A stretch of 64,000 bases of DNA from Streptomyces kanamyceticus. GTDB lineage: Bacteria; Actinomycetota; Actinomycetes; Streptomycetales; Streptomycetaceae. The DNA is taken from the NCBI RefSeq assembly GCF_008704495.1, contig NZ_CP023699.1:5828001-5892000 (forward strand). Reading direction: 5' to 3'. A program made the position numbers and the translations under genes. Of the stretch, positions 1 through 64,000 are shown piece after piece. Position 1 is the stretch's first letter. Every line of letters starts with the position of its first letter. The notes beneath the pieces are model-generated. The model was not told where the DNA came from, did no database searches, and worked only from the letters and a program-made list of their open reading frames with translations.

Positions 1-502
1 GGGCGACGCCGGTGACGGTGCGATGCCGGGCGGCCCAGTAGCCGAGGCCGTGCGCGAGCTCGGCGAGGCGCGGCTCCGTCACGTCGCCCGCTTCGAGGGT
101 GCGGACGGCGTGGCCCACCCGGATCACCGGATGCGTCGAACCCCCGTACATCCCCGGAAGCAGCCGCGGCCACCACTCGGCGAGCACCTCGCGCCAGGGC
201 CGCGCCTGGTCGGAGGCATCGGCGACACGGCGTACGAAGTAGTCGATCCAGTCCGCGGCCCTGCGCGGGTCACCGAGCGCGGCACGCCAGTCGGCGTCGG
301 TGACCGGCTCGACGCGAGCCGGGAACTCCTCCAGCTTCGGCGCGTAGAGATCGAGCCACCGGTGGACCGCTCCGGCCCGCCCGCGCGCGGCGAGCGCCTC
401 GACGGCCATCGGGGCGTGGTTGGTGAGCCGCCCGAGCCGCTCGGGACCGGAGGAGTGCAGCCGCTGCAGGGCTTCGTCGAGGGTGCCTGTGGTGTCGGTC
501 AT
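1..502 (-). CDS. Questin oxidase-like (DUF4243 family) protein, C-terminus cut by window edge
   Basis: The minus strand is open from an ATG at 502 to the left edge, about 167 codons. The reading begins MTDTTGTLDEALQRLHSSG and contains NHAPMAVEALAARG, ADWRAALGDPRRAADWIDYF and EVLAEWWPRLLPGMYGG. These are characteristic of the questin oxidase/AflY-like family, which Streptomyces encode as proteins of roughly 330-400 residues, so about half is visible. Characterised fungal relatives carry out oxidative ring cleavage of polyketides; the substrate here is unknown. The plus-strand frame over the same bases looks like a shadow, with low complexity and Arg/Gly/Pro bias. Confidence 0.75.
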   Translation of the reverse strand, partial: MTDTTGTLDEALQRLHSSGPERLGRLTNHAPMAVEALAARGRAGAVHRWLDLYAPKLEEFPARVEPVTDADWRAALGDPRRAADWIDYFVRRVADASDQARPWREVLAEWWPRLLPGMYGGSTHPVIRVGHAVRTLEAGDVTEPRLAELAHGLGYWAARHRTVTGVA

Positions 503-550
503 GCCGGGACGGTAGGCCGCTGACCTCGTGATCCGTAACGGGCTGCGGCC

Positions 551-1117
551 CTAGGTCCGAGGTCCTGGGGCGGGCGGGGATCCGGTGCCGAGGGGCAGCT
601 CGTACCAGGCGACGTCCCAGTACCGGCCGAACTTCCTGCCCACCTCCCCGTACGTCCCCACGTGCCGGAAGCCGAAGCGCTCATGCAGCCGCACCGACGC
701 CTCGTTCGGCTGCGCCACGCCCGCGTACGCGCGGTGCAGGTCCTCGTCCGCGAGGGCCTCGAAGAGGGCCTTGTAGAGCAGCGTCCCGATGCCGCGGCCC
801 GCGGCGTCCGGCGCGCAGTAGACACTCACCTCCACCGAGGGGGAGTAGGCGGGCTTGGGTCGGAAAGGGCTACTGGTGGCGTACCCGAGCAGCCGCCCGG
901 GACGGGCGGCCGAATCCCGCTCCCGGGCAACCATCAAGCGGTGGGGGCCGTCTTTGAGGTGGGAGAGCAGCCAAGGGCGGCGCTCTTCCGGCAGGAAGGC
1001 GACGGTGTCAAAGGTGACGGCCGTCTCACGTACGTAGTGGTTGTAGATGTCCGTGAGGGCCTTGAGGTCGGCCTCGGCCCCCGGCCTGACCTGCACCTCT
1101 TCCGGCATCGACGGCAT
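551..1117 (-). CDS. pat: Phosphinothricin N-acetyltransferase family GNAT acetyltransferase
   Basis: 188-residue GNAT protein with VRPGAEADLKALTDIYNHYV at the N-terminus, the acetyl-CoA loop GRGIGTLLYKALFEAL, and the family ending NEASVRLHERFGFRHVGTY followed by GRYWDVAWYE. This matches Pat/Bar-type enzymes that acetylate phosphinothricin or methionine sulfone/sulfoximine-like amino groups. The start at 1117 has a GGGGAGG site four bases upstream; the alternative ATG at 1108 would be spaced too far. It is divergent from hrdD, an arrangement known in other Streptomyces. The much longer open frame extending to 2845 on this strand is only antisense to hrdD. Confidence 0.88.
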   Translation of the reverse strand: MPSMPEEVQVRPGAEADLKALTDIYNHYVRETAVTFDTVAFLPEERRPWLLSHLKDGPHRLMVARERDSAARPGRLLGYATSSPFRPKPAYSPSVEVSVYCAPDAAGRGIGTLLYKALFEALADEDLHRAYAGVAQPNEASVRLHERFGFRHVGTYGEVGRKFGRYWDVAWYELPLGTGSPPAPGPRT

Positions 1118-1177
1118 CCTGCCTCCCCTTGTGGCGGCACAGGGTACTGCAACGTCAGGAAAAAAGATGGGCGGCTT

Positions 1178-1207
1178 GGGAATTCTGTCCGGATTCCAGT
1201 CGTTGTT
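1178..1207 (+). promoter_or_regulatory. Sigma-R type promoter of hrdD
   Basis: GGGAAT at 1178-1183 is followed by exactly 18 bases and GTTGTT at 1202-1207. This fits the sigma-R consensus GGAAT-N18-GTT. It lies 94 bases before the hrdD start. In S. coelicolor hrdD is a known member of the thiol-oxidative stress (sigma-R) regulon, so the match is credible. Confidence 0.7.
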
Positions 1208-1300
1208 TCCATCGGATGCAGGGCACCCGAGGGTGTGCCATCCACCACAGAGGCTCCAGAAATGGGCCGACCAGACCGCACTCATCGCAAGGGAGCACGC

Positions 1301-2299
1301 ATGGCAACCCGTGCCGTCGCCCGTCGTAAGTCCGCCTCCGGCGAGACCGACGCGGCACGCAGTGTTCGCGCCGTAGGCGGGGAGATCGCCGACCGCGACC
1401 TGGTCGGCATGTACCTCGACGAGATCGCGCGTACGCCGCTTCTCGACGCCGCCAAGGAAGTAGAGCTGTCCCAGATCATCGAGGCAGGTGTGTACGCGCG
1501 GAAGATCCTCGCCGGAGCGGTCGAGGACAGCGCGGTCACCGCGTCCCGCGAGGAACTGGAAGCGCTGGTCGCCGACGGCGAGCGGGCCAAGGACGTCTTC
1601 ATCCGCTCGAACCTCCGGCTCGTCGTCGCGGTCGCCCGCCGCTATCCGCGCAGCGGCCTCCCGCTGCTCGACCTCATCCAGGAGGGGAACGCGGGCCTGG
1701 TGCGCGCGGTCGAGAAGTTCGACTACGCCAAGGGCTTCAAGTTCTCCACGTATGCCACGTGGTGGATCCGCCAGGCCATCACGCGCTCGATAGCCGACCA
1801 GTCGCGCACCATCCGCCTCCCCGTCCACCTGGTGGAGGAGTTGGGCCGGATCCGCCGCGTCCAGCGCGAGTTCAACAGGGAGAACGGCCGGGAGCCGGAG
1901 CCCACGGAGATCGCCAAGGAGCTGTCCTCGACGCCCGAGCGCGTCGTCGACGTCCTGGACTGGGCGCGCGACCCCGTCTCGCTCAACATGGGCGTGGACG
2001 AGGACGGCGACACCCAGTTCGGTGACCTCCTGGAGGACACCTCGGCCGTCTCGCCCGAGCAGTCCGTCCTCTCGCTGCTGCGCAGCGAGGAGCTCGACGG
2101 CCTGATCGGCCGCCTCGACCAGCGCACGGCCTCCATCATCAAGATGCGGTACGGCATCGTGGACGGCCGGGAGCGGACGCTGACGGAGGTCGGCAAGGAG
2201 CACGGTCTGACCCGCGAGCGGATCCGCCAGATCGAGAAGCATGCGCTTCTTGAGCTGAAGAAGTTGGCGCGGGACACGGGGTTCGACGCGGCGGCCTAG
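1301..2299 (+). CDS. hrdD: RNA polymerase principal-like sigma factor HrdD
   Basis: 332-residue group 2 sigma-70 factor starting MATRAVARRKSASGETDAA. Region 1.2 is followed by region 2 (NLRLVVAVARRYPRSGLPLL, the core-binding motif DLIQEGNAGLVRAVEKFDY and the -10 reading helix FSTYATWWIRQAITRSI), region 3, and region 4 ending LTRERIRQIEKHALLELKKL. Near full-length identity to Streptomyces HrdD is recalled. An AAGGGAG site sits at 1289-1295. It should bind core RNA polymerase and read HrdB-like promoters; in S. coelicolor it is dispensable. Upstream is a sigma-R type promoter. Confidence 0.95.
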   Translation: MATRAVARRKSASGETDAARSVRAVGGEIADRDLVGMYLDEIARTPLLDAAKEVELSQIIEAGVYARKILAGAVEDSAVTASREELEALVADGERAKDVFIRSNLRLVVAVARRYPRSGLPLLDLIQEGNAGLVRAVEKFDYAKGFKFSTYATWWIRQAITRSIADQSRTIRLPVHLVEELGRIRRVQREFNRENGREPEPTEIAKELSSTPERVVDVLDWARDPVSLNMGVDEDGDTQFGDLLEDTSAVSPEQSVLSLLRSEELDGLIGRLDQRTASIIKMRYGIVDGRERTLTEVGKEHGLTRERIRQIEKHALLELKKLARDTGFDAAA

Positions 2300-2332
2300 G
2301 CGGCCGGCCTTTCGCGGGCCCCTGTGCCTGGA

Positions 2333-2360
2333 CCCCGGCGCCATCCCCTCGGCGCCGGGG
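2333..2360. terminator. Hairpin between convergent hrdD and WYL regulator
   Basis: A perfect 10-bp stem (CCCCGGCGCC at 2333-2342 with GGCGCCGGGG at 2351-2360) and an 8-base loop lie between two convergent genes. It probably ends transcription from both sides. Confidence 0.6.
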
Positions 2361-2399
2361 CCCGTGCAGTCCTCAAACACCGCGCTCCCGAACCCGCCG

Positions 2400-3401
2400 T
2401 CAGGGCCGGGCCGCGCCCCCCGTCGCACGCGACAGCCGCTCCGCCAGGCTCGACAGGTGGGCCACCAGATCCGACGGCTCACGCACCGTGAACTCACAGT
2501 CCGTGAGGGCGAGGCGGACCGCCAGCCACTCGATGGAGTCGGACGCCGCGCACCGCAGCCGGCAGCTGTCGTCGTCCAGCACCTCCAGCGGACCGAGCAC
2601 CGCGGGCAACCGCGCCGCGACGAACACCGCGGGCGCCGCGAACGTGATGTCCACGTCGTACGTCTGACGGCCCCGCCACATCGACTCCCGGATGAACTCC
2701 GCCGCATCCCCCTTCGGCAGCTCCCGCGGCACGAACCGCGCCCCCGTCGCGAACGGGTCGGACACCCGGTCGACCCGGAACGTGCGCCAGTCCTCGCGGT
2801 CGATGTCGAACGCCACGAGGTACCAGCGCCGCCCGGTGGAGACAAGGCGGTACGGCTCGGTCAGGCGGCGCGACTCCGTGCCGTCGCCCGCGCGGTAGGC
2901 GAAGCGGAGACGTTCGTGGCCCGCCGCGGCCGACGCCATCACCGTCAGCGTCTCCGGCGCGATGCTCGCCCCGTCCCCGCTGGTCAGCGGCGTCGTGGCG
3001 ATCTGCAGCGCGGAGACCCGGTGGCGCAGGCGGGCGGGCAGGACCTGTTCCAGTTTGGCGAGCGCCCGTACCGACGCCTCCTCGATGCCCTCCACCGCGT
3101 GCCCGGCCCCGGCCCGCAGCCCCACCGCGATCGCCACCGCCTCCTCGTCGTCGAGGACGAGCGGCGGCATCGCCTTGCCCGCGACGAGCCGGTAGCCGCC
3201 CGCCGCGCCCTGGCTGGCCCGTACCGGATAGCCGAGGTCGCGGAGCCGGTCGATGTCGCGCCGCACGGTGCGCCTGCTGACGCCGAGCCGTTCGGAGAGC
3301 TCGGCGCCGGGCCACTCGCGGGGCGTCTGGAGGAGGGAGAGAAGCTGGAAGAGCCGCGCGGGGGTGTCGGCACCCGCCGCCGTACCGTGCGTCGATGTCA
3401 T
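2400..3401 (-). CDS. HTH/WYL-domain transcriptional regulator
   Basis: 333 residues. The N-terminal winged helix (about 17-70) has the recognition segment LGVSRRTVRRDIDRLRDLGY and is followed by a WYL domain (about 130-310) with LRFAYRAGDG, RRWYLVAFDIDREDWRTFR and the WYL C-terminal extension ending LVAHLSSLAERLSRA. Such proteins bind small ligands or nucleic acid through WYL and regulate neighbouring genes. It is divergent from the MFS exporter at 3539, so control of that pump and of itself is the likeliest role. A 38-bp duplication overlaps its start codon (see repeat at 3377). Confidence 0.85.
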   Translation of the reverse strand: MTSTHGTAAGADTPARLFQLLSLLQTPREWPGAELSERLGVSRRTVRRDIDRLRDLGYPVRASQGAAGGYRLVAGKAMPPLVLDDEEAVAIAVGLRAGAGHAVEGIEEASVRALAKLEQVLPARLRHRVSALQIATTPLTSGDGASIAPETLTVMASAAAGHERLRFAYRAGDGTESRRLTEPYRLVSTGRRWYLVAFDIDREDWRTFRVDRVSDPFATGARFVPRELPKGDAAEFIRESMWRGRQTYDVDITFAAPAVFVAARLPAVLGPLEVLDDDSCRLRCAASDSIEWLAVRLALTDCEFTVREPSDLVAHLSSLAERLSRATGGAARP

Positions 3402-3452
3402 GCGCCGACCGCCTCCGCCGTACCGTGCGTCGTTGTCATGCGCCGACCGCCT
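3377..3452. repeat. 38-bp tandem duplication over the WYL gene start
   Basis: Bases 3377-3414 and 3415-3452 are the same 38 bases with one difference (a/t at 3395 versus 3433). The duplicated copy includes the ribosome-binding region and first codons. It creates a 13-codon ORF from an ATG at 3439 whose TGA overlaps the real ATG at 3401 as ATGA. Confidence 0.85.
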
Positions 3453-3538
3453 CCTCCGTACTGCTGCCCATCGTCATACGCCCAGCGTGCCGGAGAACTA
3501 GGTCACACACTGTCCTATATGCCTTCTAGCCTGGTGGC

Positions 3539-5077
3539 ATGACTTCACCGAACACCCTCTCCACCCCGGAGGAACCGGCACCCGCCGGCGACCGGCGGCG
3601 CTGGTTCGCGCTGGCCATCGTGATGACCGCCGCCTTCATGGACCTCGTCGACGTCACGATCGTCAACATCGCGATCCCGTCGATCCAGCGCGACGCGGGC
3701 GCCACGTTCAGCCAGATCCAGTGGATCACCGCGGGCTACACCCTGGCCTTCGCCGCCGGTCTCATCACGGGCGGGCGGCTCGGCGACATCCACGGCCGCA
3801 AGCGGCTGTTCCTGATAGGCATCACCGGCTTCACCGTCGCCTCCGCGCTCTGCGGCTTCGCGGCCAACCCGGAGATGCTCGTCGCCTCGCGCATCCTTCA
3901 GGGTGCCATGGCCGCGCTGATGGTGCCGCAGGTGCTCTCGATCGTGCACGCGACGTTCCCCGCGCACGAGCGCGGCAAGGTCTTCGGGCTCTTCGGCATG
4001 ATCGTCGGCCTCGGCGCGGTCTCCGGACCGCTGCTCGGCGCGCTGCTCACCGAGTGGAACATCTTCGGCCTGGAGTGGCGGCCGATCTTCCTCATCAACC
4101 TGCCGGTCGGCATCGCGGGCATCATCCTCGGACGGAAGTTCATCACCGAGTCCAAGGCGCCGAAGGCCCTCAAGCTCGACCTGGTCGGCGTCGTCCTGGT
4201 CACGCTCGGCCTGCTGATGATGCTCTACCCCCTCACCCGGGGCAGGGAGTTGGGCTGGCCGGTGTGGGGTTACGTGATGATGGCGGGCTCCGTCGTCGTC
4301 TTCGGCGCCCTTATCGCGTACGAGAAGTGGAAGGCCGCGAAGGACGGCTCGCCGCTCGTCGAGCTCTCCCTGTTCAAGGTGAAGAGCTTCGCGGCGGGCA
4401 TCGCGGTGCAGACCGTGTTCGGCGTCGCGATGGGCATCTTCTTCCTGGTCTGGACTCTCTACATGCAGGTCGGCCTCGGCTGGACGGCGCTGCGCGCGGG
4501 CCTGACCGGTGTGCCGTTCTCGATCGCCGTCTCGGTGGCGGCCGGTCTCTCCGTGCAGAAGTTCGTGCCGCGGTTCGGCCGCAAGGTGCTGCAGACGGGC
4601 GCCCTCACGATGGCCGCGGGCGTGCTGATCTACATCTGGGAGGCCGACCGGTACGGCGCGGACATCACGTCCTGGCAGATGGCGCTGCCGCTGACCGTGA
4701 TGGGCCTCGGCATGGGCCTGATCGTGGCCCCGCTGACGGACGCCGTCCTCTCGAACGTCCCGAAGGAGCACGCGGGTTCGGCCTCCGGGCTCATCAACAC
4801 CGTGCAGCAGATGGGCACCGCGCTCGGCCTCGGCCTGGTCTCGGTGGTCTTCTTCGGCGTGATCGACGAGCGGGTCGCGCCGGGGCGGATTCCCCTGGAG
4901 TTCGTGGACGGCTTCCAGAACGCGCTGTGGTGGGTGACGGGCGTACTCACGGTCATCTTCCTCCTGATGTTCGCCCTGCCCGCCAAGCCGCGCCAGCACG
5001 TGGAGGGCGGCGGCGAGGACGAGACGGCGCCCCCGGAGGCCGAACTCACGGACCGGGAGCCCGCGTTGGCCTCCTGA
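3539..5077 (+). CDS. DHA2 (EmrB/QacA) family MFS drug exporter
   Basis: 512 residues with about 14 predicted membrane segments. The segment FMDLVDVTIVNIAIPSIQRD is the family motif of 14-TMS drug:H+ antiporters, followed by motif A GGRLGDIHGRKRLF and motif C-like GLGAVSGPLLGALL. A hydrophilic Glu/Asp-rich tail ends the protein. It likely exports toxic organic compounds at the cytoplasmic membrane. It is divergently transcribed from the WYL regulator, with 137 bases between starts, and the start has little Shine-Dalgarno signal. Two strong hairpins follow the stop. Confidence 0.88.
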   Translation: MTSPNTLSTPEEPAPAGDRRRWFALAIVMTAAFMDLVDVTIVNIAIPSIQRDAGATFSQIQWITAGYTLAFAAGLITGGRLGDIHGRKRLFLIGITGFTVASALCGFAANPEMLVASRILQGAMAALMVPQVLSIVHATFPAHERGKVFGLFGMIVGLGAVSGPLLGALLTEWNIFGLEWRPIFLINLPVGIAGIILGRKFITESKAPKALKLDLVGVVLVTLGLLMMLYPLTRGRELGWPVWGYVMMAGSVVVFGALIAYEKWKAAKDGSPLVELSLFKVKSFAAGIAVQTVFGVAMGIFFLVWTLYMQVGLGWTALRAGLTGVPFSIAVSVAAGLSVQKFVPRFGRKVLQTGALTMAAGVLIYIWEADRYGADITSWQMALPLTVMGLGMGLIVAPLTDAVLSNVPKEHAGSASGLINTVQQMGTALGLGLVSVVFFGVIDERVAPGRIPLEFVDGFQNALWWVTGVLTVIFLLMFALPAKPRQHVEGGGEDETAPPEAELTDREPALAS

Positions 5078-5081
5078 TCGA

Positions 5082-5137
5082 CGTCTGGCCCGCGCCCTCA
5101 AGGGGGCGCGGGCCAGACGCGCCCCGTAAGGGGCGCG
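5082..5137 (+). terminator. Two tandem terminator hairpins after the MFS gene
   Basis: The first stem is 16 perfect base pairs (5082-5097 with 5104-5119, 6-base loop). The second is 8 base pairs, CGCGCCCC/GGGGCGCG (5118-5125 with 5130-5137, GTAA loop), and shares two bases with the first. It lies five bases after the stop codon. Confidence 0.8.
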
Positions 5138-5171
5138 GGGAACTGCGCGCCCAGCCCCCTGCGGCCCGCAG
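5127..5171. repeat. Streptomyces dispersed intergenic repeat
   Basis: The stretch beginning AAGGGGCGCGGGGAACTGCG and ending CGGCCCGCAG is a sequence I recognise as recurring in intergenic regions of many Streptomyces genomes. Only one copy is seen in this window, so the call rests on prior knowledge. It lies between convergent genes. Confidence 0.45.
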
Positions 5172-5195
5172 AATTCCACTCAACCCAGCGGAGCG

Positions 5196-6449
5196 CTAAA
5201 GCTCAGCCTGCACAGCCGCGGAGTCCAGCTCCTCAAGGACGGCCTTGGGCCTACCGCCCTTGACCACGGCGGAGCCGATCCGCTTGCGGACGGCCCCGCG
5301 CACCTCGGGCCACGACCCGAGGTTCGTCGGCTGGAACTGCGCCAACGGCATCTGGTCGATGAAGTCCCACATGGGCCGCTGCCGAGGGTCCTTGCGCAGC
5401 GCGTCGGACGCCGAGCTGGTGACGGGCAGGGCCGACTGCCCGCCGCCGTACGCCATCGCGGTCTTGCGGCCGTACAGGAAGCTCATGAACGTCCCGCACT
5501 GCTCGCGCCGCCCGTTGCGCTTGAACGCCATCAGCCAGTCGTTGAGCCCCACCGGCGGCGCCGCGCCGCCGAGCTTCTTGGGGAACGCGGCGTGCGCGTA
5601 GGGGAACTTGGCCTTGTCGGCGGCGCCCATCAGGACCGGGTGGGCGATCATCATGCCGATCTTGCCGCGCAGGAACTGGGCGTACGCGTCGGTCCTCGTC
5701 AGCGTCGCCGGGTTGGCGCCCGCCAGGCCCGGTGTGACGAGGTTGTCGCGCAGCCAGGTGAAGGTCTCGATGTTGCTGGGGTTGGCGAAGTCGTAGCCGG
5801 TGAGGCCCGAGTAGCTGCCGCCGTCCGCGAGCAGCCAGGCGAGCGCCTCGTCCTCGGCGGCCTCGGGGCCGAGCTGGAGGCCGTAGGGGGTCTCCACGCC
5901 GATCCCCTTCAACGCCCGCGCGGCGTCGCGCAGTTCGGCCCAGGACTTGGGGGCCGTGATGCGGGCCTGCTTGAACAGGGCCTTGTTGTAGAAGAGCCGG
6001 GGCGTGCTGGCGAGGAACGGCATGCCGTACTGGACGCGGCTGACCATGCCCGCCTCCGCGTAGGAGCGGATGAAGTCGCCCTCGGTGCGTACGTCGAACA
6101 GGTCGGACGCGCCGTAGAGCTTGCCCTCCTCGGCGTAGGGCGCGAAGAAGTTGGACTGCGCGATGTCGGGCGCGTCGCCGTCCTTCACGCGTCGGGCGAG
6201 GGTCTGGTCGAGCTTGCCGAACGGGATGCGTTCGAGGGCGATCTTGATGTCCGGGTGGGCCTTCTCGAAGGCGCCGATGACGCTGCCCCACTGGTCACCG
6301 ATCGAGGAGCCCACGCTCTCGTCGTAACTGGCGACGAGGAGTTTGAGAGGGGTGTCCGTCTCCGCGGAGCAGGCACTGAGACCGGCGGTGCCGAGTGCGG
6401 TGGCGCCGGTGAGACCGGCCGTGTGGAGAAGGAACTGCCGACGACGCAC
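5196..6449 (-). CDS. Extracellular solute-binding lipoprotein (sugar ABC type), orphan
   Basis: About 417 residues. The GTG at 6449 was chosen because AGAGGTGG lies nine bases upstream; it gives an N-terminus with twin arginines and RRRQFLL, a hydrophobic stretch and the lipobox LSAC, so it is a Tat-type lipoprotein anchored outside the membrane. The body has family 1 binding-protein features (LLVASYDESVG, VIGAFEKAHPDIKIALERIP, YNKALFKQARITAPKSWAEL). It should deliver a sugar or oligosaccharide to an ABC permease, but no permease or ATPase genes are adjacent. It is divergent from a TetR gene that may regulate it. Confidence 0.85.
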   Translation of the reverse strand: MRRRQFLLHTAGLTGATALGTAGLSACSAETDTPLKLLVASYDESVGSSIGDQWGSVIGAFEKAHPDIKIALERIPFGKLDQTLARRVKDGDAPDIAQSNFFAPYAEEGKLYGASDLFDVRTEGDFIRSYAEAGMVSRVQYGMPFLASTPRLFYNKALFKQARITAPKSWAELRDAARALKGIGVETPYGLQLGPEAAEDEALAWLLADGGSYSGLTGYDFANPSNIETFTWLRDNLVTPGLAGANPATLTRTDAYAQFLRGKIGMMIAHPVLMGAADKAKFPYAHAAFPKKLGGAAPPVGLNDWLMAFKRNGRREQCGTFMSFLYGRKTAMAYGGGQSALPVTSSASDALRKDPRQRPMWDFIDQMPLAQFQPTNLGSWPEVRGAVRKRIGSAVVKGGRPKAVLEELDSAAVQAEL

Positions 6450-6527
6450 CGCTGTTTGCCACCTCTTGCTCGCACCGCGTGCGCGGGTGCGCGCTGCTCG
6501 CACCGCGCCTCGCACCGCGCCTTACGG

Positions 6528-6560
6528 TGGCAGATTCTGCCACACAGGCAGTACATGCCT
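6528..6560. promoter_or_regulatory. Paired 15-bp palindromes between binding protein and TetR gene
   Basis: TGGCAGATTCTGCCA (6528-6542) is a perfect palindrome around a central T. AGGCAGTACATGCCT (6546-6560) has 5-bp arms with a 5-base spacer. Their centres are 18 bases apart and they lie 60-90 bases before the TetR gene in the divergent promoter region, the expected place for an autoregulatory operator. Confidence 0.5.
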
Positions 6561-6619
6561 TCGGGCCCCCGTGTGGAGGCCGGAACGACCCGCCCGAGGG
6601 CTGACATAACCTGCCTGAC

Positions 6620-7234
6620 ATGGCTGCAAGTTCGCTGACGGAGCGACGCAAGAACGAGACCCGCCTGGACATCGCCCGCACGGCGGCGTCGCTCTTCGTC
6701 GCGGACGGGCTGCGCGCCACCCGCGCCGAGGACATCGCGCGGGCCGCGGGCGTCGCGCCGCGCACCTTCTACCGCTACTTCGCGACCAAGGAGGAGGCCG
6801 TCGCGCCGCTCTTCGCCGCGGGCGCGCAGCAGTGGGCGGAGGCGGTGCGCCGCGCCCCCGAGGGGCTCTCGGTCCCCCAGGCGCTGCGGCACGCGGTGAC
6901 GGACGCGCTCGCCGCCGATGACGCCGCGGCGGTGGCGTCCCTGGACTGGGTGCGGTCCCTGCTGCGCATGGCGGGGGAGAGTCCGGCGCTGCGCGCGGTG
7001 TGGGCGGACGCGTGCCACGCCTCGGAGGAGACGCTGCTCGCGCTCCTGATGGAGCGGGTGTCCGCCGCCGAGCCCTCGCCCGAGCTGCGCCTCGCCGCGG
7101 GCGTGGCCAGCGCCGCGGTGCGGGTGGCCGTCGAGTCGTGGGCGGCCGGGGACGCCCCGGCCGGGGGAGCCGGAGGGCTCGCCGCACTCGCCGTGCGCTG
7201 CCTCGGGGCGCTGGACGGCTTTCCCTGGCCGTAG
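6620..7234 (+). CDS. TetR family transcriptional regulator
   Basis: 204 residues. The N-terminal TetR helix-turn-helix is clear: RLDIARTAASLFVADGLRA, then EDIARAAGVAPRTFYRYFAT, then KEEAV. The C-terminal ligand domain is Ala-rich and not diagnostic. It is divergent from the solute-binding lipoprotein, with two 15-bp palindromes between them, so repression of itself and of that gene is plausible. The inducer is unknown. Confidence 0.88.
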   Translation: MAASSLTERRKNETRLDIARTAASLFVADGLRATRAEDIARAAGVAPRTFYRYFATKEEAVAPLFAAGAQQWAEAVRRAPEGLSVPQALRHAVTDALAADDAAAVASLDWVRSLLRMAGESPALRAVWADACHASEETLLALLMERVSAAEPSPELRLAAGVASAAVRVAVESWAAGDAPAGGAGGLAALAVRCLGALDGFPWP

Positions 7235-7271
7235 GTCCCCGCGCACCCCGGGGCCAAGGGGGTGTCCCGTC

Positions 7272-7285
7272 GGGACTGAAGTCCG
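7272..7285. promoter_or_regulatory. DevR/OsdR-like box upstream of fru operon
   Basis: GGGACTGAAGTCCG matches the DosR/DevR core GGGACTWWAGTCCC at 12 of 14 positions. It lies 100 bases before fruR. It is preceded by an overlapping GTCCC/GGGAC inverted repeat (7264-7276). Functional status is unproven. Confidence 0.35.
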
Positions 7286-7317
7286 TTCATGTCTGGTTGA
7301 CCCCCGAATCTGTTTAC

Positions 7318-7327
7318 TTTCCGGAAA
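7318..7327. promoter_or_regulatory. Palindrome in the fru operon promoter
   Basis: TTTCCGGAAA is a perfect 10-bp palindrome 60 bases before fruR, within an AT-richer stretch. It may be part of the operator for the DeoR-type repressor encoded immediately downstream. Confidence 0.3.
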
Positions 7328-7386
7328 TCCGGCCGTAGTCTCCGAGTGAAACCACACGTTCGGGCATGCGGCGGAGGCAAACGGAC

Positions 7387-8148
7387 ATGTACGCACCGGA
7401 GCGGCAGCAGGAGATCCTGCGGCTCGCGCGCGACGGCGGGCGGGTCGACGTGCTCTCCCTCGCCGAGGAGTTCAAGGTCACCGCCGAGACCATCCGGCGC
7501 GACCTCAAGGCGCTCGACCGGGCGGGGCTCGTGCGGCGCGTGCACGGCGGCGCCATACCGGCGGGGCGGCTCGACTTCGAGCCCGACCTCGCCGAGCGCG
7601 AGGGCACGGCCGCCGACGAGAAGGACCGCATCGCGCGCGCCGCGCTCGTCGAACTGCCCGCGGAGGGCAGCGTCATCCTCGACGCCGGGTCGACCGTCGC
7701 ACGGGTCGCCGCGGCGCTCCCGCTGGAGTCGACGCTCACCGTCGTCACGCACGGACTGCCCACCGCGGCCCGCCTCGCCGACCACCCCGGCATCCAGCTC
7801 CACCTCATCGGGGGCCGGGTCAGGCAGCGTACGCGCGCGGCCGTCGACGCCTGGGCCCTGCGCGCGTACGGCGAGATCCGCGCCGACGTCCTCTTCCTCG
7901 CCGCCAACGGCTTCTCCGTCGGGGGCGGCCTCACCACCCCCGACCTCGCGGAGGCCGCCGTGAAGCGCGCGGCCGTCGCCGCCGCGCGCCGGGTCGTGCT
8001 GCTCGCGGACTCCGCCAAGCACGGCCAGGAGCACTTCGCGCGCTTCGGGGACCTGTCCGACGTGGACCTCCTGATCACCGACACCGGCCTCGACCCCGAC
8101 GACGCCGCGGCCATCGAGTCCGCAGGCACGGAAGTAGTACGCGCATGA
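7387..8148 (+). CDS. fruR: DeoR family repressor of the fructose operon
   Basis: 253 residues from the ATG at 7387 (MYAPERQQEILRLARDGGRV), which has GGCGGAGG nine bases upstream; the upstream in-frame ATG at 7366 lacks a site. The DeoR helix-turn-helix is LSLAEEFKVTAETIRRDLKALDRAGLVRRVHGGA in meaning (recognition helix VTAETIRRDLKALD), followed by a DeoR C-terminal sugar-phosphate sensor domain with ILDAGSTVARVAAAL and LFLAANGFSVGGGLTTPD. It heads fruR-fruK-fruA and probably responds to fructose 1-phosphate. A 26-bp duplication spans its end. Confidence 0.9.
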   Translation: MYAPERQQEILRLARDGGRVDVLSLAEEFKVTAETIRRDLKALDRAGLVRRVHGGAIPAGRLDFEPDLAEREGTAADEKDRIARAALVELPAEGSVILDAGSTVARVAAALPLESTLTVVTHGLPTAARLADHPGIQLHLIGGRVRQRTRAAVDAWALRAYGEIRADVLFLAANGFSVGGGLTTPDLAEAAVKRAAVAAARRVVLLADSAKHGQEHFARFGDLSDVDLLITDTGLDPDDAAAIESAGTEVVRA

Positions 8149-8179
8149 GCAAGACGGAAGTAGTACGCGCATGAGCAAG
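8128..8179 (+). repeat. 26-bp tandem duplication at the fruR-fruK junction
   Basis: Bases 8128-8153 and 8154-8179 are identical. Each copy carries the last codons of fruR and an ATGAGCAAG start. The first ATG (8145, overlapping the fruR TGA) therefore opens a 9-codon ORF MSKTEVVRA whose TGA overlaps the second ATG (8171), the fruK start, giving two successive ATGA couplings. Confidence 0.9.
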
Positions 8180-9145
8180 GAAGCAGCCGGTACGAGCATG
8201 ATCCTCACCGTCACCCCGAACCCCTCCCTCGACCGCACCTACGAGGTCCCCTCCCTGGACCGCGGCGAGGTCGTCCGCGCCACCGGCGACCGCATGGACC
8301 CGGGCGGCAAGGGCGTCAACGTCTCGCGGGCCGTGGCGGCGGCGGGCGTGCGGACGGTCGCCGTACTGCCGCTCGGCGGCGCGCCGGGCGCGCTGGTCGC
8401 CCAGCTCCTCGACGAACAGGGCATCGAGGCCGCCCCGGTCCCGGTCGCCGGGCAGACCCGGTCCAACATCGCGGTCGCCGAGCCGGACGGCACGCTCACG
8501 AAGATCAACGCGCCGGGCCCCGAACTCTCCGACGCGGAGCAGGAGTCGCTCCTCGCCACGGTCGGCGAACGCTCCGTCGGCGCCGAGTGGATCGCCTGCT
8601 GCGGCAGCCTGCCGCGCGGCCTGGAGCCTTCCTGGTACGCCGATCTGGTGGCCCGCGCGCACGCCGCCGGTGCCCGGATCGCCCTGGACACCTCGGGCCC
8701 CGCGCTGCTCGCCGCGCTCGCGGAGCGGCCCGACGTCGTCAAGCCGAACGCCGAGGAGCTCGCGGAGGCCGTGGGCCGCCCGCTCGCCACCGTCGGCGAC
8801 GCGGTCAAGGCGGCGGAGGAGCTGCGCGAGCGCGGCGCCCGCGCCGTACTCGCCAGCCTCGGCGCCGACGGCCAGCTCCTGGTCGACGCGTCGGGCACGT
8901 ATTTCGCGAGCGCTCCCGTCGACGCCGTGCGCAGCAACGTCGGCGCGGGTGACTCCTCGCTCGCCGGTTTCCTGATCGCGGGCGGTACGGGCCCGGCCGC
9001 GCTCGCCTCGGCCGTGGCCCACGGCGCGGCCGCCGTCCAACTCCCCGGCAGCGCCATGCCGTCCCCGTCGGACCTGGCACCGGACGCGGTCACGCTGACG
9101 GCCGAGCCCCCGCTGAACCGCCCGCTGACGGAACCCGCGTCATGA
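8171..9145 (+). CDS. fruK: 1-phosphofructokinase
   Basis: 324 residues, PfkB/ribokinase family. Seen are MILTVTPNPSLDRTYEV, GGKGVNVSRAVAAAGV (substrate region), CCGSLPRGL and the ATP/anion-hole motif NVGAGDSSLAGFLIA with the catalytic Asp. It phosphorylates the fructose 1-phosphate made by FruA to fructose 1,6-bisphosphate. I keep the ATG at 8171 because it couples by ATGA to the preceding reading frame; many homologues begin at the internal Met equivalent to 8198, which is a reasonable alternative. It is the second gene of the fructose operon. Confidence 0.9.
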   Translation: MSKEAAGTSMILTVTPNPSLDRTYEVPSLDRGEVVRATGDRMDPGGKGVNVSRAVAAAGVRTVAVLPLGGAPGALVAQLLDEQGIEAAPVPVAGQTRSNIAVAEPDGTLTKINAPGPELSDAEQESLLATVGERSVGAEWIACCGSLPRGLEPSWYADLVARAHAAGARIALDTSGPALLAALAERPDVVKPNAEELAEAVGRPLATVGDAVKAAEELRERGARAVLASLGADGQLLVDASGTYFASAPVDAVRSNVGAGDSSLAGFLIAGGTGPAALASAVAHGAAAVQLPGSAMPSPSDLAPDAVTLTAEPPLNRPLTEPAS

Positions 9146-9203
9146 ACCCCCCTCCCCGAATGTCCGCCGCCCGTTGGGCGATACGCGTGCGAAGGAGCCC
9201 GCG

Positions 9204-10769
9204 ATGACCGACATGATCACTGCGGATCTGGTCGACCTCGAACTCGACCTGTCCGCGGAAACCAAGGAAGCCGCGGCCCGTTCGCTCGCCGAGCGCATGG
9301 TGGCGCTCGGCCGGGTGACCGACCTCGAGGGGTTCCTCGCCGACGTGGCGGCCCGCGAGGCGCAGATGCCGACCGGCCTGGACGGCGGCATCGGCATTCC
9401 GCACTGCCGCAGCGCGCACGTCACCGAGCCGACCCTGGCCTTCGGCCGGTCGGCCCGTGGCATCGACTTCGGCGCCCCGGACGGCCCCGCCGACCTGATC
9501 TTCCTGATCGCGGCTCCCGCGGGCGCGGACGACGCGCACCTGACGATCCTCTCGTCGCTGGCGCGGCAGTTGATGGACGGGGAGTTCACGGGGGCGCTGC
9601 GGGGCGCCGCCGACGCGGAGTCGGCGGCGGCACTGATCCGGGGCGACGAGCCCGCTACTGCTGTGGGCAGCAGTTCCGCTGGGGCGGAACGGGTGGGCAC
9701 AGCCCCCGGTGCGGAGCAAGATGACGATGGCACAAGCCCCGGCGCGGCCGACCCCTTCAGAATCGTCGCCGTCACCTCCTGCCCCACGGGCATCGCCCAC
9801 ACCTACATGGCCGCCGAGTCCCTGGAGAACGCGGCCCGCGCCGCAGGCGTGGAGATCACGGTCGAGACCCAGGGCTCGGCCGGTTTCACGCGCCTGGACC
9901 CCGCCGTCATCGCCGCCGCGGACGCCGTGGTCTTCGCCCACGACGTCCCCGTCAGGGACAAGCCCCGCTTCGCGGGCAAGCCCACCGTCGACGTAGGAGT
10001 GAAGGCGGGCATCAACCGCCCCGCCGAACTCATCGCGGAGGCGCGGGAGAAGGCGGCCAGGGGCGAGACCACAGCGCCGACGGGCCCCACCCCGGTGGAA
10101 GGCACCGGCGACGAGGGCGACGGCTACGGCACCAAGCTCCGCAAGTGGCTGATGTCCGGCGTCAGCTACATGGTCCCGTTCGTGGCCGCGGGCGGCCTCC
10201 TGATCGCCCTGGGCTTCGCCATCGGCGGCTGGAAGATCGACAAGGCTCCGTCCGTCGCCGAGCACTTCATCTGGACGGACCACACCAGCTGGGCCGCGCT
10301 CCTGTTCCAGATCGGCGGCCTCGCCTTCGCCTTCCTCGTCCCGGTCCTGGCCGGTTACATCGCGTACGGAATGGCCGACAGGCCCGGCCTCGTCCCCGGA
10401 TTCGTCGGCGGCTCGGTCGCGGTCACCATCAACGCCGGTTTCCTCGGCGGCCTCGCCGCCGGTCTGATCGCGGGCGCCGTGGTGCTGGGCATCCAGCGGG
10501 TCAGGATCCCCGCGGTACTGCGCGGCATCATGCCGGTCGTGGTGATCCCGCTGATCTCGTCGGCGGTCGTCGGCTTCCTGATGTTCCTCGTCGTGGGCAA
10601 GCCGATCGCGTCCCTGCAGAGCGCGTTGACGGACTGGCTGGAGGGCCTCTCCGGTGCCAACGCGATCATCCTCGGCGTCATCCTCGGCCTGATGATGTGC
10701 TTCGACCTCGGCGGACCAATGGTGTCCAGAGGCACATCAGGGCGAGTTCTAGGGAGTACACAGGTCTGA
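9204..10769 (+). CDS. fruA: Fructose PTS EIIABC component, 5' part, interrupted by the integrated element
   Basis: The ATG at 9204 has GAAGGAG at 9191-9197. Domains in order are EIIA (about 1-145; active His in IGIPHCRSAHV), a linker, EIIB (about 175-275; phospho-Cys in AVTSCPTGIAHTYMAAESL) and the first half of membrane EIIC (from SGVSYMVPFVAAGGLL). The reading matches the family to CFDLGGP, then at 10713-10717 enters element DNA (MVSRGTSGRV) and stops at 10769. The missing C-terminal EIIC resumes at 22486. The truncated EIIC is unlikely to transport fructose. The EIIA-EIIB linker contains a dispersed repeat (9661). Confidence 0.9.
   Translation: MTDMITADLVDLELDLSAETKEAAARSLAERMVALGRVTDLEGFLADVAAREAQMPTGLDGGIGIPHCRSAHVTEPTLAFGRSARGIDFGAPDGPADLIFLIAAPAGADDAHLTILSSLARQLMDGEFTGALRGAADAESAAALIRGDEPATAVGSSSAGAERVGTAPGAEQDDDGTSPGAADPFRIVAVTSCPTGIAHTYMAAESLENAARAAGVEITVETQGSAGFTRLDPAVIAAADAVVFAHDVPVRDKPRFAGKPTVDVGVKAGINRPAELIAEAREKAARGETTAPTGPTPVEGTGDEGDGYGTKLRKWLMSGVSYMVPFVAAGGLLIALGFAIGGWKIDKAPSVAEHFIWTDHTSWAALLFQIGGLAFAFLVPVLAGYIAYGMADRPGLVPGFVGGSVAVTINAGFLGGLAAGLIAGAVVLGIQRVRIPAVLRGIMPVVVIPLISSAVVGFLMFLVVGKPIASLQSALTDWLEGLSGANAIILGVILGLMMCFDLGGPMVSRGTSGRVLGSTQV
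9661..9710 (+). repeat. Dispersed hairpin repeat embedded in the fruA EIIA-EIIB linker
   Basis: The segment holds CTGTGGGCAG, then the hairpin GTTCCGC/GCGGAAC (9673-9679 with 9684-9690), then GGGTGGGCACAGCCCCCGG. A near-identical copy is intergenic at 28228. Here it is translated in frame as a Gly/Ser/Ala linker. I recognise the sequence as a common Streptomyces intergenic repeat. Confidence 0.7.
10704..10738. other. attL site
   Basis: fruA sequence reads to GGCGGACC (10710-10717), followed by element arm DNA. The element half-site ends with GCACATC at 10732-10738, 14 bases from the core. The presumed crossover dinucleotide is GG at 10713-10714. Confidence 0.75.
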
Positions 10770-10827
10770 CGAGTGGCCGCATCCCGTCGCTGCAAGCCCC
10801 TGACGACGAACTTGGCGCACGGTAAAA

Positions 10828-10848
10828 CCCCCGGCGTGATGCCGGGGG
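10828..10848 (-). terminator. Terminator of the XRE-DUF397 operon
   Basis: Perfect 8-bp stem CCCCCGGC/GCCGGGGG with a GTGAT loop. On the minus strand it is followed by TTTTAC, as expected for an intrinsic terminator, 39 bases after the DUF397 stop. Confidence 0.75.
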
Positions 10849-10886
10849 CTTGTGACCATTGCCCTCTGCGTAGGGCACGGACAGTT

Positions 10887-11060
10887 CTAGCGCTGCGTGG
10901 CGTCTATGAAGGCACCCCATGCCGCAGTACCGAAGGCGAGCGCCGGACCCGTCTCGTTGTCCTTCGTGTCACGCACCATGACCGTCTTCGGGTCGGTGGC
11001 AACCTCAACACAGTTGTCGTTGTTGCCGCTGTATGTGCTCTTATGCCAATTGGGTGTCAT
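10887..11060 (-). CDS. DUF397 family small protein
   Basis: 57 residues: MTPNWHKSTYSGNNDNCVEV then DPKTVMVRDTKDNETGPALA and FGTAAWGAFIDATQR. The W-KSTYSGN-NCVEVA and VRDTKD patterns are those of DUF397, small proteins encoded beside XRE/DUF5753 regulators throughout Streptomyces and often considered partners or antagonists of that regulator. Its ATG overlaps the TGA of the upstream regulator (ATGA), so the two are translationally coupled. It is the leftmost gene of the element and ends before a terminator. Confidence 0.88.
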   Translation of the reverse strand: MTPNWHKSTYSGNNDNCVEVATDPKTVMVRDTKDNETGPALAFGTAAWGAFIDATQR

Positions 11061-11866
11061 CTGTGCTTCTCCAGTGCGTTCCGCATGAGCTCTGCTGACT
11101 CGTTGGTCCCCAGGGCGTCAGAGTGCAGCCGATCATAGATCCTCTGCCAGTTGTCGACGTTGCCCGGTTCCTCGAAGAACGCGCCGGTGTTGAACCCTTC
11201 CGAGTACGCCGCGCGTTCGCCATCCGGCATGGTCAGCAGACTGAACGAGCCGGGGATGCATGGCTTCGTCGCCGGTAGTACCTGAATGTTGATGAACGGG
11301 CGCTGCATCGAGGTAAGTAGATGCTCTATCTGTGCCGCCATCGTCTCTACAGACCCTTGCACGCGGTTGAGGGCGGTTTCATCTAGTAGCACCCACAGCC
11401 ATGGTGGCTCTTCCCGCTCAAAAATCTCTTGGCGTTCCATGCGTCGCGCGACGCTGTCGGCAAGGTCTCTACTACCGTCGGGGACGCCGAGACTCATGAT
11501 TGCGTTCGCGTACTCCGCCGTCTGCAACAGGCCTGGGACGGTCAGCGAGAACTCGTGGATAGTGCGCGCGCTTTGTTGTCGCTGAAGGAACGTCTGTGCG
11601 TAGTCCTGGAAGCCGGACATGCCAACGAAGTGCCACAGTTCCACAAGAGTGCCGTTGAGACCCAAGATCGCGTCAAGTTGCTGCGTCATCCGGAGACTTG
11701 GGGGATCGGTTGCGTTCTCGATCTGGGAGATCCGGTTTTGCTTGGTCGGGATTTTTGCGGCTAGCTGCGCCTGTGTCCAACCCAGCACTTCGCGCCCCTT
11801 CTTGACCCTGTACCCGAGTAGGTGAGCCACAGAGGTTGTGGGGTCAAGTTGATTCGCAGCTGGCAT
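11057..11866 (-). CDS. XRE family regulator with DUF5753 domain
   Basis: 269 residues from the ATG at 11866, chosen because TGGAG lies six bases upstream; two earlier in-frame ATGs lack a site. The N-terminal Cro/CI-type helix-turn-helix (about 15-65) reads VKKGREVLGWTQAQLAAKIP and KQNRISQIENATDPPS. The C-terminal DUF5753 region includes VPGLLQTAEYANAIMS, LDETALNR and INIQVLPATKPCIPGSFSLL. The family includes WhiJ-like developmental regulators paired with DUF397 proteins. It is probably cargo affecting host development or the element's own state; that role is inference. Confidence 0.85.
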   Translation of the reverse strand: MPAANQLDPTTSVAHLLGYRVKKGREVLGWTQAQLAAKIPTKQNRISQIENATDPPSLRMTQQLDAILGLNGTLVELWHFVGMSGFQDYAQTFLQRQQSARTIHEFSLTVPGLLQTAEYANAIMSLGVPDGSRDLADSVARRMERQEIFEREEPPWLWVLLDETALNRVQGSVETMAAQIEHLLTSMQRPFINIQVLPATKPCIPGSFSLLTMPDGERAAYSEGFNTGAFFEEPGNVDNWQRIYDRLHSDALGTNESAELMRNALEKHR

Positions 11867-11983
11867 GATCATCTCCATATCAAGGGCTCCGTGTTGATAC
11901 CGCTACCCCTAGTCACCCTGGTTGGAACGGGCCAAGCTCGAACCAGAACAGCGACAGGTCAACTAGGCACCAAGGACCGGTAG

Positions 11984-12175
11984 ATGACGGCACAGTCAGT
12001 CATGGATCAACTTGTCTGGGACGCGTCACGTGATCGCGTGGGCAAGGTCGTTGGTCGTGAATGCGGGTTGTTCCTACTCCGCTCCCTCGGTGGTGGCGAG
12101 GAATGGGAAGCGTCTCTTGGTGACCTTGCGAACGTCAGCTTGACAGATGCTCCCAAGGGAGGTGGCAGCAAGTGA
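11984..12175 (+). CDS. Small hypothetical protein of the element
   Basis: 63 residues, MTAQSVMDQLVWDASRDRVG then KVVGRECGLFLLRSLGGGEE, no family recognised. It is the first of three genes linked by overlapping stop and start codons (12172-12175 GTGA, 12531-12534 GTGA). It is divergent from the XRE regulator with 117 bases between starts, so that region may be controlled by it. Confidence 0.6.
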   Translation: MTAQSVMDQLVWDASRDRVGKVVGRECGLFLLRSLGGGEEWEASLGDLANVSLTDAPKGGGSK

Positions 12176-12534
12176 CCGATGCGACGGAGTTCGATTCCGG
12201 TGAAATCGTGGTGGACACGACGCGGGCAAAGATCGTTAAGGTCGCTGGTGAGGGCGGCTCAGGCACGCTGGTCGTGATGCGACCCTCCGGCCTCGCGTGG
12301 GTTGTGGGTGCCGAAGACCTCCGGTACGCGACAGAAGTTGAGCGTCGGGACTGGGATCTCACGGTTCGGATGCTCGGCGGCATGAAGGGCAGCAGGCGGC
12401 TCCCCGCACCGGTTCCATGCTGTGACCACTGCGGGGCGCTCCAATCGGAGCGTGCCAGTCTGCTTGCGCGCAACGAATCAACCGACAAGATCGACGAGCA
12501 AATGGTTGTGCACGCCGCTAGGGCCCACCCGTGA
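12172..12534 (+). CDS. Hypothetical protein with CxxC motif
   Basis: 120 residues from a GTG that overlaps the previous TGA, with AAGGGAGG at 12155-12162. The sequence has a beta-rich N-terminal half (GEIVVDTTRAKIVKVAGEGG, WVVGAEDLRYATEVER) and CCDHCGALQ near residue 83, resembling half of a zinc ribbon. No family is recognised. Coupling to both neighbours suggests one functional unit. Confidence 0.65.
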   Translation: MTDATEFDSGEIVVDTTRAKIVKVAGEGGSGTLVVMRPSGLAWVVGAEDLRYATEVERRDWDLTVRMLGGMKGSRRLPAPVPCCDHCGALQSERASLLARNESTDKIDEQMVVHAARAHP

Positions 12535-12668
12535 CCACGCGGAAGGGGCGGCCTCGCAGGCTCGACCCGGACGGCGCCATCGTGAGCGGCCTTCTCGTCC
12601 TGATGGGGTGTGGATCAATCGCCTTCTTGGTCTACCTCATCGCGACGAACCAGATAGGCACTCGGTGA
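12531..12668 (+). CDS. Small single-pass membrane protein
   Basis: 45 residues from a GTG overlapping the preceding TGA: VTTRKGRPRRLDPDGAIVSG then LLVLMGCGSIAFLVYLIATN. A basic N-terminus precedes one hydrophobic helix of about 20 residues. The function is unknown. The overlap-coupled position after two element genes supports it being real. Confidence 0.55.
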   Translation: MTTRKGRPRRLDPDGAIVSGLLVLMGCGSIAFLVYLIATNQIGTR

Positions 12669-12685
12669 TCGTTTAAAAACAGACT

Positions 12686-12738
12686 CCACCCCTGGCCGTT
12701 GCTTGACCGTGGATAGCAGCCGCTTCGGCTGGGGGTGG
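12686..12738. repeat. Stem-loop element copy A
   Basis: CCACCCC (12686-12692) pairs with GGGGTGG (12732-12738). The interior reads TGGCCGTTGCTTGACCGTGG and ends with an AGCCG/CGGCT hairpin. A related element with the same closing stem and a similar interior occurs at 13510. Confidence 0.5.
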
Positions 12739-12758
12739 TCCAATCAGGTATAGGGAAC

Positions 12759-13181
12759 GTGCCCAAAATCAGTGATAAGCAGGCTGCTGCCATGAAGCGT
12801 CGATATGAGGTCGACAAGCAGTCGTCGCAGCAGATAGCGAGAGAGTTTGGGTTCAGTCGCGAAGGCGTAGCGAAAAAGCTTCGTCGAATGGGCACTAAAT
12901 TTCGCTCGGTCGGTAAGCCTGCCCTCTCTAAGGATGACGCGAAGTCTCGGGCCATGGCTACGCGCTATTACCGGGATGGGCTGACGCAGAGGGAGGTGGC
13001 CGCAGAGTTCGGTGTACATAACTCCACGGTCAGCAGGCGGATTGCTCACCTGAAGCCACCTACTGACTCCGAGTCCTTCCTGTTGGGCGGTGAGGTTGAG
13101 ACAAGAGGCGACAGCGAGAGGAGTGGCCATGTCAGTATCGGAACTGCTGAGTCTGATCGTGCAGCGAGGGGGCAAAGTTGA
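12759..13181 (+). CDS. Double helix-turn-helix DNA-binding protein of the element
   Basis: About 140 residues from the GTG at 12759 (VPKISDKQAAAMKRRYEVDK); an in-frame GTG at 12735 is possible but overlaps the stem of a hairpin. Two homeodomain-like helix-turn-helix units are visible: SSQQIAREFGFSREGVAKKL (about 23-42) and LTQREVAAEFGVHNSTVSRR (about 73-92). Such paired motifs occur in resolvase-like and transposase-linked DNA-binding proteins, but no catalytic domain is present. The C-terminus overlaps the next gene by 53 bases. It probably regulates the element. Confidence 0.65.
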   Translation: MPKISDKQAAAMKRRYEVDKQSSQQIAREFGFSREGVAKKLRRMGTKFRSVGKPALSKDDAKSRAMATRYYRDGLTQREVAAEFGVHNSTVSRRIAHLKPPTDSESFLLGGEVETRGDSERSGHVSIGTAESDRAARGQS

Positions 13182-13365
13182 CCCGGAGTCGTGTCTTCAG
13201 TGCGCGACGCTGCGTAAGAAGATTCGGGCGGCCGACCGAAGTAGGGATCTGAGGAGTGCCCGCGAGGTTGTCTTAGCCATGGCAGTGCACAAGACCTATG
13301 GACATCCGGAGGACGGTCGTTCCGTCGGAACTGACGTCAGTCTTAGAGCGCCAAGGGTCCTGTAG
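13129..13365 (+). CDS. Small hypothetical protein of the element
   Basis: 78 residues from the ATG at 13129, which has GAGAGGAG five bases upstream (MSVSELLSLIVQRGGKVDPE, CLQCATLRKKIRAADRSRDL). It has a CLQC pair and a basic helical middle. No family is recognised. Leu49 is a TTA codon (13273-13275), so full expression may need the bldA tRNA. It overlaps the preceding helix-turn-helix gene and ends 10 bases before the tRNA-like sequence. Confidence 0.55.
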   Translation: MSVSELLSLIVQRGGKVDPESCLQCATLRKKIRAADRSRDLRSAREVVLAMAVHKTYGHPEDGRSVGTDVSLRAPRVL

Positions 13366-13375
13366 GCGCTCTCTA

Positions 13376-13471
13376 TCCCTTGTAGCTCAATGTGGAAGAG
13401 TCTGAACGTAGGGGTATTGGAATCGCACCCCGGGGCGTTCGGGGATCTCGGTTCGACTCCGAGTAATGGAC
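13376..13471 (+). tRNA. tRNA-like gene with expanded or atypical anticodon arm
   Basis: Acceptor TCCCTTG (13376-13382) pairs with TAATGGA (13464-13470), with one C-T mismatch and a terminal G-T. U8/A9 are present. The D arm is GCTC/GAGT (13385-13388, 13398-13401) with A14, R15, GG and A21. The T arm is CTCGG TTCGACT CCGAG (13447-13463) with a perfect TTCGANN loop. The middle is abnormal. TGAAC/GTTCG (13403-13407, 13437-13441) encloses a 29-base loop instead of 7. Alternatively CCCCG/CGGGG (13428-13432, 13440-13444) forms a class II variable arm, with TTGGAAT (anticodon GGA) in a poorly paired anticodon arm. No CCA is encoded. It may be a tRNA-like RNA or a decayed tRNA. Confidence 0.5.
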
Positions 13472-13504
13472 TTCCCCCTCGGTCGTCGGCGATCGAGGGG
13501 GAAG
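13471..13504 (+). terminator. Strong hairpin immediately after the tRNA-like sequence
   Basis: Perfect 11-bp stem, CTTCCCCCTCG (13471-13481) with CGAGGGGGAAG (13494-13504), and a 12-base loop. It abuts the acceptor end of the tRNA-like sequence and could terminate or help process its transcript. Confidence 0.6.
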
Positions 13505-13509
13505 CGATA

Positions 13510-13555
13510 CCACCCCCGGCAGTTGCTGACGGTTCCCGGTTCCGGCTGGGGGTGG
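13510..13555. repeat. Stem-loop element copy B
   Basis: CCACCCCC (13510-13517) pairs with GGGGGTGG (13548-13555). The interior GGCAGTTGCTGACGGTT resembles copy A at 12686 (GGCCGTTGCTTGACCGT) and both end in a TTCGGCT-like segment, so the two appear related in sequence as well as fold. Confidence 0.5.
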
Positions 13556-13604
13556 ACAACCTTCTTGTAGCTCAAGCCCCGGGCTACTAGCGGCACCCTC
13601 AACC

Positions 13605-13635
13605 GCCCCGTCAGTACCCCCCGTGCTGACGGGGC
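13605..13635. other. Hairpin in the non-coding region 13366-13905
   Basis: GCCCCGTCAG (13605-13614) pairs with CTGACGGGGC (13626-13635), loop 11. Downstream, AGAGGGG/CCCCTCT (13682-13688, 13699-13705) forms another. No convincing gene lies between 13366 and 13905. The stretch is the tRNA-like sequence plus consecutive hairpins and then the operator at 13783. Confidence 0.5.
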
Positions 13636-13782
13636 TTCCTCCGTGCAGGTCCAAGCCCCTGGCCACCGCGTAAGTGAGAGGAGAGGGGCTCCAACTCGCC
13701 CCTCTTGCCCTCGCCCCCGTCGAACGCGGTCGTTCTGTGCTGGCCACCGATCTCTAACGGCACTTTCAAGGAGACCCCCCCC

Positions 13783-13810
13783 AACCACAGAACCGGTTAT
13801 GTGGTTGACC
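13783..13810 (+). promoter_or_regulatory. KorSA-type operator and -35 box before the SH3 gene
   Basis: 13783-13806 is a 24-bp palindrome with one mismatch, built on ACCGGTTATGTGG. It shares AACCGGTTATGTGG with the perfect palindrome at 16495. TTGACC (13805-13810), a plausible -35, overlaps its right end, and GTGGTTGAC recurs at 16456. This fits repression by the GntR protein encoded at 15564. Confidence 0.6.
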
Positions 13811-13905
13811 CATAGGTTGCGAGTGTTCGATGCTGGCCACTCAACCGGATGAGTCGCTGACCGTCGGTCGGCGGCTCGTCTCAACTCAACCTGAGAGGTC
13901 GTCAG

Positions 13906-14316
13906 ATGATGGGAACCAAGCTGCGGACGCTGATCGTTTCCGGTGCGCTGGTGGCGGGTGTCGGCATGACGGGGGCGGCGGTCGCCTCGGCTGCGCCGCT
14001 GCCGGGGCCGGATGGTGTCGGCTCGTCGCGCAACAGTGCTCCGTCCGGGCATGAGAGGAGTGCCTACTCCTCCGGTGGCAAGGCCAAGCGCGGTGACGTC
14101 GCTTCGGTGACGGTGGACGGTTTGCGGGTGCGCACAGGGCCCGGCACGTCCCGGCGCATCCTGGGGCAGTTATACGAGGGTGAACGCGTGACGCTGATCG
14201 GGGCGCGACAGGACAAGCGCGGGCAGATATGGCACCGCGTGGTCCTCAAGCGGCACTCGGCGGGCGGGCTGCCGCGCGGGTTCAAGGGCTGGGTGACCGC
14301 CGCGTATCTGTACTGA
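13906..14316 (+). CDS. Secreted SH3b-domain protein
   Basis: 136 residues. GAGAGG lies seven bases before the ATG at 13906. There is a signal peptide (basic MMGTKLRTL, hydrophobic core, ASAAP cleavage region near residue 29) and a bacterial SH3-like fold (about 65-136: VTVDGLRVRTGPGTSRRILG, YEGERVTLIGARQDKRGQIW, GWVTAAYLY). SH3b domains commonly bind cell-wall peptides. Leu89 is TTA (14170-14172), a bldA-dependent codon. A palindromic operator precedes it and a strong terminator follows, so it is a single unit probably repressed by the KorSA-like protein. Confidence 0.8.
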   Translation: MMGTKLRTLIVSGALVAGVGMTGAAVASAAPLPGPDGVGSSRNSAPSGHERSAYSSGGKAKRGDVASVTVDGLRVRTGPGTSRRILGQLYEGERVTLIGARQDKRGQIWHRVVLKRHSAGGLPRGFKGWVTAAYLY

Positions 14317-14350
14317 GCGATCCGCTCTGGCCGTGTGGCTGGGTGAGTTG

Positions 14351-14382
14351 GGCCCCCTCTCTGCTGCGGCGGAGAGGGGGCC
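14351..14382 (+). terminator. Terminator after the SH3 gene
   Basis: Perfect 11-bp stem GGCCCCCTCTC/GAGAGGGGGCC with a 10-base loop, 35 bases after the stop codon. The rest of 14317-14608 shows no supportable gene. Confidence 0.75.
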
Positions 14383-14608
14383 TGCGCCGTGAGTGCGTCA
14401 CGGGCGCTCGACATATGCCACGAGAACGGACGTTTGCATCTTGATTTGCAATTGAGTACTCCAACCTACTGCGTTGCAGGGTGACCGCGCGTAGCATCTG
14501 GGGCGCGGTACGGATGACATGCCGCCCAATTCCGGGCGGACGTGGGCCACTTGCGCCACTCTGCGCAAGGTCGGCGAGACCCTGAGGGCCTGACCAGGGA
14601 GGGTGCAA

Positions 14609-14944
14609 ATGACTGGCACGCGGGGGGATGACTGCAATGGCATATCTGATGAGATGACGTTCACGCGGGGCATGGACTACGTGTCGGCGTGGCAGGCGGC
14701 TCACGAAGCGGCCTTAGCGATCAACAGAGCCGCTGAGACGGTGGGGTTAGGCCGTGATGTGGTGAGGGCGATACCGCACGCGTCGGCCGTGGGTGAGTCT
14801 GTGGTGTGGCTGCGTCCGGCCGATGCCCGGATGATCGCGGCGGCACTGGATGCGAGGAACGGCGCGCACCCCTGCGGGGGCGGGGCAAGTACGGCTCGTT
14901 GGGGTACGGCGAACGCTGAGGAGGGCGGGAATGTCGCGCGATGA
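14609..14944 (+). CDS. Hypothetical element protein
   Basis: 111 residues from the ATG at 14609, six bases after GGGAGG; a GTG at 14603 is too close to that site. The central region (MDYVSAWQAAHEAALAINRA, VWLRPADARMIAAALDAR) looks helical and soluble. No family is recognised. It contains two TTA leucine codons (14714-14716 and 14747-14749), a high number for a Streptomyces gene of this size. Its end overlaps the next small gene by 14 bases. Confidence 0.6.
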   Translation: MTGTRGDDCNGISDEMTFTRGMDYVSAWQAAHEAALAINRAAETVGLGRDVVRAIPHASAVGESVVWLRPADARMIAAALDARNGAHPCGGGASTARWGTANAEEGGNVAR

Positions 14945-15098
14945 GTGGCGGACCAAGGCGGGCTCGCGGGTGAGGATCAAGACCACGCGGCGCGGTGAGT
15001 TCATCGACTGTGACGGCTGTCGGCGCGACATCAAGATCACGGGTGTCGGTCCGGCGATGTTCGCGGCCCGGCAGCATGCGCAGGAGTGCCGGAAATGA
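14931..15098 (+). CDS. Small CxxC (zinc-ribbon-like) mobile-element protein
   Basis: 55 residues from the ATG at 14931 with GGAGG upstream: MSRDEWRTKAGSRVRIKTTR, RGEFIDCDGCRRDIKITGVG and QHAQECRK. CDGC plus a C-terminal His/Cys pair suggests a single zinc site. Similar tiny proteins are common in actinomycete ICEs. It overlaps the preceding gene, and its TGA overlaps a following ATG at 15095. Confidence 0.65.
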   Translation: MSRDEWRTKAGSRVRIKTTRRGEFIDCDGCRRDIKITGVGPAMFAARQHAQECRK

Positions 15099-15193
15099 CT
15101 CCGCAGATGATCGTCTCTGGTCTGCGGCCTGCACCACCGAAAGTCAGCCCCAGCGGCGGCGCGGAAATCCGCGGTGCGGCAGTGGCCACCTGA
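15095..15193 (+). CDS. Possible 32-codon ORF
   Basis: The ATG overlaps the stop of the previous gene as ATGA and the frame reads MTPQMIVSGLRPAPPKVSPS to a TGA at 15193. There is no recognisable domain. Coupling is the only support, and it could be a chance frame. Confidence 0.25.
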   Translation: MTPQMIVSGLRPAPPKVSPSGGAEIRGAAVAT

Positions 15194-15401
15194 ACCCTGT
15201 CCCGGCCCTGGCCACGCTACCCATGTCTTGTCCACCCCCGACGACCTTGGGACGCCGACGCTCGCGCGGTCCCCGTCGGGGCACCGCAGGCCCCCCGGGG
15301 CCGAGGAGACGCCGAACCCGGTGCGGTCATCATCGGCGCTCTGACCTGGAGTTTGGCCACCGGCCGGCACCTGGGTCCTGGGGGTGGGGCGGGGCAGAAC
15401 G

Positions 15402-15433
15402 AAGGCCCCTGCGGGATGCATCGCGGGGGCCTT
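15402..15433. terminator. Hairpin in the gap before the KorSA-like gene
   Basis: A 12-bp stem (15402-15413 with 15422-15433, one G-T) with a GGATGCAT loop lies between the converging small ORFs and korSA. The gap 15194-15563 otherwise has no convincing gene. It also holds GGTCGGGACCGG-type repeats (about 15444-15490) and a GGCGCGCC GAA GGCGCGCC hairpin near 15525-15545. Confidence 0.5.
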
Positions 15434-15563
15434 CTGCTGCTGGGACCGGTCGGCGGTCGGGCGGTGGTCGTCCGGTCGGGACCGGCCGAAGGCCGCATGC
15501 CCGACCGGGACGGCCAAGCCGCCCGGCGCGCCGAAGGCGCGCCCTGGAGCAAGTAGAGAAGAG

Positions 15564-16361
15564 TTACGCCGATGCGGACCGGCGCGGGGTCCGCTGGGTG
15601 GCTGCCTTGGCCGCAGCCACCGCAAAGACCAGCTCGCACGAGGCGGGTGCCCTCAACTCCTCGCAGAGCAGCGGGTGTTCCTCACCGTCCCGGGTCTCGG
15701 CGGTAATGCGGTAGCTGATCAGGAGCGGGCTGGAATCGGTCAGCCCCAGGGTGATCCGCTCGTCGGGGTAGGGGGCCCGTGCGGTGACGTGCTCCTTGAA
15801 GGTGAGGGTCTTGCCCGCCTCGGAGAGCTGCTTGAGGAGATCGCTGGGAGGCACGTCCGGGACCTCGGCGAGCGAGGGCACCTCGGCGGCCGTGGCGAGC
15901 GGGATGAGCATCCGGTGGGCGGCCCGTACCCCCGTGGCGGGGTCGCTGAGGAGTCGGTCAACGCTGATCGCATCCTGGTCTGGCTGACCGAGCAGTGCCG
16001 CAACGCGCCCTTCCAGGGTGGTGCGCGTGACGGCGGGCGGCTCGTGCTCGGGCAGATCCGACAGTCGCCACGCCTTCCCGGAGCGCTGAACGGACCGGTC
16101 GATGGTGACTGCCGGGGCGGCGCCGCCCTGGTCCCGCACGAGGGTCCCCTTGCCCTGCTGGGTGTAGACCAGGCCCATGCTGCGCAACTCGGCGATGGCG
16201 GAGCGCACCGTGTGCTTGCTGACCCCGTAGGTGTCGGCGAGATCTCCGTCAAAGGGGAGGAGGTCACCGGCCTGGTAGTCGCCGTTCTTGATCTCTGCGG
16301 CTAGCTGCTGCGCCATCTCCAGGTACATGGGGCGCGGGCGCGCTAGGGGCTTCTTCGTCAT
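15564..16361 (-). CDS. GntR family repressor with UTRA domain, KorSA-like
   Basis: 265 residues. The N-terminal GntR winged helix (about 10-80: PRPMYLEMAQQLAAEIKNGD, FDGDLADTYGVSKHTVRSAI, GLVYTQQGKGTLV) is followed by a UTRA-type effector domain (TRTTLEGRVAALLGQPDQDA to LLISYRITAETRDGEEHPLL). In pSAM2, KorSA represses pra and itself and so controls replication and transfer. The position here, divergent from the SCO3933-tra-rep operon with a perfect 26-bp palindrome between, matches that role. A second operator precedes the SH3 gene. Confidence 0.85.
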   Translation of the reverse strand: MTKKPLARPRPMYLEMAQQLAAEIKNGDYQAGDLLPFDGDLADTYGVSKHTVRSAIAELRSMGLVYTQQGKGTLVRDQGGAAPAVTIDRSVQRSGKAWRLSDLPEHEPPAVTRTTLEGRVAALLGQPDQDAISVDRLLSDPATGVRAAHRMLIPLATAAEVPSLAEVPDVPPSDLLKQLSEAGKTLTFKEHVTARAPYPDERITLGLTDSSPLLISYRITAETRDGEEHPLLCEELRAPASCELVFAVAAAKAATQRTPRRSASA

Positions 16362-16455
16362 GCGCTCTCCTCAGGGAGTGGCTGAATGCGCGCGTGTTCC
16401 ACGGGCTTTCGTCGGCGCTCTGTGCTAGCGGCTGTTGCGCCACAGATGAGCATAA

Positions 16456-16520
16456 GTGGTTGACGCTCACCGGCATAGAGAGCAACTCTTGTGGTCTCCA
16501 CATAACCGGTTATGTGGAGA
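16456..16520 (+). promoter_or_regulatory. korSA-tra operon control region with 26-bp palindrome
   Basis: 16495-16520 is a perfect palindrome of 26 bases whose centre reads ACATAACCGGTTATGT. Upstream, GTGGTTGAC (16456-16464) contains a TTGACG -35-like box and repeats the promoter arrangement at 13801-13809. It is the probable main operator of the GntR repressor for both divergent directions. Confidence 0.7.
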
Positions 16521-16552
16521 TGAGGTCTAACGAAGGAAGTGGGTGAAGTTCC

Positions 16553-16933
16553 ATGCAGAACAAGCCGGTTGACGTGAGTCGGCTGGGGTCCATGAGGTGC
16601 GTGATCGCACCGGAAGCGCGGGTCACCCCGGAAGGGGAGGTGCGCAGGGACCGGGAGGGAAACCCGCAGTGGATCACCGGTTTATCGGTGAGACAGGCGG
16701 AAGGGCGCCGTACGGACGTGATCCACGTGATCGTGTCCGGCATCGAGCCGCAGGGCGTGATCGAGGGCGCGGAGGTGCGGGTCACGGGTCTGTGGGCCAA
16801 TGAATGGGCGGTCGACGGCCGGACGGGCACATCGTGGCGGGCAGATGCGATCACCCCCGTGCCGACGGCGAGTTCGGCGCCCTCGGCCTCGCCCTCGGCG
16901 GCGGGCGGTCGGGGCAAGGGTGGTGACTCCTGA
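16553..16933 (+). CDS. SCO3933-family conserved AICE protein
   Basis: 126 residues, MQNKPVDVSRLGSMRCVIAP with GLSVRQAEGRRTDVIHVIVS and WAVDGRTGTSWRADAITPVP. This pattern is that of the SCO3933-family regulatory proteins that regularly lie between the KorSA-type repressor and the tra gene in actinomycete ICEs; the biochemical role is not known to me. Its Ser/Ala/Gly tail looks disordered. Leu44 is TTA (16682-16684). It starts the tra operon, and its TGA overlaps the next ATG (TGATG). Confidence 0.75.
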   Translation: MQNKPVDVSRLGSMRCVIAPEARVTPEGEVRRDREGNPQWITGLSVRQAEGRRTDVIHVIVSGIEPQGVIEGAEVRVTGLWANEWAVDGRTGTSWRADAITPVPTASSAPSASPSAAGGRGKGGDS

Positions 16934-17355
16934 TGGACCGCTACTTCTGGCACCTGTCGCCCTCGCAGGCGCGGGGACTGGCCTGCGTGGTGTGCGGCGT
17001 CGACCTGGGCAAGCAGATGCGGCACGTTCCGGTCGGACGTGATCCGGCTACCGACCGGGAGGTGTACGCCTGTGCGGAGCCGTGCGCGGTGAGGATCGCG
17101 GAGGAGTCGGAACGCCTGGCGCGTGAGATGCGGGAATCGGCGGGACAGGCGGACGACAGCGGCCTGGGGGCCGACGGCGAGTTCGGGCGCCTGCTGCGGG
17201 ACCTGCGCATTCTGGTGGGCGCGGAAGCGCTGCTCGCCACCGTGGACGACCTGGCCACCCTCCGGTTCCTGTTGCAGATGGCGGCGGTGCAGTCCGAGCA
17301 GGCCATGATCCGCTCGCGCAAGCTCCTTGCCCGCATGACGCTGCGGGAGGACTGA
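16933..17355 (+). CDS. Element protein with N-terminal zinc-binding cysteines
   Basis: 140 residues. WHLSPSQARGLACVVCGVDL and REVYACAEPCAVRIAEESER provide CxxC and CxxxC pairs (about residues 18-45), likely one structural zinc. The rest is helical (LLRDLRILVGAEALLATVDD). It is coupled at both ends by TGATG overlaps to the SCO3933-like gene and to traSA, so it belongs to the transfer operon. Comparable proteins occur at this place in related elements; the function is unknown. Confidence 0.7.
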   Translation: MDRYFWHLSPSQARGLACVVCGVDLGKQMRHVPVGRDPATDREVYACAEPCAVRIAEESERLAREMRESAGQADDSGLGADGEFGRLLRDLRILVGAEALLATVDDLATLRFLLQMAAVQSEQAMIRSRKLLARMTLRED

Positions 17356-18692
17356 TGCCCGGCTCCTTGATCGTCTGGATCCTCTCGGCACTGCTGACCC
17401 TGGGTGCGCTGACCCAGAGTTGGTGGGAGCCCAAGTTGGCGGCGCGGGGCGTCAACACCGCTGACTGGCCCTGGCGGTGGTGGCTGCTGGGCTACCCCCG
17501 GGTCGTCCTACGGATGCGGCTGACTTGGCGTCAGTTGTCTTTGCTCAACACCCTCTCGGTCAGTCACCGCCCGACCGGGCGCCTGCTGGGTGACGTGGTG
17601 GTGCAAGGTCAGGCGCTGCGCCCCAGGACGCCCCGGTTGCGCATCGCCCGGCCTACCCGCAACGGGCTGACCGTCACTGTGCTGTTGCACCCCGGGCAGA
17701 CCCCTGCGCCGTACTTCGCGGCGGCGGGCGCGATGGAACACGCCTGGCGCGTCTACCGCGTCCGGGTCGCCTCACCGCGTCGCGGGTTCGTCCAGATCAC
17801 CGTGATCGCCCTGGACCCGTTGACCGGGGCCCGACCGCAGGGCCGTCCTGATCCGCCGGAACTGCTGGCGGCGGACGTGGGCACCCTGGAGGACGGCCCG
17901 GCCTGGATCATCAACCTGCGGCGGGTACCGCACTGGCTGGTGACCGGGGCCACCCAAAGCGGCAAGTCGTCCCTCCTGGCGGCCCTGGTGCGCGGGCTGA
18001 GCAGACAGCGGGTCGCCCTGGTCGGCATCGACTGCAAGGGCGGCATGGAACTCGGCCTGTTCGGCGGCCGGTTGACCAAGCTGGCCACCGACCGCACACA
18101 GGCCCTGGTCCTGCTCCTCCACCTGGTGGAGGAGATCCGCGAACGCATGGCACTGTGCCGGGCTGAGGGCGTGCGCTCCATCTGGGACCTGCCCGAGATC
18201 GAGCGTCCGGTGCCGGTCGTCGTGATCGTCGATGAGCTGGCAGAGCTGTACCTGACCGATGGCTCCCGCGAAGAGCGGGACGAGGCGGAGCAATGCGGGG
18301 TACTGCTGCTGCGGCTGACCCAGCTCGGCGCGGCCCTCGGCCTGCACCTGGTGGTGGCCGGACAGCGGGTCGGCTCCGATCTCGGCCCCCGGGTCACCGC
18401 GCTGCGGGCTCAACTGGGCGGCCGGATCGCGCATCGGGCCCACGATGAAGCGTCGGCACAGATGACGCTGGGCGACATCAACCCGGACGCGGTGATCGTC
18501 GCGCAGACCATCACCGAAGACGAGAAAGGCGTAGCGGTCTACGCCTCGGGCGGCCAATGGGTCCGGGCTCGCTCGCACCTCGTCACGGCGTCCGACGTCG
18601 CGGTCATCGCCACTGCTCCCGCTCCGGTGGACCCGTTCCTGCGGGACCGGTCGGCCACCGTGTCCGTGCGGAAAGGCGGGACGGCGCCATGA
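17355..18692 (+). CDS. traSA: TraSA/TraB-like conjugative FtsK/SpoIIIE translocase
   Basis: 445 residues. Hydrophobic N-terminal segment PGSLIVWILSALLTLGALTQ, then an FtsK-type motor with Walker A GATQSGKSS (about 196-204) and Walker B VVVIVDELAELY (about 285-296), and a sensor region LVVAGQRVGSDLGPRVTALR. In pSAM2 and related plasmids a single protein of this kind moves double-stranded DNA between mycelia by binding clt repeats. Overlapping stop/start codons tie it to its neighbours. The N-terminus is short, so one membrane anchor is likely. Confidence 0.88.
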   Translation: MPGSLIVWILSALLTLGALTQSWWEPKLAARGVNTADWPWRWWLLGYPRVVLRMRLTWRQLSLLNTLSVSHRPTGRLLGDVVVQGQALRPRTPRLRIARPTRNGLTVTVLLHPGQTPAPYFAAAGAMEHAWRVYRVRVASPRRGFVQITVIALDPLTGARPQGRPDPPELLAADVGTLEDGPAWIINLRRVPHWLVTGATQSGKSSLLAALVRGLSRQRVALVGIDCKGGMELGLFGGRLTKLATDRTQALVLLLHLVEEIRERMALCRAEGVRSIWDLPEIERPVPVVVIVDELAELYLTDGSREERDEAEQCGVLLLRLTQLGAALGLHLVVAGQRVGSDLGPRVTALRAQLGGRIAHRAHDEASAQMTLGDINPDAVIVAQTITEDEKGVAVYASGGQWVRARSHLVTASDVAVIATAPAPVDPFLRDRSATVSVRKGGTAP

Positions 18693-18880
18693 CGGAAAGC
18701 ACGATCGTCATCATCGACCTTTTCCTAGTGCTGTACGCGTTCATGCTCGCCCGGTCCCGGGAGATCAAGACCTATCAGGTGATCCTGATCGGGCTCTGCG
18801 GATTCCTCATGGCCATGACGCCCTTCGGCTATCCGGTCTGGTGGAGCTTCCTGTTCGTCGGAAACCATCTATTCGGCTGA
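18689..18880 (+). CDS. Small two-helix membrane protein of the transfer operon
   Basis: 63 residues from an ATG overlapping the traSA TGA: MTESTIVIIDLFLVLYAFML, then QVILIGLCGFLMAMTPFGYP and a Trp/Phe-rich end. Two membrane helices are predicted. Small hydrophobic proteins after tra in Streptomyces plasmids are often spread (Spd) proteins that help intramycelial plasmid spreading; that assignment is by position and character, not by sequence match. Confidence 0.65.
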   Translation: MTESTIVIIDLFLVLYAFMLARSREIKTYQVILIGLCGFLMAMTPFGYPVWWSFLFVGNHLFG

Positions 18881-18901
18881 CACTCAACGAAAAGGACGGC
18901 A

Positions 18902-19084
18902 ATGGAGCTCAACACCCTTACCCGGTCGGTCGCGGAAGTCGCGCGGATGCGGGCCGCGTACCCGGGAAGCGTCTGCAAGGTGACCCGAAAGCAAGACGGC
19001 AAGCGAATCAACGGATACGTCCCGGCGCAGTGCGCCAACCCGTACGGGACCGATCCGGCCTCAAGACGGGCCAGTCCCCATTGA
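18902..19084 (+). CDS. Small hypothetical element protein
   Basis: 60 residues, MELNTLTRSVAEVARMRAAY, PGSVCKVTRKQDGKRINGYV, PAQCANPYGTDPASRRASPH. AAAAGGA lies upstream of the ATG. It is basic with two cysteines and no recognised family. It lies between the small membrane protein and rep; 19085-19177 contains no gene. Confidence 0.55.
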   Translation: MELNTLTRSVAEVARMRAAYPGSVCKVTRKQDGKRINGYVPAQCANPYGTDPASRRASPH

Positions 19085-19177
19085 GGTGTGAAATCCAGAA
19101 TTGACGCTCTCACTCATCGAATATTTCTCTGCTGCGCATCTTTGCCATAGCTGAGCCACGACATATCAGGAGTTGCC

Positions 19178-19267
19178 ATGACCGCTGTGCCTACCCCTCG
19201 CGAAAGGGGACCTCCGCATGTATCCGACCACGGACAAGGCGCGGCGTTCAGTGCTCGATCAGGCTGA
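19178..19267 (+). CDS. 29-codon leader ORF overlapping the rep start
   Basis: The ATG at 19178 has AGGAG five bases upstream, an ideal site. The frame MTAVPTPRERGPPHVSDHGQ ends in TGA at 19267, 50 bases inside rep in another frame. It could tune Rep synthesis by coupling or interference. Supported only by the ribosome-binding site and position. Confidence 0.4.
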   Translation: MTAVPTPRERGPPHVSDHGQGAAFSARSG

Positions 19268-20663
19268 GCGTCTGCGCCTTCTCTCATCCACCGAGCGCGA
19301 TCTGATCCGGCTCGTACATGAGCCGGGATTCCCGCGCTGGCTCGACCAGATCCAAGCCACCGGCGGCTGTGCCCACCCCATCTACCTGAGCGGGCACACC
19401 ACCGTGCGCGACGCGGCCACCGGCACCGTGCTGCGCCACTACGACACCAGCGGCGAGCCTGGCGGGCGGATGCCGGTCCGCTGCCGCAACCGCCGCGCAT
19501 CCCGCTGCCAGCCCTGCGCACGCCTGCATGCGGGCGACACCTTCCACCTCGTGCGCGCGGGCCTGGTCGGCGGCAAGGGCGTTGCTGACCGCGTCCAGTT
19601 GCACCCCCGGCTCTTCGTCACCTTGACCGCTCCCTCCTTCGGCAGCGTGCACCGGTCCGGCACTGCCAACTCGGCCTACTGCCACCCCCGGCGCGAGGGC
19701 GGGCAATGCTCACACGGGCGGCCGCTGGGATGCGGCAGGCAGCACTCCGACACCGACCCGGCACTAGGCCAGCCACTCTGCCCGGACTGCTACGACTACA
19801 CAGGCCACGTCCTGTGGCACGCGTCCGCTGGCCTCTTGTGGAGCCGCTACGTCCACACCGTGCGGCGGCACCTGGCCTCGGCCGCAGGCATCACACAGAC
19901 CCGGCTTCGCGAGCACCTGACGCTCTCCTTCGCCAAGGTCGCCGAGTACCAAAAGCGCGGGGCAGTGCACTTCCATGCCGTCGTCCGTCTGGACGGTCCA
20001 CTCGGTCCTGCATCGCCCCCACCCTTGTGGGCCACGACGGAACTCCTGGAAGCCGCCGTGCGGTCCGCTGCGGCTTCTGTAGAGGTCCGTACGCCCTACT
20101 CTCCGGCGACGGGTGAGCGGGTCATTCGCTGGGGCGTTCAGCTCGACGTGCACGCGATCCGCAGCAGGGCCTTCACGGAATCCGCGGTGACCGATGACGC
20201 TGTTGCGGCCTACGTCGCCAAGTACGTATCCAAGTCTGTCGGCGACGCGGGCGGGATCGACCATCGGATCACGGACGTCGACAGCATCCGGCTGGCTCCG
20301 GTCAACGCCCATCTACGCGCCCTCATGGGCACCTGCTGGCGCCTGGGCGGCCTGCCCGAACTGGCGGGTCTGAACCTGCGCTCCTGGACTCACACCCTCG
20401 GCTTCCGGGGCCACGTCCTGACCAAGTCCCGCTGTTACTCCACGACCTACGGAGCACTCCGGAACGCACGGACCCACTACCGCAGCACGGACAGACCGCC
20501 CGACCCGGAGAACCCGACGGTCACGGAATCGACCTGGCGCTACGTCGGCTCGGGGCACTCCCTGGCGGAAGCCGAACTAGCGGCAGGCATCGCGGAAGAC
20601 CTCGCGCAGTCTCGGGAGCTCTACGCCGAAGTCGGAGAAGCTGGGGGTGGCGGTTATGGATGA
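19218..20663 (+). CDS. repSA: RepSA-like rolling-circle replication initiator
   Basis: 481 residues. Cys-rich N-terminal region (VRCRNRRASRCQPCARLHAG, CSHGRPLGCGRQHSD, PLCPDCYDYTGHV), then the metal-binding HUH-type motif GAVHFHAVVRLDGP and the downstream catalytic-tyrosine region VAAYVAKYVSKSVG. This is the architecture of pSAM2 RepSA and actinomycete ICE Rep proteins that nick the double-strand origin. It should make the excised circle replicate. AAAGGGGA lies nine bases before the ATG, and an upstream leader ORF overlaps it. It is read with tra and followed by a small CxxC gene. Confidence 0.88.
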   Translation: MYPTTDKARRSVLDQAERLRLLSSTERDLIRLVHEPGFPRWLDQIQATGGCAHPIYLSGHTTVRDAATGTVLRHYDTSGEPGGRMPVRCRNRRASRCQPCARLHAGDTFHLVRAGLVGGKGVADRVQLHPRLFVTLTAPSFGSVHRSGTANSAYCHPRREGGQCSHGRPLGCGRQHSDTDPALGQPLCPDCYDYTGHVLWHASAGLLWSRYVHTVRRHLASAAGITQTRLREHLTLSFAKVAEYQKRGAVHFHAVVRLDGPLGPASPPPLWATTELLEAAVRSAAASVEVRTPYSPATGERVIRWGVQLDVHAIRSRAFTESAVTDDAVAAYVAKYVSKSVGDAGGIDHRITDVDSIRLAPVNAHLRALMGTCWRLGGLPELAGLNLRSWTHTLGFRGHVLTKSRCYSTTYGALRNARTHYRSTDRPPDPENPTVTESTWRYVGSGHSLAEAELAAGIAEDLAQSRELYAEVGEAGGGGYG

Positions 20664-20811
20664 ATGCCATAAATGTCGAGCTCGGTTGAATCGTTGGGGT
20701 AGAGAGAGCCTGGCCAAGGAAGCTTGGAAAGCAAAGCAGTTGGCGAAGATGCCTGACTACAGTGATGAGTTCCGTAGGAGGCTCCTGCGGGGCTGGGGCC
20801 TAGAACTGTAG
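20656..20811 (+). CDS. Small CxxC protein downstream of rep
   Basis: 51 residues: MDECHKCRARLNRWGRESLA, KEAWKAKQLAKMPDYSDEF and a basic end RRRLLRGWGLEL. It overlaps the end of rep by 8 bases. The CHKC motif and basic composition suggest nucleic-acid binding. Its base composition is lower in GC than rep. It is the last gene of the rightward operon before a terminator. Confidence 0.6.
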   Translation: MDECHKCRARLNRWGRESLAKEAWKAKQLAKMPDYSDEFRRRLLRGWGLEL

Positions 20812-20819
20812 AGAAACGT

Positions 20820-20847
20820 GGGAGCCCTTCGATGATTGAGGGCTCCC
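20820..20847. terminator. Hairpin between the rep operon and integrase
   Basis: Perfect 9-bp stem GGGAGCCCT/AGGGCTCCC with a 10-base loop, placed between convergent genes and six bases from the integrase stop. It is probably bidirectional. Confidence 0.7.
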
Positions 20848-20853
20848 CGGATT

Positions 20854-22440
20854 TCAGTCTTCCTCTACCCATCCGATATCGACGGAGTTGGGGTCGAAAT
20901 GCCTTCCGCGGGGAGCTTTCTCCACGATGACGGCTTTGATGAGTTTCCCCATCTCGTGGCGCTTCTTGTCCGTCGTGTAATCCACCCACTCCTTCAGGAG
21001 GGCTGGGCTGGTCTTCCTGTGCTCCTCGATCTTTGCGGATAGCTCGCGGACCTGATGCCGTAGCTTTCCCCGCTCCTCTTCAAGTTCAGAAATAAGATCC
21101 AGGGCTTGGGTTGTGGAGATTCGCCGCTTTGCCTCAGGCTTCCTTCGTGCCATCACTTCTTCGATCTCCTTGGAGATTTCCGAAAGGCGAGATTCGGCGG
21201 CAGTGATTTTCCTTGTCTCCGTGGCGCCGGTTCGCTTTGCCTGTCGTGCGATCTTCTTGGCGAATGCCTCTAAGTAAAGCTCTTCTACGTACTCTTCAAG
21301 TTTTGCTGCCGAACGTGTAATTCCTCCACATCCGTTGTTGGTTATGGGGCACCGATAGAACGGGACTTTTTCGCCCTTGATTGTGCGTGCAGAGGCGGTA
21401 AGGCGAGTGCTGCATTTTCCGCACCGAAGGAGGCCAGATAGGAGGTGTGTTCTGTGCCCGGGCCTACTGCCTCCGGTTTGCCCCTTCTGCTTGGCGGCAT
21501 CTTTTCGCTTCTCTAGAACTCGAATAGCTCGCCAATATTGTTCAGGGGTGACGAGACGCTCCCATTCCCCGATGACGGGTTTCCCTTTTGTGTCGTACAT
21601 GATGATGTCGGGCCCCCATGGGGGAGGGTTGCCCCGGCGTTCGCGCGTAGGCATGTATGCCTTGTACCCGCAATTGCGCGGGTGGGTGATTCGCAGGATG
21701 ACGGTCTTATAGAGGACCGGCTTTCCGTTCTTTCCAAGAATCCCGGCTTCTGCCCAGTCTGCCTGAATCTGCGAAACTGTAGCGCCATCACCGATGTCGA
21801 GGATTGCCTTCTTCCGCAGCTCGGCGTACGGCTGGACCAATCTCCCATTCTCGTCCCATCCCCAAGCTCGACGGCCGGTGTGATCCTTTCCGTCAACGGC
21901 CTTGTGGCGGTTGGCGTCTGCCTTGCGGCGTCGGATCGAGGATGCCTCAACTCCACCCATGACGGCTTGCATGACGAACATTGCGCGGCCATTATCGGTG
22001 CTGAGGTCGGTGCCGCCCGTGACGGCGCGACCAACAAGCTTGTCGTTACGCTCGAATATCTGACATACGCGGGCCGCGTCGAATGCCTGCCGCGCTACGC
22101 GGTCAGAGTGCTTGAAGACGAAGCCGTCGATAATGCCTGCTTGCAAGTCCTTGAGGAGCTGTTCAAAGTCCTTGCGCACGATGAAGGGGTCGGACGCCGA
22201 CGTGTCGTTGTCGTCGTAGACCCTGACGATTTCTCCCCTCAGGTCGGCCGCGAGAGCGTGGCATTCCTTGAGTTGGTTGGTGACTCCCTCTCGGCTGAGC
22301 TCACCCGTCTCGGGGTCTCGGTCGTCATCGGAGATCCGAAGATAAGCACCTAACTGGAGCACGCGCGGGGCCTCCTCCTCAACGTCGTTGAGGGGGAGGG
22401 TAGTTGCGTTCTGGCTGGTCAGTGGGCGAGTTGTTGACAT
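20854..22440 (-). CDS. int: Large serine integrase (site-specific recombinase)
   Basis: 528 residues. The N-terminal resolvase domain has YLRISDDDRDPETGELSREG with the presumed nucleophile Ser37 and FVFKHSDRVARQAFDAARVC. A recombinase domain follows (RRKADANRHKAVDGKDHTGR, LRITHPRNCGYKA), then a zinc ribbon (LLRCGKCSTRLTAS with CPITNNGCGG) and a coiled coil (about 410-490). This is the phiC31-type large serine integrase class, which recombines short attP and attB sites without supercoiling. It starts 43 bases from the attR core, the usual position. Leu30 is TTA (22351-22353). Excision would need a recombination directionality factor, not identified here. Confidence 0.93.
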   Translation of the reverse strand: MSTTRPLTSQNATTLPLNDVEEEAPRVLQLGAYLRISDDDRDPETGELSREGVTNQLKECHALAADLRGEIVRVYDDNDTSASDPFIVRKDFEQLLKDLQAGIIDGFVFKHSDRVARQAFDAARVCQIFERNDKLVGRAVTGGTDLSTDNGRAMFVMQAVMGGVEASSIRRRKADANRHKAVDGKDHTGRRAWGWDENGRLVQPYAELRKKAILDIGDGATVSQIQADWAEAGILGKNGKPVLYKTVILRITHPRNCGYKAYMPTRERRGNPPPWGPDIIMYDTKGKPVIGEWERLVTPEQYWRAIRVLEKRKDAAKQKGQTGGSRPGHRTHLLSGLLRCGKCSTRLTASARTIKGEKVPFYRCPITNNGCGGITRSAAKLEEYVEELYLEAFAKKIARQAKRTGATETRKITAAESRLSEISKEIEEVMARRKPEAKRRISTTQALDLISELEEERGKLRHQVRELSAKIEEHRKTSPALLKEWVDYTTDKKRHEMGKLIKAVIVEKAPRGRHFDPNSVDIGWVEED

Positions 22441-22461
22441 CGGTGGTCTCCTTGATGCCTT

Positions 22462-22494
22462 GATGTGCTTTCAAGGTATCTAGGTGGCCCGCTG
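22462..22494. other. attR site
   Basis: The element half-site begins GATGTGC (22462-22468), 14 bases before the core GGTGGCCC (22483-22490). From GG at 22486-22487 onward the sequence is fruA in frame (GGC CCG CTG AAC). Joined with the attL arm it gives a symmetric attP. Confidence 0.75.
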
Positions 22495-23004
22495 AACAAG
22501 GTCGCGTACGCCTTCGCGGTCGGCGGCCTGGCGCACCCGACGGACGGCAGCCTCAAGGTCATGGCCGCGGCGATGGCGGCGGGCATGGTCCCGCCGCTCG
22601 CCATGGCCCTGGCCACGACCGTACGCGGGCGGCTCTTCACGAAGACCGAGCGCGAGAACGGCAAGGCCGCCTGGTTCCTCGGCGCCTCCTTCATCACGGA
22701 GGGCGCGATCCCGTTCGCCGCGGCCGACCCGCTGCGCGTGATCCCCGCCTCGATGGCGGGCGGCGCGGTCACGGGTGCCTTGTCGATGGCGTTCGGCTGC
22801 ACGCTGCGCGCCCCGCACGGCGGTGTCTTCGTGGTCCCGCTCATCGGCCAGCCGCTGCTCTACCTGGTCGCCATCGCCGCGGGCGTGTGCGTCTCGACGG
22901 TCGTGGTCGTCCTGCTCAAGGGCGCGCGGAAGCAGGTGCCTTCGGAGCCGGAGGCCGCCGAGGCCGCGTCGGCCGAGGGCGAGCGAGTCCCCGCGGCCGT
23001 CTGA
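22486..23004 (+). pseudogene. fruA: fruA 3' fragment (C-terminal EIIC) right of attR
   Basis: Reads GPLNKVAYAFAVGGLAHPTD through SFITEGAIPFAAADPLRVIP to the natural fruA C-terminus, completing the EIIC domain begun before 10713. A GTG at 22465 inside the element arm is in frame with it (VLSRYLGGPLNK), so a fragment could be made if transcribed from element DNA, but no ribosome site is evident. Precise excision would restore a full-length fruA. Confidence 0.88.
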
Positions 23005-23039
23005 GGCACGTTGGTCCCGGAGCATGCGACTTGCGTCAC

Positions 23040-23059
23040 TTCGGGACCTAAGTCCCATA
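23040..23059 (+). promoter_or_regulatory. DevR/OsdR (DosR-type) box
   Basis: TTCGGGACCTAAGTCCCATA matches TTSGGGACTWWAGTCCCSAA at 17 of 20 positions, with both GGGAC and GTCCC halves perfect at the right spacing. It lies 45 bases before the ATG at 23104 in the gap after fruA. Confidence 0.6.
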
Positions 23060-23103
23060 ACCCCCCTGTCGTAAGTCCTGGCCCGTGTTGTCTACTGGGC
23101 CGC

Positions 23104-23355
23104 ATGTTCCAGGGTGTCTCGATCGTTCAGCAGATAGGCGTGACCGTGCTCGCCGTGGCGACCGTCGGCTGGGCCGTCGGCCTGGTGCGGGTCATGCGCA
23201 GGGACCGGCTCGACGTGGACGCGTGGCGTCAGTCCCAGGCGCTCCGCGTGCTTCCGGCCCAGCAGGGCCCGCCGCGCGCGGAGACCGTGCAGCTCTCGGC
23301 GGACGAGCGTGACGCCTTCGCGGGTCTGGTCCAGCGGTTCGGCGACAGGGCCTGA
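23104..23355 (+). CDS. Small membrane-anchored protein, conserved in Streptomyces
   Basis: 83 residues: one N-terminal helix (IVQQIGVTVLAVATVGWAVG), then a basic cytoplasmic tail (LVRVMRRDRLDVDAWRQSQA, DERDAFAGLVQRFGDRA). The function is unknown. It lies between fruA and the convergent DUF6227 gene. The DosR-type box 45 bases upstream suggests induction under low oxygen or nitrosative stress. Confidence 0.7.
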   Translation: MFQGVSIVQQIGVTVLAVATVGWAVGLVRVMRRDRLDVDAWRQSQALRVLPAQQGPPRAETVQLSADERDAFAGLVQRFGDRA

Positions 23356-23388
23356 CCCTGGCGGCAGGGTCCTACGGCCTGTCCGGTC

Positions 23389-24156
23389 CTACGGTCTGTC
23401 CGGGGCGGCCGCCTCGCGGGCCGTCCGCTCCATCGCGGCGCGGGCCGCCTCCTCCGTCTCGTACACCTCGCAACGGTGGTGTCCGTCGGGGGTGAGTGTG
23501 TGCTCGACCTCCCAGAGGCTGACCTCGCCGCCGTCGAAGAGCAGGAACGCGTGCTCGTACAGCGAGAAGCACAGGCGGGCCTCACCGGCCAGGCAGGGGC
23601 GGCCGAAGGCCTGGGTGATCTGGTGGGCGAACGCCGAGCGCAGCAGGCGCGCGGCGTCGTCGCCGGGGCGGTCGCCGGTGTTCTCCGCGCGGCGCAGGAG
23701 CCTGCGCGCGTGGTCCGCGGAGTCGTCCAGGGCGTACGCGTGCCGGGGGCCCGGGTCGGCCGGGAGCTGGAGCACGACGGGCCGGTCGCAGGCGGGGGTG
23801 TCGGGCGGCAGCGGCAGGCGTGAGGTGGCGACGCCCGCTTCTTCCTCGTCCGTGTAGATCTCGTGCTGCGGGGCGCGGCCCGGCGCGGTGTTGTGGACGA
23901 GCTCCCAGAGCGTGAGCACCGAGGCGTCGGCGAGCAGCCAGGTGTGTCTGAACGTCTCGCGGTGCAGGCCCGCGCTGTGGTGCGCGGAGTGCAGCGAGCT
24001 GTTGTGGGCGAGGGCGGAGTCGAGGCGGTGCATCACCTCGTCCGGCAGGTCGAAGGAGTTCAGCGCACGGCCGAGGAGTCGCTCGAGATGCTCCTCGGGG
24101 GAGTCCGGCTCGGGCGACTCGGGTGGTTCGTACGCAGTTTCGTACGGAACGCTCAA
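23389..24156 (-). CDS. DUF6227 family protein
   Basis: 255 residues with LERLLGRALNSFDLPDEVMH, NSSLHSAHHSAGLHRETFRH and TWLLADASVLTLWELVHNTA, the pattern of the Streptomyces DUF6227 proteins found next to this L,D-transpeptidase in other species. No membrane segment, signal or catalytic motif is evident. The protein has two similar halves (ADASVLTLWELVH and FDGGEVSLWEVEHTL), suggesting an internal duplication. Function unknown. Confidence 0.75.
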   Translation of the reverse strand: MSVPYETAYEPPESPEPDSPEEHLERLLGRALNSFDLPDEVMHRLDSALAHNSSLHSAHHSAGLHRETFRHTWLLADASVLTLWELVHNTAPGRAPQHEIYTDEEEAGVATSRLPLPPDTPACDRPVVLQLPADPGPRHAYALDDSADHARRLLRRAENTGDRPGDDAARLLRSAFAHQITQAFGRPCLAGEARLCFSLYEHAFLLFDGGEVSLWEVEHTLTPDGHHRCEVYETEEAARAAMERTAREAAAPDRP

Positions 24157-24243
24157 GGTTTCTCCCGGCGTTGCTGCATGTCACCTGGTGAGTGCATACC
24201 GTAGCCCCTGGGTCGGACATCATGCCCGGGAACGGGAAAACGT

Positions 24244-24276
24244 GCGAGCCACGTGGGAAGTTCCCACGTGGCTCGC
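24244..24276 (-). terminator. Terminator after the L,D-transpeptidase
   Basis: Sixteen-base perfect arms (24244-24259 and 24261-24276) around a single G, about 90 bases beyond the transpeptidase stop and before the DUF6227 gene on the same strand. Confidence 0.75.
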
Positions 24277-24364
24277 TCAGTTGGGGCGCGCAAGGGGGCG
24301 CGCGCCGGGCCGCCGGGAGGAGGCCCTGCGCGCCGTGGCGGGGTTCAGGCCGCCGGGGCGGGGC

Positions 24365-25576
24365 TCAGGCCGCGCTGCCCGCCGTCCACTCGCTCCAGGA
24401 CATGTTCCAGCCGTTGAGGCCGTTGTCCGGGGCGATCGTCTTGTCGGGGGAACCCTTGACCGTCACGATGTCGCCGATCAGGGAGTTGTTGAAGAACCAC
24501 GCGCCCGGGGTGTTCGGGTCGCCCGCGCCCTGCGCGTCCTGGAGGCCGACGCAGCCGTGGCTGGTGTTGCCGCTGCCGAACGGCGCGCCCCAGTAGTTGC
24601 CGTGGATGAACGTGCCCGAGGTGGACAGGCGCATCGCGTGCGGGACGTCCTTGATGTCGTACTCGCCGCCGAAGCCGACCGTCGAGCCGTTCATCCGCGT
24701 CTGCGTGAACTTCTCGGAGATCACCATCTTGCCGTTGTACGTCGGGTTGGACGGGCTGCCCGCCGAGATCGGGATGGTCTTGAGGACCTTGCCGTCGCGC
24801 TCGATCGTCATCTGGTGGGTCTTGGCGTCGACCGTGGAGACCTGCGCGCGGCCGATGGTGAACGTGACCGTCTTGTTCTGCACGCCGGTGGCGCCGTTCG
24901 CGCCCTTCACACCGTCCAGGGCGATCTTCATGGTGACCGTCGAACCGGCCTTCCAGTACTCCTGGGGCCTGAAGTCGAGGCGCTGGTTGCCGAACCAGTG
25001 GCCGACGACCTTCTGGCCGCTGCTGGAGCTGACCGTGATGTGCGACTGGACGTCCTTCTTCTCCGTGATCGCCTTGTCGAAGGTGAAGGAGACCGGCATG
25101 CCGACGCCGACCTTGGTGCCGCCGTCGGGTGTGTAGCTGCCGATGAAGCTGTTGGCCGAGGAGACCGTGGTGAACGTCGCGTTCTCGGTCGCCGCGTTGC
25201 CGCCGGAGTCCTTGGCGTTGGCGGTGACCTTGTACTTGGTGCCGCGCTCCAGCTGGGACTTGGGCTTCCAGCTGGAACCGTCGCCCGAGATGGTGCCCTC
25301 GACCGCGGTGCCGGACGGGACGGCCGTCATCTTCACGTCGGTCAGCTTGCCGCCCTTGACCTTCACGCCGGTGGCGTTGATCGAGGCGTCGGTGGCGCCG
25401 TCCTTCGAGGAGATGGTGATGTCCGCGCCCTTGGCCGCGGAGCTGCCGCCCTTCTTGTCGTCCTTGGCATCGGCGTCACCGCCGCAGGCCGTGAGGGTCA
25501 GCGCGCCCACGGCGGCGAGCGCGGTGGCTGCCAGCAGGGCACGGCGCCGGGGGTTGACTATGACCGACCTTGTCAC
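24365..25576 (-). CDS. Lipoprotein L,D-transpeptidase (LdtMt2-like)
   Basis: 403 residues from the GTG at 25576 (GGAG six bases upstream). Lipoprotein signal ending LTLTACGGD, a Lys/Asp-rich linker, two Ig-like domains typical of mycobacterial LdtMt2 (TDVKMTAVPSGTAVEGTISG; GMPVSFTFDKAITEKKDVQS) and a YkuD catalytic domain with FIHGNYWGAPFGSGN then SHGCVGLQDAQG containing the active Cys and His. It makes 3-3 peptidoglycan cross-links outside the membrane and would be resistant to most penicillins but sensitive to carbapenems by family knowledge. Standalone gene with its own terminator. Confidence 0.92.
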   Translation of the reverse strand: MTRSVIVNPRRRALLAATALAAVGALTLTACGGDADAKDDKKGGSSAAKGADITISSKDGATDASINATGVKVKGGKLTDVKMTAVPSGTAVEGTISGDGSSWKPKSQLERGTKYKVTANAKDSGGNAATENATFTTVSSANSFIGSYTPDGGTKVGVGMPVSFTFDKAITEKKDVQSHITVSSSSGQKVVGHWFGNQRLDFRPQEYWKAGSTVTMKIALDGVKGANGATGVQNKTVTFTIGRAQVSTVDAKTHQMTIERDGKVLKTIPISAGSPSNPTYNGKMVISEKFTQTRMNGSTVGFGGEYDIKDVPHAMRLSTSGTFIHGNYWGAPFGSGNTSHGCVGLQDAQGAGDPNTPGAWFFNNSLIGDIVTVKGSPDKTIAPDNGLNGWNMSWSEWTAGSAA

Positions 25577-25754
25577 GGGCTGCTCCAAGTACGTTTTCTG
25601 ATCCAGTACGTTCTGATCCAGTACGAGTAAAGAGCGGCCTGTGGTGCGGAGAGGTTCCCTCCGCTTGGTGTGAGTACGGGCACATTGGGGCGCGCGGAGA
25701 TGCCCAATGCGCCGTCTGGCGACGGGGCTTGACCGTATGGGCGGTTTGGTGGCG

Positions 25755-26837
25755 TTATCGGGCGTAGAGGTCGCGGTACGAGGGGAAGGTTCCGCCCGGC
25801 GTCCGGACGGACTCCGCGGCGAGGAGCGCCCGCACGATCGCGCTCGTCACCACGTCCGCGCCCGCGGCGAGCACCTCGTTGAGGGCCAGGGGGTTCTCGG
25901 CAGCCAGGGCGTGCTCGCCGGTGGCGAGGGCGAAGACGGTGTCCCCGTCGTTGAGGAGGTGGACGGGCCGCACGGCGCGCGCCATGCCGTCGTGCGAGGT
26001 GCCTGCCAGCTTCTGCGCCTGGGCCTTGGTGAGTTCCGCGTCGGTGGCGACGACGGCGAGGGTGGTGTTCAGCGGCGGCGCCCCGTTCTTGGGCCCGGCC
26101 TCGGCGAGCCGCCGCACGGCCTCCTCGTGCGCCCCGGGGGCGGGGTAGTCCACCCGCCGCCCCGCGAAGTACTCCCCGTACGGAACCCCCGTCGCCGGAT
26201 CGATCCCCGACCTCGCCGCGTTCGCCACGGCGAGCGCCGCGACCGTGATCCCCGACGCGAGGCGGACGCTCGCGCTGCCGACGCCGCCCTTGACCTTGCC
26301 GACCACGGCGCCGGTGCCCGCGCCGACGTTGCCCTCCCTGACGGGGGCGAACAGCTCGGTACGCGCGGCGTCCTCGACCGCGGCGCGGCCCGTCGACGCG
26401 TCGGGGCGGGCCGCGAACTCCCCGCCCCTGCCCAGGTCGAAGACGGCCGCGGCGGGGACGACGGGCACGACGTGCGTGGGGTCGGGCCCGACCCGCACGC
26501 CCCGGCCCCGCTCCGCCAGCCACGCCATGACCCCGGCCGCGGAGTCGAGGCCGTACGCGCTGCCGCCGGTCAGGACGACGGCCTCCACGCGCTGCACCAG
26601 GTTCCGCGGGTCGAGCGCGTCCGTCTCCCGGGTGCCGGGGCCGCCGCCGCGTACGTCGACGGCGGCGACCGCTCCGCCCTCCGGCGCCAGCACGACGGTG
26701 GTGCCGGTGAGGTGTCCGTCGCCGATGAGCGTGGCGTGCCCGACGCGCAGTCCGGCGACATCGGTCAGGGAACCGGCGTCCGTACTGTCCGTACTGTCCG
26801 CACTGTGCGTACTGTCCGTACGAGCTGTGTCAGTCAT
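25755..26837 (-). CDS. P1 family (DmpA/S58-type) peptidase
   Basis: 360 residues. Conserved features are LRVGHATLIGDGHLTGTTVV, VLTGGSAYGLDSAAGVMAWL, VGAGTGAVVGKVKGGVGSAS and the auto-cleavage/nucleophile region APPLNTTLAVVATD, where family members self-process into two chains. These enzymes are aminopeptidases or D-esterases with beta-aminopeptidase activity. The N-terminus carries a Ser/Thr/Asp repeat from a 9-base tandem repeat (CGTACTGTC, about 26780-26820) and is probably disordered. Cytoplasmic; no operon partner is evident. Confidence 0.85.
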   Translation of the reverse strand: MTDTARTDSTHSADSTDSTDAGSLTDVAGLRVGHATLIGDGHLTGTTVVLAPEGGAVAAVDVRGGGPGTRETDALDPRNLVQRVEAVVLTGGSAYGLDSAAGVMAWLAERGRGVRVGPDPTHVVPVVPAAAVFDLGRGGEFAARPDASTGRAAVEDAARTELFAPVREGNVGAGTGAVVGKVKGGVGSASVRLASGITVAALAVANAARSGIDPATGVPYGEYFAGRRVDYPAPGAHEEAVRRLAEAGPKNGAPPLNTTLAVVATDAELTKAQAQKLAGTSHDGMARAVRPVHLLNDGDTVFALATGEHALAAENPLALNEVLAAGADVVTSAIVRALLAAESVRTPGGTFPSYRDLYAR

Positions 26838-26864
26838 GCCTCGATGCGTATCACGGGGCGTGGG

Positions 26865-28061
26865 CTAGACGCGTCGGCTCGTTCGGGTGGTGAGGGTCAC
26901 CCCTGTGGCGACCGTCGCCGTCACCACGAGGCCCGCCACGAGCACCGCCCAGCGCCCCGCGAACGTACTCACGAGCACCGCCAACGCGCTGACCGGCAAC
27001 ACCAGTTGCTGAGCGAGCCCCACCTTGAAGTAGCGGGAGTGCAGCGCCCAGACAGTGATCAGGTAGAGCGCCGTCGGCACGGTCACCGCGGCGGACGCCG
27101 CCAGCGTCGAGAGGTGCGCCTTGCCCACGGCCTGCTCGATCGCGACCTCGATCCCCGCGCCGATCGCCGCGGCCGAGCCGAGGATCACGTAGTGCCCGTA
27201 ACCCCACAGGAACGCCTGCCGGTTGCTGTTCAGCCGTCCGTGGATCGGCACCACGAAGTAGATCCACCACGCGGCGAAGACGATGAGGAGACCGCCCGCG
27301 GCGATGGGGAGCAGCTCGTCGAGGGCGTCGTGCTCCTCGATGCCCTCCTTCACGGCCACGGTCGCCGCCGCGATCGTCTCGCCGAGCACGATGATCGTGA
27401 ACAGGCCGTACCGCTCGGAGATGTGGTGCGGGTGCCAGGCCGTGGTGTACGTCCGCTCGGCGATCACCGGCACGCACATCTCGGCGACCGCCATCCCCAG
27501 GAACAGCCAAGACCTTCCGGCCTCGGGCAGGAACAGCAGTCCCGTCCAGCCGATCTGGCAGATCAGCACCCCGACGGCGTACCGGATCGCCGTGGCCCGC
27601 TCGGCGCCGCTCGCCGCTCGTGCGACGCGCAGCCACTGCGAGGAGAGCGCGATGCGCATGATCAGGTAGCCGAGCCAGACGAGGAGGAAGTCGTGCTCCT
27701 CGAAGGCCCGGGAGACCCCGGCGGCGAAGACCAGGACGCCCGCGATCTGCACGAGCGTGACCACGCGGTACAGCGCGTCGTCGTTGTCGTACGCGGAGGA
27801 GAACCAGGAGAAGTTGACCCAGGCCCAGAACAGCGCGAAGAAGACCATCGCGTAGTTGAGGACGCCCTCGCCCGCGTGCCCCTCGGCGACGGCGTGCACG
27901 AGCTCGGCACCGGCCTGGGCGACCGCCACGACGAAGCAGAGGTCGAAGAAGAGCTCCAGCGGCGTCGCGGCGCGATGCTCCTCGTCACGGCCGCGGGCCA
28001 GCAGGGGACGGAGCGGCTTGGCGAAGTCGGGCGGTTCGGGGCGTGCAGAAGCGGACGTCAT
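26865..28061 (-). CDS. Low-temperature-requirement A (LtrA) family membrane protein
   Basis: 398 residues from the ATG at 28061 (MTSASARPEPPDFAKPLRPL); the longer open frame upstream is dispersed-repeat DNA. About ten membrane segments. The LtrA pattern is clear: ATPLELFFDLCFVVAVAQAG, FFALFWAWVNFSWFSSAYDN, ERTYTTAWHPHHISERYGLF, TIIVLGETIAAATVAV. The family is named for a Listeria gene needed at low temperature; the molecular function is unproven. It is 28 bases from the peptidase start on the same strand and may be co-transcribed with it. Confidence 0.85.
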   Translation of the reverse strand: MTSASARPEPPDFAKPLRPLLARGRDEEHRAATPLELFFDLCFVVAVAQAGAELVHAVAEGHAGEGVLNYAMVFFALFWAWVNFSWFSSAYDNDDALYRVVTLVQIAGVLVFAAGVSRAFEEHDFLLVWLGYLIMRIALSSQWLRVARAASGAERATAIRYAVGVLICQIGWTGLLFLPEAGRSWLFLGMAVAEMCVPVIAERTYTTAWHPHHISERYGLFTIIVLGETIAAATVAVKEGIEEHDALDELLPIAAGGLLIVFAAWWIYFVVPIHGRLNSNRQAFLWGYGHYVILGSAAAIGAGIEVAIEQAVGKAHLSTLAASAAVTVPTALYLITVWALHSRYFKVGLAQQLVLPVSALAVLVSTFAGRWAVLVAGLVVTATVATGVTLTTRTSRRV

Positions 28062-28227
28062 AAGTCCACAACAGCAGAACCGCCACGCGGAACGGGGCTG
28101 CGCCACGGGCGAAGTCTGGGGGGCGGGGCACGCTCGCGGCTGTGGGCTGGTGCGGGCCCGTGGGCCGGGCCGCTGGCGCTCGCGCTGTGGCGACCGCGCG
28201 CCGTGGGTCGTGCCGTTGCCGCTCCCG

Positions 28228-28335
28228 CTGTGGGCAATTGTTCCGCAGGGCGGAACGGGTGGGCACAGCCCCCGGCGCCGAGGGGCGGGAACGGGGGCAC
28301 AGGCCCCGGCGCGGGCGGGCACAAGCCACGGTGCG
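28228..28335. repeat. Dispersed hairpin repeat, intergenic copy
   Basis: Contains CTGTGGGCA, the GTTCCGC AGG GCGGAAC hairpin (28240-28256) and GGGTGGGCACAGCCCCCGG, matching the copy inside fruA at 9661. It then repeats the GGCACA-GCCCCGGCGC theme twice more up to 28335. It occupies the gap 28062-28346, which otherwise has no gene. Confidence 0.7.
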
Positions 28336-28346
28336 GAGGGCCGGGG

Positions 28347-29183
28347 TCAGGCGGCCTCGGAGAGCAGAGTCGTCTCGGGTGACAGGGACACCCCGAGGCG
28401 CAGCGCCGCAGCCTCGTAGCGGCGTAGCACCAGACCCGCCACCCCCGAATGATCCGCCAGAGGCGAGCCCACCGCATCGGCCCCCGCCAAGCCAAGCGCA
28501 AGCGTAAAACGCCCAGGCGCAAGCAGATGCGCAGCCACAACCACCCGCCGGTGCCCAGCGCCCCGCAACCCCGCCACCGCCTCGGCGACGGAGGGCTCAG
28601 CGGCGGAACAGTACGCCGTCCGCACCGGCACCCCGGGCAGCAGCAGCCGCAACTGCCGCGCGGCGACGAGCGCCCCGTCATTGCCACCCGGCCGCGCCGA
28701 CCCCGCGGCGGCGAGCACGACCGCGTCGGCCCGCACCCCCGCCCGCTCCTCGGCCTCGCGCAGCCGGTCCCGCAGGGCGACGGCGATGGCGGGCTCCCCG
28801 CTGAGGCCCCGCGCGAGCAGGCAGCCGGTTCCGTGTTCCGCGACGACGGCGGGGATGTCGACGGTGCGGTGGTAGCCGTCCCCGAGGAGGAGGGGGACGA
28901 CGACGGCTCCTTCCGACAGCGCCTCGGCGAGGGACGGCGCCTGGTGGTCGAGATGCCCCACGACAGGACGGATCCCACCGAGGCTCTCGACGGCGTCGCA
29001 CAGCCGCTCCAGCGTGGCCGCGGCCGTCGGCAAGGAACTGCCGTGCACGGCGAGGACGAAAGGTCGCACAGCTCGGCCCACCCGGAACTCGACGACGGGG
29101 GATCGTGGCGAGCGGGCCCGGAGCGGGAAAGTGGTGTCGCCGCACTCCCGCCCCGAAACCGCATCGCGTCGGGCTGCGCTCAT
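28347..29183 (-). CDS. Sirohydrochlorin chelatase (CbiX) family protein
   Basis: About 278 residues from an ATG at 29183; the start is uncertain because no site is clear, and a GTG at 29069 (VRPFVLAVHGSS) would give the domain alone. VLAVHGSSLPTAAATLERLC, the partner-strand pattern GHLDHQAPSLAEALSEGAVV and LLLGDGYHRTVDIPAVVAEH are CbiX/SirB features, including the metal-binding His of the VHGS motif. It inserts iron or cobalt into sirohydrochlorin. Divergent from nirB, whose product needs siroheme, so it likely supplies that cofactor. Confidence 0.82.
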   Translation of the reverse strand: MSAARRDAVSGRECGDTTFPLRARSPRSPVVEFRVGRAVRPFVLAVHGSSLPTAAATLERLCDAVESLGGIRPVVGHLDHQAPSLAEALSEGAVVVPLLLGDGYHRTVDIPAVVAEHGTGCLLARGLSGEPAIAVALRDRLREAEERAGVRADAVVLAAAGSARPGGNDGALVAARQLRLLLPGVPVRTAYCSAAEPSVAEAVAGLRGAGHRRVVVAAHLLAPGRFTLALGLAGADAVGSPLADHSGVAGLVLRRYEAAALRLGVSLSPETTLLSEAA

Positions 29184-29344
29184 GGTCGGGGAGCAGCCCG
29201 TCACCGACGACGCTACGCCCGCGCCCGCCGGTCGAACGCCGCCAAAAGCCCCGACCCCATGGGCCGTTGGGCCCCCGCAGAGGGGTCCTTATCGGCCCGG
29301 CGGCCCGCTCCGACCGGCCTACCGTCAAGAGGAACGCACCAAGC

Positions 29345-29434
29345 CCCCTCAGGCAACACAGCCCCCTCAGGCAACGCAGCCACCTCAGGCAACGCAGCCA
29401 CCTCAGGCAACGCAGCCACCTCAGACGACGGAGT
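29345..29434 (+). repeat. 18-bp tandem repeat in the nirB leader
   Basis: Four near-identical 18-base units (CACCTCAGGCAACGCAGC, the first two with CCCC at the start) and a diverged fifth end nine bases before the nirB start. In frame with nirB they would encode PPQATQ repeats. Period and sequence are unrelated to CRISPR arrays. Confidence 0.85.
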
Positions 29435-29442
29435 GTGCCCCC

Positions 29443-32220
29443 ATGATCCAGACCCTGGTGCTCATCGGCCACGGAATGGTGGGCCAGCGTTTCCTCGAGG
29501 TGCTCGCCGAGCGTGGCGCCCTGGCCGACCCCGCCGCTCCGCAGGGCCCCGGCTGGCAGGTGACCGTGCTCGCGGAGGAGGACAGGCCCGCCTACGACCG
29601 GGTCCACCTGTCCTCCGCGTTCACCGGCGCCACCGACGCCGAACTCTCCCTCTGCGACGCCGACTTCCTCGCCCGCCACGGCATCGACCTGCGCCTCGGC
29701 GACCCGGCCGAGCACATCGACACCGCCGCCCGCACGGTCACCACGACATCCGGCGCCACCGTCGCCTACGACGCCCTGGTCATCGCCACCGGCTCCTACC
29801 CCTTCGTACCGCCCATCGAGGGCGCCGACGCCCCCGGCTGCTTCACGTACCGCACCCTGTACGACGTCGAGACCCTCACCGCGTACGCCGCCGACGAGGG
29901 CCGTACCCACGGCGTCGTCATCGGCGGCGGCCTGCTCGGCCTGGAGGCGGCGGGCGCCCTGCGCACGCTCGGGCTGCGCACCCACGTCGTCGAGTTCGCA
30001 CCCCGCCTCATGCCGCTCCAGGTCGACGACGGCGGCGCGGCCGCGCTGCGCGCCACCATCGAGTCGATGGGTGTCGCCGTGCACACGGGCGTCGGGGCGA
30101 GTCAGGTCGAGACGGACACCGACGGCTCCGTGCGCGCGCTGCGGCTGAGCGACGGCCGCACCATCGACGCCGACGTCGTCGTCTTCTCCGCGGGCGTACG
30201 CCCCAGGGACCGCCTCGCCCGCGAAGCAGGTCTGGCCGTGGGCGACCGGGGCGGCGTCGCCGTCGACGAGCACTGCCGCACCACCGACCCCTACGTCTAC
30301 GCGATCGGCGAGTGCGCCCAGAGCGCCGACGGCCGCGTCTACGGCCTGGTCGCCCCCGGCTACCAGATGGCCGAGGCGGCGGCCGACGCCCTCGCGGGAG
30401 AGGGCACCGCGGTCTTCACCGGCGCCGACACCTCCACCAAGCTGAAGCTGATGGGCGCCGACGTCGCCTCCTTCGGCGATCCCTTCGCGCCCGAGGGCGT
30501 GGACGGGGCCGTCTCCGTCGTCTTCTCCGACACCCGCGAGGGCGTCTACAAGAAGCTGCTCCTCGGCCCGGACGGGCGACTCCTCGGCGGCATCCTGGTC
30601 GGCGACGCCGACGCCTACGGCACCCTGAGGCCGCACGCGGGCCGCGCCCTGCCCGCACCCCCCGAGGCCTACGTCCTGCCCGCGTCCGGCGTCGAACTCC
30701 CCGGCGCCGACACCCTGCCCGACGACGCCGTCGTCTGCAGTTGCCACAACGTCACCAAGGGCGCCGTGCGCGCCGCCGTCGCGGAGAACTCCCTCACCGA
30801 CATCGGCGGCATCAAGCGCTGCACCAAGGCGGGCACGGGCTGCGGCGGCTGCCTCTCCACCCTCCAGTCCGTGCTCGACGCGGAGCTCGCCGCCGCGGGG
30901 ATCGAGAGGCCCAAGGGCCTGTGCGAACACTTCGCGCTGACCCGCGCCGAGATCTACGAGACGGTCCGCACCGAACACATCCGCTCCTTCACCGAACTGC
31001 TGGCCAAGCACGGCCTGGGCGGCGAGGGCTGCGTCGTCTGCAAGCCCGTCGTCGGCAACGTCCTCGGCACGCTCGCCCCCGAACTGGGCCTCGGCCACGT
31101 CCTGGACGGCGAGCAGGCCACCCTCCAGGACTCCAACGACCTCTTCCTCGCCAACCTCCAGAAGGACGGCACCTACTCCGTCGTCCCGCGGATCCCCGGC
31201 GGCGAGATCACCCCCGACAAGCTCATCGTGATCGGCGAGGTCGCACGGGACTTCGGCCTCTACACGAAGATCACCGGCGGTCAGCGCATCGACCTCTTCG
31301 GGGCACGCGCCGACCAACTCCCCGCCATCTGGCGCCGCCTGGTCGACGCCGGTCTCGAGTCCGGCCACGCCTACGGCAAGTCGCTGCGTACGGTGAAGTC
31401 CTGCGTCGGTGCCAAGTTCTGCCGGTTCGGGCAGGGCGACTCCGTCCAGCTCGCCATCGACCTGGAGCTGCGCTACCGGGGTCTGCGTACCCCGCACAAG
31501 ATCAAGGGCGGCGTCTCGGGCTGTCTGCGCGAGTGCGCCGAGGCCCGCGGCAAGGACATCGGCGTCATCGCCACCGCCAACGGCTGGAACCTCTACGTCT
31601 GCGGCAACGGCGGCGCCACCCCGCGCCACGCCGACCTGCTCGCCGCCGACCTGTCCACCGACGAACTCCTGCGCCTCGTCGACCGCTTCCTCATGTACTA
31701 CCTGCGCACCGGCGAGCGACTGGAGCGCACCGCCCCGTGGTTCGAGCGCATCGGCGGCCTCGACCACCTGAAGTCCGTCCTGATCGACGACTCCCTTGGC
31801 ATCCGCGCCGAGCTGGAGGCCCAGATGGACCGTCACGCGGCGGCCTACCGGGACGAGTGGCAGGCCGTGCTCGAAGACCCGCAGGCGCTCGCGCGCTTCG
31901 AGCGGCACCTGCCGCAGCCGTCGCCCGAGTTCCTTGAGCCGGGCCGCGGCCGGGCGGCTGTCCTGCCCGACGGCTCCGAGGCCGCCCTCTTCAAGGACAG
32001 CGACGGCATCGTCTACGCGGTCGGCAACCGCGACCCGTTCTCCGGCACCGACGTGATCGCCCACGGCGTCCTGGGCACGCGTGACGGCCGCCCCGTCGTG
32101 GCATCCCCGATGCACAAGCAGGAGTTCGACCTGCGGACCGGCGAGTGCCTGGACGACCCGTCGGTCACGCTGCCCGTGCACGTGGTGCCGGTACCCCAGG
32201 TGTCCGTGGACGAGGTCTGA
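29443..32220 (+). CDS. nirB: Nitrite reductase (NAD(P)H), NirB large subunit fused to a NirD-like domain
   Basis: 925 residues. FAD/NAD domains (MIQTLVLIGHGMVGQRFLEV, GGGLLGLEAAGALRTLGLRT), BFD-like [2Fe-2S] region (VCSCHNVTKG, CTKAGTGCGGC), then the siroheme/4Fe-4S sulfite-reductase fold with CVGAKFCRFGQGDS and GGVSGCLRECAEARGKD. After ALARFERHLPQPSPEF the sequence passes into a NirD-like Rieske fold (VLPDGSEAALFKDSDGIVYA, ASPMHKQEFDLRTGECLDDP). The usual NirB tail and NirD N-terminus are absent, so this looks like an in-frame deletion fusion. It reduces nitrite to ammonium in the cytoplasm. ATG at 29443 with GGAG ten bases upstream. Confidence 0.9.
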   Translation: MIQTLVLIGHGMVGQRFLEVLAERGALADPAAPQGPGWQVTVLAEEDRPAYDRVHLSSAFTGATDAELSLCDADFLARHGIDLRLGDPAEHIDTAARTVTTTSGATVAYDALVIATGSYPFVPPIEGADAPGCFTYRTLYDVETLTAYAADEGRTHGVVIGGGLLGLEAAGALRTLGLRTHVVEFAPRLMPLQVDDGGAAALRATIESMGVAVHTGVGASQVETDTDGSVRALRLSDGRTIDADVVVFSAGVRPRDRLAREAGLAVGDRGGVAVDEHCRTTDPYVYAIGECAQSADGRVYGLVAPGYQMAEAAADALAGEGTAVFTGADTSTKLKLMGADVASFGDPFAPEGVDGAVSVVFSDTREGVYKKLLLGPDGRLLGGILVGDADAYGTLRPHAGRALPAPPEAYVLPASGVELPGADTLPDDAVVCSCHNVTKGAVRAAVAENSLTDIGGIKRCTKAGTGCGGCLSTLQSVLDAELAAAGIERPKGLCEHFALTRAEIYETVRTEHIRSFTELLAKHGLGGEGCVVCKPVVGNVLGTLAPELGLGHVLDGEQATLQDSNDLFLANLQKDGTYSVVPRIPGGEITPDKLIVIGEVARDFGLYTKITGGQRIDLFGARADQLPAIWRRLVDAGLESGHAYGKSLRTVKSCVGAKFCRFGQGDSVQLAIDLELRYRGLRTPHKIKGGVSGCLRECAEARGKDIGVIATANGWNLYVCGNGGATPRHADLLAADLSTDELLRLVDRFLMYYLRTGERLERTAPWFERIGGLDHLKSVLIDDSLGIRAELEAQMDRHAAAYRDEWQAVLEDPQALARFERHLPQPSPEFLEPGRGRAAVLPDGSEAALFKDSDGIVYAVGNRDPFSGTDVIAHGVLGTRDGRPVVASPMHKQEFDLRTGECLDDPSVTLPVHVVPVPQVSVDEV

Positions 32221-32355
32221 AGTCCCGTCGCACTCCCGGTCTTTGGCCTGGTCAGCTGGTGTCCTACGCCTCTGCTGCCAGGGACCGGTGCGACGGAAGG
32301 TGGATACGTCAGGCCCCGTGGCAAGGTCGGGACCCTGAGCGAACTGGGAACCAAC

Positions 32356-33789
32356 ATGAGATCGCCTGCCGCCCAACGAGCGCGGACCGCGCCCGAGGGA
32401 ACGTCCTACGACCCCGCGCAGTACCGCCCCGGTCGCACCATCACCGACTGGGAGCCGGAGAACGAACTCTTCTGGAAGTCCACCGGCAAGAAGGTCGCCG
32501 CCCGCAACCTGTGGATCGCGGTCCCGGCCCTCCTGGTGGCCTTCGTCGTCTGGCAGGTGTGGTCGGTCACCGCGACCAACCTGAAGGACGTCGGCTTCGG
32601 CTTCTCCACCTCCCAGCTGTTCTGGCTGACGGCCGTCCCCGGCCTGACGGGCGGCACGGCCCGCATCTTCTACACCTTCCTCGGCCCGATGATCGGCCAG
32701 CGCCGCTTCACCGCGCTCTCCACGATCGTCCTGGTCATCCCGCTGATCTGGCTCGGCATCGCGGTCCAGAACCCCGACACCTCGTACGGCGTGATGATCG
32801 CCATCGCCGCCCTCTGCGGCATCGGCGGCGCCAACTTCGCCTCGTCGCTCGCCAACATCGGCTTCTTCTTCCCCAAGAAGGACAAGGGCAACGCCACGGG
32901 CATCAACGGCGGCCTCGGCAACCTCGGTGTCTCCGTCGTCCAGCTGCTCACCCCGATCGTCATCACCAGCTCGGTCATCGCGGTCGGCTCGGCCCAGCAC
33001 AAGGCCGACGGCACTCCCGTGTGGCTGCAGAACGCCGCGTTCCTGTGGGTGCCCGTCCTGGTGATCCTGGCCGTCGTCGCCTGGTTCGGCCAGAACGACC
33101 TCAAGGTCGCCTCGACCCCCTTCAGCCAGCAGAAGGTCATCTTCAAGCGCAAGCACAACTGGCTGATGACCTGGCTCTACGTCGGCACCTTCGGCTCCTT
33201 CATCGGCTTCGCCGCGGCCCTGCCGATGCTGATCAAGACCACGTTCACCCCGATCGACGCGGCCTACTCCGCGGCCACCTACGCTTGGATGGGCCCGGCC
33301 GTGGGCGCGCTCGCCCGCTGGGCCGGTGGCTGGATCGCCGACAAGATCGGCGGTGCGCGGGTCACCATCATCTCGTTCGTCGGCATGGCGATCTCGATCA
33401 TCGGCGTCATCAACTTCCTTCCCTCCGGCGGCGACAACGGCAACTTCTGGGGCTTCTTCGCCTGCTTCCTGAGCGCGTTCTTCTTCTCGGGCATCGGCAA
33501 CGGCTCCACGTTCCGGCAGATCCCGGTGATCTTCCGCAGCCAGCACCTGAAGGGCCTGACCGAGGGCACGCCCGAGTACACGAAGGCGCTGAAGCAGTCG
33601 GAGATGGAGGCGGGCGCCGTCACCGGCTTCACCTCCGCCATCGCGGCGTACGGCTTCTTCTTCATCCCCGCGATGTTCGCCAACTTCGCGGTGACCAGCG
33701 CGATGTGGGGCTTCGTGGGCTTCTACGTCAGTTGCATCGCGGTCGCCTGGTGGTTCTACGCCCGCAAGGGCGCGGAGGCCCCGAGCTGA
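32356..33789 (+). CDS. narK: NarK-type nitrate/nitrite MFS transporter
   Basis: 477 residues, about 12 membrane segments. NNP-family signatures include FSTSQLFWLTAVPGLTGGTA, GIGGANFASSLANIGFFFPK and NGGLGNLGVSVVQLL. The N-terminal tail TITDWEPENELFWKSTGKKV is typical of actinobacterial NarK2-like proteins. It moves nitrate or nitrite across the membrane. It lies 135 bases after nirB; that gap holds only GGGAC half-sites (32281, 32332), too weak to call. Close paralogue of the gene at 37342, flanking pflB-pflA. Confidence 0.92.
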   Translation: MRSPAAQRARTAPEGTSYDPAQYRPGRTITDWEPENELFWKSTGKKVAARNLWIAVPALLVAFVVWQVWSVTATNLKDVGFGFSTSQLFWLTAVPGLTGGTARIFYTFLGPMIGQRRFTALSTIVLVIPLIWLGIAVQNPDTSYGVMIAIAALCGIGGANFASSLANIGFFFPKKDKGNATGINGGLGNLGVSVVQLLTPIVITSSVIAVGSAQHKADGTPVWLQNAAFLWVPVLVILAVVAWFGQNDLKVASTPFSQQKVIFKRKHNWLMTWLYVGTFGSFIGFAAALPMLIKTTFTPIDAAYSAATYAWMGPAVGALARWAGGWIADKIGGARVTIISFVGMAISIIGVINFLPSGGDNGNFWGFFACFLSAFFFSGIGNGSTFRQIPVIFRSQHLKGLTEGTPEYTKALKQSEMEAGAVTGFTSAIAAYGFFFIPAMFANFAVTSAMWGFVGFYVSCIAVAWWFYARKGAEAPS

Positions 33790-33846
33790 CGCGTCGCGCC
33801 ACCCGCCTTTCCCGGTCATCCCGTACCACGGGGCGGCCGGGAATTT

Positions 33847-33866
33847 CTTGTGAATGCATTCACAAG
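33847..33866. promoter_or_regulatory. Rex operator upstream of pflB
   Basis: CTTGTGAATGCATTCACAAG is a perfect 20-bp palindrome matching the Streptomyces Rex operator form TTGTGAA-N4-TTCACAA. Rex senses NADH/NAD+, releasing DNA when NADH rises under oxygen limitation. It lies 175 bases before the pflB ATG and 58 bases after the narK stop. Confidence 0.8.
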
Positions 33867-33873
33867 CGAACTT

Positions 33874-33887
33874 AGGTCCAAAGTCCC
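33874..33887. promoter_or_regulatory. DevR/OsdR-like box 1 before pflB
   Basis: AGGTCCAAAGTCCC has a perfect AAAGTCCC right half and a partly matching left half relative to GGGACTWWAGTCCC. It is placed just after the Rex palindrome. Confidence 0.35.
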
Positions 33888-33935
33888 ATGGAAAACACCT
33901 GGTCAGAGCGTTGATGTGGGCCCCGGCGTGCGGGA

Positions 33936-33958
33936 ATTGGGGACTATCGGTCCCCAAT
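33936..33958. promoter_or_regulatory. DevR/OsdR-like inverted repeat 2 before pflB
   Basis: ATTGGGGAC (33936-33944) and GTCCCCAAT (33950-33958) are perfect 9-bp arms with a 5-base spacer. DosR-type boxes have TTSGGGAC/GTCCCSAA arms with a 4-base spacer, so arm sequence fits and spacing is one longer. Confidence 0.5.
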
Positions 33959-34041
33959 CGAGGACCATTGCGGGGCCCCTGATCGATCAAACAGGAGTGG
34001 AATGGAGGCGTAGCGACGAAGCGATACGGAAGGTGCGGGTC

Positions 34042-36300
34042 ATGACTGCCACTCCTGCGGAAACGACAGTGCACGACGGGGCCTGGGACGGCTTCAAGGG
34101 CGGTCTGTGGCGCGACGCCGTCGACGTCCGCGACTTCGTGCAGCAGAACTACATCCCGTACGAAGGGGACGACTCCTTCCTGGCCGGTGCGACCGAACGC
34201 ACCACCCAGGTCTGGGAGAAGCTCCTCTCGATGTTCCCCGCGGAGATCGAGCAGGGCGTCTACGACGTGGACGTGAAGACCCCGTCCCGCATCGACGCCT
34301 TCAAGCCCGGCTACATCGACGCCGACCGCGACCTGATCGTGGGCCTGCAGACCGACGGCCCCCTCAAGCGCGCGATCATGCCCAACGGCGGCTGGCGCAT
34401 GGTCGAGACCGCCCTCAACGCCTATGGCTACGAGGCCGATCCCGAGGTCAGGGAGGTCTACACCCACCTCCGCAAGACCCACAACGAAGGCGTCTTCGAC
34501 GCCTACACCCCCGAGATCCGCGCCTGCCGCTCCTCCGGCATCATCACGGGCCTGCCCGACGCCTACGGCCGCGGCCGCATCATCGGCGACTACCGCCGCG
34601 TCGCCCTCTACGGCGTCGACCACCTGATCGCCGCGAAGGAGGCCGACAAGGCCGCGCTCGGCGAGCAGTGGGCGACCGAAGAGGTCATCCGCGGCCGCGA
34701 GGAGGTCTCCGAGCAGATCAAGGCCCTCAAGGAACTGAAGACCATGGCGATGTCGTACGGCTACGACATCTCGAAGCCCGCCACCACGGGCCGCGAGGCC
34801 ATCCAGTGGCTGTACTTCGCCTACCTCGCCGCCGTGAAGGAGCAGAACGGCGCGGCCATGTCGATCGGCCGCATCGACAACTTCCTCGACATCTACCTCC
34901 AGCGCGACATCGAGGCAGGGCGCATCACCGAGGCCGAGGCCCAGGAGTTCATCGACGACTTCGTCATCAAGCTCCGCATCGTCCGCTTCCTGCGCACCCC
35001 CGAGTACAACGAGCTCTACTCCGGCGACCCGACCTGGGTCACCTGGTCGATGGCGGGCATCGGCGAGGACGGCCGCCCGCTGGTCTCGCGCACCACCTTC
35101 CGCGCCCTGCAGACCCTCTACAACCTCGGCCCGGCCCCCGAGCCGAACCTCACGGTCTTCTGGTCGCAGCGACTGCCCCAGGGCTTCAAGGAGTTCGCCT
35201 CCAGGGTCGCCATCGACACCTCGGCCATCCAGTTCGAGTCCGACGAACTGATGCGCCCCAAGTACGGCGACGACACCGCGATCGCCTGCTGCGTATCGGC
35301 GATGGCCGTCGGCAAGCAGATGCAGTTCTTCGGCGCCCGCGTGAACGTCGCCAAGGCGCTGCTCTACGCGATCAACGGCGGCCGCGACGAGAAGTCCGGC
35401 AAGCTCGTCGTCGAGGGCTTCGAGCCCATCACCGACGAGTACCTGGACTACGAGACCGTCGCCGCGCAGTACGACGCGATGCTCGGCTGGCTCGGCAAGA
35501 CGTACGTGCACGCGCTCAACGTCATCCACTACATGCACGACAAGTACGCCTACGAGCGCATCGAGATGGCCCTGCACGACCAGGAGATCCTGCGCACGAT
35601 GGCCTGCGGCATCGCGGGTCTCTCGGTCGCGGCGGACTCCCTCTCGGCCATCAAGCACGCCAAGGTCAAGGTCATCCGCGACGAGACGGGCCTCGCCGTC
35701 GACTACGAGATCGAGGGCGACTACCCGGCCTACGGCAACAACGACGAGCGGGCCGACGCCATCGCCCAGCGGATCGTCTCCGACTTCATGGGCAAGATCC
35801 GCCAGCACCCGACCTACCGGAACGCGGTGCACACCCAGTCGGTCCTGACGATCACCTCGAACGTCGTCTACGGCAAGAAGACCGGCAACACCCCCGACGG
35901 CCGCCGCGCGGGCGAGCCGTTCGCCCCGGGTGCCAACCCGATGAACGGCCGCGACGAGCACGGCTACATCGCCTCCGCGATGTCGGTCGCCAAGCTCAAC
36001 TACGACGACGCCGAGGACGGCATCTCGCTGACCAACACCATCACCCCGGACGCGCTCGGCCGCACCCCCGAGGAGCGGGTGGCGAACCTCTCCGGCGTCC
36101 TGGACGGCTTCATGGCCAGCGACGGCTTCCACATGAACGTCAACGTGCTCAACAAGACGACGCTCGAGGACGCCATGGAGAACCCGGAGAACTACCCGCA
36201 GCTGACCATCCGGGTCTCCGGATACGCGGTCAACTTCATCCGGCTCACCCGCGACCAGCAGCTCGACGTCATCAACCGCACCTTCCACGGCTCGCTCTGA
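34042..36300 (+). CDS. pflB: Pyruvate formate-lyase (formate C-acetyltransferase)
   Basis: 752 residues from the ATG at 34042 with GGAAGG upstream; normal PflB length. Active-site cysteines are in [14 protein letters not shown] (Cys416-Cys417) and the glycyl radical is in [13 protein letters not shown] (about Gly727). [20 protein letters not shown] and [20 protein letters not shown] are also diagnostic. It converts pyruvate and CoA to acetyl-CoA and formate, and the radical form is destroyed by oxygen. It sits with its activase between two narK genes under a Rex operator. The longer open frame from 33850 begins inside the operator region. Confidence 0.94.
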
Positions 36301-36335
36301 GCCACCGGCTCCCACCAAGGAGCCGCCCCCGATCC

Positions 36336-36377
36336 GCGGCCCCGGGGCCGGGCCCTCACCCCGGCCCCGGGTGCCGC
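36336..36377 (+). other. Intercistronic hairpin between pflB and pflA
   Basis: CCCGGGGCCGGG (36341-36352) pairs with CCCGGCCCCGGG (36360-36371), extended by GCGGC/GCCGC. It could cause partial termination or protect the pflB message from decay, making pflB more abundant than pflA. Confidence 0.55.
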
Positions 36378-36414
36378 GCACACCACGTCCTGCCAGTAGT
36401 TCGGGAGTTCCGCC

Positions 36415-37236
36415 ATGGCTGTCCTGCTCGGTACCGACATCCCCGTACGCCCCGTCGTGGCCGATGAGGACGCGGCCACGCCCGCCGCGGCCGCGACCCA
36501 CCGGCCCGTCACCGGGTCCATCCACTCCTGGGACCTGTCCACCGGCGTCGACGGCCCCGGCACGCGCTTCGTGACCTTCCTCGCCGGCTGCCCGCTGAGC
36601 TGCCTGTACTGCCACAACCCGGACACCTGGCGGATGCGCGACGGCAAGCGGACCACGGCCGACGACGTCATCGCGGAAGCGGCCAAGTACACCAGGTTCA
36701 TCTCGGCCGCCGGAGGAGGAGCCACCGTCAGCGGCGGCGAGCCCCTCCTGCAGCCCGTCTTCACCGGTGAACTCCTGCACCGCCTCAAGCACGAACTGGG
36801 CCTGCACACCGCCCTGGACACCTCGGGCTTCCTCGGCGCACGCGCCACCGACGCCCTGCTCCGCGACGTCGACCTGGTGCTCCTCGACATCAAGTCCTGG
36901 CACCCCGAGACGTACCAGAAGGTCACGGGCCGTCCGCTGGCACCCACCCTCGACTTCGCCCACCGTCTGGCCGACCTCGGCAAGGACGTCTGGGTGCGCT
37001 TCGTCCTCGTGCCCGGCCTGACCGACGACCCGGCGAACATCGAGGGCGTCGCCCGCTTCGCCGCCTCGCTCGGCAACGTCTCGCGCGTCGACGTGCTGCC
37101 CTTCCACAAGCTGGGCGAGGCGAAGTGGGACGCGCTCGGCAAGGACTTCACGCTGCGTGACACCCCCTCGCCGACACCGGAGCAGGTCGCCGCCGCCAAG
37201 AAGATCTTCGAGGCGCAGGGCCTCAAGGCCGTCTGA
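36415..37236 (+). CDS. pflA: Pyruvate formate-lyase-activating enzyme (radical SAM)
   Basis: 273 residues. TGSIHSWDLSTGVDGPGTRF leads to the [4Fe-4S]-SAM motif CPLSCLYC with Cys59, Cys63 and Cys66, followed by GGATVSGGEPLLQPVF. It abstracts hydrogen from the PflB glycine to create the radical. About 30 extra residues at the N-terminus are Ala/Thr-rich. It lies 114 bases after pflB with an intercistronic hairpin and is clearly its partner. Confidence 0.92.
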   Translation: MAVLLGTDIPVRPVVADEDAATPAAAATHRPVTGSIHSWDLSTGVDGPGTRFVTFLAGCPLSCLYCHNPDTWRMRDGKRTTADDVIAEAAKYTRFISAAGGGATVSGGEPLLQPVFTGELLHRLKHELGLHTALDTSGFLGARATDALLRDVDLVLLDIKSWHPETYQKVTGRPLAPTLDFAHRLADLGKDVWVRFVLVPGLTDDPANIEGVARFAASLGNVSRVDVLPFHKLGEAKWDALGKDFTLRDTPSPTPEQVAAAKKIFEAQGLKAV

Positions 37237-37341
37237 CGTCGGCCACGGCCCACCCGGTCCACCCGGCCCGCGCCACCCGAACGGCCCATCGAACGGTCCA
37301 TCGAACAGGCGCTCACCAGGGGCTGTGCCTAGCGTGGCCGC

Positions 37342-38754
37342 ATGAGTGCTCCCACCAGCCACCGGCGGACGGGCGACACCTACCGTCCCGGATCGGCGAT
37401 CGCGGAATGGCAGCCCGAGGACGACTCCTTCTGGCGCACCACGGGACACAAGGTCGCCAACCGCAATCTGTGGGTGTCGATCCCGGCCCTGATGCTCGGC
37501 TTCGTCGTCTGGCAGGTCTGGTCGGTCACCGCGGTCCGCCTCAACGACGTCGGGTTCGGCCTCACCACCTCGCAGCTGTTCTGGCTGACGGCCATCCCCG
37601 GCCTCACCGGTGGCACCTTCCGGATCCTCTACACCTTCATCGGGCCGATCTTCGGCGAGCGGAAGTTCACCGCGTTCTCCACGCTGATCCTGATCGCCCC
37701 CATGCTCTGGCTGGGCTTCGCGCTCCAGGACACCGGCACCCCCTACTGGGAGCTCGCCCTGATCGCCGCGGTCTGCGGCATCGGCGGCGCCAACTTCTCC
37801 TCGTCGATGGCGAACATCGGCTTCTTCTTCCCCAAGAAGGAGAAGGGCAGCGCCGCGGGACTCAACGGCGGCCTCGGCAACCTCGGCGTCTCCGTCGTCC
37901 AGCTGGTCGCCCCGCTGGTCGTCACCGCGGCCGTCCTCGGCGCCCCCGCGGGCGACCCCCAGCGCGACACCGTCAAGAACGAGGACGTCTGGCTGCAGAA
38001 CGGCGCGTTCCTCTGGGTGCCGCTCCTGGTGATCATGGCGCTGCTCGCCTGGTTCCTGATGAACGACCTCAAGGTCGCCGCCGCGCCCTTCAGCCGCCAG
38101 AAGGTCATCTTCAAGCGCAAGCACAACTGGCTGATGACCTGGCTCTACGTCGGCACCTTCGGCTCGTTCATCGGCTTCGCCGCGGGCCTGCCGCTGCTGA
38201 TCAAGAACAACTTCTCGGCCTCGGGCTACCAGGCCACCACCTACGCCTGGATCGGCCCCTTCATCGGCGCCCTCACCCGCTGGGCCGGCGGGTGGCTGTC
38301 GGACAAGATCGGCGGCGCCCGGGTCACCCTGGTGTCCTTCGTCGGCATGGCCGCTTCGCTGGTCGTCGTGATCAGCGCGCTGCCGTCCGGCGGGGACAAG
38401 GGCAGCTTCTGGGCCTTCTACGTCGGGTTCCTCTGCGCCTTCGCGTTCTCCGGCGTCGGCAACGGCTCGACGTTCCGGCAGATCCCGGTGATCTTCAGGG
38501 ACCTGCACCTGAAGAAGGCGGCGGGCCAGGGCCCCGAGGCGGAGGGCGCCGCGCTGAAGCAGGCCGAGATGGAGTCGGGCGCGGTCACCGGGTTCTCCGC
38601 GGCCATCGCGGCGTACGGCTTCTTCTTCATCCCCGCGATGTTCGCCAACCTGGCCGTCACCACCGCGCTGTGGATGTTCATCGGCTTCTACGCCACGTGC
38701 CTGGTCGTCTGCTGGTGGTTCTACGTCCGCAAGGGCGCGGAGGCCCCGAGCTGA
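37342..38754 (+). CDS. narK2: NarK-type nitrate/nitrite MFS transporter, second copy
   Basis: 470 residues, very similar to the protein at 32356 over its whole length (FWLTAIPGLTGGTFRILYTF, GIGGANFSSSMANIGFFFPK, NGGLGNLGVSVVQLVAPLVV, IFKRKHNWLMTWLYVGTFGS). About 12 membrane segments. Divergence is mainly in the N-terminal tail and one periplasmic loop (GAPAGDPQRDTVKNEDVWLQ), so the two may differ in direction or ion. It lies 105 bases after pflA, with a short GAACGGYCCATC repeat (37279-37306) in between. Confidence 0.9.
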   Translation: MSAPTSHRRTGDTYRPGSAIAEWQPEDDSFWRTTGHKVANRNLWVSIPALMLGFVVWQVWSVTAVRLNDVGFGLTTSQLFWLTAIPGLTGGTFRILYTFIGPIFGERKFTAFSTLILIAPMLWLGFALQDTGTPYWELALIAAVCGIGGANFSSSMANIGFFFPKKEKGSAAGLNGGLGNLGVSVVQLVAPLVVTAAVLGAPAGDPQRDTVKNEDVWLQNGAFLWVPLLVIMALLAWFLMNDLKVAAAPFSRQKVIFKRKHNWLMTWLYVGTFGSFIGFAAGLPLLIKNNFSASGYQATTYAWIGPFIGALTRWAGGWLSDKIGGARVTLVSFVGMAASLVVVISALPSGGDKGSFWAFYVGFLCAFAFSGVGNGSTFRQIPVIFRDLHLKKAAGQGPEAEGAALKQAEMESGAVTGFSAAIAAYGFFFIPAMFANLAVTTALWMFIGFYATCLVVCWWFYVRKGAEAPS

Positions 38755-38791
38755 CCGGGGTCCGTCCGCGCCCTGGACGTACCCTGGAGGC

Positions 38792-38992
38792 ATGAGCACC
38801 GCCCCCGCCCCCGAACCGCGTGATCCGGAGGGGCCGAAGAAGCCGAAGAACGCGCTGATCTTCGACGACCCGCTGTCGCAGCAGTCTTCGGACGACACGG
38901 ACCGAGGGTGGGGAGAGCGGGCCGAAGCCGGTGGCGACAGCGCCGCCGACCTGGCCCGCTTCCTCGACGAGAAGCCGCCCCACCACCTCTGA
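38792..38992 (+). CDS. Small conserved Streptomyces hypothetical protein
   Basis: 66 residues, MSTAPAPEPRDPEGPKKPKN ALIFDDPLSQQSSDDTDRGW and a hydrophilic end ADLARFLDEKPPHHL. Highly charged and probably disordered. A GGAGG site lies just upstream of the ATG. Function unknown. It converges with mscL. Confidence 0.65.
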   Translation: MSTAPAPEPRDPEGPKKPKNALIFDDPLSQQSSDDTDRGWGERAEAGGDSAADLARFLDEKPPHHL

Positions 38993-38999
38993 GCGGGCG

Positions 39000-39476
39000 C
39001 TACTCCTCGCGGTGCCCCGAGCCGCGCTGCGCCACCAGGGCGTCGCGGATCTCCTTGAGGACCTCCAGCTCGGACAGCTCCATGACCTCCTGGGTGCCCT
39101 CCTTCGCGGCCTTCCGCGCGGCCTGCTTGGCCAGGTACTTGGCCATCGGCAGGACCATCAGGAAGTACACGACGGCCGCGGTGATCACGAAGCTGAGGAC
39201 CGCGCTGAGCACGGAACCCCACATGATCGGGATGCCGCTGGCGACCGTCCCGTCGGCCTTCATCTCGCACGGTGCCTTCAGGCACGAGCTGTAGTGGTCG
39301 AGATCCTTCGTCCCGAAGGCGCCGACGAGCGGGTTGATGACACCCTTGACCACCGAGTTCACGATGTTCGTGAACGCGGCGCCGATGACCACCGCGACCG
39401 CCAGGTCGACGACATTGCCGCGCATCAGGAAGGCTTTGAAGCCCTCCCAGACGCCCGGTTCCTTCTTCTCGCTCAC
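39000..39476 (-). CDS. mscL: Large-conductance mechanosensitive channel
   Basis: 158 residues from a GTG at 39476 ([20 protein letters not shown]). MscL signatures are [39 protein letters not shown] (first helix and constriction), a periplasmic loop with two Cys, the second helix [20 protein letters not shown], and a charged C-terminal helix bundle ([20 protein letters not shown]). It releases solutes on hypo-osmotic shock. Two GTGs are adjacent (39479, 39476); the second is better spaced from AAAGG. Confidence 0.93.
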
Positions 39477-39614
39477 CACGAGGCCTTTCGTTGCATGTGC
39501 GGGTTGCGGAACAAACAACTTCGCAACCTACGTCAGACCGTGGTTGGCCTGTCCAATTCGCTCGCACGAATGGGCGACTTGACAGGGGTTCAGTGCGATC
39601 GTGAACACTCCTGT

Positions 39615-40211
39615 TCACCGCAGGGTCACCGCCAGACGCGCCTGCGCACCGGCTCCCGCGAGCCGTGCCGCCGTGTCCCGGCGCACCGAGAGCACCACCA
39701 ACGCGCCGCTCTCGACGGGACCTTCCCCTCGCTCGGGCACCTCCGAAACCCGCGCCCCCGCGGCCACCACACGGGGCGCGCCGCCGCCGGCGGGTGACCC
39801 GTCCGCGGCGATCACGTCCACCCGGTCGCCGGGGCGCAGCAGACGCACCGCGTCCGCGTCGGCGATCCGCACCGGCGCCGTCACCCGCTCCACGGGCCGC
39901 CGCTCGCGCGCGGGCTCCGCGGCCGCCGCGCGCGCCCGGGGCGGCGCGGTGTCCCCGGGGCCCGCGGCCGCGAGCGCCGCCGCGGCCATCGCGAGGCCCG
40001 CGGCCATGGCACGCCGTCTGTGCCGCAGCAGCCCGCGCAGCCGCGGATGCCCGCCGCGCACTCGCACGGGGGTGAAGAGCGGGACCGGGCAACGGTCTGG
40101 AGATGGGGCCTGCGAAGGGACGCGGGACTGAAGGGCGTCAGAGGGCTGAGAAGGGACGTGGGACACGACAACCACCGCCTGCGATGCGAAGAGCCGGGCT
40201 TGCGCTCTCAC
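39615..40211 (-). CDS. SAF-domain (CpaB/RcpC-like) protein
   Basis: Up to 198 residues; the start is uncertain because the GTG at 40211 has no clear site and the homologous region seems to begin near PLFTPVRVRGG. One N-terminal hydrophobic segment (MAAGLAMAAAALAAAGPG) precedes a SAF domain (VRIADADAVRLLRPGDRVDV, VVAAGARVSEVPERG, GALVVLSVRRDTAARLAG), as in CpaB pilus-assembly proteins. Probably exported and membrane-anchored. No other pilus genes are adjacent. Confidence 0.7.
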   Translation of the reverse strand: MRAQARLFASQAVVVVSHVPSQPSDALQSRVPSQAPSPDRCPVPLFTPVRVRGGHPRLRGLLRHRRRAMAAGLAMAAAALAAAGPGDTAPPRARAAAAEPARERRPVERVTAPVRIADADAVRLLRPGDRVDVIAADGSPAGGGAPRVVAAGARVSEVPERGEGPVESGALVVLSVRRDTAARLAGAGAQARLAVTLR

Positions 40212-40343
40212 GATGCAGGCCCGCGCCGAATCCCGCTGAGCCCTGTGGACTGCCCGCCGGTTGTGGATAACTCCCTCACCCGAAGGGGAAGTTCCGCGCC
40301 CTCAGCCGCCGGTCACGCGCCGGTCACCCGCCGGTCCCGCCGG

Positions 40344-41195
40344 TCACGGCAGCCGGATCCCCGGCTCCATCCCACCCAGCGCCCCCGCACACAGACACTC
40401 CCGCTCCCCGTCCGCCGGCAGCCCCGCCACCGCGTCGAACAGGACGCCCCGCAGCCGGTCCACATTGGCGGCGAACACCCGGAGCACCTCGTCGTGCGAG
40501 ACGCCCTCGCCGGTCTCCGCACCCGCGTCGAGGTCGGTGACCAGTGTCAACGACGTGTAGCAGAGCTCCAGTTCGCGGGCGAGCGCCGCCTCGGGGTGCC
40601 CGGTCATGCCCACCACCGACCAGCCCTGCGCCGCGTGCCAGAGCGACTCCGCACGGGTCGAGAAGCGCGGCCCCTCGACCACCACGAGCGTCCCGCCGTC
40701 CACCGGCTCCCACTCCCGGCCGCGCGCCGCCTTCAGCGCGGCGCCGCGCCCCACGGGGCAGTACGGATCGGCGAGCGAGACATGCACGACGTTGGGCACG
40801 TCGCCGTCGGGCAGCGGCACCCCGTCGAAGTATGTCTGCGCACGCGATTTCGTGCGGTCCACCAGCTGGTCGGGGACCAGCAGCGTCCCGGGCCCGTACT
40901 CGGCCCGCAGCCCGCCCACCGCACAGGGACCGAGCACCTGGCGTACGCCCACGGACCGCAACGCCCAGAGGTTGGCGCGGTAGTTGATGCGGTGCGGTGG
41001 CAGATGATGGCCGCGGCCGTGCCGGGGCAGGAAGGCGACCCGGCGTCCCGCGACCTCACCGAGGAAGAGGGAGTCGCTGGGAGCTCCGTAGGGGGTGTCG
41101 ACCTGGACCTCGGTCACCCGGTCGAGGAAGGAGTAGAAGCCGGATCCGCCGATCACGCCGATCTCGGCCCGCGTCGCGTTCGCCGTGTTCACCAT
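40344..41195 (-). CDS. mtnP: S-methyl-5'-thioadenosine phosphorylase
   Basis: 283 residues from the ATG at 41195 (MVNTANATRAEIGVIGGSGF). PNP/MTAP family features are GGSGFYSFLDRVTEVQVDTP, FLPRHGRGHHLPPHRINYRA, GTLVVVEGPRFSTRAES and VVGMTGHPEAALARELELCY with the Asp of VTDLDAG. It splits methylthioadenosine to adenine and methylthioribose 1-phosphate in methionine salvage. GC-rich near-repeats (AACCCGGAG-type, 41227-41280) lie just upstream. Confidence 0.92.
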   Translation of the reverse strand: MVNTANATRAEIGVIGGSGFYSFLDRVTEVQVDTPYGAPSDSLFLGEVAGRRVAFLPRHGRGHHLPPHRINYRANLWALRSVGVRQVLGPCAVGGLRAEYGPGTLLVPDQLVDRTKSRAQTYFDGVPLPDGDVPNVVHVSLADPYCPVGRGAALKAARGREWEPVDGGTLVVVEGPRFSTRAESLWHAAQGWSVVGMTGHPEAALARELELCYTSLTLVTDLDAGAETGEGVSHDEVLRVFAANVDRLRGVLFDAVAGLPADGERECLCAGALGGMEPGIRLP

Positions 41196-41282
41196 GGACC
41201 GCACAGTATCCGCGCGCGAAAAGCGGGAGAACCCGGAGGACCCGGGGAACCCGGAGATCCCGTGGACCCCGGAGAACACCAA

Positions 41283-41311
41283 GGACCCCGCCGTAGAGAA
41301 CGGCGAGGTCC
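41283..41311 (-). terminator. Hairpin after the FmdB-like gene
   Basis: GGACCCCGCCGT (41283-41294) pairs with ACGGCGAGGTCC (41300-41311) with one mismatch and a short loop, 20 bases beyond the stop of the FmdB-like gene. Confidence 0.5.
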
Positions 41312-41330
41312 TGAGGAAGATGCTGAAGCG

Positions 41331-41687
41331 CTACGCGGCCGAGCTCGACGACGAGGACGACGACGTCGACGAGGAGGAGCCGGACGACTTCGAGTCCGAG
41401 GAGGAGGACGTCGACGAGGAAGACGACGACGAAGAAGAATCCGAGGACGACGAAGAGGACTTCGCGTCGGAGGAGCCCTTCGACGTGGCCGGCGTGCTGC
41501 TCGACGACGAGCCGCGGCTGTCGTTGCGGTAGAAGCCGGATCCCTTGAAGACGATGCCGACCGCCGAGAACACCTTCTTGAGGCGTCCGTCGCAGTTGGG
41601 GCACACGGTCAGGGCGTCATCGGTGAACTTCTGCACCGCCTCGAGGCCCTCGCCACACTCGGTGCACTGGTACTGGTACGTCGGCAC
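41331..41687 (-). CDS. FmdB family zinc-ribbon protein with Ser-rich tail
   Basis: 118 residues from a GTG with AGGAGG seven bases upstream. MPTYQYQCTECGEGLEAVQK, LTVCPNCDGRLKKVFSAVGI and VFKGSGFYRNDSRG form the FmdB/CxxC regulatory-protein fold with two CxxC pairs. The last 55 residues are almost only Ser with Thr, Lys and Asp and are probably disordered. The mirrored acidic plus-strand frame is an artefact. A CIRCE-like repeat overlaps its promoter, suggesting heat-shock control. Confidence 0.88.
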   Translation of the reverse strand: MPTYQYQCTECGEGLEAVQKFTDDALTVCPNCDGRLKKVFSAVGIVFKGSGFYRNDSRGSSSSSTPATSKGSSDAKSSSSSSDSSSSSSSSSTSSSSDSKSSGSSSSTSSSSSSSSAA

Positions 41688-41697
41688 TTGCTTCCTC

Positions 41698-41724
41698 CTG
41701 GCACTCTCACTCGATGAGTGCTAA
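41698..41724 (-). promoter_or_regulatory. CIRCE-like inverted repeat before the FmdB-like gene
   Basis: CTGGCACTC - 9 bases - GAGTGCTAA matches the HrcA operator TTAGCACTC-N9-GAGTGCTAA at 16 of 18 arm positions with exact spacing. It ends 11 bases from the FmdB start codon, so HrcA binding would block expression. Confidence 0.65.
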
Positions 41725-41754
41725 CGACGGTCCATAGTGACGTATTCCGCGAGA

Positions 41755-43026
41755 TCAGTCCACCGTGACCGGCGTGCGGTGACTCACGCCACGCGCCACC
41801 GTCCGCCCCGGCGCCTTCGGCACGAGCCGTGACCGCAGGGCGATCAGCACCACGAAGGCCAGTGCCGTGCCCCCCAGGGGGACCAGGAATCCGGCACCGT
41901 CCCAGAAACGGTCCTCCAGCTGTCCCGCGACCGTGACGGCGGCGGCCTGGCCGAGCGCGACGGCGCCGGTGAGCCAGGTGAAGGCCTCCGTGCGCCCGGT
42001 CGGCGGGACCAGCTTGTCGACCAGGGTGTAGCCGCTGATCAGCGCGGGAGCGATGCAGACGCCGACGAGCAGGCCTAGCCCGGCGAGCAGGAGCGCGGAG
42101 TGCGCCGCCCACAGTCCGGAGGCCATCAGGGTCAGCGCCGCGTAACCGACGAGGAGGCGCCGCTGCGGGGAGACCTTCCAGGCGATGGCGCCGCAGGCGA
42201 TGCCGGAGAGCATGTTGCCCGCGGCGAACGTCCCGTACAGGACACCGTTCAGGCCGGGCTCGCCGATCGACTCGGTGAAGGCGGCCAGCGAGACCTGCAT
42301 GCCGCCGAAGACGGCGCCGATGCCGAGGAACGTGACGATCAGGACCCGCACACCGGGGATGCGCAGCGCGGAAACGTGCTCCACGCGTGCGTGCTCCGCG
42401 CCGTGCGCGGCGGGCTTGGGCTGGGTGCTCTTCTGGGCGGCGAACAGCAGGCCGCCCACCAGCGTGAGTCCGGCCTCGGTGAGCAGTCCGGCGGCCGGGT
42501 CGATCGTGGTGCACAGCGCGGTCGCGAAGAGCGGGCCGAGGACGAAGGTCAGCTCGTCGGTGACCGACTCGAAGGCGGCCGCCGTACCGGCCAGCGGGGA
42601 GTCCTGCAGCTTGGCGGCCCAGCGGGCCCGCACCATGGGGCCGATCTGCGGCGTCGAGGCGCCCGCGGGCACGGCGGCGACGAAAAGTGCCCACAAGGGG
42701 GCGTCGGAGAGCGCGAGGACCGTCATGGTGAGCACCGAGGCGGAGTGCACGAGCACGCCGGGCAGCAGCACGGCGCGCTGTCCGAAGCGGTCGGCGAGCT
42801 TGCCGCTGAACGGCGCGAACATCGCCATGGAGACGCCGGTGACGGCGGAGACGGCGCCCGCGATGCCGTAGGAGCCGGTGGTGTGCTGCACAAGGAGCAC
42901 GATCGAGATGGTGAGCATCGCGAACGGCTGACGTGCGGCGAAGCCGGGAAGCAGGAACGTCCAGGCGCGAGGGGTGCGCAGGAGCTGTCCGTAGCCCGGG
43001 CGGGATTCGGTGACCGTGGATGCCAC
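41755..43026 (-). CDS. MFS transporter
   Basis: 423 residues from the GTG at 43026 (VASTVTESRPGYGQLLRTPR), preceded by AAAGG; the longer frame to 43119 lacks a site. Twelve membrane segments, with the MFS motif GKLADRFGQRAVLLPGVLV after segment 2. The pattern is of the sugar-efflux/YfcJ-like uncharacterised MFS group. The substrate is unknown. It stands alone between fmdB and the antiporter gene, all on the minus strand. Confidence 0.82.
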   Translation of the reverse strand: MASTVTESRPGYGQLLRTPRAWTFLLPGFAARQPFAMLTISIVLLVQHTTGSYGIAGAVSAVTGVSMAMFAPFSGKLADRFGQRAVLLPGVLVHSASVLTMTVLALSDAPLWALFVAAVPAGASTPQIGPMVRARWAAKLQDSPLAGTAAAFESVTDELTFVLGPLFATALCTTIDPAAGLLTEAGLTLVGGLLFAAQKSTQPKPAAHGAEHARVEHVSALRIPGVRVLIVTFLGIGAVFGGMQVSLAAFTESIGEPGLNGVLYGTFAAGNMLSGIACGAIAWKVSPQRRLLVGYAALTLMASGLWAAHSALLLAGLGLLVGVCIAPALISGYTLVDKLVPPTGRTEAFTWLTGAVALGQAAAVTVAGQLEDRFWDGAGFLVPLGGTALAFVVLIALRSRLVPKAPGRTVARGVSHRTPVTVD

Positions 43027-43252
43027 GGCCCGTGCCTTTCTGCCGCCTGGTAGCGCGCCCGTGCGGGGGCGCCGAGAGCTGTCCTCTTGCGCGGAACTGC
43101 GGTAGATGCCGGGCTCCACTGCGGGGGTGCCTCGACCGCCATACGGTCGCGCCAGCTCTGCTTCAGGCAGAGTTGGTTCGATCTGGTGCCTTCATCCTAC
43201 AGGGAAGGGCCTCATCTGCCCCTGTGATCGCAGCCGATGAGACCCCTGCCAC

Positions 43253-44758
43253 CTACGATTGGTGCTTTTCTCCAGCAGTTCCCAGCCATCCGGCGAGCTT
43301 GCCGCCGTGGCCGACCGCGCGCAGCCGCTTCTCGGCGGCGTCCCGCACCGGGTCGGTGGCCACCACCAGGAGCTCGTCGCCGCGCCGCAGCACCGTGGCC
43401 GGTAGCGGAACGAACGATTCGCCGTCGCGTACGACGAGCGTGACCGCGGCGCCCTGGGGCAGCCGCAGCTCGCCGACCTCGACGCCGTGCATCCGCGACC
43501 CTTTGGGGATGCCCACCGACAGCAGATGCCCGCGCAGCCGCTCCAGGGGCGCCGACTCGATGCCGAGGTCGGCGGCCTCCGAGGAGTCGCCCAGGCGCAG
43601 CTTCCGGGCCAGCCAGGGCAGCGTGGGGCCCTGGATCAGGGTGTAGACGACGACCAGGACGAAGACGATGTTGAAGATCCGCTGGCTGTCCTCGACGCCG
43701 CCGACCATGGGGATGGTCGCCAGGATGATGGGCACGGCGCCGCGCAGGCCCGCCCAGGAGAGCAGTGCTTTCTCCTGCCAGGGCATGCGGAACGGCAGCA
43801 GGCTGAGCACGACTTCCAGGGGGCGCGCCACCATCGTCAGGACCAGGCCGATGATGATCGCCGGCCAGGTGTCGTCGAGCAGGTCGTGCGGGGTCACCAG
43901 GAGGCCGAGCAGGACGAACATGCCGATCTGGGCGATCCAGCCGAGCCCTTCGGCGAAGCCTCGGGTGGCGGGCCAGTGCGGCAGCTTGGCGTTGCCGAGG
44001 ACCATCGAGGCGAGGTAGACGGCGAGGAAGCCGCTGCCGTGGGCCATGGCGCCCGCCGCGTACGCCGTGACCGCGATGGCCATGACGGCGATGGGATACA
44101 GGCCTGAGGCGGGCAGGGCCACGTGCCGCAGGCCGTAGGCGCCGAGCCAGCCGACCGCGAGGCCGATCGCGGCGCCGATCGCCAGCTCCAGGGCGATCTT
44201 GCCGATCAGCAGGTACCAGGCGTCCACGGGGCCCGCCGTGGAGAACGCCACGACGAGGATCACCACGGGGGCGTCGTTGAAGCCCGACTCCGCTTCGAGG
44301 ACACCTGTCACTCGGGAGGGGAGCGGCACCTTGCGCAGTACGGAGAAGACCGCCGCCGCGTCCGTGGAGGACACCACCGCGCCGATGATCAGGGCCTGCC
44401 GCCATTCCAGGCCGACGAGGTAGTGCGCTCCGGCGGCCGTGACGCCGACGCTGACGGCGACGCCGAGGGTGGAGAGCGCGGCCGCCGCGGGCAGGGCCGG
44501 CTTGACCTCTTTCCACTTCGTGCCGAGGCCGCCCTCGGCGAGGATCACGACCAGGGCGGCGTAGCCGATGACCTGCGTCAGCTCGGCGTTGTTGAAGGTG
44601 ACGTTGCCGATGCCGTCCTGGCCTATCGCGACGCCGATTCCGAGGTAGAGCAGCAGGCTGGGGAGCCCGCTGCGCGACGAGATGCGGACCGCCGCCACCG
44701 CGACGAGCAGAACGAGCGAGCAGACGAGCAGGAGCTGGTTGAGGTGGTGGACAGTCAG
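43253..44758 (-). CDS. Potassium/proton antiporter with TrkA-C domain (CvrA/NhaP2 family)
   Basis: About 501 residues. CPA1 antiporter core with twelve helices (LLLYLGIGVAIGQDGIGNVT, GAVVSSTDAAAVFSVLRKVP, LEAESGFNDAPVVILVVAFS, WAGLRGAVPIILATIPMVGG) and a C-terminal TrkA-C regulatory domain (LRGHLLSVGIPKGSRMHGVE, LRRGDELLVVATDPVRD). It exchanges K+ or Na+ for protons. I place the start at a CTG (44758, LTVHHLNQLLLV) eight bases after GGAGGAAGG, because the ATGs at 44797 and 44818 have no site. Confidence 0.85.
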   Translation of the reverse strand: MTVHHLNQLLLVCSLVLLVAVAAVRISSRSGLPSLLLYLGIGVAIGQDGIGNVTFNNAELTQVIGYAALVVILAEGGLGTKWKEVKPALPAAAALSTLGVAVSVGVTAAGAHYLVGLEWRQALIIGAVVSSTDAAAVFSVLRKVPLPSRVTGVLEAESGFNDAPVVILVVAFSTAGPVDAWYLLIGKIALELAIGAAIGLAVGWLGAYGLRHVALPASGLYPIAVMAIAVTAYAAGAMAHGSGFLAVYLASMVLGNAKLPHWPATRGFAEGLGWIAQIGMFVLLGLLVTPHDLLDDTWPAIIIGLVLTMVARPLEVVLSLLPFRMPWQEKALLSWAGLRGAVPIILATIPMVGGVEDSQRIFNIVFVLVVVYTLIQGPTLPWLARKLRLGDSSEAADLGIESAPLERLRGHLLSVGIPKGSRMHGVEVGELRLPQGAAVTLVVRDGESFVPLPATVLRRGDELLVVATDPVRDAAEKRLRAVGHGGKLAGWLGTAGEKHQS

Positions 44759-45037
44759 GGGCCGTTCCTTCCTCCGTGCGCGTACTTGGGACCTCATGCG
44801 AGCCAAGTACCGAGCCAAGTACTTCGTTACCTTACCTAATTGTTAACGCCTTCTTGATGCCATCGAACACTCTTCCGATATCCGGGCATGTAGGTTCCGG
44901 ACTCGACGGCCTCGCGTTCCTGACTCCGCGTCCGGAGCCGCAACGCCCTGCGCCTATGGTTGCTCCAGCGCTCCCAGAGCCGCCCAGTCGACAGCACAGC
45001 CCGCCCTGCCGCTCGCGTAAGGACAGCAAGGACAGCG

Positions 45038-47785
45038 ATGCCCTCCAACACCACCGCCTCTTCCGGTCATAAGTCCGGCAAGAAGAAGGGGCGCCGAGCC
45101 CGACTCATCGTGATCGTCCTGGTCTTGGCCATCGTCGGAGGCATCGGCTTCGGCGCGTACTGGAGCGTCAGCACCGTGCGCGCCTCCTTCCCGCAGACCA
45201 AGGGATCGATCAAACTCGACGGCCTCTCCGGCAATGTCGAGGTGAAGCGCGACGGCAACGGAATCCCGCAGATCTACGCCGACACCGACGCCGACCTCTT
45301 CATGGCCCAGGGCTACGTCCAGGCGCAGGACCGCTTCTGGGAGATGGACGTACGCCGTCATATGACCTCCGGGCGGCTCTCCGAGATGTTCGGCAAGGGT
45401 CAGGTCAAGACCGATGAATTCCTGCGCACCCTGGGCTGGCACCGGGTGGCGAAGAAGGAGTACGACTCCAAGCTCTCTCCGGAGACGAAGAAGTACCTCC
45501 AGGCGTACGCCAAGGGAGTCAACGCCTACCTGGCCGGCAAGGACGGCAAGGACATCTCCGTCGAGTACGCGGCGCTCGGCTTCGAGAACGACTACGCGCC
45601 CAAGGAGTGGACGCCCGTCGACTCCGTGGCCTGGCTCAAGGCGATGGCCTGGGACCTGCGCGGCAACATGCAGGACGAGATCGACCGCTCCTTGATGACG
45701 AGCCGCCTCGGCCCCGAGCAGATCAAGGACCTGTACCCGGCCTACCCGTACAAGCGGAACAAGCCGATCGTCCAGGAGGGCGCCCTCAACAGCGTCACCA
45801 AGGAGTACGACCCCGAGGGCACCACGAGCACCCAGACGGGCACCAACGGCGCGACGGGCACCGGCCTGGCGGGCGGCGCGCAGGCGCCGTCGGGACTGCA
45901 GTCCCAGCTCTCGGGCCTGTCGAACGTCCTGGACAAGGTGCCCGCGATCCTCGGCCCGAACGGCAACGGCATCGGTTCGAACTCGTGGGTGGTCTCGGGC
46001 GAGCACACCATCACCGGCAAGCCGCTCCTGGCCAACGACCCGCACCTCGCGCCGCAGCTGCCGTCCGTCTGGTACCAGATGGGCCTGCACTGCCGCTCGG
46101 TCTCTTCGAAGTGCCAGTACGACGTCTCGGGCTACACCTTCGCCGGCATGCCGGGCGTGGTCATCGGCCACAACAAGGACATCGCCTGGGGCATGACGAA
46201 CCTCGGCGCCGACGTCACGGACCTGTACCTGGAGAAGTTCACCGGGGACGGCTACCAGTACGACGACAAGGTGCTGCCCTTCAAGACCCGCGAAGAGGTC
46301 ATCAAGGTCGCGGGCGGCAGCTCGAAGAAGATCACGGTCCGCGAGACCAACAACGGTCCGCTGATCTCCGACCGCGACGACGAGCTGGTCAAGGTCGGCA
46401 AGAAGGCCCATGTCGACACCGCGGCCCCCGACCGGGGCGACGGCTACGGAGTGGCGCTGCGCTGGACCGCGCTGACCCCGGGCAAGTCCATGGACGCCGT
46501 CTTCGAGCTCAACAGGGCGAAGGACTTCACGGAGTTCCGCAAGGCGGCCGCTTCTTTTGAAGTGCCCTCCCAGAACCTGATCTACGCGGACACCGAAGGA
46601 CACATCGGCTACCAGGCACCCGGCAAGATCCCGGTCCGCGGCAAGGGCGACGGCTCGCTCCCCGCCCCCGGCTGGGACCCTGCCTACCGCTGGACCGGCT
46701 ACATCCCGCAGGACGCGCTGCCCTACGAGTACGACCCGAAGCGCGGCTACATCGTCACCGCCAACCAGGCCGTGGTCGGCAAGAGCTACCCCTACGACCT
46801 CACCGCGGACTGGGGCTACGGGGCGCGCAGCCAGCGGATCGACGATCTCATCCAGTCGAAGATCAAGAACGGCGGCAAGATCTCCACCGAGGACATGCGC
46901 CTCATGCAGATGGACAACAGCAGCGAGATCGCCAAGCTGCTCGTGCCCAAGCTGCTCAAGATCGACGTCAAGGACAAGTACGTCCGTGAGGCCCAGAAGC
47001 TCCTGGAGGGCTGGGACTACACCCAGGACGCCGACTCGGCGGCCGCCGCGTACTTCAACGCGGTCTGGCGCAGCGTCCTCAAGCTCGCCTTCGGCAACAA
47101 GCTCCCCAAGGAGCTGCGCGTCAAGGGCCAGTGCCTGAACGTCGAACCGGCAGGCAACACCGGCCCCGCCGACGAGGGCGAGAAGGTCCGCGAGTGCGGC
47201 GAGCGCGACGCGGACTCGGCCCAGCCCGACGGCGGCGACCGCTACTACGAGGTGATCCGCAAGATCATCGACGACGAGGACAACGACTGGTGGAAGTCCC
47301 CGGCGACGCGCACTGACGACGAGACCAAGACCCGCGACCAGCTGTTCAAGCGGGCCCTGGAGGACGCGCGCTGGGACCTGACGGCCAAGCTCGGCAAGGA
47401 CGTCGACACCTGGAGCTGGGGCCGCCTGCACCGCCTCACGCTGAAGAACCAGACGCTGGGCACCGAAGGCCCCGGCTGGCTGCAGTTCGTGCTCAACCGC
47501 GGCCCGTGGAACCTCGGCGGCGGCGAGGCCGCGGTCAACGCCACCGGCTGGAACGCGGCGGGCGGCTACGGAGTGGTCTGGGTGCCGTCGATGCGCATGG
47601 TGGTCAACCTCAAGGACCTCGACAAGTCCAAGTGGATCAACCTCACCGGCGCCTCGGGACACGCGTACAACGCGCACTACACCGACCAGACCGACAAGTG
47701 GGCCAAGGGCGAGCTGTTGCCGTGGGCCTTCAACGACAAGGCGGTGGAGGACAGCACGAGCGACAAGCTGGTGCTGACTCCCTGA
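45038..47785 (+). CDS. Penicillin acylase family (Ntn-hydrolase) membrane-anchored enzyme
   Basis: 915 residues from the ATG at 45038 (AAGGA upstream). A basic N-terminus and one helix (ARLIVIVLVLAIVGGIGFGA) anchor it outside. The alpha part has NVEVKRDGNGIPQIYADTDA DLFMAQGYVQAQDRFWEMD, and the nucleophile Ser starts the beta part at GNGIGSNSWVVSG, followed by LLANDPHLAPQLPSVWYQMG. Such enzymes mature by self-cleavage and hydrolyse acyl-homoserine lactones, cyclic lipopeptides or penicillins. The substrate here is unknown. A perfect 19-bp hairpin ends the unit. Confidence 0.9.
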   Translation: MPSNTTASSGHKSGKKKGRRARLIVIVLVLAIVGGIGFGAYWSVSTVRASFPQTKGSIKLDGLSGNVEVKRDGNGIPQIYADTDADLFMAQGYVQAQDRFWEMDVRRHMTSGRLSEMFGKGQVKTDEFLRTLGWHRVAKKEYDSKLSPETKKYLQAYAKGVNAYLAGKDGKDISVEYAALGFENDYAPKEWTPVDSVAWLKAMAWDLRGNMQDEIDRSLMTSRLGPEQIKDLYPAYPYKRNKPIVQEGALNSVTKEYDPEGTTSTQTGTNGATGTGLAGGAQAPSGLQSQLSGLSNVLDKVPAILGPNGNGIGSNSWVVSGEHTITGKPLLANDPHLAPQLPSVWYQMGLHCRSVSSKCQYDVSGYTFAGMPGVVIGHNKDIAWGMTNLGADVTDLYLEKFTGDGYQYDDKVLPFKTREEVIKVAGGSSKKITVRETNNGPLISDRDDELVKVGKKAHVDTAAPDRGDGYGVALRWTALTPGKSMDAVFELNRAKDFTEFRKAAASFEVPSQNLIYADTEGHIGYQAPGKIPVRGKGDGSLPAPGWDPAYRWTGYIPQDALPYEYDPKRGYIVTANQAVVGKSYPYDLTADWGYGARSQRIDDLIQSKIKNGGKISTEDMRLMQMDNSSEIAKLLVPKLLKIDVKDKYVREAQKLLEGWDYTQDADSAAAAYFNAVWRSVLKLAFGNKLPKELRVKGQCLNVEPAGNTGPADEGEKVRECGERDADSAQPDGGDRYYEVIRKIIDDEDNDWWKSPATRTDDETKTRDQLFKRALEDARWDLTAKLGKDVDTWSWGRLHRLTLKNQTLGTEGPGWLQFVLNRGPWNLGGGEAAVNATGWNAAGGYGVVWVPSMRMVVNLKDLDKSKWINLTGASGHAYNAHYTDQTDKWAKGELLPWAFNDKAVEDSTSDKLVLTP

Positions 47786-47801
47786 CCGCGCACGGCACAT
47801 C

Positions 47802-47841
47802 CTGAAAGGGCCCTCCACGCACGCGTGGAGGGCCCTTTCAG
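47802..47841. terminator. Bidirectional terminator after the acylase gene
   Basis: Perfect 19-bp arms (47802-47820 and 47823-47841) separated by two bases, rich in GGGCCC and flanked by CTGAAA/TTTCAG, between convergent genes. Confidence 0.85.
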
Positions 47842-47866
47842 CATCGGAGGGGGCTCGGCGGAGGGC

Positions 47867-48481
47867 TCAGCGGAAGCGGCGCGCGCCCGACGGCGTCACG
47901 ACGGCGTGCACCGCTCGGTCGTGTGCCTCCACCGGGACGTGCGCGACCACTTCGGAGTCGTACAGAAGCACCACGAGCGCGGGATCGGCGGCCGCGCGCT
48001 CCAGGCGGGCCAGGACCCGGTCGTACGATCCGCCGCCCCGCCCGAGCCGCATCCCGCGCTCGTCCACGGCGAGCCCCGGAAGCAGCACGGCGTCGGCCGT
48101 CAGGACGGCGTCGGGGCCGAGCCGCTCCCCGGAGGGCTCCAACAGCTCGATCTTTCCCTGGTGTTGCACGCGGGCGAGTGCGCCCGCTCCGTCGTACACG
48201 CCCCAGTCCAGGTCGTTGTCGGCGAGTAGTACGGGCAGCAGAACCCGTGTCCCGCGCGCGTGGAGGGCGTCGAGGAGGGCGCGCGTGCCGGGCTCGCCGC
48301 CCACGGAGACGTAGGCCGCTACCGTGCGTGCCGCGGCCAGTTCGGGGAGTTCCAGTGCGCGCCCGGCGAGAACCGAAGCGGCCTTTTCCACGTCATCCTG
48401 AGTAAACCGGCTCCTCACCGCGAGGAAGTCCCGCCGCAACGTCCGCTTGGTTGGCTGCCCGCCGGGGTCGGTTCCGCTCAT
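47867..48481 (-). CDS. 5-formyltetrahydrofolate cyclo-ligase
   Basis: 204 residues from the ATG at 48481. KRTLRRDFLAVRSRFTQDDV, AYVSVGGEPGTRALLDALHA and the ATP/folate motif LPGLAVDERGMRLGRGGGSYDRVL are characteristic. It converts 5-formyl-THF to 5,10-methenyl-THF with ATP. Divergent from galU, convergent with the acylase. Confidence 0.92.
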   Translation of the reverse strand: MSGTDPGGQPTKRTLRRDFLAVRSRFTQDDVEKAASVLAGRALELPELAAARTVAAYVSVGGEPGTRALLDALHARGTRVLLPVLLADNDLDWGVYDGAGALARVQHQGKIELLEPSGERLGPDAVLTADAVLLPGLAVDERGMRLGRGGGSYDRVLARLERAAADPALVVLLYDSEVVAHVPVEAHDRAVHAVVTPSGARRFR

Positions 48482-48574
48482 CGGCAATCACAAATCCTTC
48501 CGTGTGCTCGCATATCACAATCAATTATCTGGACCCACAGATTCCGCGCATACGTACCGGATATGGTGGTCGCC

Positions 48575-49489
48575 ATGACTGAGTCTCACCCCCCGCACCC
48601 CAGGATCACCAAGGCGGTCATCCCCGCCGCCGGCCTCGGCACGCGCTTCCTGCCCGCCACGAAGGCGACTCCCAAGGAAATGCTGCCGGTCGTCGACAAG
48701 CCGGCGATCCAGTACGTGGTCGAGGAGGCCGTCTCCGCCGGTCTCGACGATGTCCTCATGATCACGGGCCGCAACAAGCGCCCCCTGGAGGACCACTTCG
48801 ACCGCAACTACGAGCTGGAGTCCGCCCTCCTGAAGAAGGGCGACGAGGCCCGCCTCGCCAAGGTCCAGGAGCCCAGCGACCTGGCGACCATGCACTACGT
48901 ACGTCAGGGCGACCCCAAGGGGCTCGGTCACGCCGTCCTGTGCGCCGCTCCGCACGTGGGCCACGAGCCGTTCGCCGTCCTCCTCGGCGACGACCTCATC
49001 GACCCGCGCGACCCGCTGCTCGCCCGCATGGTCGAGATCCAGGCGCGGCACGGCGGCAGCGTCATCGCGCTCATGGAGGTGGACCCGCAGCAGATCCACC
49101 TCTACGGCTGCGCGGCCGTCGAGGCCACCGCCGACGGCGACGACGTCGTCAAGGTCACCGACCTGGTCGAGAAGCCGGACCCCGCGGACGCCCCGTCGAA
49201 CTACGCGATCATCGGCCGCTACGTCCTGGACCCGAACGTCTTCGACGTGCTGCGCAAGACCGAGCCGGGCCGCGGCGGCGAGATCCAGCTCACCGACGCC
49301 CTCCAGCAGCTCGCCGCGGACGAGAAGGTCGGCGGCCCGGTGCACGGCGTCGTCTTCAAGGGCCGCCGCTATGACACCGGGGACCGCGGCGACTATCTGC
49401 GTGCCATTGTCAGACTCGCGTGCGAACGTGAAGATCTGGGCCCGGACTTCCAGGCCTGGCTTCGCAGTTACGTCACCGAGGAGATGTAG
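48575..49489 (+). CDS. galU: UTP-glucose-1-phosphate uridylyltransferase
   Basis: 304 residues. KAVIPAAGLGTRFLPATKAT PKEMLPVVDKPAIQYVVEEA is the nucleotide-binding signature of GalU, followed by GHAVLCAAPHVGHEPFAVLLGDD in meaning (LGDDLIDPRDPLLA) and VEKPDPADAPSNYAIIGRYV. It makes UDP-glucose for cell-wall and exopolysaccharide synthesis. It leads the galU-glp-moaC-mog-GNAT-sepX block, and its stop is four bases before the glp TTG start. Confidence 0.94.
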   Translation: MTESHPPHPRITKAVIPAAGLGTRFLPATKATPKEMLPVVDKPAIQYVVEEAVSAGLDDVLMITGRNKRPLEDHFDRNYELESALLKKGDEARLAKVQEPSDLATMHYVRQGDPKGLGHAVLCAAPHVGHEPFAVLLGDDLIDPRDPLLARMVEIQARHGGSVIALMEVDPQQIHLYGCAAVEATADGDDVVKVTDLVEKPDPADAPSNYAIIGRYVLDPNVFDVLRKTEPGRGGEIQLTDALQQLAADEKVGGPVHGVVFKGRRYDTGDRGDYLRAIVRLACEREDLGPDFQAWLRSYVTEEM

Positions 49490-49493
49490 CACT

Positions 49494-50840
49494 TTGAGCA
49501 GCAGCACGACGACACCGGTCACCGGCCAGAACCACCTCTGGTCGGTGGACGAGCACGTGGACGACATCCTCGGCACGGTCCGCCCGCTGGAACCCATCGA
49601 GCTCCAACTCCTCGACGCCCAGGGCTGCGTGCTCGTCGAGGACGTCACGGTGCCCGTCTCGCTGCCGCCCTTCGACAACAGCTCCATGGACGGGTACGCG
49701 GTGCGCGTCGCCGATGTCGCGGGCGCGAGCGAGGAGTTCCCCGCCGTCCTGACCGTCATCGGCGACGTGGCCGCGGGCGCGGGCGCCGGACCCACCGTCG
49801 GCGCGGGGCAGGCCGCGCGCATCATGACCGGTGCCCCGCTGCCGCCCGGCGCCGAGGCCGTCGTCCCCGTGGAGTGGACCGACGGAGGCCTCGGCGAGGG
49901 CCCCGTCTCCGGCATGCGCGCCCACAGCGCGGCCCCCGAGGGCGCGTCGGGCGAGGTCCGTGTGCACCGCCCCGCCGAGGCACGCGCGCACGTACGCGCG
50001 CGTGGCAGCGACGTCCAGGCGGGCGACCGCGCCCTGACCGCGGGCACGGTGCTCGGTGCGCCGCAGATCGCCCTGCTCGCCGCGATCGGCCGCGGCACGG
50101 TGAAGGTGCGCCCGCGCCCGCGCGTGGTCGTCATGTCCACCGGCAGCGAACTGATCCAGCCGGGCGAGGAGTTGGCCGAGGGGCAGATCTACGACTCCAA
50201 CAGCTTCGCCCTCACGGCGGCCGCCAGGGACGCCGGAGCCATCGCCTACCGGGTCGGCGCGGTGGCCGACGACGCGGAGACGCTGCGCTCCACCATCGAG
50301 GACCAGCTGATCCGCGCCGACCTCATCGTCACCACGGGCGGCGTGAGCGTCGGCGCGTACGACGTCGTCAAGGAGGCCCTGTCCGCCATCGGCGACCCCG
50401 ACGACGAGGAGGGCATCGGGGCGGGCAGCGGCGTGGAGTTCCGCAAGCTCGCCATGCAGCCGGGCAAGCCGCAGGGCTTCGGCTCGATCGGCCCCGACCA
50501 CACGCCGCTCCTCGCGCTGCCGGGCAACCCCGTGTCGTCGTACGTCTCCTTCGAGATCTTCGTGCGCCCCGCGATCCGCGCCCTGATGGGCCTCCCGGAG
50601 GTGCACAGGCCCACCACGCGCGCGGAGCTGGTCGCGGACAAGGCGCTCGGCTCTCCCGAGGGACGCCGACAGTTCCTGCGCGGGAAGTACGACGCGGAGG
50701 CCGGTGAAGTGACGCCCGTGGGCGGTTCCGGTTCGCATCTGATCGCCGCGCTCGCGCACGCGGACGCGCTGATCGTCGTCCCCGAGGCCACCACATCGGT
50801 GGAGCCCGGCACCGACGTCGAGGTGGTCCTGCTCGGCTGA
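49494..50840 (+). CDS. glp: Gephyrin-like molybdotransferase Glp (MoeA family)
   Basis: 448 residues from a TTG at 49494 with GAGGAG eleven bases upstream, tightly linked to galU. MoeA features are [57 protein letters not shown] and [17 protein letters not shown], with [20 protein letters not shown]. By family it inserts molybdate into molybdopterin. In Streptomyces and Corynebacterium the gene in this context (with sepX/glpR nearby) is the gephyrin-like Glp that also joins the division machinery. I favour Glp because sepX is in the same block. Confidence 0.88.
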
Positions 50841-50925
50841 GAAGGCCGCCCGCGCGGTACCGTGTCGCGCACAACAGGCCCGCGCGCCGCACCGCGCGGG
50901 GCCCGGACCGGGAGCGCCACAGCAC

Positions 50926-51459
50926 ATGACCGCGATTTCCCGGGGGGACACCCCCGGAGCCCCTGAGCAGCAGCGACTGACGCACATCGACGAGGCGGGT
51001 GCCGCCCGCATGGTCGACGTGTCCGAGAAGGACGTGACCGCGCGCACCGCGCGCGCCAGCGGCCGCGTCCTGGTCTCGCCCCGCGTGATCGAGCTGCTGC
51101 GCGGTGAGGGCGTCCCCAAGGGCGATGCCCTCGCCACCGCACGCATCGCGGGCATCATGGGCGCCAAACGCACGCCCGACCTGATCCCGCTCTGCCACCC
51201 ACTGGCGGTCTCCGGAGTGAAACTCGACCTCTCCGTAGCGGACGACGCCGTCGAGATCCTCGCCACCGTGAAGACGACCGACCGTACGGGCGTCGAGATG
51301 GAGGCCCTCACCGCGGTGAGCGTCGCCGCCCTCACCGTGATCGACATGGTGAAGGCCGTCGACAAGGGGGCGGTCATCACGGACGTGCGCGTGGAGGAGA
51401 AGACCGGCGGGAAGTCCGGTACGTGGAACCGCGAGGGACGTGCGGGAGCAGAGGCGTGA
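50926..51459 (+). CDS. moaC: Cyclic pyranopterin monophosphate synthase
   Basis: 177 residues. [40 protein letters not shown] and [40 protein letters not shown] are standard MoaC, with the catalytic residues in the K-x3-LIPLCHP and KAVDK stretches. It completes the first step of molybdenum cofactor synthesis. Its TGA overlaps the next GTG. Confidence 0.95.
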
Positions 51460-52130
51460 GGGCCGGGAACGTGGGATCGGGCGCGGGCACGGGAGCGGGC
51501 GACGGGCACGGGGCGGCCGCCGCGTCGCGGCCGGATTCGCCGCAGATCCGGGACATGCCGCAGGCCCTGGACACGCCGCTGGCCCCTGACGCATCGCAGG
51601 CCCCGGACACATCGCCGGGCGGCGCGCCGGCCGCGTCGTACAGCGCGCTCGTCGTGACGGCCTCGAACCGCGCGGCGGCCGGGATCTACGCCGACCGCGG
51701 CGGCCCCCTGCTCGCCGATGGCCTGACCGCGCTCGGCTTCGCCGTGGACGGCCCTCAGGTCGTGCCCGACGGCGACCCCGTCGAGCAGGCCCTGCGGGCG
51801 GGTGTCGCGGCCGGATACGACGTCATCCTGACCACCGGCGGCACCGGCATCTCGCCCACCGACCGCACCCCCGACGTCACCCGCCGCGTCATCGACCACG
51901 AGGTGCCCGGCATCGCGGAGGCGATCCGCGCGTACGGCAGGGACAAGGTGCCCACGGCCGTACTCTCCCGGGGCCTCGCCGGAGTCGCGGGCCGCACGCT
52001 CATCGTGAACCTGCCGGGCTCCACCGGCGGCGTACGCGACGGAATCGCCGTCCTGGAGCCGCTGCTCACACACGCCGTGGACCAGCTGCGCGGCGGCGAC
52101 CATCCCAGACCCGCGGGAGGTGCGAGCTGA
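51456..52130 (+). CDS. mog: Molybdopterin adenylyltransferase (MogA/MoaB family)
   Basis: 224 residues from a GTG overlapping the moaC TGA. About 60 N-terminal residues are low complexity (Gly/Ala, then [20 protein letters not shown] from imperfect DNA repeats) and unlike the usual short start. The domain follows: [40 protein letters not shown] and [20 protein letters not shown]. It adenylates molybdopterin before metal insertion by MoeA/Glp. Coupled both upstream and downstream by overlaps. Confidence 0.9.
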
Positions 52131-52750
52131 ACAGCCCTTCCTGGCCCGTGGAGCTGAGGGACGGAGACATCGCCCTCCGCCCCATAAAGATGCGCGACCA
52201 GCGGCCCTGGCGCGAGGTCAACCGGCGCAACCGCGACTGGCTGCGCCCCTGGGAGGCCACGATTCCGCCGCCCACGCCGAGCGGCCCGATCGTGCACAGG
52301 CCCACCTACCGGCAGATGGTCAGACACCTGCGCGCCGAGGCCAACGCGGGGCGGATGCTGCCCTTCGTCATCGAGTACCAGGGCCGCCTCGTCGGGCAGT
52401 TGACGGTCGCGGGGATCACCTGGGGATCGATGTGCTCGGGGCACGTCGGCTACTGGGTCGACGAGTCCGTCGCGGGCCGCGGTGTGATGCCGACCGCCGT
52501 CGCGCTCGCCGTGGACCACTGCTTCCGCTCGGTCGGGCTGCACCGTATCGAGGTCTGTATTCGCCCGGAGAACACGCCCAGCCGCCGGGTCGTGGAGAAA
52601 CTCGGATTCCGCGAGGAGGGGCTGCGGCCGCGGTATCTGCACATCGACGGAGCCTGGCGCGATCATCTCGTCTTCGCGCTGACGGCCGAAGAGGTACCGG
52701 AAGGGTTGTTGCGCCGCTGGCACCAGGCGCGACCTCGGAACACGGCCTAG
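52127..52750 (+). CDS. GNAT acetyltransferase, RimJ-like
   Basis: About 207 residues. I place the start at CTG 52127 (reading [20 protein letters not shown] if initiated with Met) because GGGAGG lies exactly six bases upstream and the codon overlaps the mog TGA; the in-frame GTG at 52148 has no site. Acetyl-CoA region GHVGYWVDESVAGRGVMPTA and HRIEVCIRPENTPSRRVVEK LGFREEGL are RimJ/RimL-type, which acetylate protein N-termini or small molecules. The gene is conserved at this place in Streptomyces between mog and sepX. Confidence 0.85.
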   Translation: MNSPSWPVELRDGDIALRPIKMRDQRPWREVNRRNRDWLRPWEATIPPPTPSGPIVHRPTYRQMVRHLRAEANAGRMLPFVIEYQGRLVGQLTVAGITWGSMCSGHVGYWVDESVAGRGVMPTAVALAVDHCFRSVGLHRIEVCIRPENTPSRRVVEKLGFREEGLRPRYLHIDGAWRDHLVFALTAEEVPEGLLRRWHQARPRNTA

Positions 52751-52968
52751 TCCGGTTCCCGACCCACGGAAATGAAATAAGTGTTCGAAAATAATCGGCG
52801 ATCGACCGTCTGAGGCTCGTATGAGGCTTGTCTCAGGCATTAATTTCACGGTGACGGCAGCCTGTTGATCGCATCAGTCACAAAAAAAGTTCGAGATATC
52901 AGCCAGATCGTGCGACACACCGGCCGAATTGGCAGATGGCCTCACGCAAACCCCTCTACCGTGTGAGC

Positions 52969-54315
52969 GTGAGCAGCAGCGGCCTCATCTACGCAGTCAT
53001 CGTCGGGGCCTGGGCCGCCTACTTGGTGCCGATGTGGCTCCGTAGGCAGGACGAGCTGAACGAAGCCCGTCCGACGGAACGCTTCAGCACCGCCATCCGG
53101 CTGCTGTCCGGACGGGCGGGCATGGAGCGCCGATACGCCAAGGACCTGCAAGCGCGCTCGCCCGAAGAGGGCGAACAGCGCGGCGAACCGGACGATGTCA
53201 CCGACTCGGTGGACGTCCGGGCCTTCGTCGCGCCTCCGGGCGGCGGCCGGGGGGAGCGGGACTCCAGGGCGGAACGGCGTGAGCGGGGTGAGCGGGCGGA
53301 GCAGGCCGAGCACGCGGCCCGGCACGCGGAGTCCCCGGCCCGGCACGCGGAGTCTCCGGCCCGTCAGGCGGAGCCTCCGGCCCGTCAGAAGGCGCGCCCC
53401 GGACCTGGACCTGGACCTGGACCCGGCGCCGAGCACGAACCCGCATCCGGCGCCGAACGGGAACTCGCCCCGCGGTCCAACGCGTCGCGCGCACAGCGCG
53501 CCGCGTCCGCGGAGGCGGCCGCGCGGGCACGGCGTACGAAGGTGCTCGCCCGACGGCGGCGCACCACGGTCCTGCTCTTCATCGCCTTCACGGTCGGCGC
53601 GGTCGTCGCCGCGGTCGGCGGGCTCGCGTTCCTGTGGGCGCCCGCGGCGCCCGCCCTGCTCCTGAGCGCGTACATCGTCTATCTGCGCGGCCAGGAACGG
53701 CGGCGCTTCGTCTACACGATGGATCGGCGCAGGGCCGAGGTCGCGGCGCAGCGGCTGCGGGAACGCCAGCCGCGCCGCCGTCCCCCGGGCGCGGGCGCGG
53801 AGCCGACTGCCGACGAGTCGGCGGAGGGACCGGCGCCGGAGACGGAGACCGGGCTCTCCGCACTCGCCGCCGACCGCAGGGCCCTGGTGGAGCAGACCGA
53901 CCACGCGGAGTGGGTCGACCAGCAGCGCGAGCGCCAGCGCGGTCCGGGACGCGGCGACAGCTGGGACCCGGTGCCGGTACCGCTGCCGACGTACGTGACC
54001 GCGCCGGTCGCCCCGCGCGCCACCGGCAGCGTCGACCTGGGCGCCCCCGACGCGTGGAGCTCGGCCCGGTCGAGCACGGCGGAGCCGACGGCGGACGCCG
54101 GGGAGTCCTACGAGAACCAGCGGGACGGTTCGGCGGGAAGCGGGAACGCGGACGCTGACGGTGCCGACGACATCGACGGCGCCGATGGTGCCGACGGCGG
54201 CGGGCGCAGTGATGCCCGGCGTGCGGCTTCCGCGCGGCGGGCCCGCGAGCGGGGTCGTACGCCGCTCTTCGATCAGTACGAGGACGGCGAGCGGCCGCGC
54301 GCGGCGAACGAGTGA
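52969..54315 (+). CDS. sepX: Divisome membrane protein SepX (GlpR)
   Basis: About 448 residues from GTG 52969 (VSSSGLIYAVIVGAWAAYLV PMWLRRQDELNEARPTERFS). One N-terminal helix, a long charged/disordered region with tandem ARHAESP-type and GPGPGP repeats (about 53310-53430), then two helices (VLLFIAFTVGAVVAAVGGLA, LLLSAYIVYLRGQERRRF) and another disordered tail. SepX is the Streptomyces protein needed for normal septation, working with the gephyrin-like Glp; the nearby glp supports the call. Alternative starts are 52963 and ATG 52936. TACCGT (52957-52962) fits a -10, so the message may be leaderless. Confidence 0.8.
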   Translation: MSSSGLIYAVIVGAWAAYLVPMWLRRQDELNEARPTERFSTAIRLLSGRAGMERRYAKDLQARSPEEGEQRGEPDDVTDSVDVRAFVAPPGGGRGERDSRAERRERGERAEQAEHAARHAESPARHAESPARQAEPPARQKARPGPGPGPGPGAEHEPASGAERELAPRSNASRAQRAASAEAAARARRTKVLARRRRTTVLLFIAFTVGAVVAAVGGLAFLWAPAAPALLLSAYIVYLRGQERRRFVYTMDRRRAEVAAQRLRERQPRRRPPGAGAEPTADESAEGPAPETETGLSALAADRRALVEQTDHAEWVDQQRERQRGPGRGDSWDPVPVPLPTYVTAPVAPRATGSVDLGAPDAWSSARSSTAEPTADAGESYENQRDGSAGSGNADADGADDIDGADGADGGGRSDARRAASARRARERGRTPLFDQYEDGERPRAANE

Positions 54316-54356
54316 GCCATCGTGAGATCCCCCTGGCTGACCAGCGAGGAGCGGAT

Positions 54357-54386
54357 TTCCGAGCACCCCGATCGGGATGCTAGAGT
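54357..54386 (+). promoter_or_regulatory. Promoter of tRNA-Ala
   Basis: TTCCGA (54357-54362), 18 bases, TAGAGT (54381-54386), with the tRNA beginning 14 bases later. The position and the -10 fit a housekeeping promoter. Confidence 0.5.
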
Positions 54387-54400
54387 TTCACTCGTTGCAA

Positions 54401-54474
54401 GGGCCTGTGGCGCAGTCTGGTAGCGCACCTCGTTCGCATCGAGGGGGTCTGGGGTTCAAATCCCCACAGGTCCA
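54401..54474 (+). tRNA. tRNA-Ala (anticodon CGC)
   Basis: Complete cloverleaf: acceptor GGGCCTG/CAGGTCC with the alanine-specific G3-U70 pair, D arm GCGC...GCGC, anticodon arm CCTCG TTCGCAT CGAGG (anticodon CGC reading GCG), T arm GGGG TTCAAAT CCCC, discriminator A. The CCA end is not encoded. Confidence 0.95.
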
Positions 54475-54511
54475 CTGCACAACCTGTTCACGACTTAGGT
54501 CGGGAATGGAT

Positions 54512-54554
54512 CACGAGATCCCGCCCAACTCATCGAGTTGGGCGGGATCTCGTG
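54512..54554 (+). terminator. Terminator after tRNA-Ala
   Basis: A 20-bp perfect stem (54512-54531 with 54535-54554) and an ATC loop, followed by TTTCTG, 37 bases after the tRNA. Confidence 0.85.
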
Positions 54555-54711
54555 TTTCTGAGGCTTGGTTCGGCAGGACTGGCGCTCCGGGAAGCTCGCG
54601 GTGGCGTCGTGGACGCGTCGAGTGGAGCGTGCGATGGGTACGCGGGCATGCCGAAGTGGCCGCAGGGCCGGAGTGCTGGTGTCCCACGGCGCGTCGGTAT
54701 GGCTTCGGCCG

Positions 54712-55090
54712 TTACCGCTGGGGATCTATGTTTTGGGCGGGGCGTGCGGGCGTGTTGACGCCGCTCCGATCCCTTCCGGTCGCATCCGGCTCGTAGGGGT
54801 CTCGGGGGACTAAGGCGATCGTGTAGCGCTCAGTCCTCCACAGTCGTCTGGTGCGCAGGAACGACTCGATGGTCCTGAGGTTCTCGACCATCAGCTGCAC
54901 TGCGGCCATGAGTGCCGGGGCGACGCGGCCGTTGAGTCCTTCGACGTGACTGTGCAGGCTGCGGAAGGCGCGTTGCCGGGCGGTCCTGCCCTAGGGAAAG
55001 TCTTGGCGGAGCTTGGGCATGGTGCCGGCCGGCACGGTGATCGTGGACGGCTGGCAGATGGACGGGCGCCGGTGCGCGGGCAGGTCTGGT
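54712..55090 (-). pseudogene. Decayed transposase remnant
   Basis: Reading the minus strand gives ICQPSTITVPAGTMPKLRQD FP, a TAG stop at 54991-54993, then RTARQRAFRSLHSHVEGLNG RVAPALMAAVQLMVENLRTI ESFL. The order (ITVPA..LRQ, then R-x-VEGLNG, then AAVQLMVENLRTIESF) resembles the C-terminus of Streptomyces DDE transposases with an internal deletion as well as the stop. No terminal repeats were found. The assignment is by recall of the pattern. Confidence 0.4.
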
Positions 55091-55772
55091 GGGCGCACGG
55101 TCGGGTGGGCGCGGGGGCGCCGAGGTCGATGGTGTGCGGGTTTCGCACGGGGTGGTGTGGTCGGCCCTGGTGGCGGCGGCTTCGGGCGTTGGCAGTGTTG
55201 CGTTCCTGGGCCCAGGGGGCAGGTGACGGGGCTGGTGCCCGCGGCGGGGCACTGGCGGCGTTTCCCGGCCGTGTTCGTCGGCGGACTGCTTGAGGGGCCT
55301 CGACTGTCTCGCCCTGACTTCCTTCGCAGGCACAGAACACAGTGCGGCATGGGTAGCCGCGCCGTCGGCCGTTTTTCGCGTCCCTCGCTACTCGGTCCCG
55401 TCTTGGCCGTCTCGACGTTCCGCCACCCTCTAGGCGGCCTGCCGTGGACTCGATGATTCGCTCGCGCCTCTGAGCGCCCCGTGGTGTGCAAGTGCGCCGA
55501 CAGCCGAACGACGACTGAAAGCGCTCGGCCTCAGGGTGCTCGCCCCTTCGCTCACCCGCTGTGCGACAGGTCCTACGGGATGTAAACATCCCTTTTGTTT
55601 CCGATTTGGTCACCTTGAGCGAACGGCATGATCAACTATGTGTCGAAGATGGGGCGATATGTTCTATTTGCTCGCATGTCCCGTCTCTGGCTCTATGTGG
55701 CGACTGCATACAGTCCTGGGCTGGTTCCCGTTTTAAGGGAAAGTTCATGTTTTTTTGCAGCTGGGGTGAAAT
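55091..55772. other. Non-coding stretch before the LamG gene
   Basis: No convincing gene is present; the open frames are Arg/Pro-rich shadows. From about 55561 the DNA becomes clearly AT-richer (for example TTTTGTTTCCGATTTGG and GGAAAGTTCATGTTTTTTTG), as is usual for a promoter and leader in a horizontally acquired region. Confidence 0.4.
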
Positions 55773-58700
55773 ATGTGGGGGTTCGCGCCATCGCGCGGTG
55801 CGGCAGGGGCCCTGGCGGGATTGGTGGGTCTGGGGGTGGTGGCCGGTCTGACACCGGCCGCCGCGGTCTCGGGGCCCGTTCCGCCGGATCGGGGCGGGGC
55901 GGCGGCGTCGGCTCAGAAAGCCGACGGCAAGGACCGGTTGAACGCGGATGCCGCCCTGGCAGCGGCCAGGCGGACCGGCGAGCCGGTCGAGGTGACATCG
56001 CTGCGCGGTGAGTCCAGCGACGTCTATGCCGCCGCCGACGGGAACTTGGAGGCGCGGGAGTATCTGCGTCCGGTCCGGGTTCGCGCGGGCAGCGAAGGTT
56101 GGACGCCGGTCGACACCGATTTGGTCAAGGCGTCGGACGGAATGGTCTCCCCGAAGGCGACGGTGGTGCGCCTTGCTTTCTCCGGTGGTGGGGGCGCCCC
56201 GCTGGTGCGGATGACCAAGGCGGGCCGTCATCTGGAGCTGTCCTGGCCGGGCAGGTTGCCCGAGCCACAGCTTGAGGGGGACACGGCCACGTACGCCGAT
56301 GTCCTGCCGGACGTCGACCTGCGCATGGGGGCGCAGGAGGACGGCTTCACGCAGCTTCTCGTGGTCAAGTCGGCCAAGGCTGCGCGCAGTTCGAAACTCG
56401 CTGAGCTGCGGCTGAAGTTGAACGCGGATGGCATGGATGTGCGTGAGGCCGCGGCGGGCAGCCTGGAAGCACTTGACAAGGGCACCAAGAGCCCGGTGTT
56501 CGAGGCGCCGACGCCGATGATGTGGGACTCGAGCGCCAGCGAGGACGGCGCGCAGCAGCCCGAGGCGCAGGCGCGGTTCGCTGCGGCCTTGGCCAGCGAG
56601 GACGGACCGCGCCCGGGAGGGGAGCGCGCGGTCGGTGAGTCCGGCAAGCTGGCGCAGGTCGGGGTGGAGATCCCCGACAGTGGCAAGGAGTTGGTGCTGA
56701 CCCCGGACGCCGATGTCCTCAAGGGCAACGACACCACGTACCCGGTGTTCATCGACCCGCAGTGGTACTCGCCGAGGGCCTCGGCGTGGACGATGGCGTC
56801 GAAGTACTGGGCGGGTTCCCCTCAGTGGAAGTTCAACGGCGAGCACACCGCGGGCCTGGGCTACTGCAACTGGAGCTACTGCAAGCCGCACGACACCAAG
56901 CGGCTCTTCTACCGCATCCCGGTGTCCAAGTTCGCGGGCAAGTCGATCCTGTCCGCCGAGTTCGTGGTGCGCAACACTTGGTCCGCGTCCTGTGGCGCGC
57001 GCAGCGTGGAGCTGTGGCAGACCAAGGACATCTCGTCCTCGACGACGTGGAACTCACAGAACGCGTCCGGCTTCTGGAAGAAGAAGCTGAAGGCGGAGTC
57101 CTTCGCGCACGGCTTCAACGGCTGTGCGTCCAAGGATGCGGAATTCGACGTGAAGTCGGCCGTCCAGTCCGCGGCGAGCAAGCGCGACTCGACGATGACC
57201 TTCGGTATGCAGGCCGGCAGCGAATCGGACAAATACGGCTGGAAGCGCTTCTCCGACAAGGCGTTCCTGCGCGTGAAGTACAACCGCCCGCCGCCACAGG
57301 TGAAGATGTCGCAGCTCAGCATGGAGTACGGCGGTGTCTGCAAGCGCTCCGACAAGGCGGCGAGGGTGCGCACCCTCGGCAAGATCAAGGTCAAGGACGT
57401 CACTGACCCCGACAAGGACAGTGTGTCGGTGCAGTTCCAGGCCAAGTGGGACGCCGGGGACGGCAAGGGCCTGATCGCGCGCTGGAACCCGGCACGTACG
57501 TCGGCAAAGAAGTCCGGTTCGAGGTTCTCCGTCAGCCTGCCGAAGTCCATCCCGGCCAACAAGACCGTGCACTGGTACGTGCGCTCGTACGACGGGGCCC
57601 AGTACTCGCCGTGGTCGCACGCGGGTGACCCGACCGGCTGCTACTTCGTGTACGACACCAGCGTGCCGAGGGCGCCCTCGTTGACCTCGGGCGAGTACCC
57701 GGCTTCTGACCCTGAGAGCCCGGACGACCCGTGGTTCGACGGCGTCGGCCAGTACGGCACGTTCGCGCTCAAGTCGGCTTCCAAGGACGTCGATCGCTAC
57801 CGCTACGGCATCAACACCGATCCCAGCGCGAAGAACGAGATCTCCACCTCCGGCGGCGCCACCAGGGACGTGAAGGTGCTGCCGGGCAAGCCGGGCCTGA
57901 ACTTCGTCACGGCCCAGGCCTTCGACAAGGCGGGCAACGGCTCCGAGATCCGGCTCTACGAGTTCCGGGTGAAGGCTGGTCAACCCGAGCGGGCCACCTG
58001 GAAGTTGGACGAAGGGAGGACCGCCAAGGAGGCCAAGGGGTCTACCCCGGCCCGTGTGGCGACCCTGCACGGCGGGGCGACCCCCGGCGCACAGGGCGTC
58101 CGAGGCCAGGCACTGCAGCTCGACGGCTCCAGCGGGTACGCGGCCACCGACGTCCCGGTCGTCGACACCGACCGCGGATTCACCGTCTCCGCCTGGGCGA
58201 AGCTGGACAAGAAGCCCGAAGGCGCGGCTGTCATCGCCGCCCAGCCGGGCAACCACCGATCCGGCTTCGAGCTGTACTACTCCGCGTACCACGACCGTTG
58301 GGTGTTCAACCAGTACGCGGTCGACTCCACTGATGCTCAGGCGACCCGTGCCATGGCCGACAAGCCCGGTGGGGTCGAGGTCGGCGAGTGGACCCACTTG
58401 GTGGGCTCCTACGACAGCATCGACAGGAAGATCCGCCTCTACATCGACAACAAACTGGCGGGCGAGGCCCCACTGCCAAAGGCATGGAACGCCCGGCGCG
58501 GCCTGATGATCGGCGCGAGTTCGTACGATGGCAAGCCCGGCTCGTACTTCCCCGGTGCGATCGACGACGTCCAGATCTTCGACAAGCGCATCGCAGCCGA
58601 CGAGGTGGACAAGCTGAAACGGCACGAGCGTATCGGCGACCCCGGGCGCCCCGCGATGGCGCTCTTCGCCCTGGACGAGAAGGCCGACGCGACCGAGGTA

Positions 58701-60074
58701 CAGGGCCACGGCGATGTGCTGCCCGCCGTCTACCACGGCGGTGTCACGACAGGCCGGGCCGGAGTGGCAGGCAAGGCCACGAAGTTCAACGGCACCGACG
58801 GCTACGCACGCATCGGCAGGACCAGCGGCCCGCACGTGAACACCTCACGCAGCTTCACCATCTCGGCCTGGGCCAAGCTCGACAGGAAACCTGACGGTGC
58901 GGCGGTCATCACCGCCCAGGCGGGCAAGGAACGCCCCGGCTTCGAGCTGTACTACTCGTCCGCCTACGGCCGATGGGCATTCAACCAGTACTCGTCCGAC
59001 GCCGCCGACGCCAAGCCCATCCGCGCCATGCAGCCGGACGGTACCAGCGCCCGCACCGGCGAGTGGGCGCACCTGACGGGCGTCCACGACACCGTCGCCA
59101 ACACCCTGACTCTGTACGTCAACGGCAGCAAGGCTGGCTCTACCAAGTTGGCCGGAGCCTTTTACGCAGACCAGTCGATGTACATCGGCGCCAGTTCCTA
59201 CAGCGGCAACATCACGAGCCACTTCCCCGGCGAGATCGACGACGTGCGGCTGTTCGACCGACCCGTGTCGGCCGACGAGGCCCGCCAGCTGTTCCGGCAA
59301 CGCGCCGTGGTGAAGGGCCGCTGGTTGTTCGACGACACTGCCACCGACGGCACTGCGCCGGACGCCTCCGACTGGGGCAACGGCATGTCCCTGCACGGCG
59401 GCGCCCGCGTGCACGCCGAAGGCGCGTACCTCGGCGACAGCGGTCTCGTCCTGAACGGCACCAGCGGATACGCCGCTACCTCCGCCGTGCCCGTCGATAC
59501 GGGGTCGAGCTTCACCGTCACCGCGTGGGCGCAGGCCGCCGCTATGCCCAAGGACGGGGTGGCGCTGGTCAGCGCGGAGGGCACGAAGCAGAGCGCGTTC
59601 TCGATCCGCTTCGTGCCCGACACCAAGGCACCGGATGGGCCTGGACGTTGGGAAGTCGTCGTGCCCGACAAGGACGACGGCGCCCCCACCGTGCGGCGCA
59701 TCGCGCACAGCGACTTCTTCGACGTGCGGGAGTGGAACCACCTGGCGCTCGTCTACGACGGCTTCGCCAAGGAGGCCCGCCTCTACGTCAACGGAGCGCT
59801 CCAAGAGGCGGCCTGCTCGGACGACGACGGTGACGGCGGCGGTGATGACGAGGGCTGCACCGACCTGTTCTCCCAGGGCGACAACGTCTTGTCCTTCAAG
59901 GCGTCCAAGTCCCTGCAAGTAGGCCGAGCAAAGACCGATGGCGCCTGGGGTGACTACTGGCCCGGTGCCGTGGACGACGTGTGGGCCTTCCAGGGGGCCC
60001 TGACTGACGACCAGGTCAACTGGCTGTCCCGCCAGTGGTTCGACGTGCCGACCGAGCTCCCCGCGGACGAGTGA
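55773..60074 (+). CDS. Large secreted protein with three LamG domains
   Basis: 1433 residues with signal peptide MWGFAPSRGAAGALAGLVGL GVVAGLTPAAAV. The N-terminal 400 residues form the beta-rich module common to Streptomyces LamG/RHS partner proteins (TYPVFIDPQWYSPRASAW), then a DNRLRE-like region (LFYRIPVSKFAGKSILSAEF). Three LamG domains follow; the first two, at about 58003-58615 and 58660-59280, are near copies (FTVSAWAKLDKKPEGAAVIA versus FTISAWAKLDRKPDGAAVIT). LamG binds carbohydrates or proteins. Adjacent to an RHS protein, it probably acts in surface attachment or delivery of that protein. Confidence 0.85.
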   Translation: MWGFAPSRGAAGALAGLVGLGVVAGLTPAAAVSGPVPPDRGGAAASAQKADGKDRLNADAALAAARRTGEPVEVTSLRGESSDVYAAADGNLEAREYLRPVRVRAGSEGWTPVDTDLVKASDGMVSPKATVVRLAFSGGGGAPLVRMTKAGRHLELSWPGRLPEPQLEGDTATYADVLPDVDLRMGAQEDGFTQLLVVKSAKAARSSKLAELRLKLNADGMDVREAAAGSLEALDKGTKSPVFEAPTPMMWDSSASEDGAQQPEAQARFAAALASEDGPRPGGERAVGESGKLAQVGVEIPDSGKELVLTPDADVLKGNDTTYPVFIDPQWYSPRASAWTMASKYWAGSPQWKFNGEHTAGLGYCNWSYCKPHDTKRLFYRIPVSKFAGKSILSAEFVVRNTWSASCGARSVELWQTKDISSSTTWNSQNASGFWKKKLKAESFAHGFNGCASKDAEFDVKSAVQSAASKRDSTMTFGMQAGSESDKYGWKRFSDKAFLRVKYNRPPPQVKMSQLSMEYGGVCKRSDKAARVRTLGKIKVKDVTDPDKDSVSVQFQAKWDAGDGKGLIARWNPARTSAKKSGSRFSVSLPKSIPANKTVHWYVRSYDGAQYSPWSHAGDPTGCYFVYDTSVPRAPSLTSGEYPASDPESPDDPWFDGVGQYGTFALKSASKDVDRYRYGINTDPSAKNEISTSGGATRDVKVLPGKPGLNFVTAQAFDKAGNGSEIRLYEFRVKAGQPERATWKLDEGRTAKEAKGSTPARVATLHGGATPGAQGVRGQALQLDGSSGYAATDVPVVDTDRGFTVSAWAKLDKKPEGAAVIAAQPGNHRSGFELYYSAYHDRWVFNQYAVDSTDAQATRAMADKPGGVEVGEWTHLVGSYDSIDRKIRLYIDNKLAGEAPLPKAWNARRGLMIGASSYDGKPGSYFPGAIDDVQIFDKRIAADEVDKLKRHERIGDPGRPAMALFALDEKADATEVQGHGDVLPAVYHGGVTTGRAGVAGKATKFNGTDGYARIGRTSGPHVNTSRSFTISAWAKLDRKPDGAAVITAQAGKERPGFELYYSSAYGRWAFNQYSSDAADAKPIRAMQPDGTSARTGEWAHLTGVHDTVANTLTLYVNGSKAGSTKLAGAFYADQSMYIGASSYSGNITSHFPGEIDDVRLFDRPVSADEARQLFRQRAVVKGRWLFDDTATDGTAPDASDWGNGMSLHGGARVHAEGAYLGDSGLVLNGTSGYAATSAVPVDTGSSFTVTAWAQAAAMPKDGVALVSAEGTKQSAFSIRFVPDTKAPDGPGRWEVVVPDKDDGAPTVRRIAHSDFFDVREWNHLALVYDGFAKEARLYVNGALQEAACSDDDGDGGGDDEGCTDLFSQGDNVLSFKASKSLQVGRAKTDGAWGDYWPGAVDDVWAFQGALTDDQVNWLSRQWFDVPTELPADE

Positions 60075-60079
60075 CCAAC

Positions 60080-60113
60080 GGGTGGCGTGTCCGGCCCCAC
60101 GGACACGCCACCC
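60080..60113 (+). terminator. Hairpin between LamG and RHS genes
   Basis: Fourteen-base perfect arms (60080-60093 and 60100-60113) with a GCCCCA loop, six bases after the LamG stop. Strong enough to terminate or attenuate transcription into the RHS gene. Confidence 0.7.
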
Positions 60114-60249
60114 CTCACAGCGCTCAGCCTCCCTCTTGTCACGTGAAGTTCCGTTCATCGCGTCTTCGCGTGAAGTCCTCCGTCCGGCGCCGCCGACCGG
60201 CGTGCGCCGGTGCGCCCGCATGCGCTCCAACCAGGGATTGATTCCAGAA

Positions 60250-63200
60250 ATGAACGCCAGATCCAGACCACGTCGCGCCCTCGGGCTGCGGCGGAGCGTC
60301 GCCCTCGCCGTGTCCGCCGTGGTGGCGGGTTCGGTGCTCCAGGCGACTCCACCGGCATTCGCCAGTGGAAGCGACCGCCCCACCCTCCCGTCGGCCGAGA
60401 AGGCGGTCGACGGCCACGACGGCATGAAGATAGAGCCCCGCACGGTCGAGCAAGGGCCGACGACTCCCGTGCGCAAACCCAGGGCAGTGTGGCCCGAGGC
60501 CGGCGCGGACGTGGTGAGCGTCGATGAGCCCACGGCGCCCCCGCGCCGACTGGGCACACAGGCCAAGACGGCCGCGGCTATCTCGGCACCCCAAAGAGGG
60601 GTGTCCGCAAAGGTGCTGGGGCACGAGGCGGCTGAGCGAGCCGGTGTGAGGGGCGTGCTCTTCACGCTCGAAGCGAACAAGGACGCAAGAGCGGCACGAG
60701 GGAACGAGAGGAAGGCTGGGAAGGGGAAGAGCGGCGAGCCCAGCTCGACCCAGGCGAAGCTCGACTACTCTGCCTTCGCCGAGGCGTTCGGCGGTGGCTA
60801 CGCCTCCCGCCTCACCCTCGTCGAGCTCCCGGCCTGTGCCTTGAAGACTCCCGGCGAGGAGCAGTGCCGTGGCGCCCAGTCGGTTGAGACGGTCAACGAC
60901 ACGGAGAAGAAGACCCTGACGGCGCCTGCGATAAAGCTGCGCGCGTCGGCACCTACGGTCCTCGCCGCGGTGGCGGAGGACAAGGGAGAGAACAGCGACT
61001 ACAAGGCGACGTCGCTGTCGCCGTCGGCAACCTGGGACACGGATCCGCGTACCGGTGACTTCTCCTGGTCGTACGACATGCCGGCGCCAGAAGTGCCCGG
61101 TGGCCTCAAGCCGGACTTGGGCCTGACCTACTCGTCCGGATCGATCGACGGTCGCACCGGCACCACGAACAACCAGTCCTCGTGGGTCGGCGACGGATTC
61201 GACCTGTCTCCCGGCTACATCGAGCGCCGCTACAAGCCGTGCGCCGATGACGGCGAGAAGAACGCGGACGGCAACAAGCCCGGCGATCTGTGCTGGGGCT
61301 ACGACAACGCCTTCGTCACGTTCAACGGCAAAGGCGGCGAGCTGGTCCCGTCCAGCGGCGGCGAGTTCAAGTTCCGGCAGGACGACGGCAGCCGCATCAA
61401 GAAGCTGACCTCGACCAACCGTGGCAATGGTGACAACGACGGCGAGTACTGGCGCCTGACCGACCCGAAGGGCGTGCGCTACTACTTCGGCTACCACCGC
61501 CTGCCCGGCTGGAAGGACGGCAAGGCCACCACCAACTCCACGTGGACGGTGCCGGTCTTCGGCAACAACGCGGGCGATCCGTGCCACAAGGACAAGTTCG
61601 CCGACTCATGGTGCCAGCAGGCCTGGCGATGGAACCTCGACTACGTCGTCGATCCGCACGGCAACGCGATGGCCTACTACTACGACCAGGAGAAGAACTC
61701 CTACGGCCGTAACCTCAAGGCCGAGGACGACACCTCCTACACCCGTGGCGGTTCGCTCAAGCGCATCGAGTACGGCTTGAAGTCGTCCTCGATGTACGGC
61801 TCAAAGCCGCTGGCGAAGGTCGACTTCGCGACGTCCGAGCGGTGCATCGCGGACGGCAAGACCAACTGCAAGGACATCGAGAAGGACGCCTTCCACTGGT
61901 ATGACACGCCCTGGGACCTGAACTGCAAGGCGGGTACCAAGTGTGACAAGGGCCGGCTGTCCCCGTCGTTCTGGACCCGCAAGCGCCTGACCGGTGTCAC
62001 CACGCAGATCCTCAACGGCGACAGCTACAGCAAGGTCGACTCCTGGGCACTCGGCCACCGCTGGGGCAAGGCGGACGTCGACTACCAGCTCCTGCTCGAC
62101 TCCGTGCAGCGCACAGGCCACACCACCGAGTCGGCTGTGACGTTGCCCAAGACCAGCTTCGCCTACACGCAGCTGCCCAACCGTCTGGACAAGACCGGCG
62201 ACGGTTACGCGCCGTTCATCAAGGCTCGTCTGTCAACGGTCGCCGATGAATCCGGCGGTCAGATGGACGTGAACTACTCCGCTCCGGCCTGCGGCTGGGG
62301 CAACTTGCCGACACCGCAGTCGAACACCACGCGCTGCTTCCCGCAATACATTGGTGGGGACAGCAACGACGACCCTGAGCGGCAGTGGTTCAACAAGTAC
62401 GTCGTCACCTCGACGGTGGCGACCGACCGCACCGGCGGGGCCCCGGACGCTGTCACCGCCTACGAGTACCTGGGCGACGCGGCCTGGCACTACGACGATG
62501 ACGACGGCCTGACCAAGAGGAAGTTCAAGACCTGGTCGCAGTGGCGCGGTTATGGCCACGTCCGGGTCAAGACCGGTGGCCAGGGCGGCGGCTCGGCCAT
62601 GAAGACACAGGCGGACTCGTACTTCCTACGCGGCATGGACGGAGACCGCAGGGACATCTCCGGCGGCACCAAGTCCGTCAGCATCAGCCTCGGGGACGGC
62701 GAGGGTGACCCGATCACCGACGACCCAGCGGCGGCCGGTCTCGAGTACAAGACCGTCACGTACGCCGGCCCTGGTGGCAAGGTCCTCGCCAAGGCGGTGA
62801 ACCGCCCCTGGCATCACCAGACGGCCAAGAAGACCCGTGACTGGGGCACGGTGACCGCGAACCTCACCGGCATCGCGAGCACCAGGACATGGACGTCACT
62901 GGACAATGGCGCGGGCAAGGACTGGCGCACCACCTCGGTGTCGACGACGTACGACACCGTCGCCGGGCGGGTCACCGAGGTCGACGACCGTGGCGACAGC
63001 GCCACTGCCGCCGACAACCAGTGCACCCGCACCACGTACCCCTCCAACAGCGACAAGAACATTCTCACGCTGCCCTCTCGGATGGAGACGGTCGCGGCCT
63101 CGTGTGCCGACAACCCCGATCGCGCCAAGAAGGTGGTCTCGGACGTACGCACCGCCTACGACGGCGGAGGCTACGGGGACGCCCCGACCAAGGGCGACGC

Positions 63201-64000
63201 CACGTCGACCGCCAGGCTGAAGACGCACGACGGCACCAAGGCCACCTATCTGGAGTCCGGAACGACCTTCGACGACTACGGTCGCAAACTGACAGCCACC
63301 GACCTGACCGCCAACGTCACCGTGGTCGGCGGCAACGAGCCGGTGCGCACAATCCGCAAGGACGGCCGCACCTCGAGCACGACCTACGCTCCGGTCACCG
63401 GCTTCGCCACCAAGGTCACCGAGACGACACCGCGGGCCAGGACCGCTGATCCCACCTCGGCGCAGACCACGGTCACCGAGGTGGAGCCGCTGCGCGGCCA
63501 GCCGAAGGCGACGGTGGACGCCAACGGCAAGCGCACCGAGTTCTCCTACGACGCGCTCGGCCGTTCTCGCAAGGTATGGCTGGCCAATCGCCGCGTCAGC
63601 CAGACGCCGAGCTATGAGTTCAGCTACTTCGTGGACGAGGGCAAGCCGGTCACTGTCCGTACCCAGACGTTGAACAACAACGGTGGCCAGGTCGCCTCGT
63701 ACATGCTGTACGACGGCTTCCTGCGGGAGCGCCAGAACCAGACGGTCGGTCCGGACGGTGGCCGCATCCTGACCGACACCTTCTACGACGAACGCGGCCT
63801 GGTCGCCAAGACGTTCGCGCCGTACTACACGGAGGGCAAGCCGAACCGCTCCCTGTTCACACCGGACAAGGCGCTGAGCGTGGAGTCCCAGACCCGCACC
63901 ACCTACGACGGCCTCGGCCGCGCGGTGCAGGAACAGCAGATCGCGGGCAACGGCGACGGCGGCAAGGTCCTGTCGACCACCACGACGACCTACAGCGGCG
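60250..64000 (+). CDS. Secreted RHS/YD-repeat protein, truncated by window edge
   Basis: The frame is open from the ATG at 60250 to 64000, 1250 codons without a stop. The signal peptide is RRSVALAVSAVVAGSVLQAT PPAFAS. Residues about 260-800 are the SpvB/TcdB-like entry domain of bacterial RHS proteins (VPGGLKPDLGLTYSSGSIDG, SSWVGDGFDLSPGYIERRYK, WNLDYVVDPHGNAMAYYYDQ), followed by YD repeats (RTEFSYDALGRSRKVWLANR, TTYDGLGRAVQEQQIAGNGD). In such polymorphic toxins a shell encloses a variable C-terminal toxin followed by an immunity gene, both outside this window. The start codon lacks a strong site. Confidence 0.88.
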   Translation, partial: MNARSRPRRALGLRRSVALAVSAVVAGSVLQATPPAFASGSDRPTLPSAEKAVDGHDGMKIEPRTVEQGPTTPVRKPRAVWPEAGADVVSVDEPTAPPRRLGTQAKTAAAISAPQRGVSAKVLGHEAAERAGVRGVLFTLEANKDARAARGNERKAGKGKSGEPSSTQAKLDYSAFAEAFGGGYASRLTLVELPACALKTPGEEQCRGAQSVETVNDTEKKTLTAPAIKLRASAPTVLAAVAEDKGENSDYKATSLSPSATWDTDPRTGDFSWSYDMPAPEVPGGLKPDLGLTYSSGSIDGRTGTTNNQSSWVGDGFDLSPGYIERRYKPCADDGEKNADGNKPGDLCWGYDNAFVTFNGKGGELVPSSGGEFKFRQDDGSRIKKLTSTNRGNGDNDGEYWRLTDPKGVRYYFGYHRLPGWKDGKATTNSTWTVPVFGNNAGDPCHKDKFADSWCQQAWRWNLDYVVDPHGNAMAYYYDQEKNSYGRNLKAEDDTSYTRGGSLKRIEYGLKSSSMYGSKPLAKVDFATSERCIADGKTNCKDIEKDAFHWYDTPWDLNCKAGTKCDKGRLSPSFWTRKRLTGVTTQILNGDSYSKVDSWALGHRWGKADVDYQLLLDSVQRTGHTTESAVTLPKTSFAYTQLPNRLDKTGDGYAPFIKARLSTVADESGGQMDVNYSAPACGWGNLPTPQSNTTRCFPQYIGGDSNDDPERQWFNKYVVTSTVATDRTGGAPDAVTAYEYLGDAAWHYDDDDGLTKRKFKTWSQWRGYGHVRVKTGGQGGGSAMKTQADSYFLRGMDGDRRDISGGTKSVSISLGDGEGDPITDDPAAAGLEYKTVTYAGPGGKVLAKAVNRPWHHQTAKKTRDWGTVTANLTGIASTRTWTSLDNGAGKDWRTTSVSTTYDTVAGRVTEVDDRGDSATAADNQCTRTTYPSNSDKNILTLPSRMETVAASCADNPDRAKKVVSDVRTAYDGGGYGDAPTKGDATSTARLKTHDGTKATYLESGTTFDDYGRKLTATDLTANVTVVGGNEPVRTIRKDGRTSSTTYAPVTGFATKVTETTPRARTADPTSAQTTVTEVEPLRGQPKATVDANGKRTEFSYDALGRSRKVWLANRRVSQTPSYEFSYFVDEGKPVTVRTQTLNNNGGQVASYMLYDGFLRERQNQTVGPDGGRILTDTFYDERGLVAKTFAPYYTEGKPNRSLFTPDKALSVESQTRTTYDGLGRAVQEQQIAGNGDGGKVLSTTTTTYSG

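Follow-up and report, generated by a model that had tools for sequence, protein, structure and literature searches.

What interrupts the fructose PTS permease gene fruA of Streptomyces kanamyceticus, and does the interruption act as a switch or simply as a disruption of the gene? The window analysed here is a stretch of 64,000 nucleotides (G000:C1:5828001-5892000) of a genome that consists of a single contig of 10,133,897 bases. Within it, fruA (encoding EIIABC and adjacent to fruK) is interrupted by an AICE-type element with a core-to-core distance of 11,773 bp (Table 1).

Table 1. Features of the split fruA locus and of the inserted element (positions within the window).
Feature	Position	Strand	Basis
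fruK, 1-phosphofructokinase-like, upstream of fruA, intact	8171..9145	+	ORF 324 aa
fruA 5' part: EIIA, EIIB, first part of EIIC	9204..10714	+	NCBIfam
attL: 19 bp attB, core GG 10713-10714, 24 bp attP	10694..10738	+	sequence comparison
HTH (XRE-type) + DUF5753 regulator	11057..11878	-	Pfam
small HTH protein, predicted	12735..13181	+	Pfam and PHROGs HTH matches
SH3_3-domain protein, cargo	13906..14316	+	Pfam
GntR regulator, KorSA-like (by analogy)	15564..16361	-	Pfam GntR, E 7.5e-16
SCO3933-like (Pra-like) protein	16553..16933	+	NCBIfam NF051478, below cut-off
FtsK/SpoIIIE-type transfer protein, TraSA-like	17355..18692	+	Pfam PF01580, E 6.8e-25
RepSA replication initiator	19218..20663	+	Pfam PF20199, E 2.5e-159
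large serine integrase, 528 aa	20854..22440	-	Pfam Resolvase and Zn_ribbon_recom; PHROG 95 integrase
attR: 24 bp attP, core GG 22486-22487, 19 bp attB	22462..22506	+	sequence comparison
fruA 3' part: remaining EIIC	22488..23004	+	TIGR01427 profile positions 201-346

The FruA frame reads normally as far as CFDLGG, at the core 10713-10714, and resumes with GGPLNKVAYAF from 22486 to a stop at 23004. The dinucleotide GG is common to both ends, and joining the parts there gives a FruA of 675 aa with 0 internal stops. The 5' part scores above cut-off against the NCBIfam models TIGR00829 (EIIB) and TIGR01427 (EIIC), and just below it against the EIIA model TIGR00848 (102.1, cut-off 103.5). The match to TIGR01427 ends at profile position 201 in the 5' part and starts at 201 in the 3' part. 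The neighbouring gene is presumably fruK, a name taken from its position and from knowledge of the family; its counterpart in another genome of the genus (G348) is 77% identical and lies beside a fruA remnant. The gene set and the frame restored at GG bear out the claim of an initial annotation that an AICE-type element splits fruA, and its coordinates agree with both cores found here.

The fruA 5' part was matched in 298 of the 392 genus genomes at E 1e-60, and 29 loci (L044-L072), out of the 297 other genomes with a match, served as the set of relatives' fruA. The joint region aligned without a stop in all 29, and among the matches listed that reach the joint only our own genome has an open frame shorter than 600 aa. 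The initial annotation had proposed this alignment as a check: every relative examined runs through the site with the same attB kept, and none diverges there without an element. The insertion into fruA is thus confirmed as real. That it might instead reflect a misjoin, with fruA whole in the cell, has a negligible probability, as the genome is in a single 10.13 Mb contig and in an independent genome (S. graminilatus) the site is the same and so is the att geometry.

The attP rebuilt from the two ends is 50 bp long and carries the motif GATGTGC(T/C)T on either side of GG, at a distance of 24 bp. In the window, GATGTGCTT and GATGTGCCT begin 24 bp from GG, one per side. The S. graminilatus locus (L006) has GATGTGCTT at 24 bp on both sides, and a further genus genome, G108, has GATTTGCTT at 24 bp on its single readable att side. 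In the left half of attB, GATGTGCTT occurs 19 bp from GG in both the window and L006; in the right half the motif is poorly matched at best, at 5 of 9 positions and a distance of 16 bp. A shift of 5 bp between attP and attB is the expectation of a structure-based serine integrase model, as described in the available text of PMC3783163. Apart from the weak right half of attB, the sites have the geometry of large serine integrases, with an attP longer than attB and the outer motif displaced by 5 bp. In both the window and L006, the rebuilt attP has its best dyad centre precisely at GG, with 12/25 positions paired around it in the former (a value also reached in 203 of 20,000 shuffles of the bases of the window attP) and 17/25 in the latter.

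The attB overlies the conserved FDLGGP-NK codons of fruA. It is present as a contiguous 40-bp stretch in 29 of the 29 relatives examined, with 35-40 of 40 bases identical (40/40 in L045), and GATGTGCTT is retained in every one. The genome also contains a second PTS gene, which matches at 28 of the 40 bases and lacks the motif; this would explain why fruA-ABC rather than the second gene is the target.

The element encodes an integrase with flanking att sites, a RepSA-type replication protein and an FtsK/SpoIIIE-type transfer protein, by which it qualifies as an AICE. Full-length frames encode the integrase, Rep and Tra. The serine integrase, Rep, TraSA and KorSA homologues of the initial annotation correspond to matches to Pfam Resolvase/Zn_ribbon_recom, RepSA, FtsK_SpoIIIE and GntR, respectively; the KorSA-like label of the GntR regulator is given by analogy with SCO3932, as presented in the available text of PMC8584621. 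The Pra-like protein scores 67.1 bits against NF051478 (cut-off 80), suggesting membership in the SCO3933 family. A search for clt-like direct repeats within 400 bp found only two-copy families, of which none was convincing, and no directionality factor was identified. The element is probably self-transmissible. Two ARAGORN calls were rejected as pointing to a tRNA target: a tRNA-like call at 13376-13471, inside the element, has a four-base anticodon and was taken as spurious, and a tRNA-Ala at 54401 lies outside the element.

The integrase has the Resolvase domain, zinc ribbon, conserved serine and four cysteines of a large serine integrase. S37 in YLRIS, which we take to be the catalytic serine, and C340, C343, C364 and C371 are invariant in 7/7 close integrase relatives. 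Pfam did not report the Recombinase domain PF07508 for the 528-aa protein; this domain is precomputed for many relatives of 40-45% identity. No solved structure matched the integrase sequence at E 0.001.

All four placed copies of this integrase clade are at fruA: those of the window, S. graminilatus L006, G108 and G348. Integrase matches were found in 56 of the 392 genus genomes at E 1e-30, our own included. The only close ones are in G108 (67%) and, as a fragment, in G348 (76% over 129 residues), and the next full-length integrases are 39-44% identical. Among 150 relatives (44 genera in the tally), a search at E 1e-80 recovered only our own integrase and one 41% relative, and a GTDB scan for close integrases yielded one locus, L006, at 65%. 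Of 7,995 candidates scored in a broad protein search, 63 were listed at E 1e-40, and five of these besides our own are at 62-83% (P0002-P0006, which are outside the count of placed copies). All close named relatives are from Streptomyces. No stretch of the IMG/VR viral contigs matched the integrase patterns, and none of the 255 annotated phage records or 13 plasmid records reached 60% identity to the integrase. The clade is rare.

The element of L006 measures 10,486 bp from core to core, and fruA joined across it likewise gives an open frame. Its cargo comprises a major head protein, an HNH endonuclease, a replication-initiator-like protein and a transposase. No match of the L006 element to the Rep, Tra or Kor of the window was found at E 1e-4, and the XRE regulator matched at only 23%. 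Unlike the window element, L006 carries phage-derived cargo, and one integrase clade is common to an AICE and a phage-derived island.

The remaining two copies are incomplete. G108 keeps the integrase and the fruA 3' part; its genome gave 0 matches to the 5' part (41 of 41 candidates scored), and what best matches fruK there is a homologue of 43% identity that contains a stop. In G348, the integrase fragment lies against codon 83 of the fruA 3' part; 59-60 residues of the 5' part are left and fruK is kept, and the crossover point is no longer readable. Both loci are insertion remnants in which fruA was destroyed.

The element backbone is also found with another integrase. G097 has the backbone in the same gene order as the window (Rep 76%, Tra 68%, Kor 58%, and a 63% relative of the SCO3933-like protein), yet its integrase is only 39% identical and lies at a gene other than fruA. 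The shared backbone with a different integrase and target shows that the integration module has been exchanged, and the swapping of such modules among AICEs has already been published, according to the available text of PMC9513070.

The next four full-length integrases (39-44%) are found beside ahpC, adjoining a LysR gene. The latter is presumably oxyR. Three of the four (G289, G097 and G306) have a piece of AhpC, 40-59 residues long, next to the integrase, and the full-length gene, which encodes a different N-terminus, is 12.5, 20.7 and ~54 kb distant on that contig. In the fourth, G029, a full-length ahpC adjoins the integrase and the fragment was not found. The simplest reading is that elements at the ahpC site bring a replacement 5' end and so regenerate ahpC. 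The fruA element is unlike these, as its target is truly cut.

The initial annotation predicted that the host should be unable to use fructose by this PTS unless the element excises. The genome does not support this prediction, as it encodes an intact EIIBCA of 689 aa, assigned to the fructose family by sequence, at G000:C1:6122502-6124571, ~0.28 Mb away. An intact second fruA had been named as evidence that would count against the proposal, and this gene answers to that in part, being 43-44% identical over the matched stretches. As G108 has no match at all to the FruA query, that genome at least can do without this PTS.

It was also proposed that excision could act as a reversible switch. Elements of the skin and fdxN types use a serine recombinase and interrupt a gene in frame; those of the skin type interrupt sporulation genes. 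In the same fashion, regulated excision (in response to sugar or development, for example) could turn fruA on again, and the exact frame after joining is consistent with this. So is selection on the gene: dN/dS of the split fruA is 0.15-0.20 against five intact relatives, compared with 0.18-0.24 when those relatives are paired with one another in ten pairs (window fruK, 0.14-0.23), although such values cannot tell a recent insertion from one that excises repeatedly. The absence of relaxed selection implies that the insertion is recent or that excision recurs. However, the insertion is sporadic, with one intact and two remnant cases of the clade in 392 genus genomes, and 29 of the 29 relatives examined are without it, whereas an element of the skin or fdxN type would be kept across relatives. 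Moreover, fruA was lost after the same kind of integration in two lineages (G108 and G348), and a second intact fructose-family PTS is present. The element carries replication and transfer genes, shows no sign of programmed excision, and reaches a score of 52.4 with the XisF model, against a cut-off of 375. A switch is thus very improbable and the proposal unsupported; the insertion looks like gene disruption.

Alternatively, the element may be a stranded relic that is unable to excise, with fruA as a pseudogene that has not yet decayed. The decay of the related insertions in G108 and G348, and the failure to identify a directionality factor, would fit such a history. We consider it unlikely, given that the integrase, Rep and Tra are full length, both att sites are intact and the fruA halves are without decay.

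We conclude that, very probably, an AICE of the pSAM2/SCO3937 kind was put into the fruA attB by its own serine integrase in an ordinary integration. The large serine integrase would recombine into the 40-bp attB with crossover at the dinucleotide GG, and this integration cuts FruA within its EIIC domain. The element retains the genes by which an AICE replicates (RepSA), transfers (FtsK-type) and is controlled (GntR). Excision is predicted to restore fruA exactly, and would be expected upon mobilisation of the element, not upon the need of the cell for fructose. The cost of the split may be tolerated because members of the group can do without this PTS and the genome has another of the fructose family. 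Such an insertion led to the loss of fruA in other lineages. We speculate, as a distinctly improbable extension, that fruA is a docking site common to unrelated elements with one integrase clade, an AICE and a phage-derived island, that excision in this strain is frequent enough for purifying selection to act on fruA, and that element activity thereby sets the fraction of mycelium that can import fructose through FruA.

Elements of this kind are known. S. coelicolor SCO3932-SCO3937, according to the available text of PMC8584621, is the remnant of a pSAM2-like AICE and encodes a serine integrase. Like the fruA element, it combines Kor, Pra, TraSA and RepSA homologues with a serine integrase instead of the AICE-typical tyrosine integrase, and has divergent kor and pra, a likeness drawn from its description; in the fruA element the target is fruA and both att sites are readable. 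The accessible portion of PMC3218068 covers pSAM2 and the tRNA-targeting AICEs, which share RepSA, FtsK-type Tra and GntR control but have tyrosine integrases and tRNA genes as targets. It also covers the serine recombinase AICEs Faln2929 (Frankia, in an endonuclease gene), Mmar2129, Mav3790 and Srot1958, which likewise disrupt protein-coding genes, in other genera and at other target genes. AICEs in protein-coding genes also appear in PMC9513070, whose available text does not state the integrase type. With the A118/phiC31-type integrases, as portrayed in the excerpted PMC3783163, the fruA system shares catalytic and zinc-ribbon domains, symmetric outer attP motifs and a 5-bp inward shift in attB, but its attB motif is clear in one half only.

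The novelty suggested by the initial annotation would therefore hold for the target and not for the class: serine-integrase AICEs in protein genes were already published (PMC3218068, in the portion available), whereas a fruA attachment site was not found in the literature searched (titles and abstract openings, with subscription journals thinly covered). Nor does the available text of PMC8092301 include an attachment site in a fructose gene. Accordingly, fruA seems to be newly recognised as a target.

The locus adds to the attachment sites of Streptomyces one that lies in a protein gene, recurs, is near-invariant and has been located to the dinucleotide; with its integrase, the fruA site is a candidate for a new integration tool in strain engineering. 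Module exchange between elements is also illustrated here, as is the loss of the target gene as an outcome of such insertions.

The Rep-Tra-Kor backbone of the window element recurs in the AICE of the genome G097, where it is accompanied by another integrase and lies at another gene. The integration module has thus been exchanged. Within the window element, ARAGORN predicted a tRNA-like gene whose anticodon would have four bases; this call is probably spurious.

The island at the same fruA site in S. graminilatus is phage-derived: it encodes a major head protein, an HNH endonuclease and a transposase, and contains no Rep or Tra matches to the window element. The second fructose-family PTS in the genome of the window has its domains in the order B-C-A.

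Coordinates and loci of the features discussed
Feature	Locus	Position	Far-side locus
AICE, G097	L040	10789-18679	
fruA island, S. graminilatus	L006	2556-14646	
Second PTS	L005	3003-5072	
tRNA-like call	window	13376-13471	
ahpC integrase, G289	L038		L092
ahpC integrase, G097	L040		L094
ahpC integrase, G306	L041		L093
ahpC integrase, G029	L039		L091

In four relatives, ahpC is the site of integrases 39-44% identical to that of the window element. An AhpC 5' fragment adjoins the integrase in three of these genomes (G289, G097 and G306). In each of the three, the contig also carries a complete ahpC at a distance of 12.5-54 kb, and the N-terminus of this full-length copy differs, as if the element had brought a replacement 5' end and thereby regenerated the gene.
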